A stretch of 64,000 nucleotides of DNA from Chondrosia reniformis (lineage: Eukaryota; Porifera; Demospongiae; Chondrillida; Chondrillidae), in the NCBI GenBank assembly GCA_947172415.1, contig OX359193.1, positions 506,501 to 570,500 of the forward strand, given 5' to 3'. Numbering within the stretch: position 1 is the stretch's first letter; each line of letters opens with the position of its first letter. Positions 1-64,000 of this stretch are shown piece by piece. The position numbers and the translations under genes are program-made. A model generated the notes under the pieces. It was not told where the DNA came from. It was given only the letters and a program-made list of their open reading frames with translations, and ran no database searches.

Positions 1-283
1 ATGGCTCATTAATGATTATTAATACTTACTTGGCTCACGGACCGTTTCACTTAGCCTCAACATAGTATCTATGGTCTTCATATGTCTCGACCTATTTATT
101 GACTAATCTGACCATTTTATTATGCAATATCTCAAGGATGGTTTATCTAATACATGTAGTTATTATTAATTCACAACAAAATGAATGAGTATAAAAACAG
201 TGAAAAATTAAATGAATGCTACTTTTTTACTTGACCATGAATTAAAACTACCAGATTGTACACATACATATACACAAGTAACT

Positions 284-2354
284 CTAGGAGACTGGAGGTT
301 GGGAGGAAATAGGGTCTTGCGAAATTTGATGGTCCTGTTGCACAAGATCAGCAGATGGCTCAATGCTACTGACACCGCTACTTGCACTGTTACTGCCATG
401 TGATGAGGTATGTGACTTCTTTAACTTGACAGTACTTTGCCTTTTCTCTTTAGCCCTTCCATGAGGAGTTGATAAGGGAAGCAGGTTCTCTTGAGGGTAG
501 CTTACGAAACCTGGTAGCTTGGTTACCCAGTGAAGTAGCTCAGATTTCTCAATCAGGACAATCTTTGGACCTCTTACTTTAAAAATATTAAACATGTCCT
601 TTGTATCTTAGCAATAGGCTAAGGATTTCAATCCAACAAGTAGCCAATATACAATCACACTCATATAGACATGAAATGATAAGGAGTATTTGTTATGTTC
701 ATATTAGTAATAGGGGTTAGTCTAGCATCAGCAATACAAATTATTGTCAAAACGTATGTTTCTACCCAGAGGTCTTCTTCAGCAATGAAAAAGACTGCTC
801 AACTAACCTAACTATTACTCATATATAGAGACATGTGCATACATATGCATAGCATTATAGGAAAGAGTGCTTTAACCAACATTATAGAGGTGCATCAGGG
901 GAACAATTCATCTTTCTACATAGGAGAAATAACTTTTAGTCAACTTTAGTAGATAGTCAACTGTATGGAAGGGTAGGTACCATTACCAGTGGATAAACAG
1001 GTGCATGTGAGTACATTGATGAATGTGGAATTCTCAGAAACAGCTGTCTGGCCCGGTAGAGAAGAAGAGAAGGAGAAAACTCCTGTATCCTCATCCAAAG
1101 CCCTCACTAGGTTTAGTTCCCTATAGGCCTTTACTCGTAAGTACATATAGTATGCAAAAATTATATAAAGATTATTCATACATACATATGGTATATCAGT
1201 GGATACACAACATTCCTACTACTATTCCTGCTATGTGTGCCAGGAATGCTACATGATCAAATGTGACCACCTCACAGATCACTGCCACCAGCCAAGGAAT
1301 GGACCACCAGGAGAGAGTGACTCTACCCAACTTGGACTCCCATCTCTTCTTGGCACTGCTAACCTCAAGGACAAACAGTGCAAATGCCACAGGGGAATAC
1401 CCCACAAAGCAGTAATAGAGAATATCATTGTAGAAGTAGACTATTATTACTTCAAATAGCAAGTGAAACAAGGGGATGAGAAGGGTGAAGATGATGATAA
1501 TGTTCAGAAAGTGGTAACTCCCCAAATAACTTTCTACCAGCGTTCCCACTACAAAGAAGAACACGACTACTGCTAAAAGATGACCAATATCGTAGTGCAC
1601 TGCCCCATAAGTTATCACTCGGAACCCTACAAAAATAATGCAAAATTACACATATAAAAACAAATATGGTAATCAATGATTCATTGAGCATCAGCAACAT
1701 ATACTTATATACTTATATATACTTATACTTATACATATACTTATATACTTATACTTATATACAGATATGAAAAATCTAAGATACCATTTTCCTACATGCT
1801 ATATGCCTATTCTGTAAAAGAGCCTATAGGGGAACTAAACCTGAAGAGAGCTTATACTTATATACAGATATGGACGTTTCGACCCGAAAGTCTTCATCAG
1901 CAATGATGAGGAGATATTTATAAACTGATTTCTGTATCTCCTCATCATTGCTGATAAAGACCTTCGAGTCGAAACGCCCAAATCTGTTAAATATATGTTG
2001 CTGATGCTCAATAAATCATTGATTACCATATGATCGCAACAAATACTCCCTATTACTTCAAAAACAAGTATATAGCTACAAGTTTCATTCTACAAAATCA
2101 ATTAGTCACTCTACTTAGTACTTTATATACTCACTACTACAACTCAATCAATTAGTTAATATTTAAACCTAATGAAAAATTAAAATATTAATTGTACTGA
2201 GCTTACATTCCTGATATTGTATCATACTTGCCAAGTTTAAACAGAACGGATCGCTTTCTGAAAAGAAATACCATGAATTAAGCAAATACCTCATGCAGTG
2301 AGATAAAAGAAGTATTATTGTAGTCACCGTAGTAACTAGAGTAGTAACGGCCAT
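284..2354 (-). CDS. RHBDD2: RHBDD2-like rhomboid membrane protein
   Basis: Three exons on the minus strand (2354-2207, 1626-1207, 570-284) join in phase to about 284 aa. Exon 1 starts MAVTTLV and gives the first hydrophobic helix; the junction creates EWFRVITY, matching the W-x-x-(Y/F)-R-x-(V/I)-T-Y segment after TM1 of RHBDD2. Exon 2 holds the remaining helices, with GYSPVAFAL at the position of the rhomboid GxSG motif and AHIAGIVVG at the catalytic His helix. Human RHBDD2 has GFTPVAFA there and is thought to be a non-protease; here both a Ser and a His are present although the last Gly of GxSG is Pro. Exon 3 encodes a polar Ser-rich cytosolic tail. Intron 2 contains a hammerhead repeat and intron 1 a fold-back element. 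Family call is firm; protease activity is unknown and the exon 3 acceptor is less certain. Confidence 0.75.
680..840 (-). repeat. Fold-back element with decayed hammerhead motif
   Basis: An imperfect inverted repeat (about 702-722 against 810-832) encloses, read on the minus strand, CTGAAGA (788 side), a helix II-like AGACC/GGGT and GAAA (762-759). This is the same layout as the elements at 1664-2031 and 63190-63312 but with a mutated core (CTGAAGA for CTGATGA). It also shares the flanking AGGAGTATTTGTT-type segment with those copies. Lies in intron 2 of the RHBDD2-like gene. Confidence 0.5.
1010..1192 (+). repeat. Hammerhead-bearing interspersed repeat, copy 1
   Basis: First of nine related copies in the window. 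Read on the plus strand it has TTGATGA (1016-1022, core C changed to T), a helix II segment, GAAA (1037-1040), palindromic helix III with CAGCTGTC ending at 1048, then TGGCCC of helix I, followed by the body ending near ATTCATAC. Located in intron 2 of the RHBDD2-like gene, antisense to it. Confidence 0.7.
1664..2031. repeat. Fold-back element with two head-to-head hammerhead motifs
   Basis: About 40-bp terminal inverted repeats (1664-1703 and 1992-2031) and an inner inverted repeat (1873-1916 and 1935-1979, 18-bp spacer). On the minus strand the left inner arm reads CTGATGA (1900-1894), a short helix II, GAAA (1880-1877) then CGTC, a complete hammerhead core with predicted cleavage between 1873 and 1872. 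The right arm carries the plus-strand version with CTGATAA (1951-1957) and GAAACGCC, which is mutated. A fragment of the interspersed hammerhead repeat (about 1769-1853) is inserted inside. Sits in intron 1 of the RHBDD2-like gene. Confidence 0.7.
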
Positions 2355-2445
2355 TTTATTAATTGAGAAATAACTAAGATTGTGTAACCAATGTCGCGTA
2401 TTCGTGAACGGAGAGTGAATAGGGATTAACGCATCGGCAGCAGAC
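2355..2445. promoter_or_regulatory. Shared bidirectional promoter gap
   Basis: Only 91 bp separate the start codons of the RHBDD2-like gene (minus) and THOC5 (plus), so both must be controlled from this interval. The minus-strand start codon sits in AAATGGCCGTTAC, a YY1-like context also seen near other starts in the window. No TATA box is evident. Confidence 0.5.
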
Positions 2446-5400
2446 ATGAAGAGGCAACGGAGCAGGGAGCCCTCAACTTCATCGACTTCTAAACGGACCA
2501 AAAGTACATCTCAATCAGATAGTAGCCCGCCAAACATCAAAGTCAAAAAGTACCTCGCCTCTTTACCGACTCATGGAGAGTTAACATTAGATAGCCACGT
2601 AACCAAGCTCCCCGGGCTGGCCAGTGCAGTAATAACCGAAATAAAGCAATCATTGGCTTCTGTCAGAAAACAAAAGAAGACAGCCTCGCAAGAAGTTAGA
2701 TCCTATGTGATTATATTTTCCAATTAATACTTTCTCCACCAAACATAAGTCCGTAGTCTGTATATTTATAGGTCCGTATAAATGGGCTCCCTAGTCCAGG
2801 CTTCATGTATATTGTGTATTGCCAACTGGTCAGCTGCTGACACGAAATTTGCCTTGGTTGCCCCAGCAACGGGGTGTGTATTTATACTTGTTAGCTACCA
2901 AAGGTTGGGTATTACTGGTTGGTAACCTGTAGTGTGACTTTGAGGGATATATTGGTATGTTTGTATAATGTAGAAAAATGAACGAATCAGACCTGAATCA
3001 AAGAAGAAAATTTTAGTAGCTTTGCAATTTCTTAAGAAATTGAATCGTCTGTCACAGCTCCATTGCAAAGAACACAAAGACACTACTCAAAAGGTATATC
3101 CACAAACCTCGTTCACAAGGTGACACTGCATCGTGTCATACCTCGTTCACAAGGTGACACTACATCGTGTCATACCTCGTTCACAAGGTGACACTGCATC
3201 GTGTCATACCATGTTCACAAGGTGACACTGCATCGTGTCATACCTCGTTCACAAGGTGACACTGCATCGTGTCATACCATGTTCACAAGGTGACACTACA
3301 TCGTGTCATACCTCGTTCACAAGGTGACACTGCATCGTGTCATACCATGTTCACAAGATGACACTACATCATGTCATACCTCGTTCACAAGGTGACACTG
3401 CATCATGTCATACCTCGTTTACAAGGTAATTGTTCCATATCTGTAGGTGAAGGGAGAATTGGATGAAATATATCTCCAACTGCAAAACCTAACTTATGAG
3501 TACAATCACTTGCTACGGGAAACAGCCAATTGCCTAGAGTTCAAGTAACCTTATTATATCATATGCAGTTAGGTCATGTGTTGGTCATGTGACTATCACA
3601 TGATCGTACACATCTATATAGGTCTCAACATGAGGATTTGGATTTGGTTACTGTGAAGGAGTTTTACAAGAAGGCCCCCCAATCAATCAGTTTGCCAGTA
3701 AGTGATGGAACTGTTAAATAAGTACTCGTCAGTGATGGAAAATGGCCTTTCCATGAAACGTTAGGAGGAGACACAGAACAATGAACATCGTCAAATGCTG
3801 GCTAGACTTGAGTGGGAACTAAAGGAGAGAGAGAGGTAGTATTACATACACATGATTACTTTCTTCCTATTTCTCCTTCTTCAAGATTGTTACTTTTGGT
3901 TATTCATGTTTATACACATCTCAACTGTCCAATACTTAAGTACTTACCATATATGGTATATTGAAGTACTTACCATATATGGTGTAATGAGGTACTTACT
4001 TATATGGTGTATTGAAGTACTTACCATATATGGTGTAATGACGTACTTACTTATATGGTGTATTGAAGTACTTACCATATATGTTGTAATGTTTACAAGG
4101 TTGGATACTTTGAAGGGATCATTGCTGAAGGAGTTATCCTCTCTGAAAGAGGACATTCTTTCCAGGCAAGAGAAACTAGACAGTCTGGAACCGTCACTAA
4201 ACACTTTACTTAAGGTACTACACATGCAAGAGAAATATAATTATTCTGTAGAATTATATTGTGTAATATTTTGATCTCAGTTTATCCCTAAATTAATACT
4301 TTGATGATTTTATACAGTATGCTAGGAAATGTATCATTTATTGCTGTACTTAGGCTGCCCAGCCTGTTCAGGATATCCTGGGACTTTCCCTTAACCAAGA
4401 TCAGATTGAAATGAAAGCTGCAAAGATGCTGCCCTTGTGAGTGGATCCAATTACAGTAGTATAGTGGATCCAACTACAGTAGTATAGTAGATCCAACTAC
4501 AGTAGTATAGTGGATCCAACTACAGTAGTATAGTAGATCCAACTACAGTAGTATAGTGGATCCAACTACAGTAGTATAGTAGACGTAGTGTGAACTCATG
4601 GGGTTGCATTGCATCTCTCTGCAGTCCACTGTACATCCTGTTTCTCCAAGCTAAAGGATGCGCTGACAATTGTAAGATTATTCTTGCATCATTCGATCAT
4701 TTATATCTCAGGCCTTCCTCCCTCCCACTCCCTCCTCCCCCTCCCTCTCCCTCTCCCTCCTCCCCCTCCCACTCCCTCCTCCCCCTCCCTCTCCCTCCTC
4801 CCTCCTCCCTCTCCCTCTACACCTCCCACTCCCCCGCCCACTCCCTCTCTCTCCCTTTCCCTCTCCCCCTCCCCCTCCCTCTCCCTCTCTCTCCTCCTCA
4901 TCTCCTTTCTGGATTGCTCATCTTGTAGACTCATCTCTGAGTGTTAATGTGGTTGGTGACTTTGAGGAGGCGGAGAGTTGGCTGATACAGTCCAGCTCAC
5001 AGAATGAAGAAGAGAGTGAACAAGAACAAGAACAAGATGAAGAGTCTGACAGAGTAGGTCCCTTTGATAGAGGAATGTCTCCAGACCTCTCACCTCTGTA
5101 GACACTCTTTAGGGATCCCTCCAACATACGTACTAGGTCTATGTCACTTCCTGCTCAATGTCACTTCCTGCTCAATGTCACTTCCTGTTTCATGTCACTT
5201 GTGACATACTTCCTCTTGCAAATATAGAAACAGCACAAAAAGAAGTCAAAGACTCATTCTATTAAACCCTTTCCTCTCAAAGTTAAACTGACAATTGAAG
5301 AACCAGGTAAAATGGCTGAAGCTAATCTTCCTTGTTAGCTTGCTGCTGCACTTTTTGCTGTATTAGGAGAAGGGACTGTCCCCATTGTGTTTACCTATCT

Positions 5401-7590
5401 GGAGCAGCTGAAGACTGTATGCATTGCTACTGACAACTGGGACCTGAAGACAGCAATGGAGAGGTAAATTCTGTTTTGGTATTGCACAATCTAGGCACCT
5501 TATTGCATAACACTATACTGATAAGATCAGCCATTTTGTCCCTTAGCACCATTGACAAGGCAATGCTCTTCAAGTACCTTCAACCAGGAGACTCAGGTAC
5601 TGCTGTCCCCTATCTCGCTGAAAACTACTTTCAGAAGCATTCTAAAGAGAGCTTTAGTGACATCATACATCGCCATGGTTACCCTTATGAGTGGGTACAT
5701 AAAATATGTGGCATTGAGTTCCTATCAAAGAAAACAGAAAAAGAAATGGTAGTGCTGTTCGTCTCATAAAGTACGTGTGGGATTATGTATGTTCTGTTTG
5801 TCACAGGAGCAACAGGGTGCAAGTGACAGTGACCAAATCCATTTTGAAGTGATTTTGAAGGCTCTTGTGGAGCGAGTCCACACACAATTGCTGTTGTGCA
5901 AGCAAATTAAGCAATTAGGTATTACAATAGTGCACCAAGCTGGTTTAATTAAAGGGTTTACCCCTATGAACTAACTTCATTTTAGATCAGTTGGTTTTGA
6001 ATGTGACAGAGCAAGATGACCACCTCTTTCCCTCCAAAGTCCATTCAAAGCTTGTCAGGTGGCAGAGAATTACTGAAAAGCTTGATGTAAGTGAGCTGGT
6101 ACTGACCTGATTCAAATGTTTCACATCAAAAAATTCCCATCTACACATCAATTTGCCTGGAAAAATAACCCTTTTCTGACCTTCTGTAAATCTGTTTGTA
6201 TAGACTGTGCTACAGCAGTTTCCCAGTGCAGCCATTTTTAATTCCATTGAACATTTGGGAGGTTTCTACTTGGCAAAGTTCCAGAACCAGCAAGGTCAGT
6301 TGCTCTGTCTATTACGTAGTTGTACTCTCTCGTCGTCAACACATCTGTGCTCATTCGCATTAATCAAATAGGCTGTTTAGTAATTATTAAAGATTTCTCC
6401 TTAGTGTTTTCTCAGTCTCTCGTCTGTCCTCCTTCTATAGTGTCTCCTCTCTCCTCCCTCCACTGTGCTGTGTGTATACCAGCCTCCTACCCAAAGCAAC
6501 CTCCCACGTTAGCCCTTTTAGTAGAGTCCGGTGGAAATAAACTACCTTTTAGCCTTGAGACCAAAGATTTAGAAAAGGAACTTAACTTGGGATTTCATGA
6601 CTTAATAAAAGATGATGCAAGTGGCAGCAAGCTGTTGCTACGACAACTACTGAAGGCACAGGTAGAGAATGATCCATTTTAATGCCATTCATAGTGTGCC
6701 CTACAGTTGCAACACTTTTATTGTGTAGCTTGTCTCTCTTTCTGTTGATGCTCCCTTTGTTTAGGTTTGTTTTGATGTCTATCACACGTGTCATGAGAAG
6801 CTTCCAGAAGGACCTTTGGGCAAGGCAGCCCTTCCTGTTAAATATAGGTCAGCATTTCTCCATCCCTCTGTCTCTCTCTCCATCCCTCTGTCTCCCTCTC
6901 CATCCCTCTATCTCCCTCTCCATCCCTCTATCTCCCTCTTCACCTCTCCCTCTCCATCCCTCTGTCTCCCTCTCCATCCCTCTGTCTCCCTCTCCATCCC
7001 TCTGTCTCCCTCTCCATCCCTCTGTCTCCCTCTCCATCCCTCTGTCTCCCTCTCCATCCCTCTGTCTCCCTCTCCATCCCTCTGTCTCCCTCTCCATCCC
7101 TCTGTCTCCCTCTCCATCCCTCTGTCTCCCTCTCCATCCCTCTGTCTCCCTCTCCATCCCTCTGTCTCCCTCTCCATCCCTCTGTCTCCCTCTCCATCCC
7201 TCTGTCTCCCTCTCCATCCCTCTGTCTCCCTCTTCACCTCTCCCTCTCCATCCCTCTGTCTCCCTCTCCATCCCTCTGTCTCCCTCTCCATCCCTCTGTC
7301 TCCCTCTCCATCCCTCTGTCTCCCTCTCCATCCCTCTGTCTCCCTCTCCATCCCTCTATCTCCCTCTTCACCTCTCCCTCTCCATCCCTCTGTCTCCCTC
7401 TCCATCCCTCTATCTCCCTCTTCACCTCTCCCTCTCCATCCCTCTGTCTTCCTCTTTAAATGATATTTTATGCTTATACATACGTACCATTTTTGGCATA
7501 ATTGTACAAGATTGCTCTCTCCTTTACAGAGGTCCAACCAAGACCTTTCCATACAAGTACTGTGCTGCTACTGGACAGTTTTTACATTAG
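2446..7590 (+). CDS. THOC5: THO complex subunit 5
   Basis: Eighteen exons join in phase to about 662 aa (human protein 683): 2446-2694, 2974-3093, 3447-3544, 3622-3697, 3765-3835, 4100-4214, 4354-4436, 4625-4671, 4929-5053, 5228-5306, 5367-5463, 5547-5748, 5807-5918, 5986-6086, 6204-6294, 6483-6661, 6765-6847, 7530-7590. Diagnostic matches include LKKLNRL, LQLQNLTYEYNHL, CLEFKSQHEDLDLV, LARLEWEL, PLYILFLQA, YLQPGDSG, HGYPYEWVHKICG, LFPSKVHSKLVRW and a C-terminal GPTKTFPYKY. THO couples transcription with mRNA processing and export in the nucleus; the N-terminal half is coiled coil. Several introns hold tandem repeats, two of them long pyrimidine tracts leading to a 3' splice site. Ends 142 bp before the next plus-strand start. 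Confidence 0.93.
3107..3426 (+). repeat. 34-bp minisatellite in THOC5 intron 2
   Basis: Just over nine copies of a 34-bp unit beginning CCTCGTTCACAAGGTGACAC, period confirmed at 3107, 3141 and 3175. Units differ by single changes (CTCG/CATG, GCATCG/ACATCG). It begins 13 bp after the exon 2 donor, and every unit contains AAGGTGAC, itself a donor-like string. Confidence 0.9.
4441..4583 (+). repeat. 23-bp tandem repeat in THOC5 intron 7
   Basis: Six copies of a 23-bp unit TGGATCCAACTACAGTAGTATAG, alternating TGGATCC and TAGATCC. Each carries ACAG. Confidence 0.88.
4706..4910 (+). repeat. Giant polypyrimidine tract in THOC5 intron 8
   Basis: About 200 bp of nearly pure C/T (CCCTCC/CTCTCC words) ending about 20 bp before the real acceptor at 4928. 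It contains almost no AG, so it behaves as an oversized polypyrimidine tract. Confidence 0.88.
6851..7456 (+). repeat. Pyrimidine minisatellite in THOC5 intron 17
   Basis: About 600 bp built from CTCTCCATCCCTCTGTCTCC-type units (about 20 bp, close to 30 copies) with occasional TTCACCTC variants. The coding strand is almost all pyrimidine; the only purines are the A of CCATCC and the G of CTGTC. The next acceptor is at 7529. Confidence 0.92.
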
Positions 7591-7732
7591 CTAGTTTATA
7601 TGGAGTCATATGTAAGATGGTTTGTATATTAGGATCTCATTAATGAAATTATATTACCAGGATAAAATCCTCCCTGCATTAGACCCTATAGCGCCATATT
7701 TTGTATCTATGGAGAGGCGTTTGGAACAACAC

Positions 7733-10700
7733 ATGAACCGCCTTGTTTTGATCGTTTGGCTGCAGTTAGCTGCAGTCACGTTTGGACAGAATTGTTCATC
7801 AGAGTGTAGTGTGCTATGCTCCGACGGGATGGTTATTTGCGCGAATGTTGACGGATTCCCAGAATTTGAAGAGTCGACCAAACCTTCAGTTGAAAGATTG
7901 TAAGTATTATTGCCTGATTCGGTGATTAATCAGCAATGGACTCGTAGCTATCAGCTCATTGCTTATATCTGTCTGCTTGTAGAAGAGTGCTTAGCGGAGT
8001 GGTTCCCCACTTAAACTCATCTAGCCTGCAAAACTTTATCAACCTGGTGGAATTCCAAATAACCAGATCTGCCCTAGAGCATATTGAACCGGAAGCTTTT
8101 GTACATAGCACTGCAATTATCAGCATGTAAGTATCCCTTTTCGATAATTCGAACAGACTTCTATATTAATTAAGGAAGTTACGCATTTTAATCTACTTGT
8201 CATGTACTTCAATACTCTTTCAATCACTTTAGAAATTTATCAGATAATTTACTGACTACAGTCCTGCCGGATACCTTCCAAGGTAGAGTCCGTTCCGTAG
8301 ACCTATCAAATAATGACATCACTGAGGTGCATCCTGAAGCATTCAGTGGAGTCCTCCAGCAGGGACGCATAGCACTGGATGACAATGAGATAGTCACACT
8401 AGAGGAAGGAGTATTTCAAACCTCTTACAGAACAATGTAAGCATGTTCTTGTGCTGTTAAATGCATGCAACTAGAATACTGAGAAGGTAGTAGCATGTAG
8501 CATTACATTAGAATGAAATGATATAGGCTTTATCCTTGATTGCTGCTTGATTATTTTTATACATATGCATATGACATATGTATATGTATAAAATGTATTA
8601 TCTATTTTACATATTTGTCTTGGGCCCAATGGGACTTCCCAGTCTAAATAAGATTAATGAATTGAATTAACATAGTAAATACGTGACAAGAGCAATATTC
8701 ATGGCTACCTACATATATGTACATGCAATAACAGCTTATTAAAAGGTTCATTAAATATGCTAAAATAGTCTATTGTTCGTAGTAAAAATCGTCATAAAAC
8801 TCAAGTTTACCACTGTGCTATAAGGCCTTTTCGGAGAATACCACTCCTCATCAGTAGCACTGGGTAGCAATTCTTTAGAGTAACCAAGCTACCAATTCTT
8901 TATCTCTCGACAAAGGATTGGCTGAAACACATTTAAAAACGTCAAACCTACAACTCAGAAAACTCTATAACCAACATCAATATTATTATGTAGGCAATAA
9001 TTTCCTTGTTCATAGTCTATTGTTCTTATCTTTCTGTTTGGATAATATTCATATCATAAGTTTATTTGTGAATTAAACATGGCTGATGTCTAGTTTAACT
9101 GCCGGCCTTTTGAGGAGTTAGCTAAAGGGTTGTCCTGGAAAGGAACTGTAACCCTTTTTGTTAGGGAAATCTCTCCTTGTAGCTATTTGTCATTGTTTTA
9201 AATGAACAGGGTTCTACTCCTTTTGGAATCCATTTCACAAACAATGACTGTCACAAAAATTACTATGAGATGGTTATGATGGACTTAGAGAACACCATTG
9301 TTGATGTCCAGACACTTAGCTTTTGAACTTGGTTACAGAAAATAATTGTGGTTTTCTTATCAATTACTCACGTTATTATATTATACGTATACATGAAAAT
9401 CTATGTACATAATACGTATATATTGACAAGCAGGTTTTGATAGGAAGCCACAAATATTCTACAAAGTTAGTGAATGAAAAGTAACCAAAAGGTCAAAGGA
9501 GATTATTGGGTTAAAACATATTGCATAATTACAAATATCGTACTTACGTACATATAATCTTATTTGCACTCATAATATTGAGTGCAATTGTGAAGAATGT
9601 GTGAACAGAACTAGTATACTAAAGTTTTCTCAAATGATAAAGTGAAGCTCTGGTCCCCTGTTCCAATTTATGACACTCATGTCAATTTTAATGTAAGGGG
9701 ACCTAATTATACGTAAATTTTCCCTACATATACCTAATTATACATCTGTTTAATGAATACATTATTCCTATGCCCTGGAATAGTAATGTATTCCATATCT
9801 ATGTAGGGAAAATTTGTACATATATGTATATCTATTGACTAATATACCATTTGTATCATACATCTTGTGCAGATCTCTTGTCAATAATCCTCTCATCTGT
9901 GATTGTCGCTTGAGATGGCTGCCCCGATATTGGGCTAATGTTTCTGAACCAGATGAATCAGCCACTTCAAATCAACTGATCGGTTTCTGTTCTAGCCCTT
10001 CTTATCTCAATGCGACTGCACTGAACTCCTTATCTGTTGACCAGCTGATATGTCCCTGTGACCCGGGCTGCGTTGAAGGGGACTGCAATGAGGAGTTTGG
10101 AGAGTGTGAATGCTTTGACGGTTGGATGGGGGGAGATTGCAGTCTCCCCTGTCCGCCAGATACTTATGGTGAAGCTTGCAGTCAGAACTGTACATGTGTT
10201 CACAGTAGTGTGACATGCTCCCACGTTAATGGGAGTTGTACATGTGATCCAGGCTACAATGGAGCTACGTGTGAATCAGGTAGGTGTGTAGTCACGCCTT
10301 CAGCCACTGAGCATATTGTATGGAAAAGACTGTTCCAATCTGTGAATGTCATGTGCTGTCATGTGACTTGGCAATCATAGGTCTACATTAACTAGTACGT
10401 TGGCTATTACCACACAAGTAGTCATTTGAAGCATTGGAGTCATATGCAGTATATACCAATAGACTCCTATACTATGTAGTACATATAACCATATAGACTC
10501 CTATACTACGTAGTACATATAACCATATAGACCCCTATACTATGTAGTACATATAACCATATAGACTCCTATACTATGTAGTACATATAACTATAGACAC
10601 ATATACTATGTAGTATAGAGAGTAGTATGGTATAACAATGTTCCACAATAACTTCTGCCGCCTCACAGAGTGTTCGGAGGGTACTTATGGACCTGAGTGT

Positions 10701-12866
10701 GCTGAAGTCTGCTCATGTCAGAATGGAGGCATCTGTCATCATGTTACCGGGAGCTGCACCTGTCCAGCTGGCTGGAATGGGACACACTGTGAGCAAGGTC
10801 AGCCAACAAAGGCCTCCTCAGCCCACATGATATTATACAGTACATATTCCATAGGTATAATATATATTCCATAGGCCCAGTATATATGTATGGCTTATAC
10901 AATACTTTTTCTATAATCAGACATCTTATTATAATAGCATCTATAACAGCAAGGAATAGTTGTGTAGTATTTATGGACTGTGTTGTAAGAATACTGTTAT
11001 TCACTGTTACTCTTATGTGGGAATGTACATTTGTAGAATGTACCGAAGGTTTCTACGGGTTGGAGTGCCAAGAGACTTGTGTGTGTGTGACTGGTGAGTG
11101 TGACCCAGTCAATGGAACATGTACTTGTCCGCCTGGACATTTTGGAGCAGACTGCTCCCACGGTTAGTATCTACTAGCTAAGCAGCCATTTCATATATTA
11201 ACTGTATATAGTCATGACCTAATGTATACGTATGTACCTAAAATAAATATTTATAAACTATTTCACAATGGATTCATTAAGTTGTGTTCTGCTTTACTAG
11301 TCATGCTTTGAAGTCACATGACCATCCAGTTCAGCTGTTGGCTGGATAGCTGGAGTGTATTTCCCTTAGCAACTAATTTGCAAGTCAACCTGTTCCATGG
11401 TGTGTGTGTGTAGATTGTTCTGGTGCTGTCGACTGTGATAGCCTCAATCGTGAAGCCTGTTCAGTTGCTACGCCTGAGAATACCTGTGGACCCTGCCTCC
11501 TTGGTCATGTCGGAACATCTGGCCCTCAAAATAAACTCTGCATTTGTAAGTTGTTGTACGTTTATATTCAATGCAGTTAGACAGATAAGCAGTCAAAGAG
11601 TACATAAGTATATGCATATATATCAAGCATGACCAGTATATTTTTACTACACTTTGATGTTGTCATTATTTTGTAGTGTGTGTTGGATCTCCAAACTGTG
11701 CCTCTCTGAACCGTGAGATGTGCTCCCTTGTAGAAAACACTTGTGGTCCCTGCTTATCAAGGCACATAACTGCAAGTGGAGAAGGGGTGCACGAGGCAAG
11801 CAATGAAACATGTTTCAGTAAGCCTATCTATTTAAGAGATGAGTAAAATAAGATGCGTATACTATAGATTATATGTATGCTGGTTAGAGTATGCATGGAC
11901 TAGTGGACTGATTAAAGGATTTCCCCCATGCTACTCACCCTCCCTTTCCTAGATCCTTGTAGTGATGGGATACTTAATTACAATGAGACTGATGTAGACT
12001 GCGGAGGTCCATACTGTGTTCCTTGTTTTGGACTGCAGGTACACACATGCACTATAATACTCTTGTATCTGTATGGAGGGAGACTTGTATGTGTTCACTT
12101 TTGCTCCTCAAAGGCCTGCATGTCTACTTCAGAGTGTGGATACAGAGGAGCTTGCGTTGGTGCCTATCATCTCCCCTCCATGATACCCTATCCATATAGT
12201 GTGGATTTTAACCACAAGTGTTGTAAGGAACTTTAGTCACCATCTACCCATCTTCAGTTACCATCTACCCATCTTCAGTCACCATCTACCCATCTTCAGT
12301 CACCATCTACCCATCTTCAGTCACCATCTACCCATCTTCAGTCACCATCTACCCATCTTCAGTCACCATCTACCCATCTTCAGTCACCATCTACCCATCT
12401 TCAGTCACCATCTACCCATCTTCAGTCACCATCTACCCATCTTCAGTCACCATCTACTCTTGTCATAATACAGTTACTGATGAAGTCATTGGAGGTTGGT
12501 TGATAGAGAGAATTCAGTCGGTCACTCCTGATGATCCTATCCAAGGTCTTACTGGTCTAGAGGTTCACAATGAACTGTCAAGTGGAGTCAGTAATCACTT
12601 TGATAGTATTATTGATGTAAGTGTTTCCTTACGGCCTCTCCAAGTATACGGGGCATGTATGGTCATTGAAATTGCCCATTGACAGTGTGTGTGGCTGGTA
12701 CCGTTAATGAATTGACCTGGGATTACTTTTCCAGTGACTAAATTTTTATTTAAAATGTTGACATTTTAAAAAGTTGTGGTTTGGTTATCATTTGGGTATT
12801 TTATAGGCTCAACCTGGAGCTGATTTGAGAGCTGTCAGTATTCTACCTGGTGATTACAGATATCAG
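7733..12866 (+). CDS. Secreted LRR plus EGF repeat protein (3' end unresolved)
   Basis: Exons 7733-7899, 7983-8126, 8233-8436, 9873-10279, 10669-10797, 11037-11162, 11414-11545, 11677-11817, 11953-12038, 12114-12222, 12474-12616 and 12807-12866 join in phase, giving at least 616 aa. Start chosen at [15 protein letters not shown], an ideal signal peptide (in-frame Met codons at 7622 and 7709 are alternatives). Order: Cys-rich LRR N-cap, leucine-rich repeats ([30 protein letters not shown]), LRR C-cap ([13 protein letters not shown]), four EGF/laminin-type repeats of MEGF kind (for example [18 protein letters not shown]), two repeats with LNRE(A/M)CS...NTCGPC, and a [12 protein letters not shown] motif. 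No transmembrane segment or stop was found before 12866; further exons may follow. Probably an extracellular adhesion or receptor ectodomain. Confidence 0.8.
8437..9872 (+). other. Long intron 3 of the LRR-EGF gene
   Basis: 1.4-kb AT-rich intron. Apart from the hammerhead motif near 8810-8864 no coding segment or repeat was recognised. Confidence 0.6.
8810..8864 (-). ncRNA. Hammerhead ribozyme, complete core
   Basis: On the minus strand: helix I 5' arm CAGTGCTA, CTGATGA (8854-8848), helix II GGAG/CTCC with 7-nt loop, GAAA (8832-8829), palindromic helix III AAGGCCTT, then TTA as NUH with predicted cleavage between 8821 and 8820, and helix I 3' arm TAGCAC pairing with GTGCTA. All invariant core residues of a type I hammerhead are present. 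The loop-less palindromic helix III is typical of retroelement hammerheads that work best as dimers. Activity is inferred, not shown. Antisense to the host gene. Confidence 0.85.
12239..12458 (+). repeat. 21-bp minisatellite in LRR-EGF intron 10
   Basis: About ten and a half copies of a 21-bp unit CCATCTACCCATCTTCAGTCA fill most of the intron. Each unit is pyrimidine-rich followed by CAG, so it resembles a 3' splice site; the true acceptor is CAG at 12473. Confidence 0.92.
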
Positions 12867-14560
12867 GTAGGCCTGCATATACTACATCATGTACGTGGTG
12901 CTCTAGAAGTTCCTATTATATATAGTTGTGCCTTGACCTGGTACGAGAAACAAGCACAGATAGTAAAGTGATTGACAGCATACACTCTGGTAGAATTAAG
13001 AAGACTGTGGTATTTAACAGACAAACTAGGAAAACACTTTTTAATTTTTAAAGTTCTGTGTGTCATAGTCTTTGTATATTCTTGAATTTTCTGAATACTT
13101 TGTAAATTGTCACACATTTTCTCTTTCTTTTTGTAAATCAAGCTCTTGATAATTCTTGATAATAATTTACCAACTTTTTTGCTATTATTAACTCGCAATA
13201 ATATGTACTTTATTAGCCAGTTACATGAATAAATTTCTCTCTCTCCCTACATTTATATTAATGTCTGCCAGCAGTGTAGAATGTGAATGTCAAATATACT
13301 TGTGAATGTAAGTTAAAATGCATACTGTGTAAAGGTGGAAATATTTTTAAACAGTATCACATTGCTGATCAAATAGCAATTAATTACAAGAGAGACTAAT
13401 TAAATTAAACAATCATTAAAATTAGTACTTGACAAACAATATATTTCCATATATGGCATGTTACCACTTATCTTCTGTTTTGCATTTCATAAATCTGACA
13501 CAAGTGATGAATCCATTGGCTCACAGGTTAACATACACATGTACATTTATTCCACCTTAGTTTGCATCTATATATATAAAGCAATAAGTGGTAGCCATAT
13601 TTTAATTACATTCTTGTGGTATACAGCTAGAAATGCAAGCACTTGGGGAAACCACTCACTCCAAGCACCACCTCAACATTTTAAATATTGAAAAATGCAC
13701 CTCATAAAGATGACTGCACATATATACATATCCATGTCCACATCATTACAGTAAATATATAGTACATACATGCATGTCCATATTCTTACAGCATTTATAT
13801 ACAATATAGTACATGCATGTAAGAAACGGCTGTCTGACCCAGTGGAGAAGAAGATGAAAGAAGGGAAAAGACTCCTGTATCTTCATCTAAAGCTCTCTTT
13901 AGGTTTAGTTCCCCTATAGGCTCTTTTTACAGAATAGGCATATAGCATGTAGGAAAATGGTATCTTAGATTTTTCATGCATGTAAGACATATATCTACCG
14001 TTTTGCTGTGCTGTTGACGTCTGCTGTGCTGTGATCTTGGTTTGCGGTCTCTGCACTCAAGTTTGTTCTTCCACACTTCAAGATAGGTAGAGTCAGTTAG
14101 AGGGTCTCCTCTTCGAATTTTACTATATACAAAGAAGCAATGCAGTTTGTAAACAGTTTGTAAACAATAATACAGTATAATAAGATATATACTGTAATTT
14201 TGTGTGATAAATTTTCATGTTGAAATAATATTTGCATGGCTAAGCACAGAACACCATGGCCAAAAATATTTATGTGAGAAATTTTGAGCCAACCATGAAA
14301 ATTTTTATATGACAATGAAAATTTCCTAAATTATTATATACTGAATGCTATAAGACACTTGTGCATTTGATGGCAAACCTTCTGATGCTGATCTCAGTGT
14401 AACTAGGTCTGTTCAGAGCACACTGTCTCAGACTTCTTTTGCTTTTCTGAGCAGCATCCAAATTATCCTCTACATGTTGAAATTTAGTAAAGAAAATGAT
14501 GATATTTAATTAGCAATATATGCTCAATTAATGCATATATATACGTAGTCCCTTCATTAG
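12867..14560. other. AT-rich stretch between converging genes
   Basis: No convincing exon was found. It may contain the missing 3' exons and UTR of the LRR-EGF gene. It holds one interspersed hammerhead repeat (13826-13980). Confidence 0.4.
13826..13980 (+). repeat. Hammerhead-bearing interspersed repeat, copy 3
   Basis: 5'-truncated copy: begins at GAAACGGCTGTC, i.e. inside the ribozyme after helix II, then TGACCCAGTGGAG and the full body to the TTAGATTTTTCATG end. Confidence 0.8.
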
Positions 14561-16253
14561 CTAACTTGTATTGGGTGTGGTGACTATACTGACAGGCGTG
14601 CAGGACTTCGAGTTGGGTGCACAGGAGGTAGTCAAGTCTGGTAACTTGTTAGATTTCATTCCACTTTGTATCTCTCTTCGACTAGGTCTATCAATGCCTA
14701 CCGGGCTCCCAGCTCCTCTGCCGTGAGTGAGGCTGAGGATGGGTAGTCTGATGCCATTCTCATCATACCTTTCTGTACAAGTTGTCCCATTCTCAATCCT
14801 TTGTTCCTAGTATTATGTAACATGGTGCAGTGTACAATGTTCACATATAAGGTGCATTGATGACTTACTGAAAGAGTTCTTGATCTTGTCACTCTGCTAT
14901 TATATGAGTTATTAGTGATGTCACAGAGTACCTGCATGTGATATAGCATGTTAGTTTGGTGATGTATAAATGGTGATCAAATGATCACAGTAATGATGAT
15001 AATACAAAGGTACACTTGTAACCCTTACATTGTTGGATTTCTTCTTCTTCACTTTTGACTTTTCTGTCAAGCCTGATACTCCTGTCTCACTTATTGGACT
15101 TGACTCTGTCTGTTTTGATGTACTTTTCAAATTGTCCCTTTTATTCTTCCTATATAAACAGAGGAGCTTCAAAGGCTTATACGTATATCACAAATAAGAG
15201 TTCACCAGGTAGCGTCTCTTACTTGTTTTGGAGTTTGTTAGGATGAGGTGTATCCGAAGCAGGGTTGTCTGAGAGTGAAAATGGAAGTACATTAAAATGC
15301 ATCATCTGATGAAATTGGATAAACTATTGACTCTGTGATGGTTATGCAACAAGGGGACCTGATTGCATCACACTACTGCTGAGGGGTTCAGTTACACATA
15401 AAATATTGAGTACCTGTAACTATATATAATGTACCTGTATTGATGGATAAAGATTGCAACTGCTCTTCAATTCCAACTATCAATGAGTCTTGTGTTTCCT
15501 CCAATGCCTCACTGGAGGGTATATTGGCAGTTGCTGCAGAGTTGCCCCTGTCAGCATTCTCCAGACAGCTAGGTAGCTGGCCCAGGGCTGGCCCCAACAC
15601 AAGGGGGACCTCAGGGCTACTGAAATCATAGACACTTACACTCCTCTCAGAAAATGTTCTGGTAACACATGGTGGCTCAACTATGGGAAGGGTATTGCTC
15701 AAGTCTTGTGAATGACTAACTACCTTGCTCTTCTTCTGCTCATAGCCAGCTGATTTTAAAAGAGATCTTTGATTGTTCCTAACTTCTTCACTAGATGACC
15801 GATTTATGTGACTTTGCCCATCACCATTTTGACTTCCTTCAAACTGAAAATCAGATTTAATGTCTGAATATAGATTTTCCAAAAAATAGATGTATTCTTT
15901 ATTATTCTGAGTATGCTTCTTCATTGAGGGATCAGTGTCATCAAAATCATAAAGTGAGGACAGTTTTGAGATCATAAACATCTATAGTACATTGCAGAAT
16001 AGGTGTATATAAGATCTGTATGTAAGGAAACATTATTAGCTGGTAGAATGTGATGAGAGAATTTTGTATGAGAGAATGTTAAGATGCTAACTTTGCATTG
16101 AAAATCTCTCAGTGACTTTCTGAGAAATAAAATTTCCTCATAAGTCTGAAAATCTCTTTGCTTCAACTTCAGATTCTCCTCCTTCAGTTTTGAAGCAATC
16201 TCCCTTTCTCTCTCTACACAAAGCAAAATTCCAAACAAATCCTTGTACCACAT
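14561..16253 (-). CDS. Coiled-coil protein, unknown function
   Basis: Five exons (16253-16092, 15981-15435, 15268-15223, 15149-15029, 14806-14561) join in consistent phase to about 373 aa. The N-terminus is a charged heptad-like helix (REREIASKLKEENLKLKQ), the middle is Ser/Gln-rich, exon 4 is basic (KSKVKKKKSNN), and the last exon has no Met but is open for 82 codons (ending TTPNTS). Start MWYKDLF is the Met closest to the coiled coil; another lies at 16280. No family was recognised. Head to head with PHYHD1, 131 bp between starts. Confidence 0.6.
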
Positions 16254-16384
16254 GACATGACTGCAGTGCAATATGTTCACACAAACAAATGTAGAGACCA
16301 GATCTATAGTATGTCAGATGCGTAGTTAGCTGTATAAGTAATATATACGCGAATTAAAAGGTCAAAGTTTATGCAAAAATCAAG
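16254..16384. promoter_or_regulatory. Bidirectional promoter gap
   Basis: 131 bp between the divergent start codons of the coiled-coil gene and PHYHD1. The PHYHD1 start lies in AAGATGGCGGGC, a YY1-type motif overlapping the ATG. Confidence 0.45.
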
Positions 16385-17248
16385 ATGGCGGGCAAATTGA
16401 CTACGCAACAGGTTGACTTCTTCAATGAGAACGGATATCTCATTATAGAAGATTTCATATCCTCAGTGGAATGTGACCGTTTGAAAGAGAGAGCACACAG
16501 AATTATAGACGAAGCTAATTTCGACGACCATCCTAAGGTGACGTTCAATACAACGAGCAGGACACAACTAGCGCAGGACTATTTTTATGACAGCTGTGAT
16601 AAGATATCCTTCTTCTTCGAAGATAATGCGTTTGATGAGGAGGGAAAGTTGAAATACGATAGAAAACACTCAATCAACAAGGTAGGACACGCCCTCCATC
16701 TGCTGGATCCAGTTTACAGGGAATTTACCAACAGTGACAAGATTAAGAATGTTGCGAAGAGTTTGGAGTTTAAAGCTCCAACTATAGTTCAAAGTATGGT
16801 TATTCTGAAGCCTCCTAAGATAGGTGGTCAAGTAGGCCCCCATCGTGACTCCACCTACCTCTATACACAGCCAATGAGATTGCTTGGTTTTTGGTTGGCC
16901 CTTGAGGACGCCACTAAAGAGAATGCATGTCTCTGGTTTGCTCCAAAGACACATAAAGGTGATAAACTCGATGTACAACTAGTCACTACTAGTAAAGATG
17001 GCAAAAAGGAGGGAAGAATAGAAGGCAACATTGAAGATGTTCCAGATAATTTCTATATAGCTGGAGAAGTACGAAAGGGTTCACTTGTCCTCATCCACGG
17101 AGAGGTTCTTCATAAGAGCGAAATGAATACATCAGAAAAGTCAAGAAATATCTACACTTTCCATGTGTATGATGCTGGGAGGTCAAAATGGTCTTCCGAT
17201 AATTGGCTGCAGCCTACAGATGCCGGCTCTTTTGTGCAGTTGTATTGA
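16385..17248 (+). CDS. PHYHD1: Phytanoyl-CoA dioxygenase domain protein 1
   Basis: Single exon, 287 aa, close to the usual length of PHYHD1. Fe(II)/2-oxoglutarate dioxygenase fold with the metal triad His153-x-Asp155 (GPHRDSTYLY) and His243 (VLHKSE), plus Arg254 positioned to bind 2-oxoglutarate. Cytosolic oxygenase whose physiological substrate is not settled. The absence of introns is unusual beside intron-rich neighbours and could mean an ancient retrocopy or intron loss. Starts within AAGATGGCGGG. Confidence 0.93.
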   Translation: MAGKLTTQQVDFFNENGYLIIEDFISSVECDRLKERAHRIIDEANFDDHPKVTFNTTSRTQLAQDYFYDSCDKISFFFEDNAFDEEGKLKYDRKHSINKVGHALHLLDPVYREFTNSDKIKNVAKSLEFKAPTIVQSMVILKPPKIGGQVGPHRDSTYLYTQPMRLLGFWLALEDATKENACLWFAPKTHKGDKLDVQLVTTSKDGKKEGRIEGNIEDVPDNFYIAGEVRKGSLVLIHGEVLHKSEMNTSEKSRNIYTFHVYDAGRSKWSSDNWLQPTDAGSFVQLY

Positions 17249-17810
17249 GACTTCTTGTACATATATATAATCAGTAGCCATTTCCTTATCTCTAATATCC
17301 ACTAATTGTATCCGCGCCAGTACATATCTTTGGCAATGGAGTTTATTTGTTAGTCTGTACCAGAAAACATACGTTGCATATTTGAGACTTACCTAAAGCG
17401 ACTGCTAAAACTTTATTCCTCTCTAAAATGTCGGCAAATCTTCTATCGCGTCTGTAAGAGGTTCCTGTAGCATAAAAGAGTATCCAGTTCACGTTCCAAT
17501 ATATTTAACTTAGGTACGGTCATCCGCTCTATATAGAGTAGACTTACGTACCTGTAGGCATACTTTCTGCTGGTATAATTAATCGTATATTCGATGAATT
17601 TCATATATGTACGCAGTTCGCGTATCTATGTGGATACGCTTTGAAAGATGGCGCCATGGTCGCGCAAAAGATCCAGACACGTGACATTAAAATTTCAGCG
17701 GAGCTAGTGCTTACAAATCATACAAAATGGAAAATATAACACAATACAAAAGTTACAAAACAATTATTTACGAGCAATGCAAGTTTGCAGTTGGATTTCT
17801 GAATATAAAA
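17249..17810. other. Intergenic gap between convergent genes
   Basis: 562 bp between the 3' ends of PHYHD1 and KSR. Nothing beyond probable UTR and polyadenylation sequence was recognised. Confidence 0.5.
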
Positions 17811-20800
17811 TTAAGAAAAGATTGAATCCATTGAGTTTGACAGTTTTGAAGGATGTGATCCTATTCTAGTCACTGGTATGCGGCGTTTGAGTTCGGCTAG
17901 TATTCTTGAGAATGGAGGTCTCTCCTCAGGAGTATAGTTCCAGCAATTAAACAGCAAATCCTAAATAACAGGCAAATATATAAATAACTTAATAAACAAA
18001 AGTTCCAATAATAATGATTACACACCAAATTAATAAAATAATTTTCATGTATTATCCCATTTAATATTGTATATAGACAGTTGGCTATTTTCCTTTCTAA
18101 ATCACTTTTCCTTCTCAAATTTTAATTACCACCGTTTCCTTTTAGTAAAACAGACAATCTGTATATCTTATATAAGCCTTAAATAGTCACCTTAGCAGGA
18201 AGAGATATGCTGTCTCGTTTTGGCTTAAGTCCATTGCCAACCATATAAATAACCTGTTCAGGTTCATAACCTTCAAACGGCCACTTTCCTGCCAACAGTT
18301 CATACCATACAACACTAGTACAAAACAACGAAACATTATTATGTCATCTCATATACATGTAAATATACTACTTACTCCTATTACTATCATTATTATTATC
18401 ATTATTATATATGTGTATGCATATGCTTATATGTAGATCCTTAGTTTTATCAGTGTACAACACTAAGATTGGATACAAATATGCAGTGTTGAGCAGAGAG
18501 TAATACAGGTCTTACCCAAAGGCATAGATGTCAGATTGAAAGGTATACGGATAACAATCCATGCATTCACTATTAGAAGGAACTGGAGAGAGGACTTGAA
18601 GGATTTCTGGTGCTACATAGTTTAGCCATCCACGAGGCACAACAAGTCTATCTTGTTGACCCCTAAACACAAACAAGACCTCAACATACTCACACCTGAA
18701 TCCATATCAGGAAATAGGAAATGTAACACTTCTAAGCTTACCCAATGAGGAGCTGACAGTCAGTGACACTGTTAAAGCCTACATCCGTGATCACAACTTT
18801 ATCCTTTTCATCAAAAAATATATTTCTGGATGTCAAATCTTTGTGAACTATATTTCGCTCATGAAGATAACCCATACCCTGCAGACGGATGGATTGCACA
18901 AGATTAAAGTAAGAACTATGTCACTATAATTAATAATAAGTGCTTTGATGTAAAGTGAACAAGATTACAAACCTGTGCAACTTGTTTAATGATTGTATGC
19001 ACTCTTCTGCTGTTGAATGTCTCTGGTCTAATGTGGATACGTGAGTACAAGGAGTCCCCTTTGATGTCACTGGAGGGGTACAATATTGGGAAAGTGGATC
19101 AGTGACATGGTGACATGTTCATTATAATATCACAACCATGTACCAAGGAGGTGTGATAGGGAGTGACACCCCCTGTGCAGTCATACCTTGTGACTACTGC
19201 CAGATCTGGTGGCTTGGAACAGACTCCCATAAACAAGACTACATTTTCATGTCGTGAGTGCTTCAGAGCTGCCACATCATGGGTAAACTTTTCTATCTGT
19301 CTCTTTGTAGCATTTGGCACATGAATCTTCTTGACAAGCACCTCCCCATGCCAGTAGCCTCTGTAAAAGGGAGCATGATTATCAATAAATCAATGGAGAA
19401 ATTAAAACTCATTAACTTCATCAAAGAGAGGTATTGTGTATATAAGTATGCACCTTTAGACTGTGAGGGAACATAAAATAAACAATCACGAACAGAAATC
19501 ACTTTAGAAAGAAACACTTTAATTTCAATTTCAACATCAAAATAAGATTTAGTTTGTAAACTGATTTTATTTTCACTTAACAACCTACCAAGAAATACTT
19601 GACAACACATGTCACTTAAGCTAACACTTCAAAACAAAGTGCCCAATTGGGCTGGGAAATTACATTCAGACACAAGCTGATTTGACAATTAAACCCCAAT
19701 ATCAACGTAACAGGGTGTAACGAGGTGAAAATTAAATAATTTCATCAACATAGTAATGTATAACATGAAGAGGACGATTAAGAGTCTGTGTAAAAAGACT
19801 TATAAAGAACAACCTGGACGCAAGCACATATAATATGCAAATGTATGCATAGGTATACTATAATAATTCTAACATAACTATGTATGTATATTTACTTTAA
19901 GATCTGCATTGATGTGAAACGATTCTCGCTAACCAACTTTAAGAGCTTCAAATCATTATAGGGAATTTCCCATTCCTTATGCATCTGAAACTACAGGAGA
20001 GTGGATATAGAGAGATTCTTTACATGAATAACCATTTTCCTAGGTGTTTAAAGGATAATAATGATTATAATTACTTGTGGTTTGGTTATCACTTTGATTA
20101 TTTATACATTACTCATCTGAGGAGCCAAACAGGAACAGACAAGCCACTGCTAAACATACATAACAACTACCACTACTTAATGTACCTGATTACTGGCACT
20201 GCTTTCTGCTAGATTAGTGGGGTCTTCTACATCATAGGTATCTGCCTGATTTTCACTGCTGATTGAATTGGTAATAGTATTTGCAATGGAACCAACTTCA
20301 GATTCAATACACTATACAACAAGAATAAAAATGGTACACACTATGTCTGCAATAGGAGTACACCAATATACGTATGTATATACATATATACATATATACA
20401 TCATATGTACATATATACACAATAAAGAACAAACCCCATTGCTTCCATCTGTGAGTGTACTTGTTGTGACAATGCTTGCATTAGTACGAAGTAAAGATCT
20501 ACAAAAGTTTGCATAAGAAGGCACTCCATAATTGGTAGCTATAGTAACTACATGTACTTATAATATCAATCAATTGTTCCTATGTTTGGTAACTCACTCC
20601 AGTTCAGAGTGCTGTGAGAAAGATATTTCTGCAATAGTCTTTGGTTTGTGTAGATCTGGTAGGGACCCTATGGGTACTATCTGGGGGTGTGGCCTCCGCC
20701 CCCTCTGGCTGGTGGGGGACAAGTCTGTGATGTCATCCACACTTGAGAACTTTCCTGTGTGAGCAAGGCTAAGTTGAGTAATACCGTCCTGGGACTCCAC

Positions 20801-23800
20801 CTCCTGTTCACTGCTATCATCTCCCTGTACTGCACTGAAGAATGCCTGGGTCGTGTGAGGGGAGATTGGGGTGGCCGGAGATGGTGTCGAGGAGTGGGAG
20901 GAGGATACTGAAGGAGAAGGCAGACCCTGCTGGTAAGAAGATGCCTTTGTTGCACTAATATAAGCTACAAGTAAAATACATGGACTTGTTTACAACAAAA
21001 GAGAATGAAAATCATACAATATTGACACACAGTACTTAACATTATTATAGCCATCACTAATACTATAAAGTACATGTCTTACTATAACAGAAGGCATGTA
21101 CTAATATGCCCGAAGTGGCAGTTTTGGTGATAGCAAGTGGAAGTAATTAAAGCTAATTAACTAATAACTCTCATATTCTTGATCGTATATACAAAAAACA
21201 GTCTAGTCCAACTCAAACATATTTGAAAAGACATAACTACACATATCATACAATTACATTATCTACCTATCAGCAATACATGTGGCAGAGTACTAAGTGA
21301 ATTGCATCATGCGTCAGGTAGATTGCATCACACACAAGGTAGATTGCATCATACACATTCTCTAAAGGTCATTTCTTACTCTTTGGAGTATCTTTATGGA
21401 AGTTGTCAGTAGAAGAGGTTGAGGGTGCACCTAATATTATACTTGTAAAGACATCTACAAGCTCTGCTGTTAATCCACAAGATTCTGGAACCTTCTTTTT
21501 GCAATGTTTGTGACATCTGATCCTGTTTAGTAAACACAAATACGTACGTATATGTACATGACTTGTTCAACTGAATAGAGTTATAATGGCATGTCACACC
21601 TCAATGAGGTGAATGCCAAACCCCAATGAGACCAGTATAGTCAGTTTGCAGATCTAACCATTTTAGGTTGACCAGTGAAGATCTGAAAAGGTCTACAATG
21701 GCCTACATCCGTCTATATACATCAATTGTCCAGTATATCGTATGCACACTGTTACTGTACCATATCCACATTTCTCACTTGCATAACTTGCACTGAACAC
21801 CAAGGTATAAACTCTTCTTGCAAAAATCACAAGTTTTGGAAGCAAAAAATGACGAAGAAGCAAACCTACGTATGTGTGTAAGGATGCAAGTAATGAACAC
21901 TATATGTATAAGGTCGACAGCATATGGGAAAGTAGGCACATTGATAGAATAGTGAGGGGAGAATGAGCGGATGTGAGGGGAGAATGAGCGGGTGTGAGGG
22001 GAAGAATGGGGAAGAATTAGGGAGGATTAGGGAGGATGAGAGGGGATGAGGGGGGTGAGGGGAGGATAAGGGAGGATGAGAGGGGTGAGGAGGGTGAGGG
22101 GAGGATAAGGGAGGATTGAGGAAAGGTATAAAGAAGGGAAGCATACACAGGATAAAGAGAATCAGACATGTGCACGAACCTGTGAGGAATACGATGTCCA
22201 ACATGCCCCACTGGAGTGCTGGTGCCTGTGTTAGGTGAGACTTGCTGTGGATAGGGATCTGCTAACAGAGAAAGTTTAACATAGGAAGTCTTTGGCTGGC
22301 TGGCACATTAAAACATACACATCAGATATCAAGTACATGTTACATGTGTGGGAGGGTAATGGGTTCACTGACCATTTAATCCTTCATTTAATTAGACTCT
22401 GACACACAGAGAAGTTGCACATGTACACATAATATATAAGTATATTTGTACTTTTAATGTATGTATACAATCTCTAGTAACACTTGAAGTATGCCCCTCC
22501 CATTTGCCATTACTTGATATTGAAGTGTGACTTATGAACATGCTCTGTTTAAAATTACACACAAGCTAGTTTGCTGGAGCTGTACCCACAGAGAGACAGG
22601 ACACTGGACGGGGATGTTACACTTCTCTTTATGGGGTACATTCCAGACATAACAAACTCAAGAGGTATGCTATCACAGATAAACTGGTGGCTCAAAAGGA
22701 GGATATTGAGTCAGGTAAAGTATTAATTACAGCACTTAACTAAATATGAAGGAAACACTTCTTTGGACACCTCTAATAGCCACTACTGAGTACAGAGGGG
22801 TGGGGACTACTGAGTACAGAGGGGTGGGGACTACTGAGTACAGAGGGGTGGGGACGACTGAGTACAGAGGGGTGGGGACTACTGAGTACAGAGGGGTGGG
22901 GACTACTGAGTACAGAGGGGTGGGGACTACTGAGTACAGAGGGGTGGGGACTACTGAGTACAGAGGGGTGGGGACTACTGAGTACAGAGGGGTGGGGACT
23001 ACTGAGTACAGAGGGGTGGGGACAACTGAGTATAGAGGGGTGGGGACTACTGAGTATAGAGGGGTGGAAGTCATAAATATTTAACAAGAAGCACTCACCG
23101 GGCATTCCCTCTGAATATGATCTAGTGAAGGCACCCTTCAAATCATCTGTCTCTGGCGATACAGAGACTGAGTCTTCAACAAGACGTGGAACAGACTGAG
23201 ACTTCAGACCTGATGATTCCCTGTCATTTACAGAGGTTTCAAAATCATCCTCGGGATCATACTCAACAAGTGATGATGTTTCCCCTATACCAGAGGTAGG
23301 AAAGAAGCTCCCAGTGCGAATACGAGGCAGAGCACTCTCTGTAGATTGCTGTTTGACCATCCGTCGTCCGTTCGGTTGGAGGTAACTTGGAATTGGAGAG
23401 GGTTCTTTGACCATGTGGAGGTTATTGGGCGCATTATCTATTGAATATTCACTCCCAACTGATCTGGATCGATAATGGCCTTTCTTTACATTTCTTATGC
23501 TAAGAAACTGTGTTTGGACAGGTGTTTCAATACTCTCAGTAGATCGATAGCAATCTGAAACACCATCAAAACGGTTCTGAGGAATTTGGGCGAAAGAACG
23601 GTTTGGTGGCAGATAAGTGGACTTTGGAGAGGGTACAGTAATTGTGGGCGTGGCAGGAGGAGTGTCAGAAATGGAATCAATCCTTCCATCCTGTTTCCTG
23701 ACTGTTGCTAAACAAAATGTAAACAATACATCAAGCTCACACATATTTGTAAACAATACATTAAGCTCACACATATTTGTAAACAATACACCAAGCTCAC

Positions 23801-26800
23801 ACATATTTGTAAACAATACACCAAGCTCACACATATTTGTAAACAATACACCAAGCTCACACATATTTGTGTAAAAGGGTAGCATATGTGAATACAAAAC
23901 ACGTGAAAGCATTAAAAAGAGCTTAGCACCTTGTTAAGCAAAGCTTTGCATATCACAAAACCTCCTACAGCAAAATCACTATATTTCAAGTACCTAATTT
24001 GAAGATAGCTTGCAATCCTACTAATCAGTGAGAGGGGTAGTTTTGTGAAATATGTTAGGAATGCCATCCCCCAGGAGGAGACAAACAAAATACCTCAGAA
24101 AATCAGTCTAACAGTACACAAGGGACACTGTTCCCATGACTCAATAAACTGTCTACTTTCATGTGTACATTTCTAGGAATTTTAAGTGTAATAAAATATT
24201 TTCAGTCAAGCATGACATTCCAAGGAAGGAAATTTCAATTGCTGCTTCAATGGCATTCTGAGGAACAGAATATATTCTTAAGTTGATACATTCATAATTT
24301 CCACTATATTGATACATTCAGCTTCTACCTTCACAAAAATAATTATATAGACCAAATGAAATTAGCGACAATGCAACAATAAGAAGACACTACATGGTGC
24401 TAGTTGGTTCCCAAGCTGTTACCGGCCCACCCTAAGTAAACATGTTTATATAAAAAGATTTTGCACCTAACAACAGTTTCCCAGACCATCAACAGGTGGA
24501 ACCTGATCATGACTTCACTGCTCTGTATTCATCGAAAAATGCTTAGTTTAGCAGTAGAGACACACTAGATGGATTATTTTCATAACAACAGAAAGTACCA
24601 ATTTATTATCTAATACACACACACTATTCTATGGTTGGATATACTTAACCGGTAGTTTTAATCTTACACTTTGTTCACAGCTGATTTCAAAGGAGCTTAT
24701 GTATACAAAGGTGTTCATTTCTGTGGATTCCTATGGCTATATACAAGTGTCCTGTATGTACACTAACCTCATTAATATTATACACTAAAAACAAGTGGTA
24801 TATAGGATGGCCAAAAAGATATATATACCAAATATAGATATTATATATACAACAGTTCTTCCACCATATGTCTACATAATCAATGGAACTATTATAATAA
24901 CTACGTACCTATATAATACATATAGGGGGTTACTATATACAGTAGGCAACAGAATTTTACTGTTATTATTGACTTTAAAATTATACCTGCCCCACAGCCT
25001 TAAGAAGGATAAGCTGGTTATTGATGAGATAGAGAATATCACTAATAAAATTCCATATGTACATCTTGGAAAGGCTACACTTAACTGCAGTTTGTAACAC
25101 TAATTTGTTCAAAGACCCAATTAACAGTGATACCCTGTTGTATTTATTCTGAAACTTTAATCATGAAGGAGTTCAACCCACCTTAACAAGTTTAGCAATA
25201 GCACAATATAAAAACAGTATGTTCTAATAATCTAATTTCCTCCATTCTCATTGATGTCAATACAATTATCAATTATGACACTAAGACATATTACAAACAC
25301 CACCAATCTAGAACTAATGGTTACATAGCAACCTATAGTACCAGAAAATGGAAGGACAAGATAAAACAGTAAGAAATGATCAAGATAAAAACAAGTTTAA
25401 GATGCCAAGACCTTTCCACATGATTTAGGGAAAAAAAGGTCTCACTCAGTTTACTAGGAAATAGGTGAATAGAGATGCCAAATAAGGCAATAATATTATA
25501 TATTGCTTTCAAAATTGTTTAAAAGTAACAGATTGTGTATGACTCCCATTCAACTGTCTATGACACTTAATTGAAACACACCAGTCTAAGGTGCATGTCC
25601 AAACATGAGATTGTAAATCTGCAGGGATCAGCAGTTAGATCACTCAGAGGTCACATGATCCTGTGTACTTCAGTACACCAATACATGACAATCGAGATCA
25701 TGCAACTGAAGAAAAACTTTTCATGTACTCTAGTCTGGGGTTTGATGTATATATGCATGAGATCAGTCCATCATTATCAAATAGTGTGTATAAAATCTTT
25801 ACAAACTTTAAGAGTTGATTAAACTAATTGGATAGCTATACATTGTAAAATATAATTTTATCAATGTTTACAAACAATAACTCTACATCAGAATCTTTGG
25901 CAATGAAAGCTACTATAAGCTATAGCTATCTAATTCACTGTACATTGACTATTTCACATTAAAGAGAATCTAAAGAGAAGAGTCAACTTGTTTTCATACA
26001 AACAGAATTTATAAGGCTAAACCATATACAGATATAGGGTAAGACAAGTTCAATTTCAAGGATTCTGATCTCAAGAAGATCAAGGTAAAAGAACTCTTAT
26101 AATGTCTAACACAGGTAATCAGTGATCTAATGAAAGAACAGGATACTAGAAGCCCACAGACACTGGCAGCATAGCTCTAGCATACACCACAAATGAGTTA
26201 TTAAATTTACAGTTACAACTGACAGACCACAAAGCTAAGGAAAGTGGGAGCCTTTTAATTTTGAATTGCACTTCTTATCAAAGGAGAGAAGACATCAATC
26301 AGACTTCCTGCAAAGCCCCAGACTAGAATCTGACACCTAAGACTAGTGTCTGACAAGTGCATAAGACATTCATGCTCAGCACATAGACATTGCTGATGAA
26401 AAGGAGTTGATAAGAGACTAATGCTTAGCAATAAGTACTCTGTCTCCTATGATGAAAGAAAATCACAAAAACCTAATTATTGTTTTTTATAAACATTATT
26501 CCATTCTAATATTTCACAAACAAAGATCATTGACAAGGTAAAGATTCCCAGGGTCACTGCTAAAGGGTGGAATTCCCAGAAACAGCTGTCTGGCCCAGTG
26601 GAGAAAAAGAGAAGGAGAAGGAGAAAACTGTTGTATCCTCATTTAATGCTCTCACTAGGTTTAGTTTCCTATAGACCTCTATTCTAAAGTAGATGTAGCA
26701 CGTTGACAAATGGTGTGTTAGATTATTCATACACACAGTGTGAACAAGGCATGTCAGTGTTATAAGCCTCACCATGTACTTCCCTCAACTGTGAGATAGC

Positions 26801-29472
26801 AGTCTTCAGTTTCTCTTGAGATTCAGAGGAAAGAAAGGCATACATATCATCATGAAATATGGAGTAACTGCTTTCTTTGAACAACTGGCCAACTGTCACT
26901 TTCGGTTGAAGTTCCAGCATACCCTATACATATTAGATAACCCTTATAAATTTTCACCAAATATGGACCAGCTGATATGACAAAATGTACACATCATAAA
27001 TCAATAATATTTACTATCTTCAAGGAATGGACAGCTGAGCTTGTGTGTCAGTTACTTGGAGCATATTTTCACAGGTTTCTGGTATTATATATGTATATAT
27101 AGGATGTACACTGTTAGGGACACTATACATACAGCTCTTAGTATTAGCCAATCAAAGCAACTTGACCACAGCCAATCAAAAGGAACCTACACAAACCTTA
27201 CAAAGAGCTAACATTACATATTAAAGTGGTACATATAGGTCAGAAAAAAGATGACTGGTCAGTGTCATTAGAGTGACACGACACTGCGACACTAATCAAA
27301 CATCCCTTGTATGCTGCCAGTTGGATTCATTAAATAAAGGACATTGTCTCTGACAGGTAGCCATATCAGACAAGAGTGTAATGATAAAAATGAAAAATGC
27401 AATGAACCAATGGAAATCGATCATGTTACATACATAATATAGCCAATGGCCAATTGGCCCAGTGGAGAAGAAGGAGAAGTATCATCATCCAAAGCTCTCA
27501 CTAGGTTTAGTTCCCTAAAGGCTTTTTACTCTAAAGTAGATGTAGCAAGTTCAGAAATGGTGTGTTTGATTATCATGTGAATTGAACAGTACCATTCAGT
27601 GAAGGTCTTGATAAATATGACAAATGTACGTAATGGTAAGACTTCAGTAAGATTCTGATATAATTAACGTTTGGACACAGTGTCACAGAAGAAGGAGAAC
27701 ATGTATTAAACTGAGGCATCACACAATAGCTGTATCCCACTTAATGGCAGTTCAGGAATTTTCACTCCTACATCAGTAATGCTTTGAACCCCATAATACT
27801 ACCAGGAATTACAACACGTACTTAAATGCCCTTTTTGAACTATGGACTTCAAAAATTTCTTTTACTAAAAATAGCCATAATATTATGCTCTAAAGTTGAA
27901 ATGGTTGTGGTGTGTTATCTGTATTGGAATGGTCACTGGTGCTTAAAAGGATGACCATTGTAACCAGAGACAGACAACACTGTTAACAAGTTTGTAGCCT
28001 TGACACAATCCCATGTTCAGTATTATGTAAAACAAGCTAATAAATAGGTACAACTCTCACCATGGAGAGGAACAATAATACATTGACTTCTTAAATCTTT
28101 ACTTTCGTGTAGATAACGCACACTATACACTACATGTTCTCCACTAAATACTGAACTGCTGTAGTTAAGGTGTGAATACGCTTAATTTCAATACTAACAG
28201 TAGAGATCCTTCACTAAGATATAGTGACTAAGGATTACTGTAGACTTCACCCAAGGTGAAAGCCAAATATGATAGTTTTAACTTATATCCAAAGATCAAA
28301 GACTTGAAATTCTTTGATGTTTAGGAAATTCAGTTCAATAACTATGTTCATACGTACATGAAGTATTTACATTGGTGAGTTAACATCTATTAACTATGCA
28401 TATGCACATTGGATTACTGTAAACATGGAGTAAACTAAGTGCATCTTCAACAGTACTCAAGTGTAGTAACAAATATGTTGAATAGATATAAGAATAGGCT
28501 AATAGACATATGTGAGCATAGAGAGGCAAAAAATTCAAACTGAAGAGACACACGGATTCTTAAGAAGCAAACTATAACATTTTGTATAGATACTGGTATC
28601 TGACTAAATATAAATTATATATTACTACTATTTAGTATATGATAGCAGCTATCTTGACAATCACTGCAGTAGTCACACTGATTGGTATTTACCTTAATAT
28701 CTATTTCAGTTAAACCAGCAACTTCACAGAAAGATTTCATGTCAATTAATGTATCTAACTCTTTTTCAACTGTTAGACGCTTGTCTGGATCTTCAATAGA
28801 CTGCAAGGCAGTGTGCTTGACTTCTAATTGTTCCGCAAAAAATTTGTAAAGCTTGGTTTGCTGTGAGGAAAATGGAAAAGTAACTAAAAAGGGAAGTCTA
28901 CAGTAATGTCATACAGTAAGGGAAGGAAACTTTATTTTTAAAAAAATTGATTTTTGAGACTGCGTATAGATAGTCAACGGTTCTAATAGAGGCACAAGGT
29001 TCTTGCTGATTGCTCTTACGAGGTCCTCCAGAGTGGTCTGAGAGTCGTCTACAGCGACAAGATATCTCACCTTGGGTCGAATGCATATATAGATTATACG
29101 GAGACAAAAAAGGACTTTTCGCATGACGAAGCAAGACAATTTACAAAAGTCAAAACCTACATATGTAAAACTAAGCCCCAAAAATAAACTATAATAGGAG
29201 ATTCTAAACATATTAATATACATGGCAGGCCATACGACAAAATAGGTCCAACGAGGGCTTACCAATGTACGAATCATACTCCTCAGATCGCTATTCGCAG
29301 TGGGGAGAGATCTGTTTGACACAAGATTACGACAGTAGAGGTTGATAATCATCTGCCGCCCGCCAATCTTGTCCTTTGCAGTAGCAATGTCTGTGGCGTT
29401 AATATTGCCCTTCTCCTGGGCCCCTTTTTCATTTATGGTCGAAATCACCATCCTTTCGGCTGCATCACACAT
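17811..29472 (-). CDS. KSR: Kinase Suppressor of Ras-like scaffold
   Basis: Eighteen exons (29472-29263, 29070-29020, 28860-28693, 26923-26773, 23707-23099, 22258-22180, 21865-21779, 21522-21380, 20964-20598, 20498-20435, 20311-20186, 19984-19896, 19360-19187, 19069-18973, 18878-18742, 18662-18516, 18314-18191, 17960-17811) give about 990 aa. Order: KSR CA1 coiled coil/SAM-like region (TLEDLQTKLYKFF, KLKTAISQLREV), Ser-rich linker, C1 zinc finger split over three exons (HRF...CDFCKKSLYLGVQCKLC...CHKHCKKKVPESC, about residues 421-468), Ser/Thr-rich linker, kinase domain from about 690. Kinase hallmarks of KSR: RHENVVLFMGVC, HKDL rather than HRDL, PRGWLNYVAPE, SDIYAFG, WNYTPEERP. KSR scaffolds RAF, MEK and ERK. 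Odd points: no glycine-rich loop, DVG for DFG, Asp for the helix C Glu, but the VAIK-type Lys is kept (VLVKK). Confidence 0.92.
22783..23068 (-). repeat. 24-bp minisatellite in KSR intron 5
   Basis: About twelve copies of ACTACTGAGTACAGAGGGGTGGGG (24 bp). On the coding (minus) strand each unit reads pyrimidine-rich CCACCCCTCTGTACTCAG, a 3' splice-site-like string. Confidence 0.92.
23709..23868 (-). repeat. 30-bp tandem repeat in KSR intron 4
   Basis: Five copies of a 30-bp unit (AAACAATACACCAAGCTCAC ACATATTTGT) ending a few bases before the acceptor of exon 5. Confidence 0.9.
23869..26535. other. KSR intron 4 interior
   Basis: AT-rich intron DNA; no exon, RNA gene or repeat recognised. Confidence 0.5.
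26536..26737 (+). repeat. Hammerhead-bearing interspersed repeat, copy 4
   Basis: Includes the ribozyme region: GGGTCA helix I arm, mutated core CTGCTAA (26557-26563), GAAA (26579-26582), CAGCTGTC (cleavage after 26590), TGGCCC helix I arm, then the body. Within KSR intron 4, antisense to the gene. Confidence 0.8.
26924..28692. other. KSR intron 3
   Basis: 1.8-kb AT-rich intron; apart from the repeat at 27455-27580 nothing was recognised. Confidence 0.5.
27455..27580 (+). repeat. Hammerhead-bearing interspersed repeat, copy 5
   Basis: Homology to the family starts at TGGCCCAGTGGAG, exactly at the predicted hammerhead cleavage position, and runs through the body. The preceding ribozyme half is absent, as expected for insertion of a self-cleaved RNA 5' end. 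Confidence 0.75.
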
Positions 29473-30519
29473 ACGGAATTTTCCCAACAAAATTACTTGA
29501 GAATTATCTTGAAACAAGTGACGGTTCCAACAGCCAGCGGTACTTGAAGGAGCATACGACGACCTTAACTTTAAACAACTGCACTGACGACGAGAGGAGG
29601 ATCTACAACTACACTGGAATTGTTAAGATGTGTGAAGTGGTAAACACGATGCGATCCAATAACTGGCGATACTTAATTGATTCTTTTTTTCCAAACTAGA
29701 CAGCACCAATATAACAAATGGATCAACTATTATTAGTTGAAGAAGCACTTCGCGTTGTACTTTCCGTCAAGCTCGTTTAACTATATTCATTGTTCAAATA
29801 ACGATATTCACTGTTTACTTATGTGCGATTTTTCAATAAATTACGATTATGGGGTTTACCTCTAATTACTACGATCCACTGGAGTCGTTCATCTGCAATT
29901 TTGAATTATAGAGTGACATAATTTCTCAATTAATAACCCGAAGAACAACAAAATTAATGTTACAAAGTCGATATATACTATGCCTTGAATCTCCATGCAA
30001 CGGCCTAATTTTGCATATTTAATATACATAATAGCAAAGAAATTCGTTTGGGCGACTGTATTTTAAAACTTTGTAGGTTAAGATAGCACAGAAGAGATTT
30101 TTATGTCGCGTTTTAATAATTTTGAAATGTGCAGGCTTACAAAAACAACTCAACTTTTGTATAATTCCTCTTTTACCACCAAGCATCGTCAATAATTACA
30201 TTTGGTTTCGTTTTGTTATCTATACATGTATAATTACAATCAAGGACTACACAGTGCAAGTTACAAATTCAAGTGACTCCTAGGATAATTACAATCAAGT
30301 ATATTAAACAGTATAAGACTCTAGTCACACTGCTGCAGGCTTGAAAAAGCATTAAAATCCTCGACTTCTACATACTATAAGAAATTAGTAATTTATATAT
30401 CAATCATATAAGGAAGAACACATGGTCTACTAATTATCTTTTCACACCACCTTACTAAGTTAGTATAGACTGAAAATGATGCATTTGGATACCATATATC
30501 AACAAAAGTTCCATGAACT
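29473..30519. other. Intergenic region 5' of KSR
   Basis: Contains the presumed KSR promoter and 5' UTR next to 29472; otherwise AT-rich with no gene recognised. Confidence 0.5.
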
Positions 30520-30880
30520 CAAATGAGATGTGCATTTAATTGACATTTGTTCTGTCATCAGGGCAAAAACTATACGATATGTAGCTACATTTTCCTTCTT
30601 GATTATGCATGATCACTGATATAAAATACTGGGTCAGATTGACAACACATGCCACCATGGGTTCATGATCGTATATACCTTGACACACTGAATACCTAAT
30701 TTTCAAACATTTTTTGTGTTGGAGTTTCCTGTTCTTCCACGACAACTCTCTTTTCGTCTAACATGAGCACATTAATTGATAACCAATTTGAGGAGAACCA
30801 CAATGGATGGGAGACTGGGGTGGTTCCATTAGGAGCTTCAACAATTTTCCAACTTGCAATCATATGAATAAATATATAGA
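30520..30880 (-). pseudogene. Inverted GATM exon 4 fragment
   Basis: On the minus strand this stretch matches exon 4 and flanking introns of the two GATM genes ([20 protein letters not shown]... [14 protein letters not shown]). The acceptor is altered (TGCAAGTTGG instead of TGCAGGTTGG), and one A is missing in the run before the last codons (TTTGAAAATTAGG against TTTGAAAAATTAGG), a frameshift. No other GATM exons lie beside it. A broken, inverted third copy. Confidence 0.88.
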
Positions 30881-32192
30881 TTATCTTTGTCTATATGCAT
30901 GGATAATACCTTCCTATGTAGGGAAAAGCTATATAAGAGTTCTTATACTACATAGTCCTATATGTATAGTGTGCAAAGCACAGGAATAAATACACATCAT
31001 ATAAATATGGAGGTATGATAGTGGTCCAGAGACCACTATCTCACCTCCATGCTATATACACGAGACTACGCATTATCAGTGTTGGACCATTGAATCGCGA
31101 ATCTCTTATCTCTATAATGTGTGACGTCACAAGACGTTTTTATAGGATCCACATGTATAGGTAAATTCCTTAGTCACTAATTACAATGTTTCTTGTAAAT
31201 GCCTTTTTGCAATTGTGCAATCTATCTGCCAAAGCGATTTGCCATTCACGCATTAATACTTCAAGTGCACGTGATACATGACATTATATTAGTCATTGCG
31301 AAAAAGGTTTTTAAGTAGAGATGTATTATTAACTATTAGATACCTCCTACAATGAAGCGAGTTTTATTTCATTTGTAGTATGTCCCTTAAGCCTTTTTTT
31401 GTCTTCTTGTGCAGTACTACATGAAGCTCTAGTGTGCTTGCATATGGTGCACTCAAATTATTTAAAGAATAGTAACACGGAATCTGATATTGACTATAGA
31501 GGGAACAATCAGTAGCTGAAGAAGTGCCTGATCGGAGGCCTATTGACACAATCAAGAACTGGCAAGGTGAAGCATTGATAAGCTTTTTAGGTAACTCAGG
31601 ACTTTACATTGTAAATTACAGAATGGGTAGAGATGATTTCACATGTGCATGTGCATGTCAGGGAGAGGAAGTTCGGTAGTGGACTACCACCTCTCAGTTT
31701 AGTCAAAATCCTTCTTGGTCCCCTACTTCCACACATTTGCATGGAGTTGTACCCTCTCTCAGAAATCTCACGAAGGACACTGAGTTTTGGCTTACTCTCT
31801 AATTATGTCTCCCTTCTCTTTAACTGCTCTCCACACTCCACACGTTTTAGCATGCATAACTCTTTCAGAGATACCACATCTAAATCATTATGATGAGGGT
31901 CTACTTTGTCCCATCCAATTCTGCCAGGTTTGAATGAAGGTCCGAGCTCAATCCATTTTACCTTTCAACCCAATTCTGAAGTGACTCCTATATTAAACAG
32001 TACAAGACTTTAATCATATTTAAAATTTAATGGCCGAGGCCTTTATATATGTCATACCATGTCCCTTGTGTGCAAGTTACCAAATGGTCTCTAACCCAGT
32101 TGACTATGTGAATGCATGCAACCAACCATCGGTACTCCTAGCTCCTCTCAAGGTAAATCAAAGCTGCTGAGACCCCTTTAAGACTGCGCGCT
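30881..32192. other. Intergenic region before the GATM duplication
   Basis: No gene supported. Holds an imperfect hairpin near 31009-31051 (ATAGTGGTC/GACCACTAT) and a GTGACGTCAC palindrome at 31121-31130 that resembles sites in the GATM promoters. Confidence 0.5.
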
Positions 32193-32410
32193 GTACTTCT
32201 CAATAACTTTTAACATTTTTATTTTTAACATTTTACTTTCCTGTAGAGTGCTACATGAGGTATATATATACTCTCACCCTAGTGTCTCGTTTTACCAAAT
32301 CTCCAACAAACATAGAACTTAAAGCCAAACGTCGTGTGACGTCACACATAATGGAGGCGAGAGAATAATGGTCTGGTCTGTACGCGATTACTTAGCTATA
32401 AAAGTGAATT

Positions 32411-32749
32411 CCAGTGGCGGATCTAGGGTGGTGCCTGGATAGCCCAGGCACCACCCTTAGCCCAGACAAGCTTCTATTTTTTCCTTAAGAATTACCATTA
32501 TTACTAGCACAAAAACGATTTTAACTAAACATTAGAAACGGTAACTAACCAGTTTTAGACTACTGCATAGTCTAAGTACATCGTATGAAGCTTCATGATG
32601 TACTTAGACTATGCAGTAGTCTAAAACGTTCTATTACTCTCTTCCTTCTTGCTGAACGCCATCTTTCTTTGACGTCTTGCGCAATCTAATTGCTTCCTGT
32701 GCCTGACCTGTGCACCACCCAAAATAAGTTTCTCGATCCGCCACTGAAT
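32411..32749. mobile_element. hAT-like MITE with internal palindrome
   Basis: Termini CAGTGGCGGATCTAGG... and ...CGATCCGCCACTG are inverted repeats of the widespread hAT type. Flanks show a GAATTC duplication, and the duplicated GATM copy 2 locus (about 38006-38020) has the uninterrupted GAATTCATCAATG, an empty site. Inside, 32550-32628 is a near-perfect palindrome (TTTTAGACTACTGCATAG... mirrored, AAGCTT at its centre). No transposase. Confidence 0.85.
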
Positions 32750-32773
32750 TCATCAATGGTAAACCTATAAAAG

Positions 32774-33482
32774 CATAGACTAACCAACATACGGGATTGG
32801 AAACGCGTGACGTCATTAAATCGAAACTTGGAACACCGGAAATTCTGCTTAGTTACGGGAAAGTGTTAGAAAATGGCCGACCGAATCGATACGTATAGTT
32901 TGTTTCTGAGCTTCGTGACTTCTCTTGAAAACGGAATCCATTCAAACAACTTTTCGAAAAGAGGAAAGACACAAAACACCGAGATCAAGCGATTTTTAGA
33001 AGCAGCGAGTGCACAGGAAGAAATAGTAAGACAATTTTCGATCGATCTTTATGAAGCTGTGCAGCGCTGTATAATATTATCACGTGCTACTGAGCAACAA
33101 TGTCGAGAAAGGTCCTCAAAGGCTTTTTACCAGCTGCAACTAAAAGTTGTTATCGATTTATGGCATAAAGTCCATCGTGAGCTCTCTTTGCAGCCTCCAG
33201 ACCCTCTTTGGCCTCAAACCATAACTAGGCTTATTTTTGAGGATTCATTGGCAAAAAGGCTATCAGAGATTATCACTGCCATTGCTTAGAGGGGAAACCC
33301 CTTCGTTATTCGACGTTATAAGCTGGCGATAGCCCTAAAAGTATAGCGAATGTCACTACGGAAACTCGTTACTTAGAAACCACAATGGATCAGGAGTTCC
33401 AACACGGAAGTACGACGTCACCATATAAATATCTGTATAGTGACGCCACGCGTTTCCAATCCCGTATGTTGGTTAGTCTATG
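32774..33482. mobile_element. 709-bp terminal-inverted-repeat element with one ORF
   Basis: Left end 32774-32815 and right end 33441-33482 are 42-bp inverted repeats with one mismatch (CATAGACTAACCAACATACG...). The homologous interval of GATM copy 2 has only about 17 unrelated bases here, so this is an insertion or was lost there. The ends are compatible with a TA or AT target duplication. It carries an intronless 138-codon frame and no transposase. Each end contains a GTGACGTCA-like site. Confidence 0.85.
32873..33289 (+). CDS. Unknown 138-aa protein inside the inverted-repeat element
   Basis: Intronless frame MADRIDTYSLFLSFV... ending SEIITAIA, between the inverted repeats. Predicted mostly helical, no Cys, no signal peptide or transmembrane segment; notable conserved-looking strings are AFYQLQLKVVIDLWHKVHR and PPDPLWPQTITRLIFE. 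The start context AAAATGGCCGA is YY1-like. Not recognised as a transposase. It could be an N-terminal remnant of a larger element protein, a passenger gene, or a host gene trapped in the element. Confidence 0.6.
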   Translation: MADRIDTYSLFLSFVTSLENGIHSNNFSKRGKTQNTEIKRFLEAASAQEEIVRQFSIDLYEAVQRCIILSRATEQQCRERSSKAFYQLQLKVVIDLWHKVHRELSLQPPDPLWPQTITRLIFEDSLAKRLSEIITAIA

Positions 33483-33512
33483 ATTTCTATAAGAAGGATA
33501 AACTTCTCGAAA

Positions 33513-36500
33513 ATGTTGCGAATAGGATTTGGTTCATCCACCATTCGCCTAGCTAAGAATGGATCATTGCGGAGCTGCGCGAGCTCGAGGTTTCTTCTTT
33601 TGGTAAGTGCATGTATTGCATATTGTGTGCATAACTTTAACTGCGTTGTATATACTTGTATAGAAACGAGCGTTTACAATCGATCGCCAACTGAAATCTG
33701 ATCCCGTTGTTTGCTCTCACAACGAATGGGATCCACTGGAGGAAGTCATCGTTGGGCGTGCCGACGGAGCCTATTTCCCTCCAGCCGAATCTGTTGAGGT
33801 GAAGGCATGCATTTCAGAAAAGCATTTGAACTTCTTTAAACAAAACGGTAGAAAACCATTTTCACTAGAGTTTGTCAAGAAAGCTTGTGAAGAACTTGAC
33901 AACCTCTCAAATGTCTTAAAGCAAGAAGGAGTGACAGTCCGCAGACCTGTTAAATTAAGTAATGAGGGAAAATTTTTCGAAACTCCTGATTTCAGTTCGA
34001 GTAGCATGCAGATAGCTATACCAAGAGATTTGCTACTGGTAGTCGGAGACGAAATCATTGAAGCACCAATGGCCTGGAGATCAAGGTTCTTCGAATACCG
34101 TCTGTATCGGCCCCTTCTCAAGGAATACTTCGATAAAGGGGCCAAGTGGACCACAGCCCCTAAACCACTCATGAGTGATGACCTCTATGACTTGGAATAT
34201 GCTGAAAAGAGAGAAAGGGAGAGACATTCACTAACACTTGAAAAGAAGAGATTCATGACTACAGAGCATGAACCATGTTTTGATGCTGCAGACTTCTGGA
34301 AGGCAGGAAGTGACATATTTGCTCAGAGGAGTCAGGTACCTTTTAACCATATAACTGTTACTGTATCTACAATGCATTAATAAAACACAAACAATTATAT
34401 AACACTGGCATGAATGACATGTTATACCATTAGCAAGATGGCAGATATAGAGTTAGGCCATGGGAGCTATATAGTTCAGTAATATTAGAAACCATAAAAT
34501 GTCATAGTAAACCAAATAAGTATTGTGTTTACAGAGGTTTATCAAAATTGTTAGAGTGTAATAAATTGACCACAATATGATGACTCAGAGCTATGGTATA
34601 TGTATGTTTATTTAGATAACAGATAATAACAATATGACATATTTACTATGGCAATATAGGGCTGTAATATTAGACAAGAGCTCTAACTTATGGTTACAGT
34701 TTCCAACTGATGCAACCTTTATAAGAACTTGACATTAACTTGCCAACAGTCATAACAGCAATTGACAAATTTATGAAGCAAAAACAGTTCACTATTCTGT
34801 TGGAGTCCCGTCAGAAATGAGCACCTACGTTAATTAGGTGATATTCTGTGTGTATAAGATTGTGCAAACCAATACCAACCTGAGCTCATTTACTCATATG
34901 AAATCCTATGTTAAAGTGTGGCTGACCACTAATATAGAAATTAGGGTAATAGCCTGAGTTCAATGATGATGACATTAATGCTTTAAGATCGGCTTTAGAT
35001 CTTAAAGTTTCCCTATTTTTCCAACTTATTATGACATATACTTTATAATATTCATGCATATCACACATGAGAGAAGAATATGGTTCTATTACATACCTAT
35101 ACGATTAGGTTACCAATCTTAAAGGCATTGAATGGATGAGAAGGCATCTTGGAGAGAAATACAACATACATGTGTTATCCTTTGGTGATGCTAATCCCAA
35201 GCACATCGATGCCTCCTTACTAATTATTGGTCCCGGTTTGGTGCTAGTAAACCCCAGCAAACCCTGTCATCAACTTGACATATTCAAGAAAGCAGGTATA
35301 TACATACATGTGTACATGCCACAATGTGTTATTTCTTGTACAATTTGTAATGTTTATGCACTTGCCCCCTCAACATTTATGAAGCTTTCTGTAGCAGTAG
35401 TATGCCATGACAATATGGAATACACAATAACAAGGCAGATAACTTACTTAGATGCTTAGGTGTTCTCACGAGGTAAAAATTTTAATTAACAAGACCATTT
35501 TCCGACATCATATGTAATGACTAATAATGGTAAGATGGAGGCATTCCCTGTGTGCCCCCAGCCTGCCCCCTATAAATAAAAAAGTGTACCACTGCCTCCG
35601 TTATGTATCTGTACACTTTCACATGTTACGAAGTTTGTGTATAATCTCCGACTAACTTTTATTTCTTGGAGCAAATTCACAAACCCATCATCAGGAATCT
35701 GATTTATGTACATGTCTTTCTAGGATGTATTGCATGTCTATATAAGGCATATACTTACATAGGTGAGGTGAGAAAAGTTGAAATCATATGTGATAAGCAA
35801 AAATAGGAAAATGTATTCTTATCCAAAGCTATATACATAATACATTGGATAGGGCGACCATGTTTTTTTGGCCATCCTTACTTAGAGAGTACTGCCGTAC
35901 TCTCTAATATATATAGTTATATAAGTCTAGGAAACAAGTTTAAATTTTGTTGTGATAATTTTTCCTTATATCATATAAACACTACATAGGAAAGGTGTGT
36001 TGTATAATTAATTATCCATGAAAAATCTAATATACCATTTTCCTACATGCTATTCCTATTCTGTAAAAAGCCTATAGGGGAACTAAACCTGAAGAGAGCT
36101 TTGGATGAAGATACAGGAGTCTTTTCCTTTCTTTCATCTTCTTCCCCACTGGGTCAGACAGCTGTTTCTGGGAATTCCACCCTTCATCAGTGATCCTGGG
36201 AGTCTTTGTCTTCTTCTTGATCTTGATCTGTGAATCCATGCATACAGAGATAATCTATATCACGTTTATTCATATGCATGCAGGTTGGAAAATTGTTGAA
36301 GCTCCTAATGGAACCACCCCAGCCTCCCATCCATTGTGGTTCTCCTCAAGTTGGTTATCAATTAATGTGCTCATGTTAGACGAAAAGAGAGTTGTCGTGG
36401 AAGAACAGGAAACTCCAACACAAAAAATGTTTGAAAAATTAGGTATTCAGTGTGTCAAGGTATATACTATCATGAACCCATGGCGGTATGTGTTGTCCAT

Positions 36501-36811
36501 CTAACCCAGTATTTTATATCAGTGATCATGCATAATCAAGAGGGAAAATGTAGCTACATATAGTATAGTTTTTGCCCTGATGACAGAACAAATGCCAATT
36601 AAATGCACATCTCATGATCATTTGAGTTTATATATAAGATTGCATGGGTTACTTTGGTAAAATATTGAATACAAATTTTCTTATAATTATTGTGCATGTG
36701 ATAAATATTTCCACATAGGTTCCTCTCCGCCATGCTTACTCACTTGGAGGTGGTCTTCACTGCTGGACTTGTGATGTCCGGCGTAGAGGAAAGCTTGAGT
36801 CATACCTTTAA
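33513..36811 (+). CDS. GATM: Glycine amidinotransferase, copy 1
   Basis: Exons 33513-33602, 33664-34335, 35109-35295, 36284-36459, 36719-36811 give 405 aa. Catalyses arginine + glycine to guanidinoacetate + ornithine, the first step of creatine synthesis, normally in mitochondria. The catalytic triad is present: Asp237 (FDAAD), His286 (HID) and Cys390 ([10 protein letters not shown]), with spacing as in the human enzyme. The first 30 residues are basic and hydroxylated, fitting a mitochondrial targeting peptide. Start MLRIGF is chosen because copy 2 shares it; an in-frame ATG at 33480, supplied by the end of the inverted-repeat element, would add 11 residues. Differs from copy 2 at about eleven residues. 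Confidence 0.95.
36017..36235 (-). repeat. Hammerhead-bearing interspersed repeat, copy 6 (intact core)
   Basis: Full-length copy in intron 3 of GATM copy 1. Minus strand: CTGATGA (36190-36184), helix II GGG/CCC, GAAA (36168-36165), palindromic helix III ACAGCTGT, GTC with predicted cleavage between 36157 and 36156, then TGACCCAGTGG. Present at the same place in GATM copy 2, so older than the duplication. Confidence 0.82.
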
Positions 36812-37095
36812 GGTTTCATAGAATGAAAGTTTAAACATTAGTATATTATAGGATTTATTTTTGTAATAAGGTAATAGAGATATAACTATAAGTCATCTTC
36901 CTCCATAAGTTAGGAAACACCCTTGAGACAATATCATCTCATTTTGATGATTGGTATAGCATGTGAATAGGATACTGATATTTTTATCATTTACCACTTA
37001 TGCATGCTTGCACCTTGTTATAAAGCAATGAGGGTTAGAAAATGTACAATGAAATCCAGAGAAAAACCCGTTATATAAAGACGTTATGAAGACGA

Positions 37096-37323
37096 TTCTC
37101 CGTTAGTGATAGGCATGCAAAGGCAAAGATAGTTGTACATATCCTAAATGCAATACATGCAATTTTATTGAATTGCTGTACCTAGTAATATAAGAAAGGA
37201 TATATATGTAAGAAAGAATTTATATATAATTAATTATATTCAACTCATGTCATCCTCAAACCATCACTTGTAATTATTGCTAAAAAGACCTACACACAGA
37301 CTTTCAGTTACTAATTATATATA
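37096..37323. other. Spacer between duplication units
   Basis: AT-rich, no feature recognised. Confidence 0.4.
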
Positions 37324-37691
37324 CCTGGGGAAGAAACCAAAACTGAAAGTGATGAGGAGATTGCAAGGGGAGATAAGAGCTATAGATGTGTGGATGTAGG
37401 GAACGAGAGGCTGAGAAGGATGTTGACCAATTGCAAGCGCTTAGGGGAGGTATCCAGGGATTGAAGAACAATTCATTCTAAAGTGTGTAGGAGCTCTATA
37501 AAGAGGAACAGAAGGATCTATTCTCGCTGTTGCAGAGATTAGGGGTAGAGGTGGAGCAGCAGGAAGGCATTCAGAACCTCTTGATCCACATATTTTCTAT
37601 CATTCTCTTGCTACTCCTTCCTCTTTCACTGCCACTTGCAATATGGATGCTATATTCCAGTGTCAGACATAGCTGCTGTACTTCTCAATAA
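37324..37691 (+). pseudogene. Tail-anchored protein, last two exons only
   Basis: Two segments, 37324-37449 and 37491-37691, join across a 41-bp intron (GTATCC...GTGTAG) in phase 0. The second ends with a single hydrophobic helix (IFSIILLLLLPLSLPLAIWM) and SCCTSQ before a stop. A stop codon precedes the first segment and no start was found, so it is either the 3' end of a gene whose upstream exons were lost or a relic. The duplication breakpoint falls exactly at its last codons, which recur at 32193. Confidence 0.4.
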
Positions 37692-37727
37692 CTTTTTAAC
37701 ATTTTTATTTTAAAATTTTATATATTG

Positions 37728-37872
37728 TAACAATATGAATAATCGTACATGTATATCATTTTTCTATGCCTAAACTCTGTAATAAATTAAAAGCCTATAG
37801 GGAACCGTAACCTGGATAGCTTTGGATGAGGATACAGGAGTCTTCTCTTTCTTCCTCTGCTGCACTGGATCA
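37728..37872 (-). repeat. Hammerhead-bearing interspersed repeat, copy 7
   Basis: Copy-2-specific insertion. Homology ends at ...CTGCACTGGA at about 37870, next to the position equivalent to the predicted ribozyme cleavage site; the ribozyme half is missing. Confidence 0.7.
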
Positions 37873-38093
37873 TGTCTCGTTTTACCAAATCTCCAACAAA
37901 CATGGATACTATATAGCAATAGCTTCCAACTTCGGGTGACGTCACACATAATGGAGGCGAGAGATAGTGGTCTGGTCTGTACGCGATTCCCTATCTATCA
38001 ATCAAATTGAATTCATCAATGTGGTAAACCTAAAAAAGCCATAAAACACCGCAATTTGTATTTCTATTATATAGAAGGATTAACTTCTCGAAA

Positions 38094-41000
38094 ATGTTGC
38101 GAATAGGATTTGGTTCATCCACCATTCGCCTAGCTAAGAATGGATCATTGCGGAGCTGCGCGAGCTCGAGGTTTCTTCTTTTGGTAAGTGCATGTATTGC
38201 ATATTGTGTGCACAATTTTACTGCGTTGTATATACTTGTATAGAAACGAGCGTTTACAATCGACCGCCAACTGAAATCTGATCCCGTTGTTTGCTCTCAC
38301 AACGAATGGGATCCACTGGAGGAAGTCATCGTTGGTCGTGCAGACGGAGCCTATGTCCCTCCAGCCGAATCTGTTGAGGTGAAGGTATGCGTTTCAGAAA
38401 AGCATTTGAACTTCTTTAAACAAAACGATAGAAAACCATTTTCACTAGAGTTTGTCAAGAAAGCTTGTGAGGAACTTGACAACCTCTCAAATGTCTTAAA
38501 GCAAGAAGGAGTGACAGTCCGCAGACCTGTTAAATTAAGCAATGAGGGAAAGATTTTCGAAACTCCTGATTTCAGTTCGAGTAGCATGCAGATAGCTATA
38601 CCAAGAGATTTGCTACTGGTAATCGGAGACGAAATCATTGAAGCACCAATGGCCTGGAGATCAAGGTTCTTCGAATACCGTCTGTATCGGCCCCTTCTCA
38701 AGGAATACTTCGATAAAGGGGCCAAGTGGACCACAGCCCCTAAACCACTCATGAGTGATGACCTCTATGACTTGGAATATGCTGAAAAGAGAGAAAGGGA
38801 GAGACATTCACTAACACTTGAAAAGAAGAGATTCATGACCACAGAGCATGAACCATGTTTTGATGCTGCAGACTTCTGGAAGGCAGGAAGTGACATATTT
38901 GCTCAGAGGAGTCAGGTACCTTTTAACCATATAACTGTATCTACAATGCATTAATAAAACACAAACAATTATAGGTATATAATTAACACTGGCATGAATG
39001 ACATGTTATACCATTAGCATGATGGCAGATATAGAGTTAGGCCATGGGAGCTATATAGTTCAGTAATATTAGAAACCATAATATGTCCATAGGAAACCAA
39101 ATAAGTATTGTGTTTACAGAGGTCTATATAATTGCTAGAATGTAATAAATTGACCACGATATGATGGCTAGGGTATATGTTATTTAGATAACAGATAATA
39201 ACAATATGACATATTTACTATGGCAATATAGGGCTGCCTGTAATATTACTTAGACAAGAGCTCGAACTTATGGTTACAGTTTCCAACTGATGCAACCTTT
39301 ATAAGAATTTGACATTAACTTGCCAACAGTCATAACAGCAACTGACAAATTTATGAAGCAAAAACAGTTCACTATTCTGTTGGAGTCCCGTCATTTAAGG
39401 AACCTATGTAAATTAGGTGATATTCTGTGTGTATAAGTAAATAAGCAAATTTCCAATACCAACATTCATTTAGCTGAGCTCATTTACTCATATGAAATCA
39501 GATGGCAACAGTTACTATATATATTAATTACTGTAAAAGTGGTTTGGTAACATATTATGATATCATCATCATTGTCTGGATATTACCCTGCCCACTCATG
39601 TCCCCTGAGGAGCGCAATGAGCTAATGGGTGGAACAGAAGCTCGCTTGATGAGAACCAGAGTCTCCCCCTAGCCACTCAAAAAGATGGTCGAGCCATAGA
39701 CAGCTGTTTCGTCCTTATTAGGACTCATTAGTATGTCATACGATGGAAGTTTGAGTGGCTAGTCTGCTAATAAGTACTCCGAAATTTCTTTTGGTTTCCT
39801 TGTTAGCAGATAAGGGGTACAGCCAAAAGTGTGGCTGACCACTAATATAGAAATTAGGGTAATAGCCTGAGTTCAATGATGAAGATATTAATGCTTTAAG
39901 ATTGATGCTTTAGATCTTAAAGTTTCCCTATTTTCCAACTTATTATGACATATACTTTATAATATTCATGCATATCACACATGAGAGAAGAATATGATTC
40001 TATTACATACCTATACAATTAGGTTACCAATCTTAAAGGCATTGAATGGATGAGAAGGCATCTTGGAGAGAAATACAACATACATGTGTTATCCTTTGGT
40101 GATGCTAATCCCGTGCACATCGATGCCTCCTTACTAATTATTGGTCCCGGTTTGGTGATAACAAACCCCAGCAAACCCTGTCATCAACTTGACATATTCA
40201 AGAAAGCAGGTACATACATACATGTGTACATGTCACAATGTGTTATTTCTTGTACATTTTGTAATGTTTATGCACTTTCCCCTTCAACATTTATGAAGCT
40301 TTCTGTAGCAGTAGTATGCCATAACAATATGGAATACACAATAATAAGGCAGTTAACTTACTTAGATGCTTGGGTGTTCTCACGAGGTAAACATTTTAAC
40401 TAACAAGACCATTTCCCCACTTTTATGACATCATATGAAATGGCTAATAATGGTAAGATGGAGGCATTTCCTGTATGCCCCAGCCTGCCCCCTATAAATA
40501 AAAAAGTGTTCCACTGCCTCCGTTATGTATCTGTACACTTTCACATGTTACGAAGTTTGTGTATATAAAATTTCCGACTAACTTTTATTTCTTGGAGCAA
40601 ATTCACAAACCCATCATCAGGAATCTGATTTATGTACATGTCTTTCTAGGATGTATTGCATGTCTATATAAGGCATATACTTACATAGGTGAGGTGAGAA
40701 AAGGTAGAAAAATTGAAATCATATGTATTAAGCAAAAACAGGCTATATATATAGGTATATAAGTCTAGGAAACAAGTTTAAATTTTGTTGTGATAATTTT
40801 TCCTTATATCATATAAACACTACATAGGAAAGGTGTGTTGGATAATTAATTATCCATGAAAAATCTAATATACCATTTTCCTACATGCTATTCCTATTCT
40901 GTAAAAAAGCCTATATGGGAACTAAACCTGAAGAGAGCTTTGGATGAAGATACAGGAGTCCTTTCTTTCTTCTTTTCCTATCTTTCATCTTCTTCCCCAC

Positions 41001-42373
41001 TGGGTCAGACAGCTGTTTCTGGGAATTCCACCCTTCATCAGTGATCCTGGGAGTCTTTGTCTCCTTCTTGATCTTGATCTTCTGTGAATCCGTGTATACA
41101 GAGATAATCTATATCACGTAATAATATATTTATTCATATGCATGCAGGTTGGAAAATTGTTGAAGCTCCTAATGGAACCACCCCAGCCTCCCATCCATTG
41201 TGGTTCTCCTCAAATTGGTTATCAATTAATGTGCTCATGTTAGACGAAAAGAGAGTTGTTGTGGAAGAACAGGAAACTCCAACACAAAAAATGTTTGAAA
41301 AACTGGGTATTCAGTGTGTCAAGGTATATACTATCATGAACCCATGGCGGCATGTGTTGTCCATCTGATCAAAGTGATAATCAAACCACAATCATATTAA
41401 GAAGGAAATGTAGCTACATATAGTTTTGACCACCAGTGTATTGAACTAAGATTGTCACAATAATGTTCCATTCATGCTTCCCTCTTCATATACTAACAAA
41501 TAAGTATAACTATTCCTCTATTAGTATATTATTTAGTTGTAATTTTTACAGTAGAAGCCGAAAATCAGAAACATACACAGTCTATATATATATATATACA
41601 TCAAATTTCATTTCCTTTTACATCAGCCCTACCAATTTGTATAATATTCTGCTTTTCAGTGCCTGTCATTTGCACAATCATGAAGTTCTTGAGCATATCA
41701 ATAGCACATACTATGTATATGTATGCATAACTATCACTGACCTGACTTAATCCCTGTGTATGTGAAGCTGAAAAATCATACGGTCTATTTGTAACTATAT
41801 ATCTTTAATTTCATAATCACCAAAACATATGTGAAAAATGAAACTTTTATTCATCAGACAATTCATATTATATATACATATATATGTATACATAGCTCTT
41901 TACATAGGATATTAAATAGAAAGTATACGTGTAATATATGATATTGAGCATATCAATAGCAAAGTAATTATTACAGACCATTCCGGTCTTGTGGACCTCT
42001 ATCAGCTGAATGGCACCGGCCTCTCCACGTAATAATTACTTGAAAATCGTTTGTTAATAAGCTCAAGAATCCTGATATCATATTGGGCTTAGCAATGAAT
42101 CTCTCCCTCCCTCCCTCTCTCTCTCTATGTAATATGTATATACATGTAATACATATCACATAAAAGATCAAGGTTATATACCAAAGTAACCCAATGCCTA
42201 TACTATAAACAATAAGGTATAAATTTAATTGACAATTGTTCTGAATATAATTATTGTGCATGTGATAAATATTTCTATAGGTTCCTCTCCGCCATGCTTA
42301 CTCACTTGGAGGTGGTATTCACTGCTGGACTTGTGATGTCCGGCGAAGAGGAAAGCTTGAATCATATCTTTAA
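38094..42373 (+). CDS. GATM: Glycine amidinotransferase, copy 2
   Basis: Exons 38094-38183, 38244-38915, 40023-40209, 41148-41323, 42281-42373, identical in length to copy 1, 405 aa. All catalytic residues are kept ([18 protein letters not shown]). Differences from copy 1 include GAYVPP for GAYFPP, CVSEK for CISEK, QNDRK for QNGRK, NPVHID for NPKHID, VITNP for VLVNP and SSNWL for SSSWL, all outside the triad, so both enzymes should work. Introns 2 and 4 are longer because of insertions. Here the bases 5' of the ATG contain an in-frame stop, so the start is unambiguous. Confidence 0.95.
39520..39830 (-). repeat. Copy-2-specific fold-back with near-complete hammerhead
   Basis: Inserted in GATM copy 2 intron 2, absent from copy 1. 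Outer inverted repeat CTAGCCACTCAAA / TTTGAGTGGCTAG. Minus strand: helix I CATA/TATG, CTAATGA (39731-39725; one change from CTGATGA), helix II GTCC/GGAC, GAAA (39710-39707), palindromic helix III ACAGCTGT and GTC, predicted cleavage between 39699 and 39698. The G5-to-A change should abolish activity. Confidence 0.75.
40855..41095 (-). repeat. Hammerhead-bearing interspersed repeat, copy 8 (intact core)
   Basis: Equivalent of copy 6, in intron 3 of GATM copy 2. CTGATGA (41041-41035), GAAA, ACAGCTGT, GTC; predicted cleavage between 41018 and 41017. Confidence 0.82.
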
Positions 42374-42905
42374 GTTTTCATTTTATATTTTAGAATAACG
42401 CTTGCATAAAACATTAATGGGATTTATTTTTGTAATAAAGATGTAGCTACTGATTATATATATATATATAAAGGGATAATCATCTTCCTCCGATAAGTTA
42501 ACGTTAGGAAGCACTTTTGAGATAGAGCTTAATAGAGACTCATTTTGACACATGCATGTACAGGTAGTCTCGCGTAGCCCGCTATCTCGTCTCCATTTTA
42601 TATGATGACGTCACAAGTCGGCGGGACTAAACACATAGACTATCATTTACTTATCACTTATTAATTTACCCACGCTTGCACCTTGTTATAAGCAACGATA
42701 GTGATTTTCGAAAAATGTACTAAAATCACAGAGCAACGCGTTCTCTGACGTCTCGAAGGATGTAAAAAATACCTTTAGTGACGCGCGCGGAGGATATGAC
42801 AACGGGTTGGACCGAATTACGTTTACGTACAACACATAGTGACGTCAGACGGAAGACCAGCTGCTTCAGCCGAAATTAAAGGGGGTAATAAAAAGGGGGA
42901 TAAAG
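42374..42905 (+). promoter_or_regulatory. Intergenic region with CRE-like sites upstream of the bHLH-like gene
   Basis: Palindromic TGACGTCA at 42606-42613 and again at 42840-42847, the latter 59 bp before the next start codon. AT-rich AATAAAAAGGGGG lies just before the ATG. No gene seen. Confidence 0.45.
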
Positions 42906-43625
42906 ATGACCAACTCCTTCTTTCCTATGGATTGCACTAAAATTCCAGTCTCTGAATACATGGAGAATCAAGAACCGCTATCGGCATGGTTCTCTAACGA
43001 AGCACCGCCGGTTCCCCCAGACTTGTTTAACACTTTCGATTTCCCTTACGGTGCGGAGCTGTATCCTTCGGGGGTAAACGGCGGCTTTGGTTTTAATTGC
43101 AACCCTTGCGGAACTGACCCTTGGAGTGACTTGATAAGCGCCGACAAAAATTCCGAAGAAGTGAATCTCTATTGCAGTGAGTTTGGAAGCTTTTCCTATA
43201 ATTCCGGCAGCGCTGTAAGTACTCCAAAGAGTATCACCCCGAACCCTTCTAAGGCTCTATTGCCGAGTGAAGTTGCCCATTCAAATTTGGAAGCAGCGTT
43301 AATGAATTCCGAAAGTATCTCATTCAGTTACTCGGAGAGGTGCCCTTCAATAGAGAAAAAAGTAAAAAATTTGAAGGAGCAAAGGAGAAATAAAACCAAA
43401 AAATATTATCTTGAAACACTTTCGGAAGCGGTTCATCGAAAGATGCCCAATAAGGATAGGAATGCAAAGCGATGGACAGAATGGGAAACTTTAACATCTG
43501 CAATTTCTCTCATACGCAAGTTGGAAGCTGAAGTTTCTGTTCATATGCATGTTGATGTGAATTGCTTAAAGCCTTTACAAAACAAAGGGCAAAGACCAAG
43601 AAGAAACAAGCTCAGAAAGCTTTAA
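42906..43625 (+). CDS. bHLH-like transcription factor, intronless
   Basis: Single exon of 239 aa. The acidic, Pro/Ser-rich N-terminal two thirds looks like an activation region. Residues about 155-210 fit a basic helix-loop-helix: basic KNLKEQRRNKTKKYYLETL with the E-x-RR pattern, helix 1 LETLSEAVHRKMP, loop KDRNAKRW, helix 2 ETLTSAISLIRKLEAEV, then a basic tail RPRRNKLRKL. The subfamily was not recognised and the loop and helix 1 are divergent. Probably nuclear and DNA-binding; E-box binding is inferred from the basic region only. Confidence 0.65.
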   Translation: MTNSFFPMDCTKIPVSEYMENQEPLSAWFSNEAPPVPPDLFNTFDFPYGAELYPSGVNGGFGFNCNPCGTDPWSDLISADKNSEEVNLYCSEFGSFSYNSGSAVSTPKSITPNPSKALLPSEVAHSNLEAALMNSESISFSYSERCPSIEKKVKNLKEQRRNKTKKYYLETLSEAVHRKMPNKDRNAKRWTEWETLTSAISLIRKLEAEVSVHMHVDVNCLKPLQNKGQRPRRNKLRKL

Positions 43626-44153
43626 ACCTTCTATATACTTCATACTTGACTCATTTATAGTTTAACCTATTTACACTGGCAATATAATGTAATCAGTTAT
43701 TTGTTAACACGAATTAATTGTAGCAGGGTCAATGACATATAAAGACCGTCTTCAATTAATTTAATTAGTTTTTTGGGGCATGCATGAGTTATTTGCTCGT
43801 GTATATTTACATAGTGTATACTGCTGTCCTAAATAGCCACTTTTTGAGTAATTTTCCTGTAGAACTGTAAGTCTAGAGCAAATGACCCATGCATGAAGTG
43901 CGATTAACAAGGGAGATGAAATCAGCTTCACAGTCACCTTTAACCAAAATAGAGAAATAATATACAATACATGCATGATCTATATCTCATCAATTGAATG
44001 CATGCACGTAACCACGTGGACAGATAATGCATGCAATTTGTAATTTGTTTCCTGCACAAAATTGTTTTTTTTCCCCTTTTATTTAATCAAAATGGCCGCC
44101 CGTAGTGATGGTGACTTGATGTCGACGTTTTTCACCGCCTTAAGTCTGATAAA
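43626..44153. promoter_or_regulatory. Intergenic region with pelota promoter
   Basis: No gene. AAAATGGCCGCCC at about 44088-44100, upstream of the pelota start, is a strong YY1-like motif. Confidence 0.4.
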
Positions 44154-47100
44154 ATGAAGCTTACACGAAAATATATTGATCCTAAAACGAAATCTGGGTA
44201 AGTAGAGTTTTGCTAACAATGTGCTTAGAAATCTAACGTATTACAGACTTTACTGTGTGTGAGGCCTGCGAAGCGTCGAGTGTACATCTTCTCCTTGATA
44301 GGACGGTGTCCCTCATCCCAGAAGAGCCTGAGGATATGTGGCATGCGTACAATCTCATTACTGTTGGCGATCATGTTAAATCTTCGACGATTAGGTAAGT
44401 CGGTATACTGCAACAGGATCATACAGAATTGAACGATCCTAGTAGCGGTTTCTTGAAAGCTAGATTAGCTTTATTGAATCCTTTTACACTTGTTTCTGAA
44501 CAGGAAGATCAAAGAGGAGACCTCTACGGGAAGCTCATCAAGTCAAAGGATAAGAACCACTCTGACACTCTCTGTAGAAGGAACCGAGTTTGACACCACT
44601 GCCTGTACTCTGAGAGTCAAAGGGAGAAATGTGGAAGAGAATAAATTTGTAAAGGTACGTAGAATCTTGTTTTTTTTTTTAAATTTGAGTGAGTGAGAAA
44701 ACATTTACATCTATTTATACATAAGATAGTCACACATTACCTGTATGTTTATACATTGGCAAAGGAAATACTGTCTTGGCTCATGACAGACGTGTATACG
44801 TGTATACGTGTGTATAACATGGATTTGAATAAATATTGCTAAGTTTCTTAGAGCTACAATGTGTTCAAGTGTTCAACACTGTTTAGATGGGAGCGTATCA
44901 CACCATTGATTTGGTTCTGAATCAGCCATTCACACTAGTGAAGGATCACTGGGATCTCATAGCCTTTGAACGCCTTGGTAAGACCATAGCAACGCACTGT
45001 CATGGTTTTTGTTATAGTCCATAGTCCAAAAAGTGATATGGAATGGGATCTCTTTAACTAATTGCTCCTACATTAAGTCATCGTCTATTGCCCTGTGTTA
45101 CAAATTATTCTTATTCTTCTTCATGTAGATCTTGCGTGTGATGCTTCAAAAACAGCTGATGTAGCAGTATTAATTATGCAAGAAGGTGCTTATTAATCTA
45201 ATGTTTATATGTACCGTATTTGTCCATATGGAGGCTGGGCTCAAATAAAGGCCTGGTCTCGTTTAGTGGCCTGGGCTTCTATTACAGTAGACATCACAAG
45301 GGAGACCAATTTTATAATTGGGACATCTTGGAAGCCATGAAAATGTCCCAATTGAATAGCTATTTCATTTAACTTTACTTATACCTATTTGTATGATTGT
45401 CAAGTCAGCACTTTTTATTGTGGTTTGTGCATAGGACATTAGGTATTATAGTATGGTTCAATAAGAGTAACACTGTTGCCATGGCTCCCACAGGTCTGGC
45501 CCATATCTGTCTGCTGACCTCTTGTATGACAGTCACAAGAGCGAGGATCGAGCAGAATATTCCCAGGAAGCGCAAGGGAATAGTGGCACAGCACGATAAG
45601 GTAGCCATCTTGTTCATTCAACATGTGTCCTGGTAACAACAGAATGGTCCTCGTAGGGAATGGAGAAGTTCTATGAAACTGTAATGCAAGCATTTTTGAG
45701 ACACATCAGATTTGAAGGCAAGTGTGTCCATACAATAGTGGAGATGAAGGATATCAAGTTAATGTATTGGTTTGTCATATGCAGTTGTAAAGTGTATATT
45801 GGTTGCCAGCCCGGGATTTGTGAAGGTACTAATGACTGCTCAATGCATACATGAAAAATCTAATACACCATTTTCCTACATGCTATGTCTATTCTGTAAA
45901 AAAGCCTATAGGGGAACTAAACCTGGAGAGAGCTTTGGACGAAGATACAGGAGTCTTGTCTTTCTTCTTCTGCTCCACTGGGCCAGATGGTTATTTCTAG
46001 GAATTCCTCCCTTCATCAGTGACCCTGGGAATCTTTGTCTTCTTCTTGATCTTGATCTTTTATTTATTATGTTGTACATACGGACTGCATGTATGTATGT
46101 GTTATGTATGTGTATCACTCGTTTGTGGTTGTAGGACCAATTTTATGAGTACTTATTTGCTGAAGCAATCAAACAGGACATTAAAAGTGTCATAGAAAAT
46201 AAGGCCAAATTTCTACTGGTGAGACAACCTCTTTAGATCCTTCTTGATTTCTTCTTTTTCAAGTTTTGACCATTGCAGAAGCTACATACGTATACGTATG
46301 TTGCTAATTTATCAATTTCTGTACATTTTCAGGTCAGATCATCGTCTGGTCACAGACATGCTTTAAAGGGTATGTCATATGCTATGTATCATTCACACAT
46401 TTAACTGCTAGCCGCTAAAATAGTACATGTATGTGCTATCCAATACTTTATGACCAATTAATAATCCTCAGGGCTGCATAGAGGGGGATTCCCCCCTAGG
46501 ATTGATATCCCCCCCTAGACTTTTGGGAAGTTAATATAAACTACTTATATCATTGCCCCCCTAAATTTTGAAAATTTTCATCCACCCCCTGACCCCAGGT
46601 TCTGCATCCACCCCCTGGTCCCTAGGCTAGATTGTGTGTTATTCACATTATTTGTTTATATATGCATATGTACTGTATAAAATGATATACTTATTTTATG
46701 TGAATGTAGAGGTATTGGCAGAGCCGGCCACTGCAATCAAATTGGCAGATACAAAGGCTGCCGGAGAGGTGAAGGCTCTTGATGCCTTTTACCAAATGCT
46801 CCAAAATGAACCAGATAGAGCTTTCTTTGGGTAAGAAGACTATATAGCTACGTAAATGTGTACATATGCTTGTCAAGATCATGTGCATAATACTCACTTG
46901 ATCATCTCTGTATGCCACTTTTTGTCTTTGCTCTCCTTTCCTATTCCTTTTGGACCTTCTCCTCGGCTCCTGCTTACATTTGCCCTATTTCTCTATCTTG
47001 TCATACAATTCAGGTTTGATCATGTTATTAGAGCTAATGAATTGAATGCCATTGAAGTTCTCATGATGACGGATGAACTCTTTAGGTAATACCATGTCTT

Positions 47101-47967
47101 CAAATACTGTCAGTCATCCAACTAGTATGCCATTTATACATTCAACTAGTATGCCATTTATACATTAAACTAGTATGCCATTTATGCATTTAACTAGTAT
47201 GCCATTTATACATTCAACTAGTATGCCATTTATACATTCAACTAGTATGCCATTTATACATTCAACTAGTATGCCATTTAAACAATTTAGGATTAAACTT
47301 ACACATCATCCCTACTATCATGGTTATCACGATGCACCAAAACATAGAACTGGTGTGTACAGCTAAGCCACTGTAAATTTCACTTCTGTATGGTTAACCT
47401 TACCACATAATTACTGTCCTGTTTTGATACTTTTTCCAGATCTAAAATCCTTACATCTGACTTCATTCTTATTTTATTAGTCAATGTATTCCAATAGTTA
47501 CTGCATGTATCCATTGTGTGCTGTGGTCAACTGTGTTACTTAAATTACTCAGATCTCAAGATGTCAAGTTGAGGAAGAAATATGTCACCTTAGTAGAAAG
47601 TGTCAAAGAGAAAGGCGGAGAGTTTAGGTACGTATGTACGTACATTATTATATGAATAATCTACAGCATCATTTTCATAGAAGTGATATACGTATGTATG
47701 TATACACACTGAAGTACATATTCTCATGTTTTGCAATACTACAATTTTTAGGCTATTTTCAAGCTTACATGTATCTGGAGAACGTAAGTCAGGATGTCTT
47801 GTGAAGCCAGACCCTCTACTCTCATTTTATGTATGAATTTGTGTACTTTAAATATAGAACTAGGCAAGCTATCGGGTGTGGCAGCCATTTTAAGATTTCC
47901 TGTCCCTGATGTTGAGAGTAGTTCTGATGAAGATGATGACAATAAAGATTTAATGTCTTATACCTAA
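44154..47967 (+). CDS. PELO: Pelota (Dom34), ribosome rescue factor
   Basis: Fifteen exons join in phase to about 391 aa (human 385): 44154-44197, 44302-44394, 44504-44654, 44887-44977, 45129-45185, 45494-45600, 45657-45717, 45785-45825, 46135-46218, 46333-46369, 46710-46830, 47014-47085, 47553-47627, 47752-47783, 47858-47967. Clear matches: MKLTRKYI, IPEEPEDMWHAYNLI, IRTTLTLSVE, MGAYHTIDL, NIPRKRKG, VVKCILVASPGFV, SGHRHALK, DTKAAGEVKALDAFYQML, MMTDELFR, LHVSGEQLGKLSGVAAILRFPVP and an acidic tail SSSDEDDDNKD. With HBS1 it splits stalled ribosomes in no-go and non-stop decay. The intron after 45717 starts with GC, not GT. Confidence 0.95.
45848..46062 (-). repeat. Hammerhead-bearing interspersed repeat, copy 9
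   Basis: In pelota intron 8. Minus strand: helix I GGGTCA / TGGCCC, CTGATGA (46019-46013), GAAA (45997-45994), ATC as cleavage triplet (between 45986 and 45985); helix III is degraded (ATAACCAT), and helix II is weak. Confidence 0.8.
47126..47283 (+). repeat. 24-bp minisatellite in pelota intron 12
   Basis: About six and a half copies of ACTAGTATGCCATTTATACATTCA (24 bp), differing by single bases. Confidence 0.9.
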
Positions 47968-48279
47968 TTTATTATTTATATAGTTCTACTAACATTATTT
48001 ATTATTATTATTATTATTAGGTGCATCATATAGTATTTTTGTTTGAATTTGTTGTACTTCCATGCACAACACCTGCACTTATAGGCACCATTCTCACTTT
48101 AAATTATATATATTTTATATTTAATACTTCTAAATGACACTTAAAGTTTATCACTTGCAAAATATTTCAAATGTATAAATTAAACATAATCATAGATACG
48201 TATTATCTTTGTTATGTATTTGTATATGATTTTATTAATGTAAAGAGAGAGTACTAGTCCCCTATATGTATATACCAAA

Positions 48280-49297
48280 TATATCTAAGTCCTGGTATAA
48301 AAAGTTAATGTATATATGGTGAGAGATAGGGCAAATTTTAAGTGCCATCAAAATTTCAAAAACTCATTAGACATACTCTATAGGTGGCTGTGAATGTTGA
48401 CACAAAGTATTAGCTCCATGTCTTTCTGTTTGATAGAGTGACAGCCCTCAATGTACATTAAATCCTGGTATACAAAAGTTAATGTATGGTGAGAGATAGG
48501 GCAAATTTTAAGTGCCATCAAAATTTCAAAAACTCATTAGACATACTCTATAGGTGTCTGTAAATGTTGACACAAAGTATTAGCTCCATGTCTTTCTGTT
48601 TGATAGAGTGACAGCCCTCAATGTACATTAAATCCTGGTATACAAAAGTTAATGTATGGTGAGAGATAGGGCAAATTTTAAGTTCCATCAAAATTTCAAA
48701 AACTCATTGGACATACTCTATAGGTGTCTGTAAATGTTGACACAAAGTATTAGCTTCATGTCTTTCTGTTTGATAGAGTGACAGCCCTCAATGTACATTA
48801 AATCCTGGTATACAAAAGTTAATGTATAGTGAGAGATAGGGCAAATTTTAAGTGCCATCAAAATTTCAAAAACTCATTGGACATACTCTATAGGTGGCTG
48901 TGAATGTTGACACAAAGTATTAGCTCCATATCTTTCTTTTTGATAGAGTGACAGCCCTCAATGTACATTAAATCCTGGTATACAAAAGTTAATGTATAGT
49001 GAGAGATAGGGCAAATTTTAAGTTCCATCAAAATTTCAAAAACTCATTGGACATACTCTATAGGTGTCTTTAAATGTTGACACAAAGTATTAGCTTCATG
49101 TCTTTCTGTTTGATAGAGTGACAGCCCTCAATGTATATTACATTCTGGTATACAAAAGTTAATGTATAGTGAGAGATAGGGCAAATTTTAAGTTCCATCA
49201 AAATTTCAAAAACTCATTGGACATACTCTATAGGTGTCTGTGAATGTTGACACAAAGTCACAGCTTCATATTATTCCATTTGATAGAGTTACAAAAC
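48280..49297 (+). repeat. 170-bp satellite array 1
   Basis: Six head-to-tail units with an exact 170-bp period (GACAGCCCTCAATG at 48440, 48610, 48780, 48950, 49120). Words shared by all units include GGTGAGAGATAGGGCAAATT and GTTGACACAAAG. Confidence 0.93.
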
Positions 49298-49495
49298 TCT
49301 AGTTAATGTACTGTATATATTGTTTGTGAAAATTGCGTAATACCATATATGGCCGACCGTTAGAAGGTGTATATATGTAAAGACAACATTCGATACTATA
49401 TCCGAAAATCTAGAATCCTTTCTAAATTTTATTATACACTGGGATGTGCACTGTGTAGTAATTGATTGTTTTTGGAGCACTATCTATCCATATAT
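49298..49495 (+). repeat. Satellite tail, copy 1
   Basis: About 195 bp of non-repeated sequence following array 1 (GTTTGTGAAAATTGCGTAAT... ending GGAGCACTATCTAT). The same tail follows array 2 at 51600-51782. Confidence 0.88.
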
Positions 49496-49500
49496 AATAT

Positions 49501-49869
49501 ATGGATATCGTTAAAGTGAAATTTCGTCAATCGACAGCCAACGAAACTCCAAAGAAAAAAAGTTGGACCATACCGAACGCTACCATCCACGACGCTCATA
49601 GGCCGGGATCGTTGGTAACGTTCAGCTTATCGCCGAGTTGAGCATTGGGTGTCACTTGCGTGAGAAGAACCAGCTCTTCTCGATATGGCCGACTCATATG
49701 AATCCTAAGATATCAGATGCCAATCCCACATTACGTGGAACCCCCCCGAAATCCGGATTATTGGTGAGCACGTCTCTATGGCACCAACCGATTAGGAGAC
49801 AGCTTCAGAGTCTAAGCGCTACCAACCTCTATGGGAACAGCAACCACCATAGAGATGTGTCCAGGTAGG
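49501..49869 (+). other. Coding-like segment, possible broken first exon
   Basis: ATG at 49501 opens MDIVKVKFRQSTANETPKKK for 46 codons, then a stop; an overlapping frame (49638-49868) is open up to CCAG|GTAGGC, a possible donor. GC is higher than around it. Possibly a decayed 5' exon or a non-coding transcript; no family recognised. Confidence 0.25.
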
Positions 49870-49957
49870 CCTACTATATAAGGTTTTTCGCTTCTATTTA
49901 TATGAAGTTTTGTCCAAAGAAAACGGTTGTGGTTGGGGCTTTTTTTATATATTTCTC

Positions 49958-50262
49958 GTTATTTCCAGATCAGTGAATTGTTCCGAGCAAATTTAAAGAC
50001 ATAGGCAGTATTTGTGGATCATCTGAAAACTGGGGAAAGCGCAAAAAATCCTGTAAGAGTCTTGATGGGCCGAGGAGAACGACTTTTCTGATCCCAATTA
50101 TTTTCGAGAAATCGTCAATTTATTCCACTCTAATTCCAGACCAGTGAATCGTTCCAAGCAATTGTACACGCATACGCAGTATTTCCAATACATCTCAAAA
50201 CTGTGGCAAATGGATAAAAGCCTGTATATGTCTTGGTGGAGGGAGGAGAGCGACTTTTCATG
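49958..50262 (+). repeat. Diverged ~140-bp tandem duplication
   Basis: Two copies (about 49968-50100 and 50127-50262) share TTCCAGA(T/C)CAGTGAAT(T/C)GTTCC, CATA(G/C)GCAGTATTT and GAGA(A/G)CGACTTTTC with many differences. Between the two satellite arrays. Confidence 0.75.
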
Positions 50263-50429
50263 ATACAGAAAACTAGAGATAGTGCGTCCGATATTTATCG
50301 CCTGTACGATATTAATGTCTATGATCGATATTTTAACTAGACCGGCTGTACTCTTAGTCTAGTTCCTAACTCAGGATAGAACGTTGTATTGATAAATAAT
50401 GTTTTTAAAGCAACTGTAGCTCCAAAAAT

Positions 50430-51782
50430 GACTATTATATATTGTATATGGTGAGAGATAGGGCAAATATGAATAAAAATAAAAATCACAAAAATTCTTT
50501 TAGAAATCTTTCACAGAATATATTGTATGTTGAGGGCTGTACCTTTTTCAAAAGGAAAGATATAAAGCTACTATATATACTCTCTTACAGCATTCAGAGG
50601 CATAAAAGTTAATGTACATATGGTGAGAGAGATAGGGCAAATTTTAAGTTCCATCAAAATTTCAAAAACTAATTGGACATACTCTATAGGTGTCTGTGAA
50701 TGTTGACCCAAAGTATTAGCTTCATATCTTTCTGTTTGATAGAATGACAGCCCTCAATGTATACATCCTGGTATACAAAGTTAATGTATGGTGAGAAATT
50801 TTAAGTTCCATCAAAATTTCAAAAATTCATTGGACATACTCTATAGGTATCTGTGGATGCTGACACAAAGTATTAGCTTCATATCTTTCTGTTTGATAGA
50901 GTGACAGCACTCAATGTATATTACATTCTGGTACACAAAAGTTAATGTACGTATAGTGAGAGATAGAGTAAATTTTAAGTTCCATCAAAATTTCAAAAAC
51001 TCATTGGACATACTCTATAGGTATCTGTGGATGCTGACACAAAGTATTAGCTTCATATCTTTCTGTTTGATAGAGTGACAGCCCTCAATGTATATTACAT
51101 TCTGGTACACAAAAGTTAATGTACGTATAGTGAGAGATAGAGTAAATTTTAAGTTCCATCAAAATTTCAAAAACTCATTGGACATACTCTATAGGTATCT
51201 GTGGATGCTGACACAAAGTATTAGCTTCATATCTTTCTGTTTGATAGAGTGACAGCCCTCAATGTATATTACATTCTGGTACACAAAAGTTAATGTACGT
51301 ATAGTGAGAGATAGAGTAAATTTTAAGTTCCATCAAAATTTCAAAAACTAATTAAACATACTCTATAGGTGTCTGTGAATGTTGACACAATATATTAGCT
51401 TCATATTATTCTGTTTGATAGAGTGACAGCCCTCAATGTATATTACATTCTGGTATACAAAGTTAATATATGTACGTATGGTGAGAGATAGAGTAAATTT
51501 TAAGTTCCATGAAAATTACAACTCATTGGACATACTCTATAGGTGTCTGTGAATGTTGACACAAAGCTTCATATCTTTCCATTTGATAGAGTTACAAAAC
51601 TCTAGTTAATGTACTGTATTGTTTGTGAAAATTGCGTAATACCATATATGGCCAACCGTTAGAAGGTGTATGTAAAGACAACATTCGATACTATATCCGA
51701 AAATCTAGAATACTTTCTAAATTTTATTATACACTGGGATGTGCACGTGTAGTAATTGATTGTTATTGGAGCACTATCTATG
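50430..51782 (+). repeat. 170-bp satellite array 2 with tail
   Basis: About six units related to array 1 (slightly variable period, 50592-51599) followed by the same ~180-bp tail (51600-51782). Just upstream, 50440-50480 matches the unit directly while 50515-50575 matches it in reverse complement, a small inverted junction. Confidence 0.9.
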
Positions 51783-52011
51783 GGTGGGGTAAAAAATGAG
51801 GAAGATAGCAAGTTTTAAGATTGGCATTCGATCTTAAAGTCATCTATTTTTCTATATCATGATATTTTTACTTTAGAAGTACAATTATTATGCTAATTTT
51901 TGTTGACAAATGCAGTTTGAATAAAGAAAGTGCATGTAATGTGTTGCAAGGTTTGATATGCGTGTAACATTCAAGACAAAAATAAAATATCTACCAGCCA
52001 ATTCGGAAGTG

Positions 52012-53913
52012 TTATTGTAAGTCGGGCTTTTCTATACAGGCTGCAGTAACATGACCAATACAAACACCTGCCTGTTCATAAGCATCTATTTTGAAACAAT
52101 TGGTTGCCCCCTTGATATCACCGTATATCTCATACCGACGCTCATAGAAAATGAACAGTTCTGTTGCAATGTCGATGACAAACTTCTCACATTGGCCTTC
52201 TGTGCAAGATATCAAATCAGTTATAAATTTAGTCAGCGCTTGGACTATAGCTGTTTCATCGCACACAACTAAAGCATCTCTAAAATCAGTCAAACCTTGA
52301 GCAAAGAGATGCAGACCCTTTATGATCTCCCGCTCCTCAAAGGCAATAAACGCATCGCGAAATGTAGCAACAGTCAAGTTTCCATCTTCAACACACTTTT
52401 CAAAGTCAAAGGCTTCGATGCCAAGGCCTTCAGCAATCCCTCTGTATAGTTGGATCCACTCCACTTCAGATGTGGCATTAAAAACAGATAATGTGGAATT
52501 GAGAACAGCCACATACTCCTTGTTGACTAAATAACGCACATCATATTTGCCATTTGGAAGATTAAGTTCCAAATCAATTTGACCTTTTGGAACTGGGTAT
52601 GCCAACGGATTTTGTTCACCTCCCACATACTTGTAATTAAGATACAACTGATCAGATGTCCCTTGTTGAAATACACCAATCCAATCCTTACTGGTTGCCT
52701 CGTCAATTGGAACTGACCACCTTACCGATACATTATGTCCAAATGCAACTTTTGTGTCATTTAAGGCAAAGGATCTGGGCGGGGCATACCTATAGACTAT
52801 GTTATTTGGACCTACTGCTATACCCTCCCACCAAGACACTTCGTCATTCACAATAGCAGGAGTGGAATTATAGGGCACCCTAGAGCCACTCAGAAATCCT
52901 ACAAGCTCCCATTTACTCCATTTCTTGTCTCTCTCTGCCTGCCAGGAGCGGTACAGCTCCTTGTCCTTCCCCACAACAAACACTTCCAATCCCAGGTGGA
53001 TGTTCTGTGAGACCACTAAAGGATTAGAAGCCTCTGAGCTGGCAGGGAGAGCACCCTCAAGCTTGTCAAAATAAATGTCCCAAGTACAGGGACCCCATGG
53101 GTTCTTTAGCTTGTCACAAATGGTCTGTGAAATGTAGTGCACATTCCCGTCAGTTCCGCGAGCAAACACTTGCAGGACACCGTTAAAGTCGCTGTGGCTC
53201 ATTGCATGAGCAACTGGGGTTGAGTTGAATTTTGGAGGAAAGAGCACAAACTTGTGCCACCCTTCAGTGAATTGTGTCTCCCCAGTTTGCCAAGTATGAA
53301 CAAGAATACCGCCTTGAAGAACCACAAATATCTCAATATGTCCAAGGAAACTGTTGGTTGCCGCAAAAGGGTCTTGTTCCAAAGGAGTAGAATCACCAAT
53401 TTGGCTCCATTTAGACCAAGACAGCTTTCCTATTGAAGTATTAGCATAACAGTAGTACAGCAGAGAAGAGTTAGTCTGACTGCGAACAAACACAAAAATT
53501 GTATGCAAATTTTCCAAGTTCACCGCTTGCACTGGATCAACACTAAATTTCTTGGGATCTAGTGTGACGGGCAGTTTGCCCAGTCCTACTTCGCTGACTG
53601 AAAAGGACGGTGTCACAAGATAGACCTGTCCATCAGACGCCATTGCAAAACAACCGAATCCATCAACTCCGACCGGATTAGAAGTGACGTACAAGGAACC
53701 AATGCCCTGCATCTTGTTCAAAGATAGTAAACCACTTAATTGTCCCTCCTTCAAACTGGTTGCGTAGATAGCCCCCGGCTGAGTAGTACGGAAGAATACG
53801 GTATCATTCGCGCCATCCTTTATTACTCCAGGTCTGTCGAAAACAGGGGAAAAGCTTTCCGTAACGACAAATAGCTTCAAGTAAAGCAGTATGCAAGTGA
53901 TCATGATCGACAT
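52012..53913 (-). CDS. Secreted beta-propeller-like protein, intronless
   Basis: Single exon of 633 aa. An N-terminal signal-like segment (IMITCILLYLKLFVVTESFS) is followed by repeats of about 45-60 residues ending in W-(S/T)-K-W-x-x-(I/L/V)-G style strings (LSWSKWSQIG, KKWSKWELVG) and ELYRSWQAE, as in PLL-like lectin propellers. Then a domain with DWIGVFQQGT, YLNYKYVGG and LPNGKYDVRYL, resembling the SKICH-type immunoglobulin-like fold, and a Cys-containing helical C-terminus of unknown family. Many N-glycosylation sequons. Likely extracellular glycan-binding. Its start is 21 bp from the divergent JmjC start. Intronless state is unusual here. Confidence 0.65.
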   Translation of the reverse strand: MSIMITCILLYLKLFVVTESFSPVFDRPGVIKDGANDTVFFRTTQPGAIYATSLKEGQLSGLLSLNKMQGIGSLYVTSNPVGVDGFGCFAMASDGQVYLVTPSFSVSEVGLGKLPVTLDPKKFSVDPVQAVNLENLHTIFVFVRSQTNSSLLYYCYANTSIGKLSWSKWSQIGDSTPLEQDPFAATNSFLGHIEIFVVLQGGILVHTWQTGETQFTEGWHKFVLFPPKFNSTPVAHAMSHSDFNGVLQVFARGTDGNVHYISQTICDKLKNPWGPCTWDIYFDKLEGALPASSEASNPLVVSQNIHLGLEVFVVGKDKELYRSWQAERDKKWSKWELVGFLSGSRVPYNSTPAIVNDEVSWWEGIAVGPNNIVYRYAPPRSFALNDTKVAFGHNVSVRWSVPIDEATSKDWIGVFQQGTSDQLYLNYKYVGGEQNPLAYPVPKGQIDLELNLPNGKYDVRYLVNKEYVAVLNSTLSVFNATSEVEWIQLYRGIAEGLGIEAFDFEKCVEDGNLTVATFRDAFIAFEEREIIKGLHLFAQGLTDFRDALVVCDETAIVQALTKFITDLISCTEGQCEKFVIDIATELFIFYERRYEIYGDIKGATNCFKIDAYEQAGVCIGHVTAACIEKPDLQ

Positions 53914-53934
53914 AGTACTCGCCGTACTTAGGGG
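53914..53934. promoter_or_regulatory. 21-bp divergent gap
   Basis: Smallest head-to-head spacing in the window (54 bp if the JmjC gene starts at its second Met, 53968). The promoters must overlap the two coding starts. Confidence 0.45.
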
Positions 53935-56900
53935 TTGGCCCGAGGGGAAACACCCGGTTGTTCTAAAATGTCTGCTCGACTAATTAGCCTGCTCCGTTTC
54001 AGTATACCAGTACTGTTGTTTTCTAACGTTAGAGCTGCAAACTCACCTCTCAGCTATCGGTTGTCGTTTTTTGACGTTATCAGCTCGTCTCTCCTTACCT
54101 GCGATGCTCCAGCCTCTTGCTACCAAAAGTGCTCAGATGACCAACCTAACGATATTGTATTTTGCTTGGAACGACCACATGGATGGAGTAGCGAGAAAGT
54201 GAGTGATGCTGTCGGAATAATGAAAGAATTGTGGGAATTTCAAAGGCAGGAAGAAGCGAGATGCCAGTCTGGTCACCCAACTCGCTTTGCTGCTGTCGAG
54301 TATTCCAAGAAGTCTGTCCGTACTCTATGTAGCTGGACGAGCTTTGGGTCAGTTGTCTTCCCTTGCGAGATGGACTTTCAGAATGGACCAAATATGGAAA
54401 AGAGAAAGGATACGCGTTTCAGAAACATACTTTCTACATTTCTCTTTCTAGAGAAACTGATAGCTCTTCTTTCTGAACCTGCCAGTGAACAGGAATCATT
54501 TCTTGATAATCTACCACTATCTCCTTCACATGACCTTCACATAGTTATAATAACGGATGATGCTTTGTATGAATTTGCTTCATCGCATGGAAAGAGAACT
54601 AGCATACCTGATCACATACAACAATCATTAAGTCGTATTCTCAACACCTTTAAGCAGGAATGGAATATAACATTTCATTACCTGATTGGCAATGAGAGTG
54701 CCCAGAGAGATGCATTTGGCGATCCTTACTACAAGGCTGCATACAAGGATGGCAGTCATTTCAATAAGGCACTGACCTTACAGAATCTAATACGGGAGAA
54801 GAAGGGGGATTCCCTACAGGCTCACCTCCTTTCAAAAGGCATACAGATGGAAGTGTCCCATCTCAAAAGTGCCAGGAAAGGGAATTTTGCTGGGCTTAGC
54901 AGTCAACTGTCCGGTGTATCCAGGATCCATGAGCGCTTCGTCAACAAGTGTATAGAGGACGTGCCTCAGGATAAACTGTCAAAAGACCACTTTTGTTCTG
55001 CAATACACGGCTATATGGATCTGAGGAAACAGAGAACAGTGAATTTAGTAAATTTGAACAGTAACATTTCAACTAACAAGGCCAATAAAATTAGTTTGTC
55101 TGACTTCACAGGTAGTCATGCCGATCAACAGAAGATGCATTTACAAAAAGATGGCCATAGTGCTAATGAGATTCATAGCCTTTCCATTAACATACCTGCT
55201 GAGGAATGTGGTCACCTTACATTGAATACAGTAGTCATGGAAACAGTTTCAATTTGGGAGTGGTCCCCAAGCAAGCCTTTTATGAAGGAGCTCATGCAGC
55301 ACCAAAAACCTGTAATATTGAAGAATAGTGTAGTTAAAACATGGTCTGCCTTAGCTAAATGGTCTTGGAAATATTTAAAGTCTAAACTTCCTCGTAAGCT
55401 TGAGGATGTAAAGTGCACCAACTCCTTCTTGACCTTTGACCCTGACGACAGAGTGCCTCTCAAGCTTGGCATCTCACTCCCATATGTGGTAAGGAACATG
55501 TCGTCTGATGACTTTTTTACTTGCATCACTCAACCCGGTGAGTGTTCAGACGGGTACTTCGGACACTACTATTTTGGACCTTTAGGAGACTCTCTTCAGA
55601 AAGATACTTTACCAAATCAGGATCTCTTTCACACTAAGGAAGACCTTGCTAAAGGGAATCAATTCCTATGGATATCTTCTCCTCAAATGATAACGCACGG
55701 ACATTTTGATCAGGATTTTAATGTGTATGTTCAGTTGAAAGGACGTAAGCGTTTTACTCTTTGGTCTCCTGAGCAATATGAGCTCCTGTATCCATATCCT
55801 CGTATCCATCCCATGTGGCACAAATCAAGAATCAACTTTCAGCAGCCTGATTTTAATAAATTCCCTTTGTTTAGAAAGTCACATGCAAGTCAGGTGACAT
55901 TGGACCCTGGTGATATCCTCTTTATTCCACCTTATACCTGGCATTATGTTGAAACCTTAGCTGAACCATCTGTTTCCATGTCAACCTGGTCACATGACTA
56001 TGAGCTCTATGGTCACATGAATGCCATATATAGACATGACCATAAATTTGATATGATTGGCACTAGAGAAGGTAAAATTAGATACTTACGTAGCTATAGA
56101 TATTAGTATATAATATATATAAGATACTTACAATATGGAAATGTATGGCCATATTACATATAATTTAAAATTCCCTTATTTCACTTCTAATTAGTCTTCT
56201 ACCCATCCCCAACTTCCAGCTACCATTTTCCGAGGTGTCAGCCATTATTGCGGAAGTTGGGAATGGGAACGAGACTAACTTCTAAATACTCAGTACCTAT
56301 ATAGTTCATTTGATAATGTGTAACCACAAGCCTTTTGTTAACTGTAGGTCAGATGTATGCTTTGCGGTTATACTTGGATATGCTGATACATGAGATGTAT
56401 GGCTTCAATATGACATCCGAGTTCTTTGCTAGACTTCTCAAACTACATTTTGATGGATTAGAAGATCTCTTTCTGCCACATCCTAATGATCATTTCATCT
56501 GTAGTCGGAGAGAGGATGGGAAAATCCCCACTGCTATTCATGTTCATGGATATGTCAAACTTGATGTTGAAATAGTTGGATATCATTTCAGATCACTAAA
56601 GCATGTTGTAAGAGATATACTATTTTTGGATTATGTTGAAGAAATCGCTAGTCAGGTGAATTTCATGTGATTTTATACAGTGTATACAGTGCAAGTAACA
56701 AAATAATATATGGGCAGATGTGTGTACCTAGTATTGGTTTATGATATTCAGCTGTCCAGTCTTTTTGTATTTTGTATTGGTCCAGGAGTATATATATCCA
56801 TTCTGGTGCAATTGATCCCTTATAGGTAATTGGGGTGGAACAGATGCTGAGTTTCTTTAGGTATTGCTTCAGTGGTCAAGAATATTATGTAACAGAGGCG

Positions 56901-56954
56901 GATTCTAGAGAACACAGTTTATGGGACCACGAGGAAATTATAGAAGAAGAATAA
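53935..56954 (+). CDS. Secretory-pathway JmjC (cupin-8) hydroxylase-like protein
   Basis: Exons 53935-56071, 56348-56655 and 56826-56954 give about 857 aa. MSARLISLLRFSIPVLLFSNVRA (second Met, residue 12) is a better signal peptide than the first Met. The N-terminal half has Cys pairs and is unrecognised. The JmjC core lies at about residues 450-690: THGHFDQD gives His590-x-Asp592 and TWHYVETL gives His670, the Fe(II) triad, with YVQLKGRKRFTLW and LDPGDILFIPPYTWH as in HIF1AN/HSPBAP1/JMJD5-type cupin-8 proteins. Expected to hydroxylate protein side chains, perhaps in the ER or outside the cell; the substrate is unknown. Confidence 0.85.
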
Positions 56955-57318
56955 CCTTGAAACAGCCAAGCCAGTTGCCTCAACTGCTCCAGCTTGTCTG
57001 GCAAGATAGGACATATTGTTTTGGTAGATTTAGTTATTTTGGTTGCAGTTTACATTGTTAGTTTAATTTATTATTGTGACATGACAATTAAGTAACACTT
57101 TAAACAATAGAATTGCTTATGACATTTTAATTTTATTTTTTCTAAAAGAAACCTGGAAATACATGTATATAAAGTTAAATGTAAATTTTAACATATGAAA
57201 TCAAAAGTAGAGAGATGATTGGGAGGAGATAAAAGTGGTTGTTACAGAAATTGGCACATATCAAATTCATACTGAGTGTTAGGGTGGAAAGAGTACAGGG
57301 ATTCCACACTATATGTAG

Positions 57319-57557
57319 TTACATACCACTGTCCAAGTTCATCACCACACCACTAGTCTTAATCCATATGGCTTCCATGATTCTTCTCTGCCAGTAATTA
57401 GGTGTAGTACTCTGGCACTGTCCCACTCAATATCGTGCTGGGTTTCTTGAACACCATTGTTAGGATCACCTCTCCTCACTGCCTGTTTGTGTTCCCCAAG
57501 TCTCCCCTTAAGAGTCCTCTTTGTCTCACCTATATAGGTCCTCTTGCAGTGCTTGAA
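57319..57557 (-). mobile_element. Penelope-like GIY-YIG endonuclease relic
   Basis: Minus strand encodes CKRTYIGETKRTLKGRLGEH, then HDIEWDSARVL, and after a one-base frameshift NYWQRRIMEAIWIKTSGVVM and NLDSG. YIGET...R...EH and YW-x-RR-x-x-EAI-x-I are the GIY-YIG endonuclease motifs found at the C-terminus of Penelope-like retroelements. A stop directly precedes the fragment; no reverse transcriptase was found beside it. Dead fragment. Confidence 0.82.
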
Positions 57558-57939
57558 ACACTACCCCTCTCTTCTTATTCTCTGGAGTACACAGTCTTTC
57601 TTTTTTCTTTTTCGTTTCCTTTCCTCCTTTTTTCCTTTTTTCTTTTTTGATTACTTCTTGCTTAATTTACAAAAATGACATTAGATATATATCTGTGTCC
57701 TAGCTGCTGCAACGTTACCGCAATCAATCTAATAAGGGGCCTTTGGATTTTTATAATACTTGTTATGCAATAATTTACAAGAGTATCCTGAATGCTTAAT
57801 TCTGGATTATTTTAATGTATCTTATTTTAGCAATCTCATCTCAATCTTGTCCTCATCATTATCAACAATTGCATTGTATATAGCTAACCACTTGCACAAT
57901 GATCATTTTTATTTGACAATTCTATACATGTACATGGTT

Positions 57940-58382
57940 TTAAAGTAAAAAATGTTCAAACAATGTATAGTTCTTAACAAGTTCTTCATGCATATGGTTG
58001 TAAAGTTTCTTCTCCTTTTGAGTGTTACTGGAACGGTGCTGCAGTACTTCGTTTCGCATCACTTTACTGAGTGTAAAGGTGACCCCAGGGCACACCACGA
58101 GGAGGTAGAAGTACTTCGTGCCCCAAAAGGCCTCCGGTTTCTCAACTCTGTTTGACACTTCCACTACTTGCGTCGTAAGAGAAGCTGCTCGGGAACGGTC
58201 CGGCGTACCTGACCGACCTGTGACCAGTTACTAGTCCTGCACTGTCTCACGCTACGGACAGAACAAGCCCGACCCTGGCGGACCACAAACTCCCACCAAT
58301 GAGAATCATCATGTGCACACAACGCAGCTTGAGAGCACTGTACACAGACTTTAGCTCATTGGGATCGGCCAGGCGCTTTAGA
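57940..58382 (-). other. Coding-like patch, unresolved
   Basis: CpG-richer than surroundings. Minus-strand frames stay open over 58382-58251 (LKRLADPNELKSVYSALKLR) and, after a possible CAG acceptor, over 58217-57940 (VEKPEAFWGTKYFYLLVVC), but no clean donor in the right phase links them. May be exons of an unrecognised gene or a relic. Confidence 0.25.
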
Positions 58383-60235
58383 GTAGGGACCCATCAGTTC
58401 AATGAACTATAAGAAAAGAATTCAAAATACATGATATACAATGAAATACTATACATTGATGCATGGATACGAAAACTGAATACAAATTGAAATGTAAATG
58501 CCTTCCAAACCAACCTGAAGCTGCAGCCTACAACAGGGGTTCCTGACCGACTACGTAGTGGCACTGGACCCACGCTCCTCCAGGTACGGGTCGTATAGCA
58601 AGAATCCGCAAGTGCCAATTTAACACACAAGCAGGATTAATAGTGAGATACATCTCCAGGCACTAACCCATAGGTAGAGAGACCACCCCACTATACGAAC
58701 ACCGATGACCCTTTGTCGCATGGTACCATGGTCGTGCTCCTACCACGGTTTTCGCATCGATCCGCACTAAAGCAGACCTCCAGAGTTGATAGCCCGGAGG
58801 CCAAAGACTGAAAATTTCCTTGCCTATTTATTAGAAATGGTCGGCGGGAAACATCGTGAACTTGGCGGAACAAAAATTTTTTTAATTGTTTTCGTGGCCA
58901 TGTTCGAGAACAATAGACAACATGCAGAACATGACCCGGCCTATTCAGCCAGTTGTTATTGTTATTGATTTTCGACTAGAAATCATTGATGGCTATCCAG
59001 CGAAGCAAATCATAAAATGTACAGTGACCCCATGAATAGAAATGCTTAATTAATAAACAAGCTATCAATATCTTAATGAACCTTTGATTATTTCATTTCA
59101 GTGATCTTTCATTTCACAAGCTCTTGCAAGCGCATGAATCGACATTTCAATCGGCATGTTTCATGCACAACACAGGACAACGTCACAAGGAGGAAATTTT
59201 TAACAAGAATCACATCTTTCACATTATGTTAAGCCTTTGGTACTAAATCTCGTGCTATTGCTCAATCAATTTGTGTGAATCCAAAATGGTCGTTGCTCAA
59301 ATTGCCTAGCTAAATAGTTTGAGGAACTTTGGCGTTGTCCGTGCCTAAACTACACTCATTGGTAGGTCATCTTGTTTAGAGAATCAGACAAACTAGATAG
59401 CCACTTTAAATGAAGTCTGCAATATTCTTTTTCTTATGCAGCATCTTTAAAATACTTGTTACTTTTGAGACTGTTCAAAATGTAATTTGCACTCAACGTT
59501 TATAAAACTAACATTAAATTTTGATTATAGACCAGTAGGCCTATATGTGTTATTGTGCAGCCTATACTTGATTTGCTGTATATTCATCTATTTATAGAAT
59601 TGTCATGGAAACCAAATATCAGTTACCTAGCAACATGTTCAATTAAAGAACAAGGAGAACTGAGGGCAATTATTATTAAAGTTATTGGCTTAACCCAGTC
59701 AGGTGGGAAAAGATAGTGAAAATCTTGGATCAAGGGAAAAATTGCATGGAATTTTCAGTGAGCATAACAACTGTAGAGGTCCTGGATTACATCTGTTCAA
59801 TGGGACCACCAGATTTAACATGTCTACCAGTCCCTAGCAACTAGTAACTCCCAGCTACTGTAATTCAGTTAGGGGAGGTGTGTAGTACATGCTTAACAGG
59901 TTCTCTGTATCCTATAGATCAGTTTATCTTGCTATGAAATTGTACAATCTTTTTGTTATTACTTGAGCTCTTATAGGAAAATTTGGCAGGTTAGTCGGAC
60001 CTCAGTGTGACATTGACATTTGGCAAGATATCCGTTTTTGATGTCACTCTTGTCTTATAGCCTCCTGAGGTCTCAAGCTCAGAACACTTGTCAACTCAGT
60101 TTACATGTATAAAGTATATATGTATAGCTGTACAATTATATGTAAGCATGATCTATAGGACTCTGTTAACCTTTTACAAAATCTACTGATTAGTAATATT
60201 TAATATTCTTGATTGCAGTTTTGCTAGACTGAGAA

Positions 60236-60372
60236 CATTTTGTAGCTATATGAAGCTGAAACTTGGTGTCAGCATTCACAAACATCCATAAAACTTATTA
60301 GAGTTTGAATATTTGCTCTATCTCTTACTATACATTAAGTATACCAGAGTCTAATATACATTTAGTTATGTA
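60236..60372 (-). repeat. Isolated diverged satellite unit
   Basis: Reverse complement matches the 170-bp unit (GGTATACTTAATGTATAGTAAGAGATAGAGCAAAT and GTGAATGCTGACACC in shorter words), about 9 kb from the arrays and inverted. Confidence 0.75.
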
Positions 60373-60775
60373 ACTCATTCACATCAGATTAGAAGCCATT
60401 GTAATTGATAATTACTTATAATTACATGTAACTGAAACCACATGCTATTTTTAAAATGTTTTGTATATCAGTCTGGACTCTAGCTATTGCTACATCCTGC
60501 AGCATTTTGACCTGGGTAATAAACAGACTATTACTGTGTATATAGCAAGGCTACACATAACACAATCTGGTATAATCCTAATTAGCAGCTATTCAGAATT
60601 TGCAGCTGTTTCTTGTACAAGTGTATACAGTTTTATATTGAAAGGGTACAAATTTGTACACTTTGTACAAGAAACAGCTGAATAGCTTTTATGTAAGATT
60701 TTAAGGGTTTACATACGTGTATATTTTACATTGTGTACATGCATGATTATTACGGTCACTTCAGTGCATGCTTAC

Positions 60776-63700
60776 TTGCACCTGACTGAGCATCAGGAAC
60801 TGCTTCAGGGAAGACTCATTTGAGTGAACAAAATGGCACATCAGTCCTGCATGGGAAAGAACAGCCAGTGTTTATAAAATTATCAATCAATCATATAGAC
60901 AGGACCTTACATTATGCACTCTGCAGTCATAATATGAGTATTAATACTGTTAAAAAGCAGTTCAAAATACTGTAATCTGATCATTAAGTTCTCAAAATGG
61001 CAGCAGCTAAAGGATATTATGTAGATGCATGGAATGAGATACTGTCTACTTCTTCAAGACTTCCCATGGAAAATTTTAGCTTCAAATCACGAAATTTAAA
61101 ATAGCGAAATGTTTAATTTTGCACGAAATCGTGAAATTTTCTTCTGTGAAATTTTCCCACTATACGGTATTTAGTTGTATGCAGCAGTGTCTGTCCCTAA
61201 CCTGTGACAAGAGGAACATCTTCATGATCCAATAGCTTTATACAGTTGACTAACAGTAAAATGACATTGTCCTTAGCAACGTATCTACAGGCATGAAGAT
61301 GACGTATGTAGAACTACACAACAACAGAGTTATTAAATTGTACACATATATACACATATACATTATACATATACATTATACATATACACATACAGATATA
61401 CACATATACACTATTCATAAAGTACAGTCAGTTAATATGTACTTAATAACTTCTTCATAGATCTTTGAATCAGATGAAGTGTAGACCAATACACTAGTCA
61501 CGCATTGCAAACACTATAATAAGGCAAAGTTTATAATGACTATATAAATAAATATGTAGCACTTTCTCAGACCCTCTTCACTGCAACCACTTTAGATTGT
61601 TCTGAGGTGGAGGTGCTGGAGATGGTGGAATGGTGAACAACTTGAGAGAGCAGATGCAAAGCCAGAGGTCCAGGATGTAGCTCCATGAGAAGACTATGAG
61701 CCAGTACACTGCATGAGAGAGGCATAAGTCACTGCACGAGAGAGGCATAAGGCACTGCATGAGAGAGGCATAAGGCACTGCACGAGAGAGGCATAAGGCA
61801 CTGCATGAGAGAGGCATCTAGACATATACACATACTGAGGAATGAGACATTATATAGAATAATTCATTTATAGTATAAGTGAGTACGTACAGTATGTATC
61901 GATATAGGTATATATATTTCATCCATCATTGAAGACTACTGAGTGTTCTGTAACTTACCAAGAGGTTTGTGATATCGCAGATAACAAGTAGCAAGTTGCA
62001 GTGAATAATAATTCAGCAAAGCAATCCATTGCCTAGGACAATACAAATTTGACAGCTGCATATGGCGACGCCTCATTCATGAATAACTTACCTGGACATG
62101 TTTCCTAGCAACGAGGTCCTTCATGTTGGCTACCCAGCCAGCAAATCTGGCTTCACTGAGCAATTGACACCAGCACTGCGTTCCCTCTTTGGAGTGCGTT
62201 CCTTCTTTGGAGTGTGTTCCTTCAGCAAGCCATTTTGCTATCTTTGGAGAAAATGCAGTTAAATCATTTTCTGTAGTGTCATGTTGACAAAATAGGGTCT
62301 GAAGAGTGTCTTTGATCTTCTGGTAATCCTTGCATGCCAATGAATCCTGTAGCCTTACTAGTAGCATACCTTCTGACGCTTCCGTATGCTACAGAAAGAG
62401 TCACTGCTTAAAATACCCACTAATGGTACAAGTTATGCAAGTACTTCTGTGCACTCCAGTGAATCCTCGAGGTCTACAAAGTCTTCTTGTTTAAGTGTTC
62501 CACTAGTCCTTACAGTGGATATGGAGCTGTGCATAACCTCTTCCCCTTCCTGTCCAGTCTTGTCTGCCCCTAATAAGTTCACCAAAAATGGCTTTGCTTC
62601 ATTCTAGGAAGAAGAGAGAGAAAGAGAGATATACCTAGGTCTGATTTCCATATAAGGATAAGTGGATCACTACTGGTTGGCTCCACTAATGGATCACTAC
62701 TGGTTGGCTCCACTAATGGATCACTACTGATTGGCTCAGCTAATGGATCGCTACTGGTTGGCTCCACTAATGGATCACTACTGATTGGCTCAGCTAATGG
62801 ATCGCTACTGGTTGGCTCAGCTAATGGATCGCTACTGGTTGGCTCAGCTAATGGATCGCTATTGGTTACCTACATTTGGTGACTTGCCAGTTTTGCTGGA
62901 TTTTCTTTGACTTGCTTCAACAAAGCCTTCCTGTGCGCACTGCATCAGGTGATCCACATCGACACCTAAGATGGCATGCAAGCCACTTTAACACAACTGA
63001 GGCAGGGAGTGTCAGGTATCCTTACCACTGTTGACAAAAGGATGATAGAGCAGCTGTGGCCACGACAACCTCTGTTTAGGATCTCTCTGAAGCAAGCCAC
63101 ACAGTAAATCCTTCAGTATACAATGGAAATAGTATTATATAACCACACAGTGTGATATACATACATGTACAGTCTATCAGGTGAAGTGATAAGGGGCTTT
63201 TGTTGCGTTCATAATAAGTATCCTAATTTATTGAGACTCAGCAACAATTAACAAAATTGAACGTTTCGACCGGAGGTATTCATCAGCATACAATTAGGAT
63301 ACTTAGTCTATTGGGTATACAAGGATTGAAGAGATATACCATATACAAAGAATGCTAACATCAGTTGCTATATAGCACCTCATACTATATAGCACCTCAT
63401 ATGCTGCTACTATATATGCACCTCATACTATATAGCACCTCATATGCTGCTAATATATAAGCACCTCATACTATATAGCACCTCATATGCTGCTAATATA
63501 TAAGCACCTCATACTATATAGCACCTCATATGCTGCTAATATATAAGCACCTCATATGCTGTTAATATATAAGCACCTCATATGCTGTTAATATATAAGC
63601 ACCTCATATGCTGCTACTATATATGCACCTCATATATAGCACCTCATATGCTGTTAATATATAAGCACCTCATATGCTGTTAATATATAAGCACCTCATA

Positions 63701-64000
63701 TGCTGTTAATATATAAGCACCTCACCTTAAATTGAGAACTCATATTTTTGGGATATTTCACCACCTTCTAAATAATACATTAGCCACATTACATCAACCA
63801 CACTGTACACATACGTATATATGACCATCTTACACATATAAATGAGCTGTTCCTACCTTAAGAACCATTGACATCAGCTGTATTATACTTTTTGTGTAGA
63901 AAGGGGGTTCCCCAGTATAGAGTTCATATAGAATGACACCTAATGACCTACATACATATTTATACAGGTAACCACTTGATAGGTATTACATATATATTGA
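60776..64000 (-). CDS. STK36: STK36/fused kinase, partial
   Basis: The 5' part lies beyond the right edge. In-phase exons: 63947-63857, 63767-63726, 63110-63026, 62965-62874, 62603-62445, 62388-62092, 62032-61959, 61708-61573, 61513-61443, 61284-61202, 60846-60776. The first encode the end of the kinase C-lobe: [20 protein letters not shown] matches the fused-kinase LG-x-ILYEL-x-x-G-x-PPFY-x-x-SI motif, then [19 protein letters not shown]. What follows is a linker and helical HEAT/ARM-like segments typical of STK36, a Hedgehog-pathway and ciliary central-pair protein. The 3' end was not found; more exons probably lie below 60776. Confidence 0.85.
61706..61817 (-). repeat. 23-bp minisatellite of duplicated splice acceptors
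   Basis: Five units of 23 bp; on the coding strand each is CTTATGCCTCTCTC(A/G)TGCAG followed by TG. The real acceptor of the STK36 exon starting at 61708 is the last unit, so the repeat is a tandem series of the acceptor itself. Confidence 0.88.
62661..62866 (-). repeat. 27-bp minisatellite in STK36 intron
   Basis: About seven and a half copies of GGATCACTACTGGTTGGCTCCACTAAT variants (27 bp, CTCCACT or CTCAGCT), filling most of the intron between 62603 and 62874. Confidence 0.9.
63190..63312 (-). ncRNA. Fold-back element with intact hammerhead core
   Basis: Inverted repeat AAGTATCCTAATT (63226 side) / AATTAGGATACTT (63306 side). Minus strand between: CTGATGA (63286-63280), helix II ACC/GGT, GAAA (63267-63264), CGTT giving a GTT cleavage triplet with predicted cut between 63260 and 63259. 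Helix III is only ACGT, helix I weak next to the core but closed by the outer inverted repeat. In an STK36 intron, same strand as the gene. Confidence 0.65.
63355..63725 (-). repeat. Compound minisatellite in STK36 intron
   Basis: Units of GCACCTCATATGCTG(C/T)TAATATATAA (about 26 bp) mixed with GCACCTCATACTATATA. On the coding strand each has TATATTAACAGCATATGAGGTGC, containing AACAG (acceptor-like) and GAGGTGC (donor-like). The array directly abuts the donor of the 63726-63767 exon. Confidence 0.88.

Follow-up and report, generated by a model that had tools for sequence, protein, structure and literature searches.

An excess of copies beginning at the predicted cut of a putative hammerhead in a Penelope-like pseudo-LTR repeat of the sponge Chondrosia reniformis

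What kind of element is the short repeat that recurs through a 64,000-nt stretch of the Chondrosia reniformis genome (contig OX359193.1, positions 506,501 to 570,500; this stretch is the window, and coordinates refer to it unless a locus is named), does it carry a hammerhead ribozyme, and have its copies kept a trace of RNA cutting? Hammerheads are conserved in Penelope-like elements (PLEs), where they are given 'an unknown role' in the accessible part of one report (PMC7761336). The initial annotation had described nine related repeats of ~220 bp, and a blastn search with window positions 36001-36260 as the query did place the repeat at nine sites on both strands, but only four copies (26513, 36001, 40839 and 45847) approach full length, and since the rest are truncated or fragmentary the original description was an overstatement. 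The copy under study, a member of the young subfamily, lies on the minus strand at 36020..36237 (ends by eye; blastn 36001-36260), with a start-site-type 5' end and a 3' end of TTTTTC, and its putative hammerhead module occupies 36144..36202 of the same strand, the predicted cut falling between 36157 and 36156. A second young copy (40858..41091, minus strand, ends by eye; blastn 40839-41114) sits within a segmental duplicate of the 36-kb region, and its module (40995..41053, minus) is identical in sequence to that at 36144-36202. The third copy of this segmental series (45853..46058, minus strand, 3' end by eye; blastn 45847-46058) has an older-type helix I, and its module (45973..46031, minus) keeps CTGATGA/GAAA and GGGTCA/TGGCCC intact with ATAACCAT replacing the palindrome; the duplicates carrying the 36-, 41- and 46-kb copies are spaced ~4.8-5 kb apart. 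On the plus strand, blastn located an old-subfamily copy (26513..26730) whose core has decayed to CTGCTAA within a module (26545..26603, plus) that retains an intact GGGTCA/TGGCCC helix I, and a copy whose 5' end lies inside the module and which reads TTGATGA (1014..1132). Also on the plus strand are a young copy whose 5' truncation point lies 13 nt above the cut site (13822..13981) and an old copy that begins with the very base following the predicted cut (27455..27571; blastn 27479-27571, extended to 27455 by a later alignment). Completing the set on the minus strand are an old fragment (37789..37872; blastn 37789-37853), whose 5' end directly follows the predicted cut when placed by eye but falls at +12 in the alignment, and a young 3' fragment that adjoins another element (1767..1853, blastn).

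Well over a thousand copies are scattered through the genome: exact repeat tags occur 1789, 1678 and 223 times in the 117-Mb assembly (15 contigs), and the reversed tag patterns do not occur in it. Two subfamilies are distinguished by the bases after the cut, TGACCC in the young and TGGCCC in the old (80 and 20, respectively, among 100 tag matches listed, all on contig C1). For finer study we took 60 young loci, the first 60 matches listed for the 1678-count tag (all on contig C1), and 60 old loci, the first matches listed for the 223-count exact 3' tag (C1-C5) minus two already sampled. Copies share a fixed 3' end, TTAGATT[A/T]TTC, followed in locus L091 by a 12-bp target duplication (other duplications are short or unclear), and they have variable 5' ends, most frequently at AAGGATTCAC or a few bases above it, with some extending upstream through TATATAAGG, ~33 nt above AAGGATTCAC. 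Numbering from position 0, the first base after the predicted cut, we found that 15 of 54 old event groups start at -85..-77 (13 of 52 by eye); these 54 groups are what remained of the 60 old loci after a script collapsed alike flanks (52 events by eye), the script having merged the unlike flanks of L148 and L149 and left the look-alike L119 unmerged with L118/L120, and likewise L166-L168. Such a start peak combined with a fixed 3' end is what the copying of start-site transcripts from a fixed 3' end would leave. Dispersed, 3'-coterminal copies would also be produced by a pol III SINE, and TGGCCCAGTGG in old copies does fit the A-box consensus (TRGYNNARNGG). A pol III start lies upstream of the A-box and not on its first base, whereas the 5' start of the repeat falls exactly on that base; moreover, ARAGORN found no tRNA in 9 loci, and a TATA lies upstream of a start-site-spaced 5' peak, so that we regard a SINE, for which a B-box was sought by eye only, as extremely unlikely. 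A coding reading of the repeat was set aside: the frame is open, but by eye there is no ATG between the start site and the module.

The parent of the repeat was found through its longest copies. Fourteen of the 60 young loci match the whole 182 nt above the cut in the reference copy (itself one of the 14), and the stretch around two of these, locus L191, contains two direct repeats of 655 bp (L191:2537-3191 and 6038-6692) with 100% identity at this one locus examined, in a partial tandem arrangement of direct pseudo-LTRs (pLTRs). Between them runs a stop-to-stop open frame of 997 codons (L191:3247-6240), the last ~200 nt of which lie within the second repeat. The N-terminal part of the frame (L191:3319-4000) matches GIY-YIG with 24.2 bits (Pfam cut-off 22.6; 21.9 bits, just below the cut-off, when the whole frame is searched), and the C-terminal part (L191:4897-6237) matches RVT_1 with an E-value of 5.6e-6 and 26.6 bits, below the Pfam cut-off of 29.6; for the whole frame Pfam listed no RVT_1 match. 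By eye we also see GIPMGTDCAPVVANLFL and YRYIDDLL in the frame, which we take to be reverse transcriptase motifs; PDB searches gave nothing useful. Both L191 pLTRs carry the module (17.1 bits each under model R1, described below), and the repeat of the window corresponds to the pLTR portion from the start site to the 3' end. These observations support the repeat as the terminal part of the pLTR of a PLE whose frame has a GIY-YIG domain at its N terminus and a reverse transcriptase. The layout of endonuclease followed by reverse transcriptase, with partial-tandem pLTRs, is that of the permuted Penelope-like elements (clade names Naiad/Chlamys); a 2021 work by Craig is reportedly, going by its title, on this permuted type.

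Two carriers had originally been offered, a PLE or a retrozyme, and it is the former that the L191 pLTRs, frame and domains bear out. A metazoan retrozyme, that is, a small tandem repeat moved as circular RNA, would account for a non-coding repeat of this size, which is within the reported range, with a hammerhead whose helix III is palindromic, and in the accessible part of the literature metazoan retrozymes likewise have type I hammerheads with a weak helix III and a length of a few hundred bp (PMC7229834). The same source describes them as tandem repeats, whereas the copies studied here are dispersed and have a promoter-like region and an autonomous PLE parent: only 2 same-strand pairs less than 400 b apart occur among 199 repeat places (a count that is weak where loci are short, 120 of them being under 500 b), and none in the 64-kb window. 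We therefore consider a retrozyme very unlikely.

Turning from the carrier to the ribozyme, the old-subfamily module reads TTCC-CA-GGGTCA-CTGATGA-AGGG-TGGAATT-CCCA-GAA-ACAGCTGT-C-TGGCCC-AGT-GGAG, comprising a two-segment helix I around an internal loop, the core, a 3-bp helix II whose basal position is an A.A mismatch, GAA(A), a helix III of 8 self-complementary nt and the cleavage triplet. An axolotl motif, in the accessible part of PMC7229834, is also mismatched at the base of helix II. Young copies mostly have GGATCA/TGACCC as helix I, with one A.C mismatch, and their palindrome is often ACGGCTGT. This bears on the proposal that the copies near 36017 and 40855 keep the whole core: CTGATGA, GAAA and GTC are indeed kept, on the minus strand, but their helix I is GGATCA/TGACCC with its A.C mismatch and not GGGTCA/TGGCCC, the perfect form belonging to the old subfamily and to the copies at 45847 and 26513. 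When the window was scanned with a loose core pattern, 5 matches appeared where shuffling predicts 0.74, two being the 36017 and 40855 copies, one another element (1873) and two unrelated. The sequence shared by old and young copies retains both CTGATGA and GAAA, in alignments that were not selected by core, whereas their absence from the consensus would, according to the initial annotation, have refuted the hammerhead. The exact core survives in 39 of 43 young copies and in 6 of 24 old ones, counting the tag-selected copies whose 5' end lies above -40; such a loss is expected for older, decayed insertions.

Rfam is silent on the repeat. No copy gave a covariance hit above threshold, an outcome that the initial annotation had named as counting against the hammerhead, no family reached its gathering threshold anywhere in the window, the only RF00163 match in the window at E<=10 (39737-39693) is not a repeat copy, and narrow searches of loci L004 and L066 gave no Rfam hammerhead score; with no RF00163 score over gathering, the repeat cannot be filed as a member of Rfam Hammerhead_1. 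The one window match, with CTAATGA in its core (39694..39736, minus strand; RF00163 29.8 bits, gathering 34), belongs to a canonical type I family, which is well represented in the assembly, where 51 of 73 scored RF00163 hits exceed the gathering score; among 14 control genomes RF00163 has matches in 11, none over that score. Four same-strand pairs 352-355 nt apart occur within this family (loci L009-L038), which thereby fits a metazoan retrozyme better than does the repeat studied here. There is in addition an isolated 59-nt hammerhead-like motif, not among the nine copies, at 8808..8866 on the minus strand, which was found by a descriptor demanding paired helices I and II. It shares with the repeat the spacing, core, loop II (TGGWATT) and CA/AGT internal loop, and has different helices and palindrome and UUA at the cut; its flanks do not match the repeat in the sequences compared, it has no Rfam hammerhead score, and it is possibly an old or domesticated copy.

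Since Rfam detects the other hammerhead family but neither the repeat nor the 8808 motif, we used a model made from that other, Rfam-supported family (model R1, built from 11 sequences and run unfiltered on the window). The canonical copy at 39694 ranked first (61.5 bits); ranks 2 and 3 were the copies at 36152 (36195-36152) and 41003, with 21.9 bits each and a rough E-value of about 1e-3. Lower matches were the 1014 copy (16.5 bits, E 0.034), an unrelated site at 46801 (14.8 bits), the old copy at 26552 (14.5 bits, E 0.13), the 8808 motif at 8816 (14.2 bits, E 0.16) and the third segmental copy at 45981 (11.4 bits, E 0.97). Thus 6 of the 8 top matches in the window are repeat copies or the 8808 motif, those below 16.5 bits not being individually significant. 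On seven further loci the model found the repeat copy in 7/7, with 16.7-26.1 bits (L111 26.1; L049 and L066 24.2; L124 18.9; L004 and L191, the latter twice, 17.1; L047 16.7). The reading as a type I hammerhead accordingly stands on the independent model and on the 5' ends at the predicted cut discussed below, but lacks an Rfam score, and taken together the matches support a putative hammerhead module in the repeat.

Could the likeness nevertheless be a coincidence within a leader or a former coding stretch, the 5'-end peak having some other cause? By eye the module does lie within an open frame in both subfamilies, and besides the silence of Rfam its folding energy is unremarkable. A complete hammerhead was the minimum-energy fold in none of four repeat-type monomer modules (the 8808 motif, L066, L002 and the window copy, one fold having used 36149-36207, a frame shifted by 5 nt), none of these stood out clearly in stability from its shuffled versions (z -1.0 to +1.1, compared with -3.1 for a module of the canonical family), and the two young modules folded formed none of the hammerhead helices as expected; the old copy L066, at minimum energy, does form helix I and helix II. 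Pairing was assessed in 48 distinct modules, selected by a pattern allowing at most 1 mismatch in CTGATGA, GAAA and CCCA and at most 2 in AGTGG, so that conservation of the core among these rows is partly built in. Paired cells amount to 88.3% versus 87.0% after shuffling and 23-52% with slid partners; by helix they are 89.9 and 97.9% for the two segments of helix I, 93.2% for helix III and 71.4% for helix II, the basal pair of which is missing in 46 of the 48. Two-sided changes occur in 9 of 18 pairs against 2.4 in shuffles, yet they come largely from the 8808 motif, itself found with a pairing-demanding descriptor, and are thus support and not proof. Against coincidence speak these exchangeable helices, partly circular as they are through that motif and the row selection, the ranks given by the independent model, and a 5'-end peak that sits at a position fixed beforehand by the motif; we find coincidence quite unlikely.

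That peak is the central observation. Among 37 truncated old events with 5' ends in -75..+55, 8 start at 0..+2 (9 by eye), which under a uniform binomial has a P of 1.6e-6; the next best non-overlapping 3-nt windows hold 4 events, at +5 to +9, and there is a smaller cluster at +7..+11. The window copy at 27455 starts at 0. None of the 60 tag-selected young copies starts at the cut, and one young copy that does, L063, was met by chance. Structured RNA can stop reverse transcriptase, and a folding module might therefore give rise to such 5' ends without being cut, as might host RNA processing; the L066 fold with its helices I and II is in keeping with this. A stop at helix I is expected on its 3' side, at +5 to +12, and one at helix III a base upstream, at -1, however, whereas the peak lies at 0..+2, and the interval -4..-1 contains no start among the 54 old event groups. 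We hold this explanation of the peak to be unlikely, while the +7..+11 cluster may be of the RT-stop kind.

Target-like junctions of the form CA|TG, together with targets that often start ATG, raise the prospect that microhomology might favour any TG of the repeat, and we therefore counted such junctions genome-wide at four TG sites. We found 72 at site 0, 15 at -26, 9 at -4 and 1 at +8, or 57, 13, 9 and 1 once neighbours on the same strand within 150 kb are counted as one; from the pooled rate of the controls 10.7 would be expected at site 0, versus the 57 collapsed junctions observed. The native-letter tag counts used here were 1789 for site 0, where the tag is longer by 3 nt, 1800 for -26 and 260 for +8, site -4 having no native count and being assigned 1789; the tags of the control sites are not the same as that of site 0, and the +8 tag covers the old subfamily only. 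Many cut-site junctions share CA|TG with the target, which leaves an uncertainty of 1-3 nt in their start points, and few of them show a clear target duplication. By a call that rests on one base, 37 of the 57 collapsed junctions are old and 20 young, an overrepresentation of the old type relative to its 20 in 100 tag matches listed. The excess of cut-site 5' ends is weaker in the younger lineage with its helix I mismatch; this fits weaker cutting, although a general trend towards longer copies is another possible cause. Descent of the cut-site copies from one source copy is unlikely judging from their sequences, since the start-at-0 copies do not form a significantly tight group and their flanks differ apart from duplicates: the distances among them are a little smaller than among other copies, but 16% of permutations give values as low (10 among 71 compared) in a comparison covering copies of at least 90 nt with a recognisable start, 5 duplicate loci left out. 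Thirteen cut-site-type copies on one strand occupy 2.51-3.56 Mb of contig C2 of the assembly (G000), where one or two insertions have probably been multiplied by segmental or satellite-like expansion.

Copy number, anatomy, PLE linkage, the module and the 5'-end excess are the observations on which a mechanism can be framed, and this excess suggests that cleaved RNA served as an insertion template. A TATA-containing pLTR promoter would start RNA near AAGGATTCAC. The RNA would form a type I hammerhead with a two-part helix I around an internal loop, a short helix II and a self-complementary helix III, likely active as a dimer or with the help of protein, and would be cut after GUC, ~80 nt below the start, giving a 3' product that begins UGGCCC. 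Short pLTR-only transcripts would be copied in trans from the fixed 3' end, yielding 3'-coterminal, variably 5'-truncated insertions, with both uncut RNA and the 3' cleavage product itself serving as templates. We are fairly confident of this account as a whole, in which the repeat is a PLE pLTR whose RNA is cut by its hammerhead and the cut product inserted. We also incline to the stricter view that the repeats record hammerhead cutting in vivo followed by reverse transcription and insertion of the cut product, in a class of copies that would have shrunk in the younger, helix I-mismatched lineage. Were this correct, a distinct class of short insertions would begin at the cut, and the PLE hammerhead would visibly influence the form that copies take, at odds with what is seen in vitro.

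Hammerheads, solo pLTRs and TATA-bearing pLTRs are already known in PLEs from the accessible parts of PMC7761336, PMC6155905 and PMC3846280. The PLEs with type I hammerheads in their pLTRs resemble the present element, as far as the available text goes, in having a GIY-YIG and reverse transcriptase frame between direct pLTRs, a pLTR promoter and a short or absent helix III (PMC7761336, PMC11167929), and the present element differs from them in its N-terminal endonuclease, its many pLTR-only copies and the genomic footprint at the cut. For the anole PLE, the available part of PMC11167929 reports a ribozyme that cut only with protein present, insertion that proceeded without a requirement for cutting, and an absence of RNA-seq reads beginning or ending at the cut; its cut lies just inside the frame, whereas that predicted in L191 is ~280 nt above the first in-frame ATG. 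Penelope pLTRs of Adineta vaga, in the accessible part of PMC3846280, similarly contain TATA and occur as solo and as inverted pLTRs with short target duplications, but unlike the repeat they are of low copy number; the word hammerhead does not occur in the main text of that paper. In the open-access literature searched, which covers key works only in part, we came across no account of PLE copies whose start is the hammerhead cut. The cut-site footprint would be the new part of the finding, and the repeat is a further family among the PLEs with hammerheads. The genome may hold the missing in vivo trace of PLE cleavage, or its elements may differ from the anole PLE. Copies starting at the cut would offer a natural count of cleaved-template insertions, readable in any genome with such elements, and helix I-paired and -mismatched copies a natural mutant series for testing cleavage. 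In R2 elements an HDV-like ribozyme sets the 5' end of the element RNA, releasing it from a host co-transcript. The likeness to R2 lies in a self-cleaving RNA that sets a 5' end, the ribozyme and the element being different. R2 elements with an HDV-like ribozyme are mentioned in the accessible part of PMC3088659.

Several other repeats were noted. A long inverted repeat at 1864-1987, nested in outer arms at 1664-1707/1988-2031, carries on its minus strand CTGATGA..GAAACGTC, which to us resembles the minimal PLE hammerheads without helix III. At 48312-49291 and 50445-51530 lie two tandem arrays, with units of 170 and 174 bp that are related to each other, and the hammerhead descriptor has no match in either. 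Finally, close inverted pairs of the repeat were seen at L048 (1448-1688) and on contig C1 of the assembly (7622828-7623347), the former being joined tail to tail around CATG.
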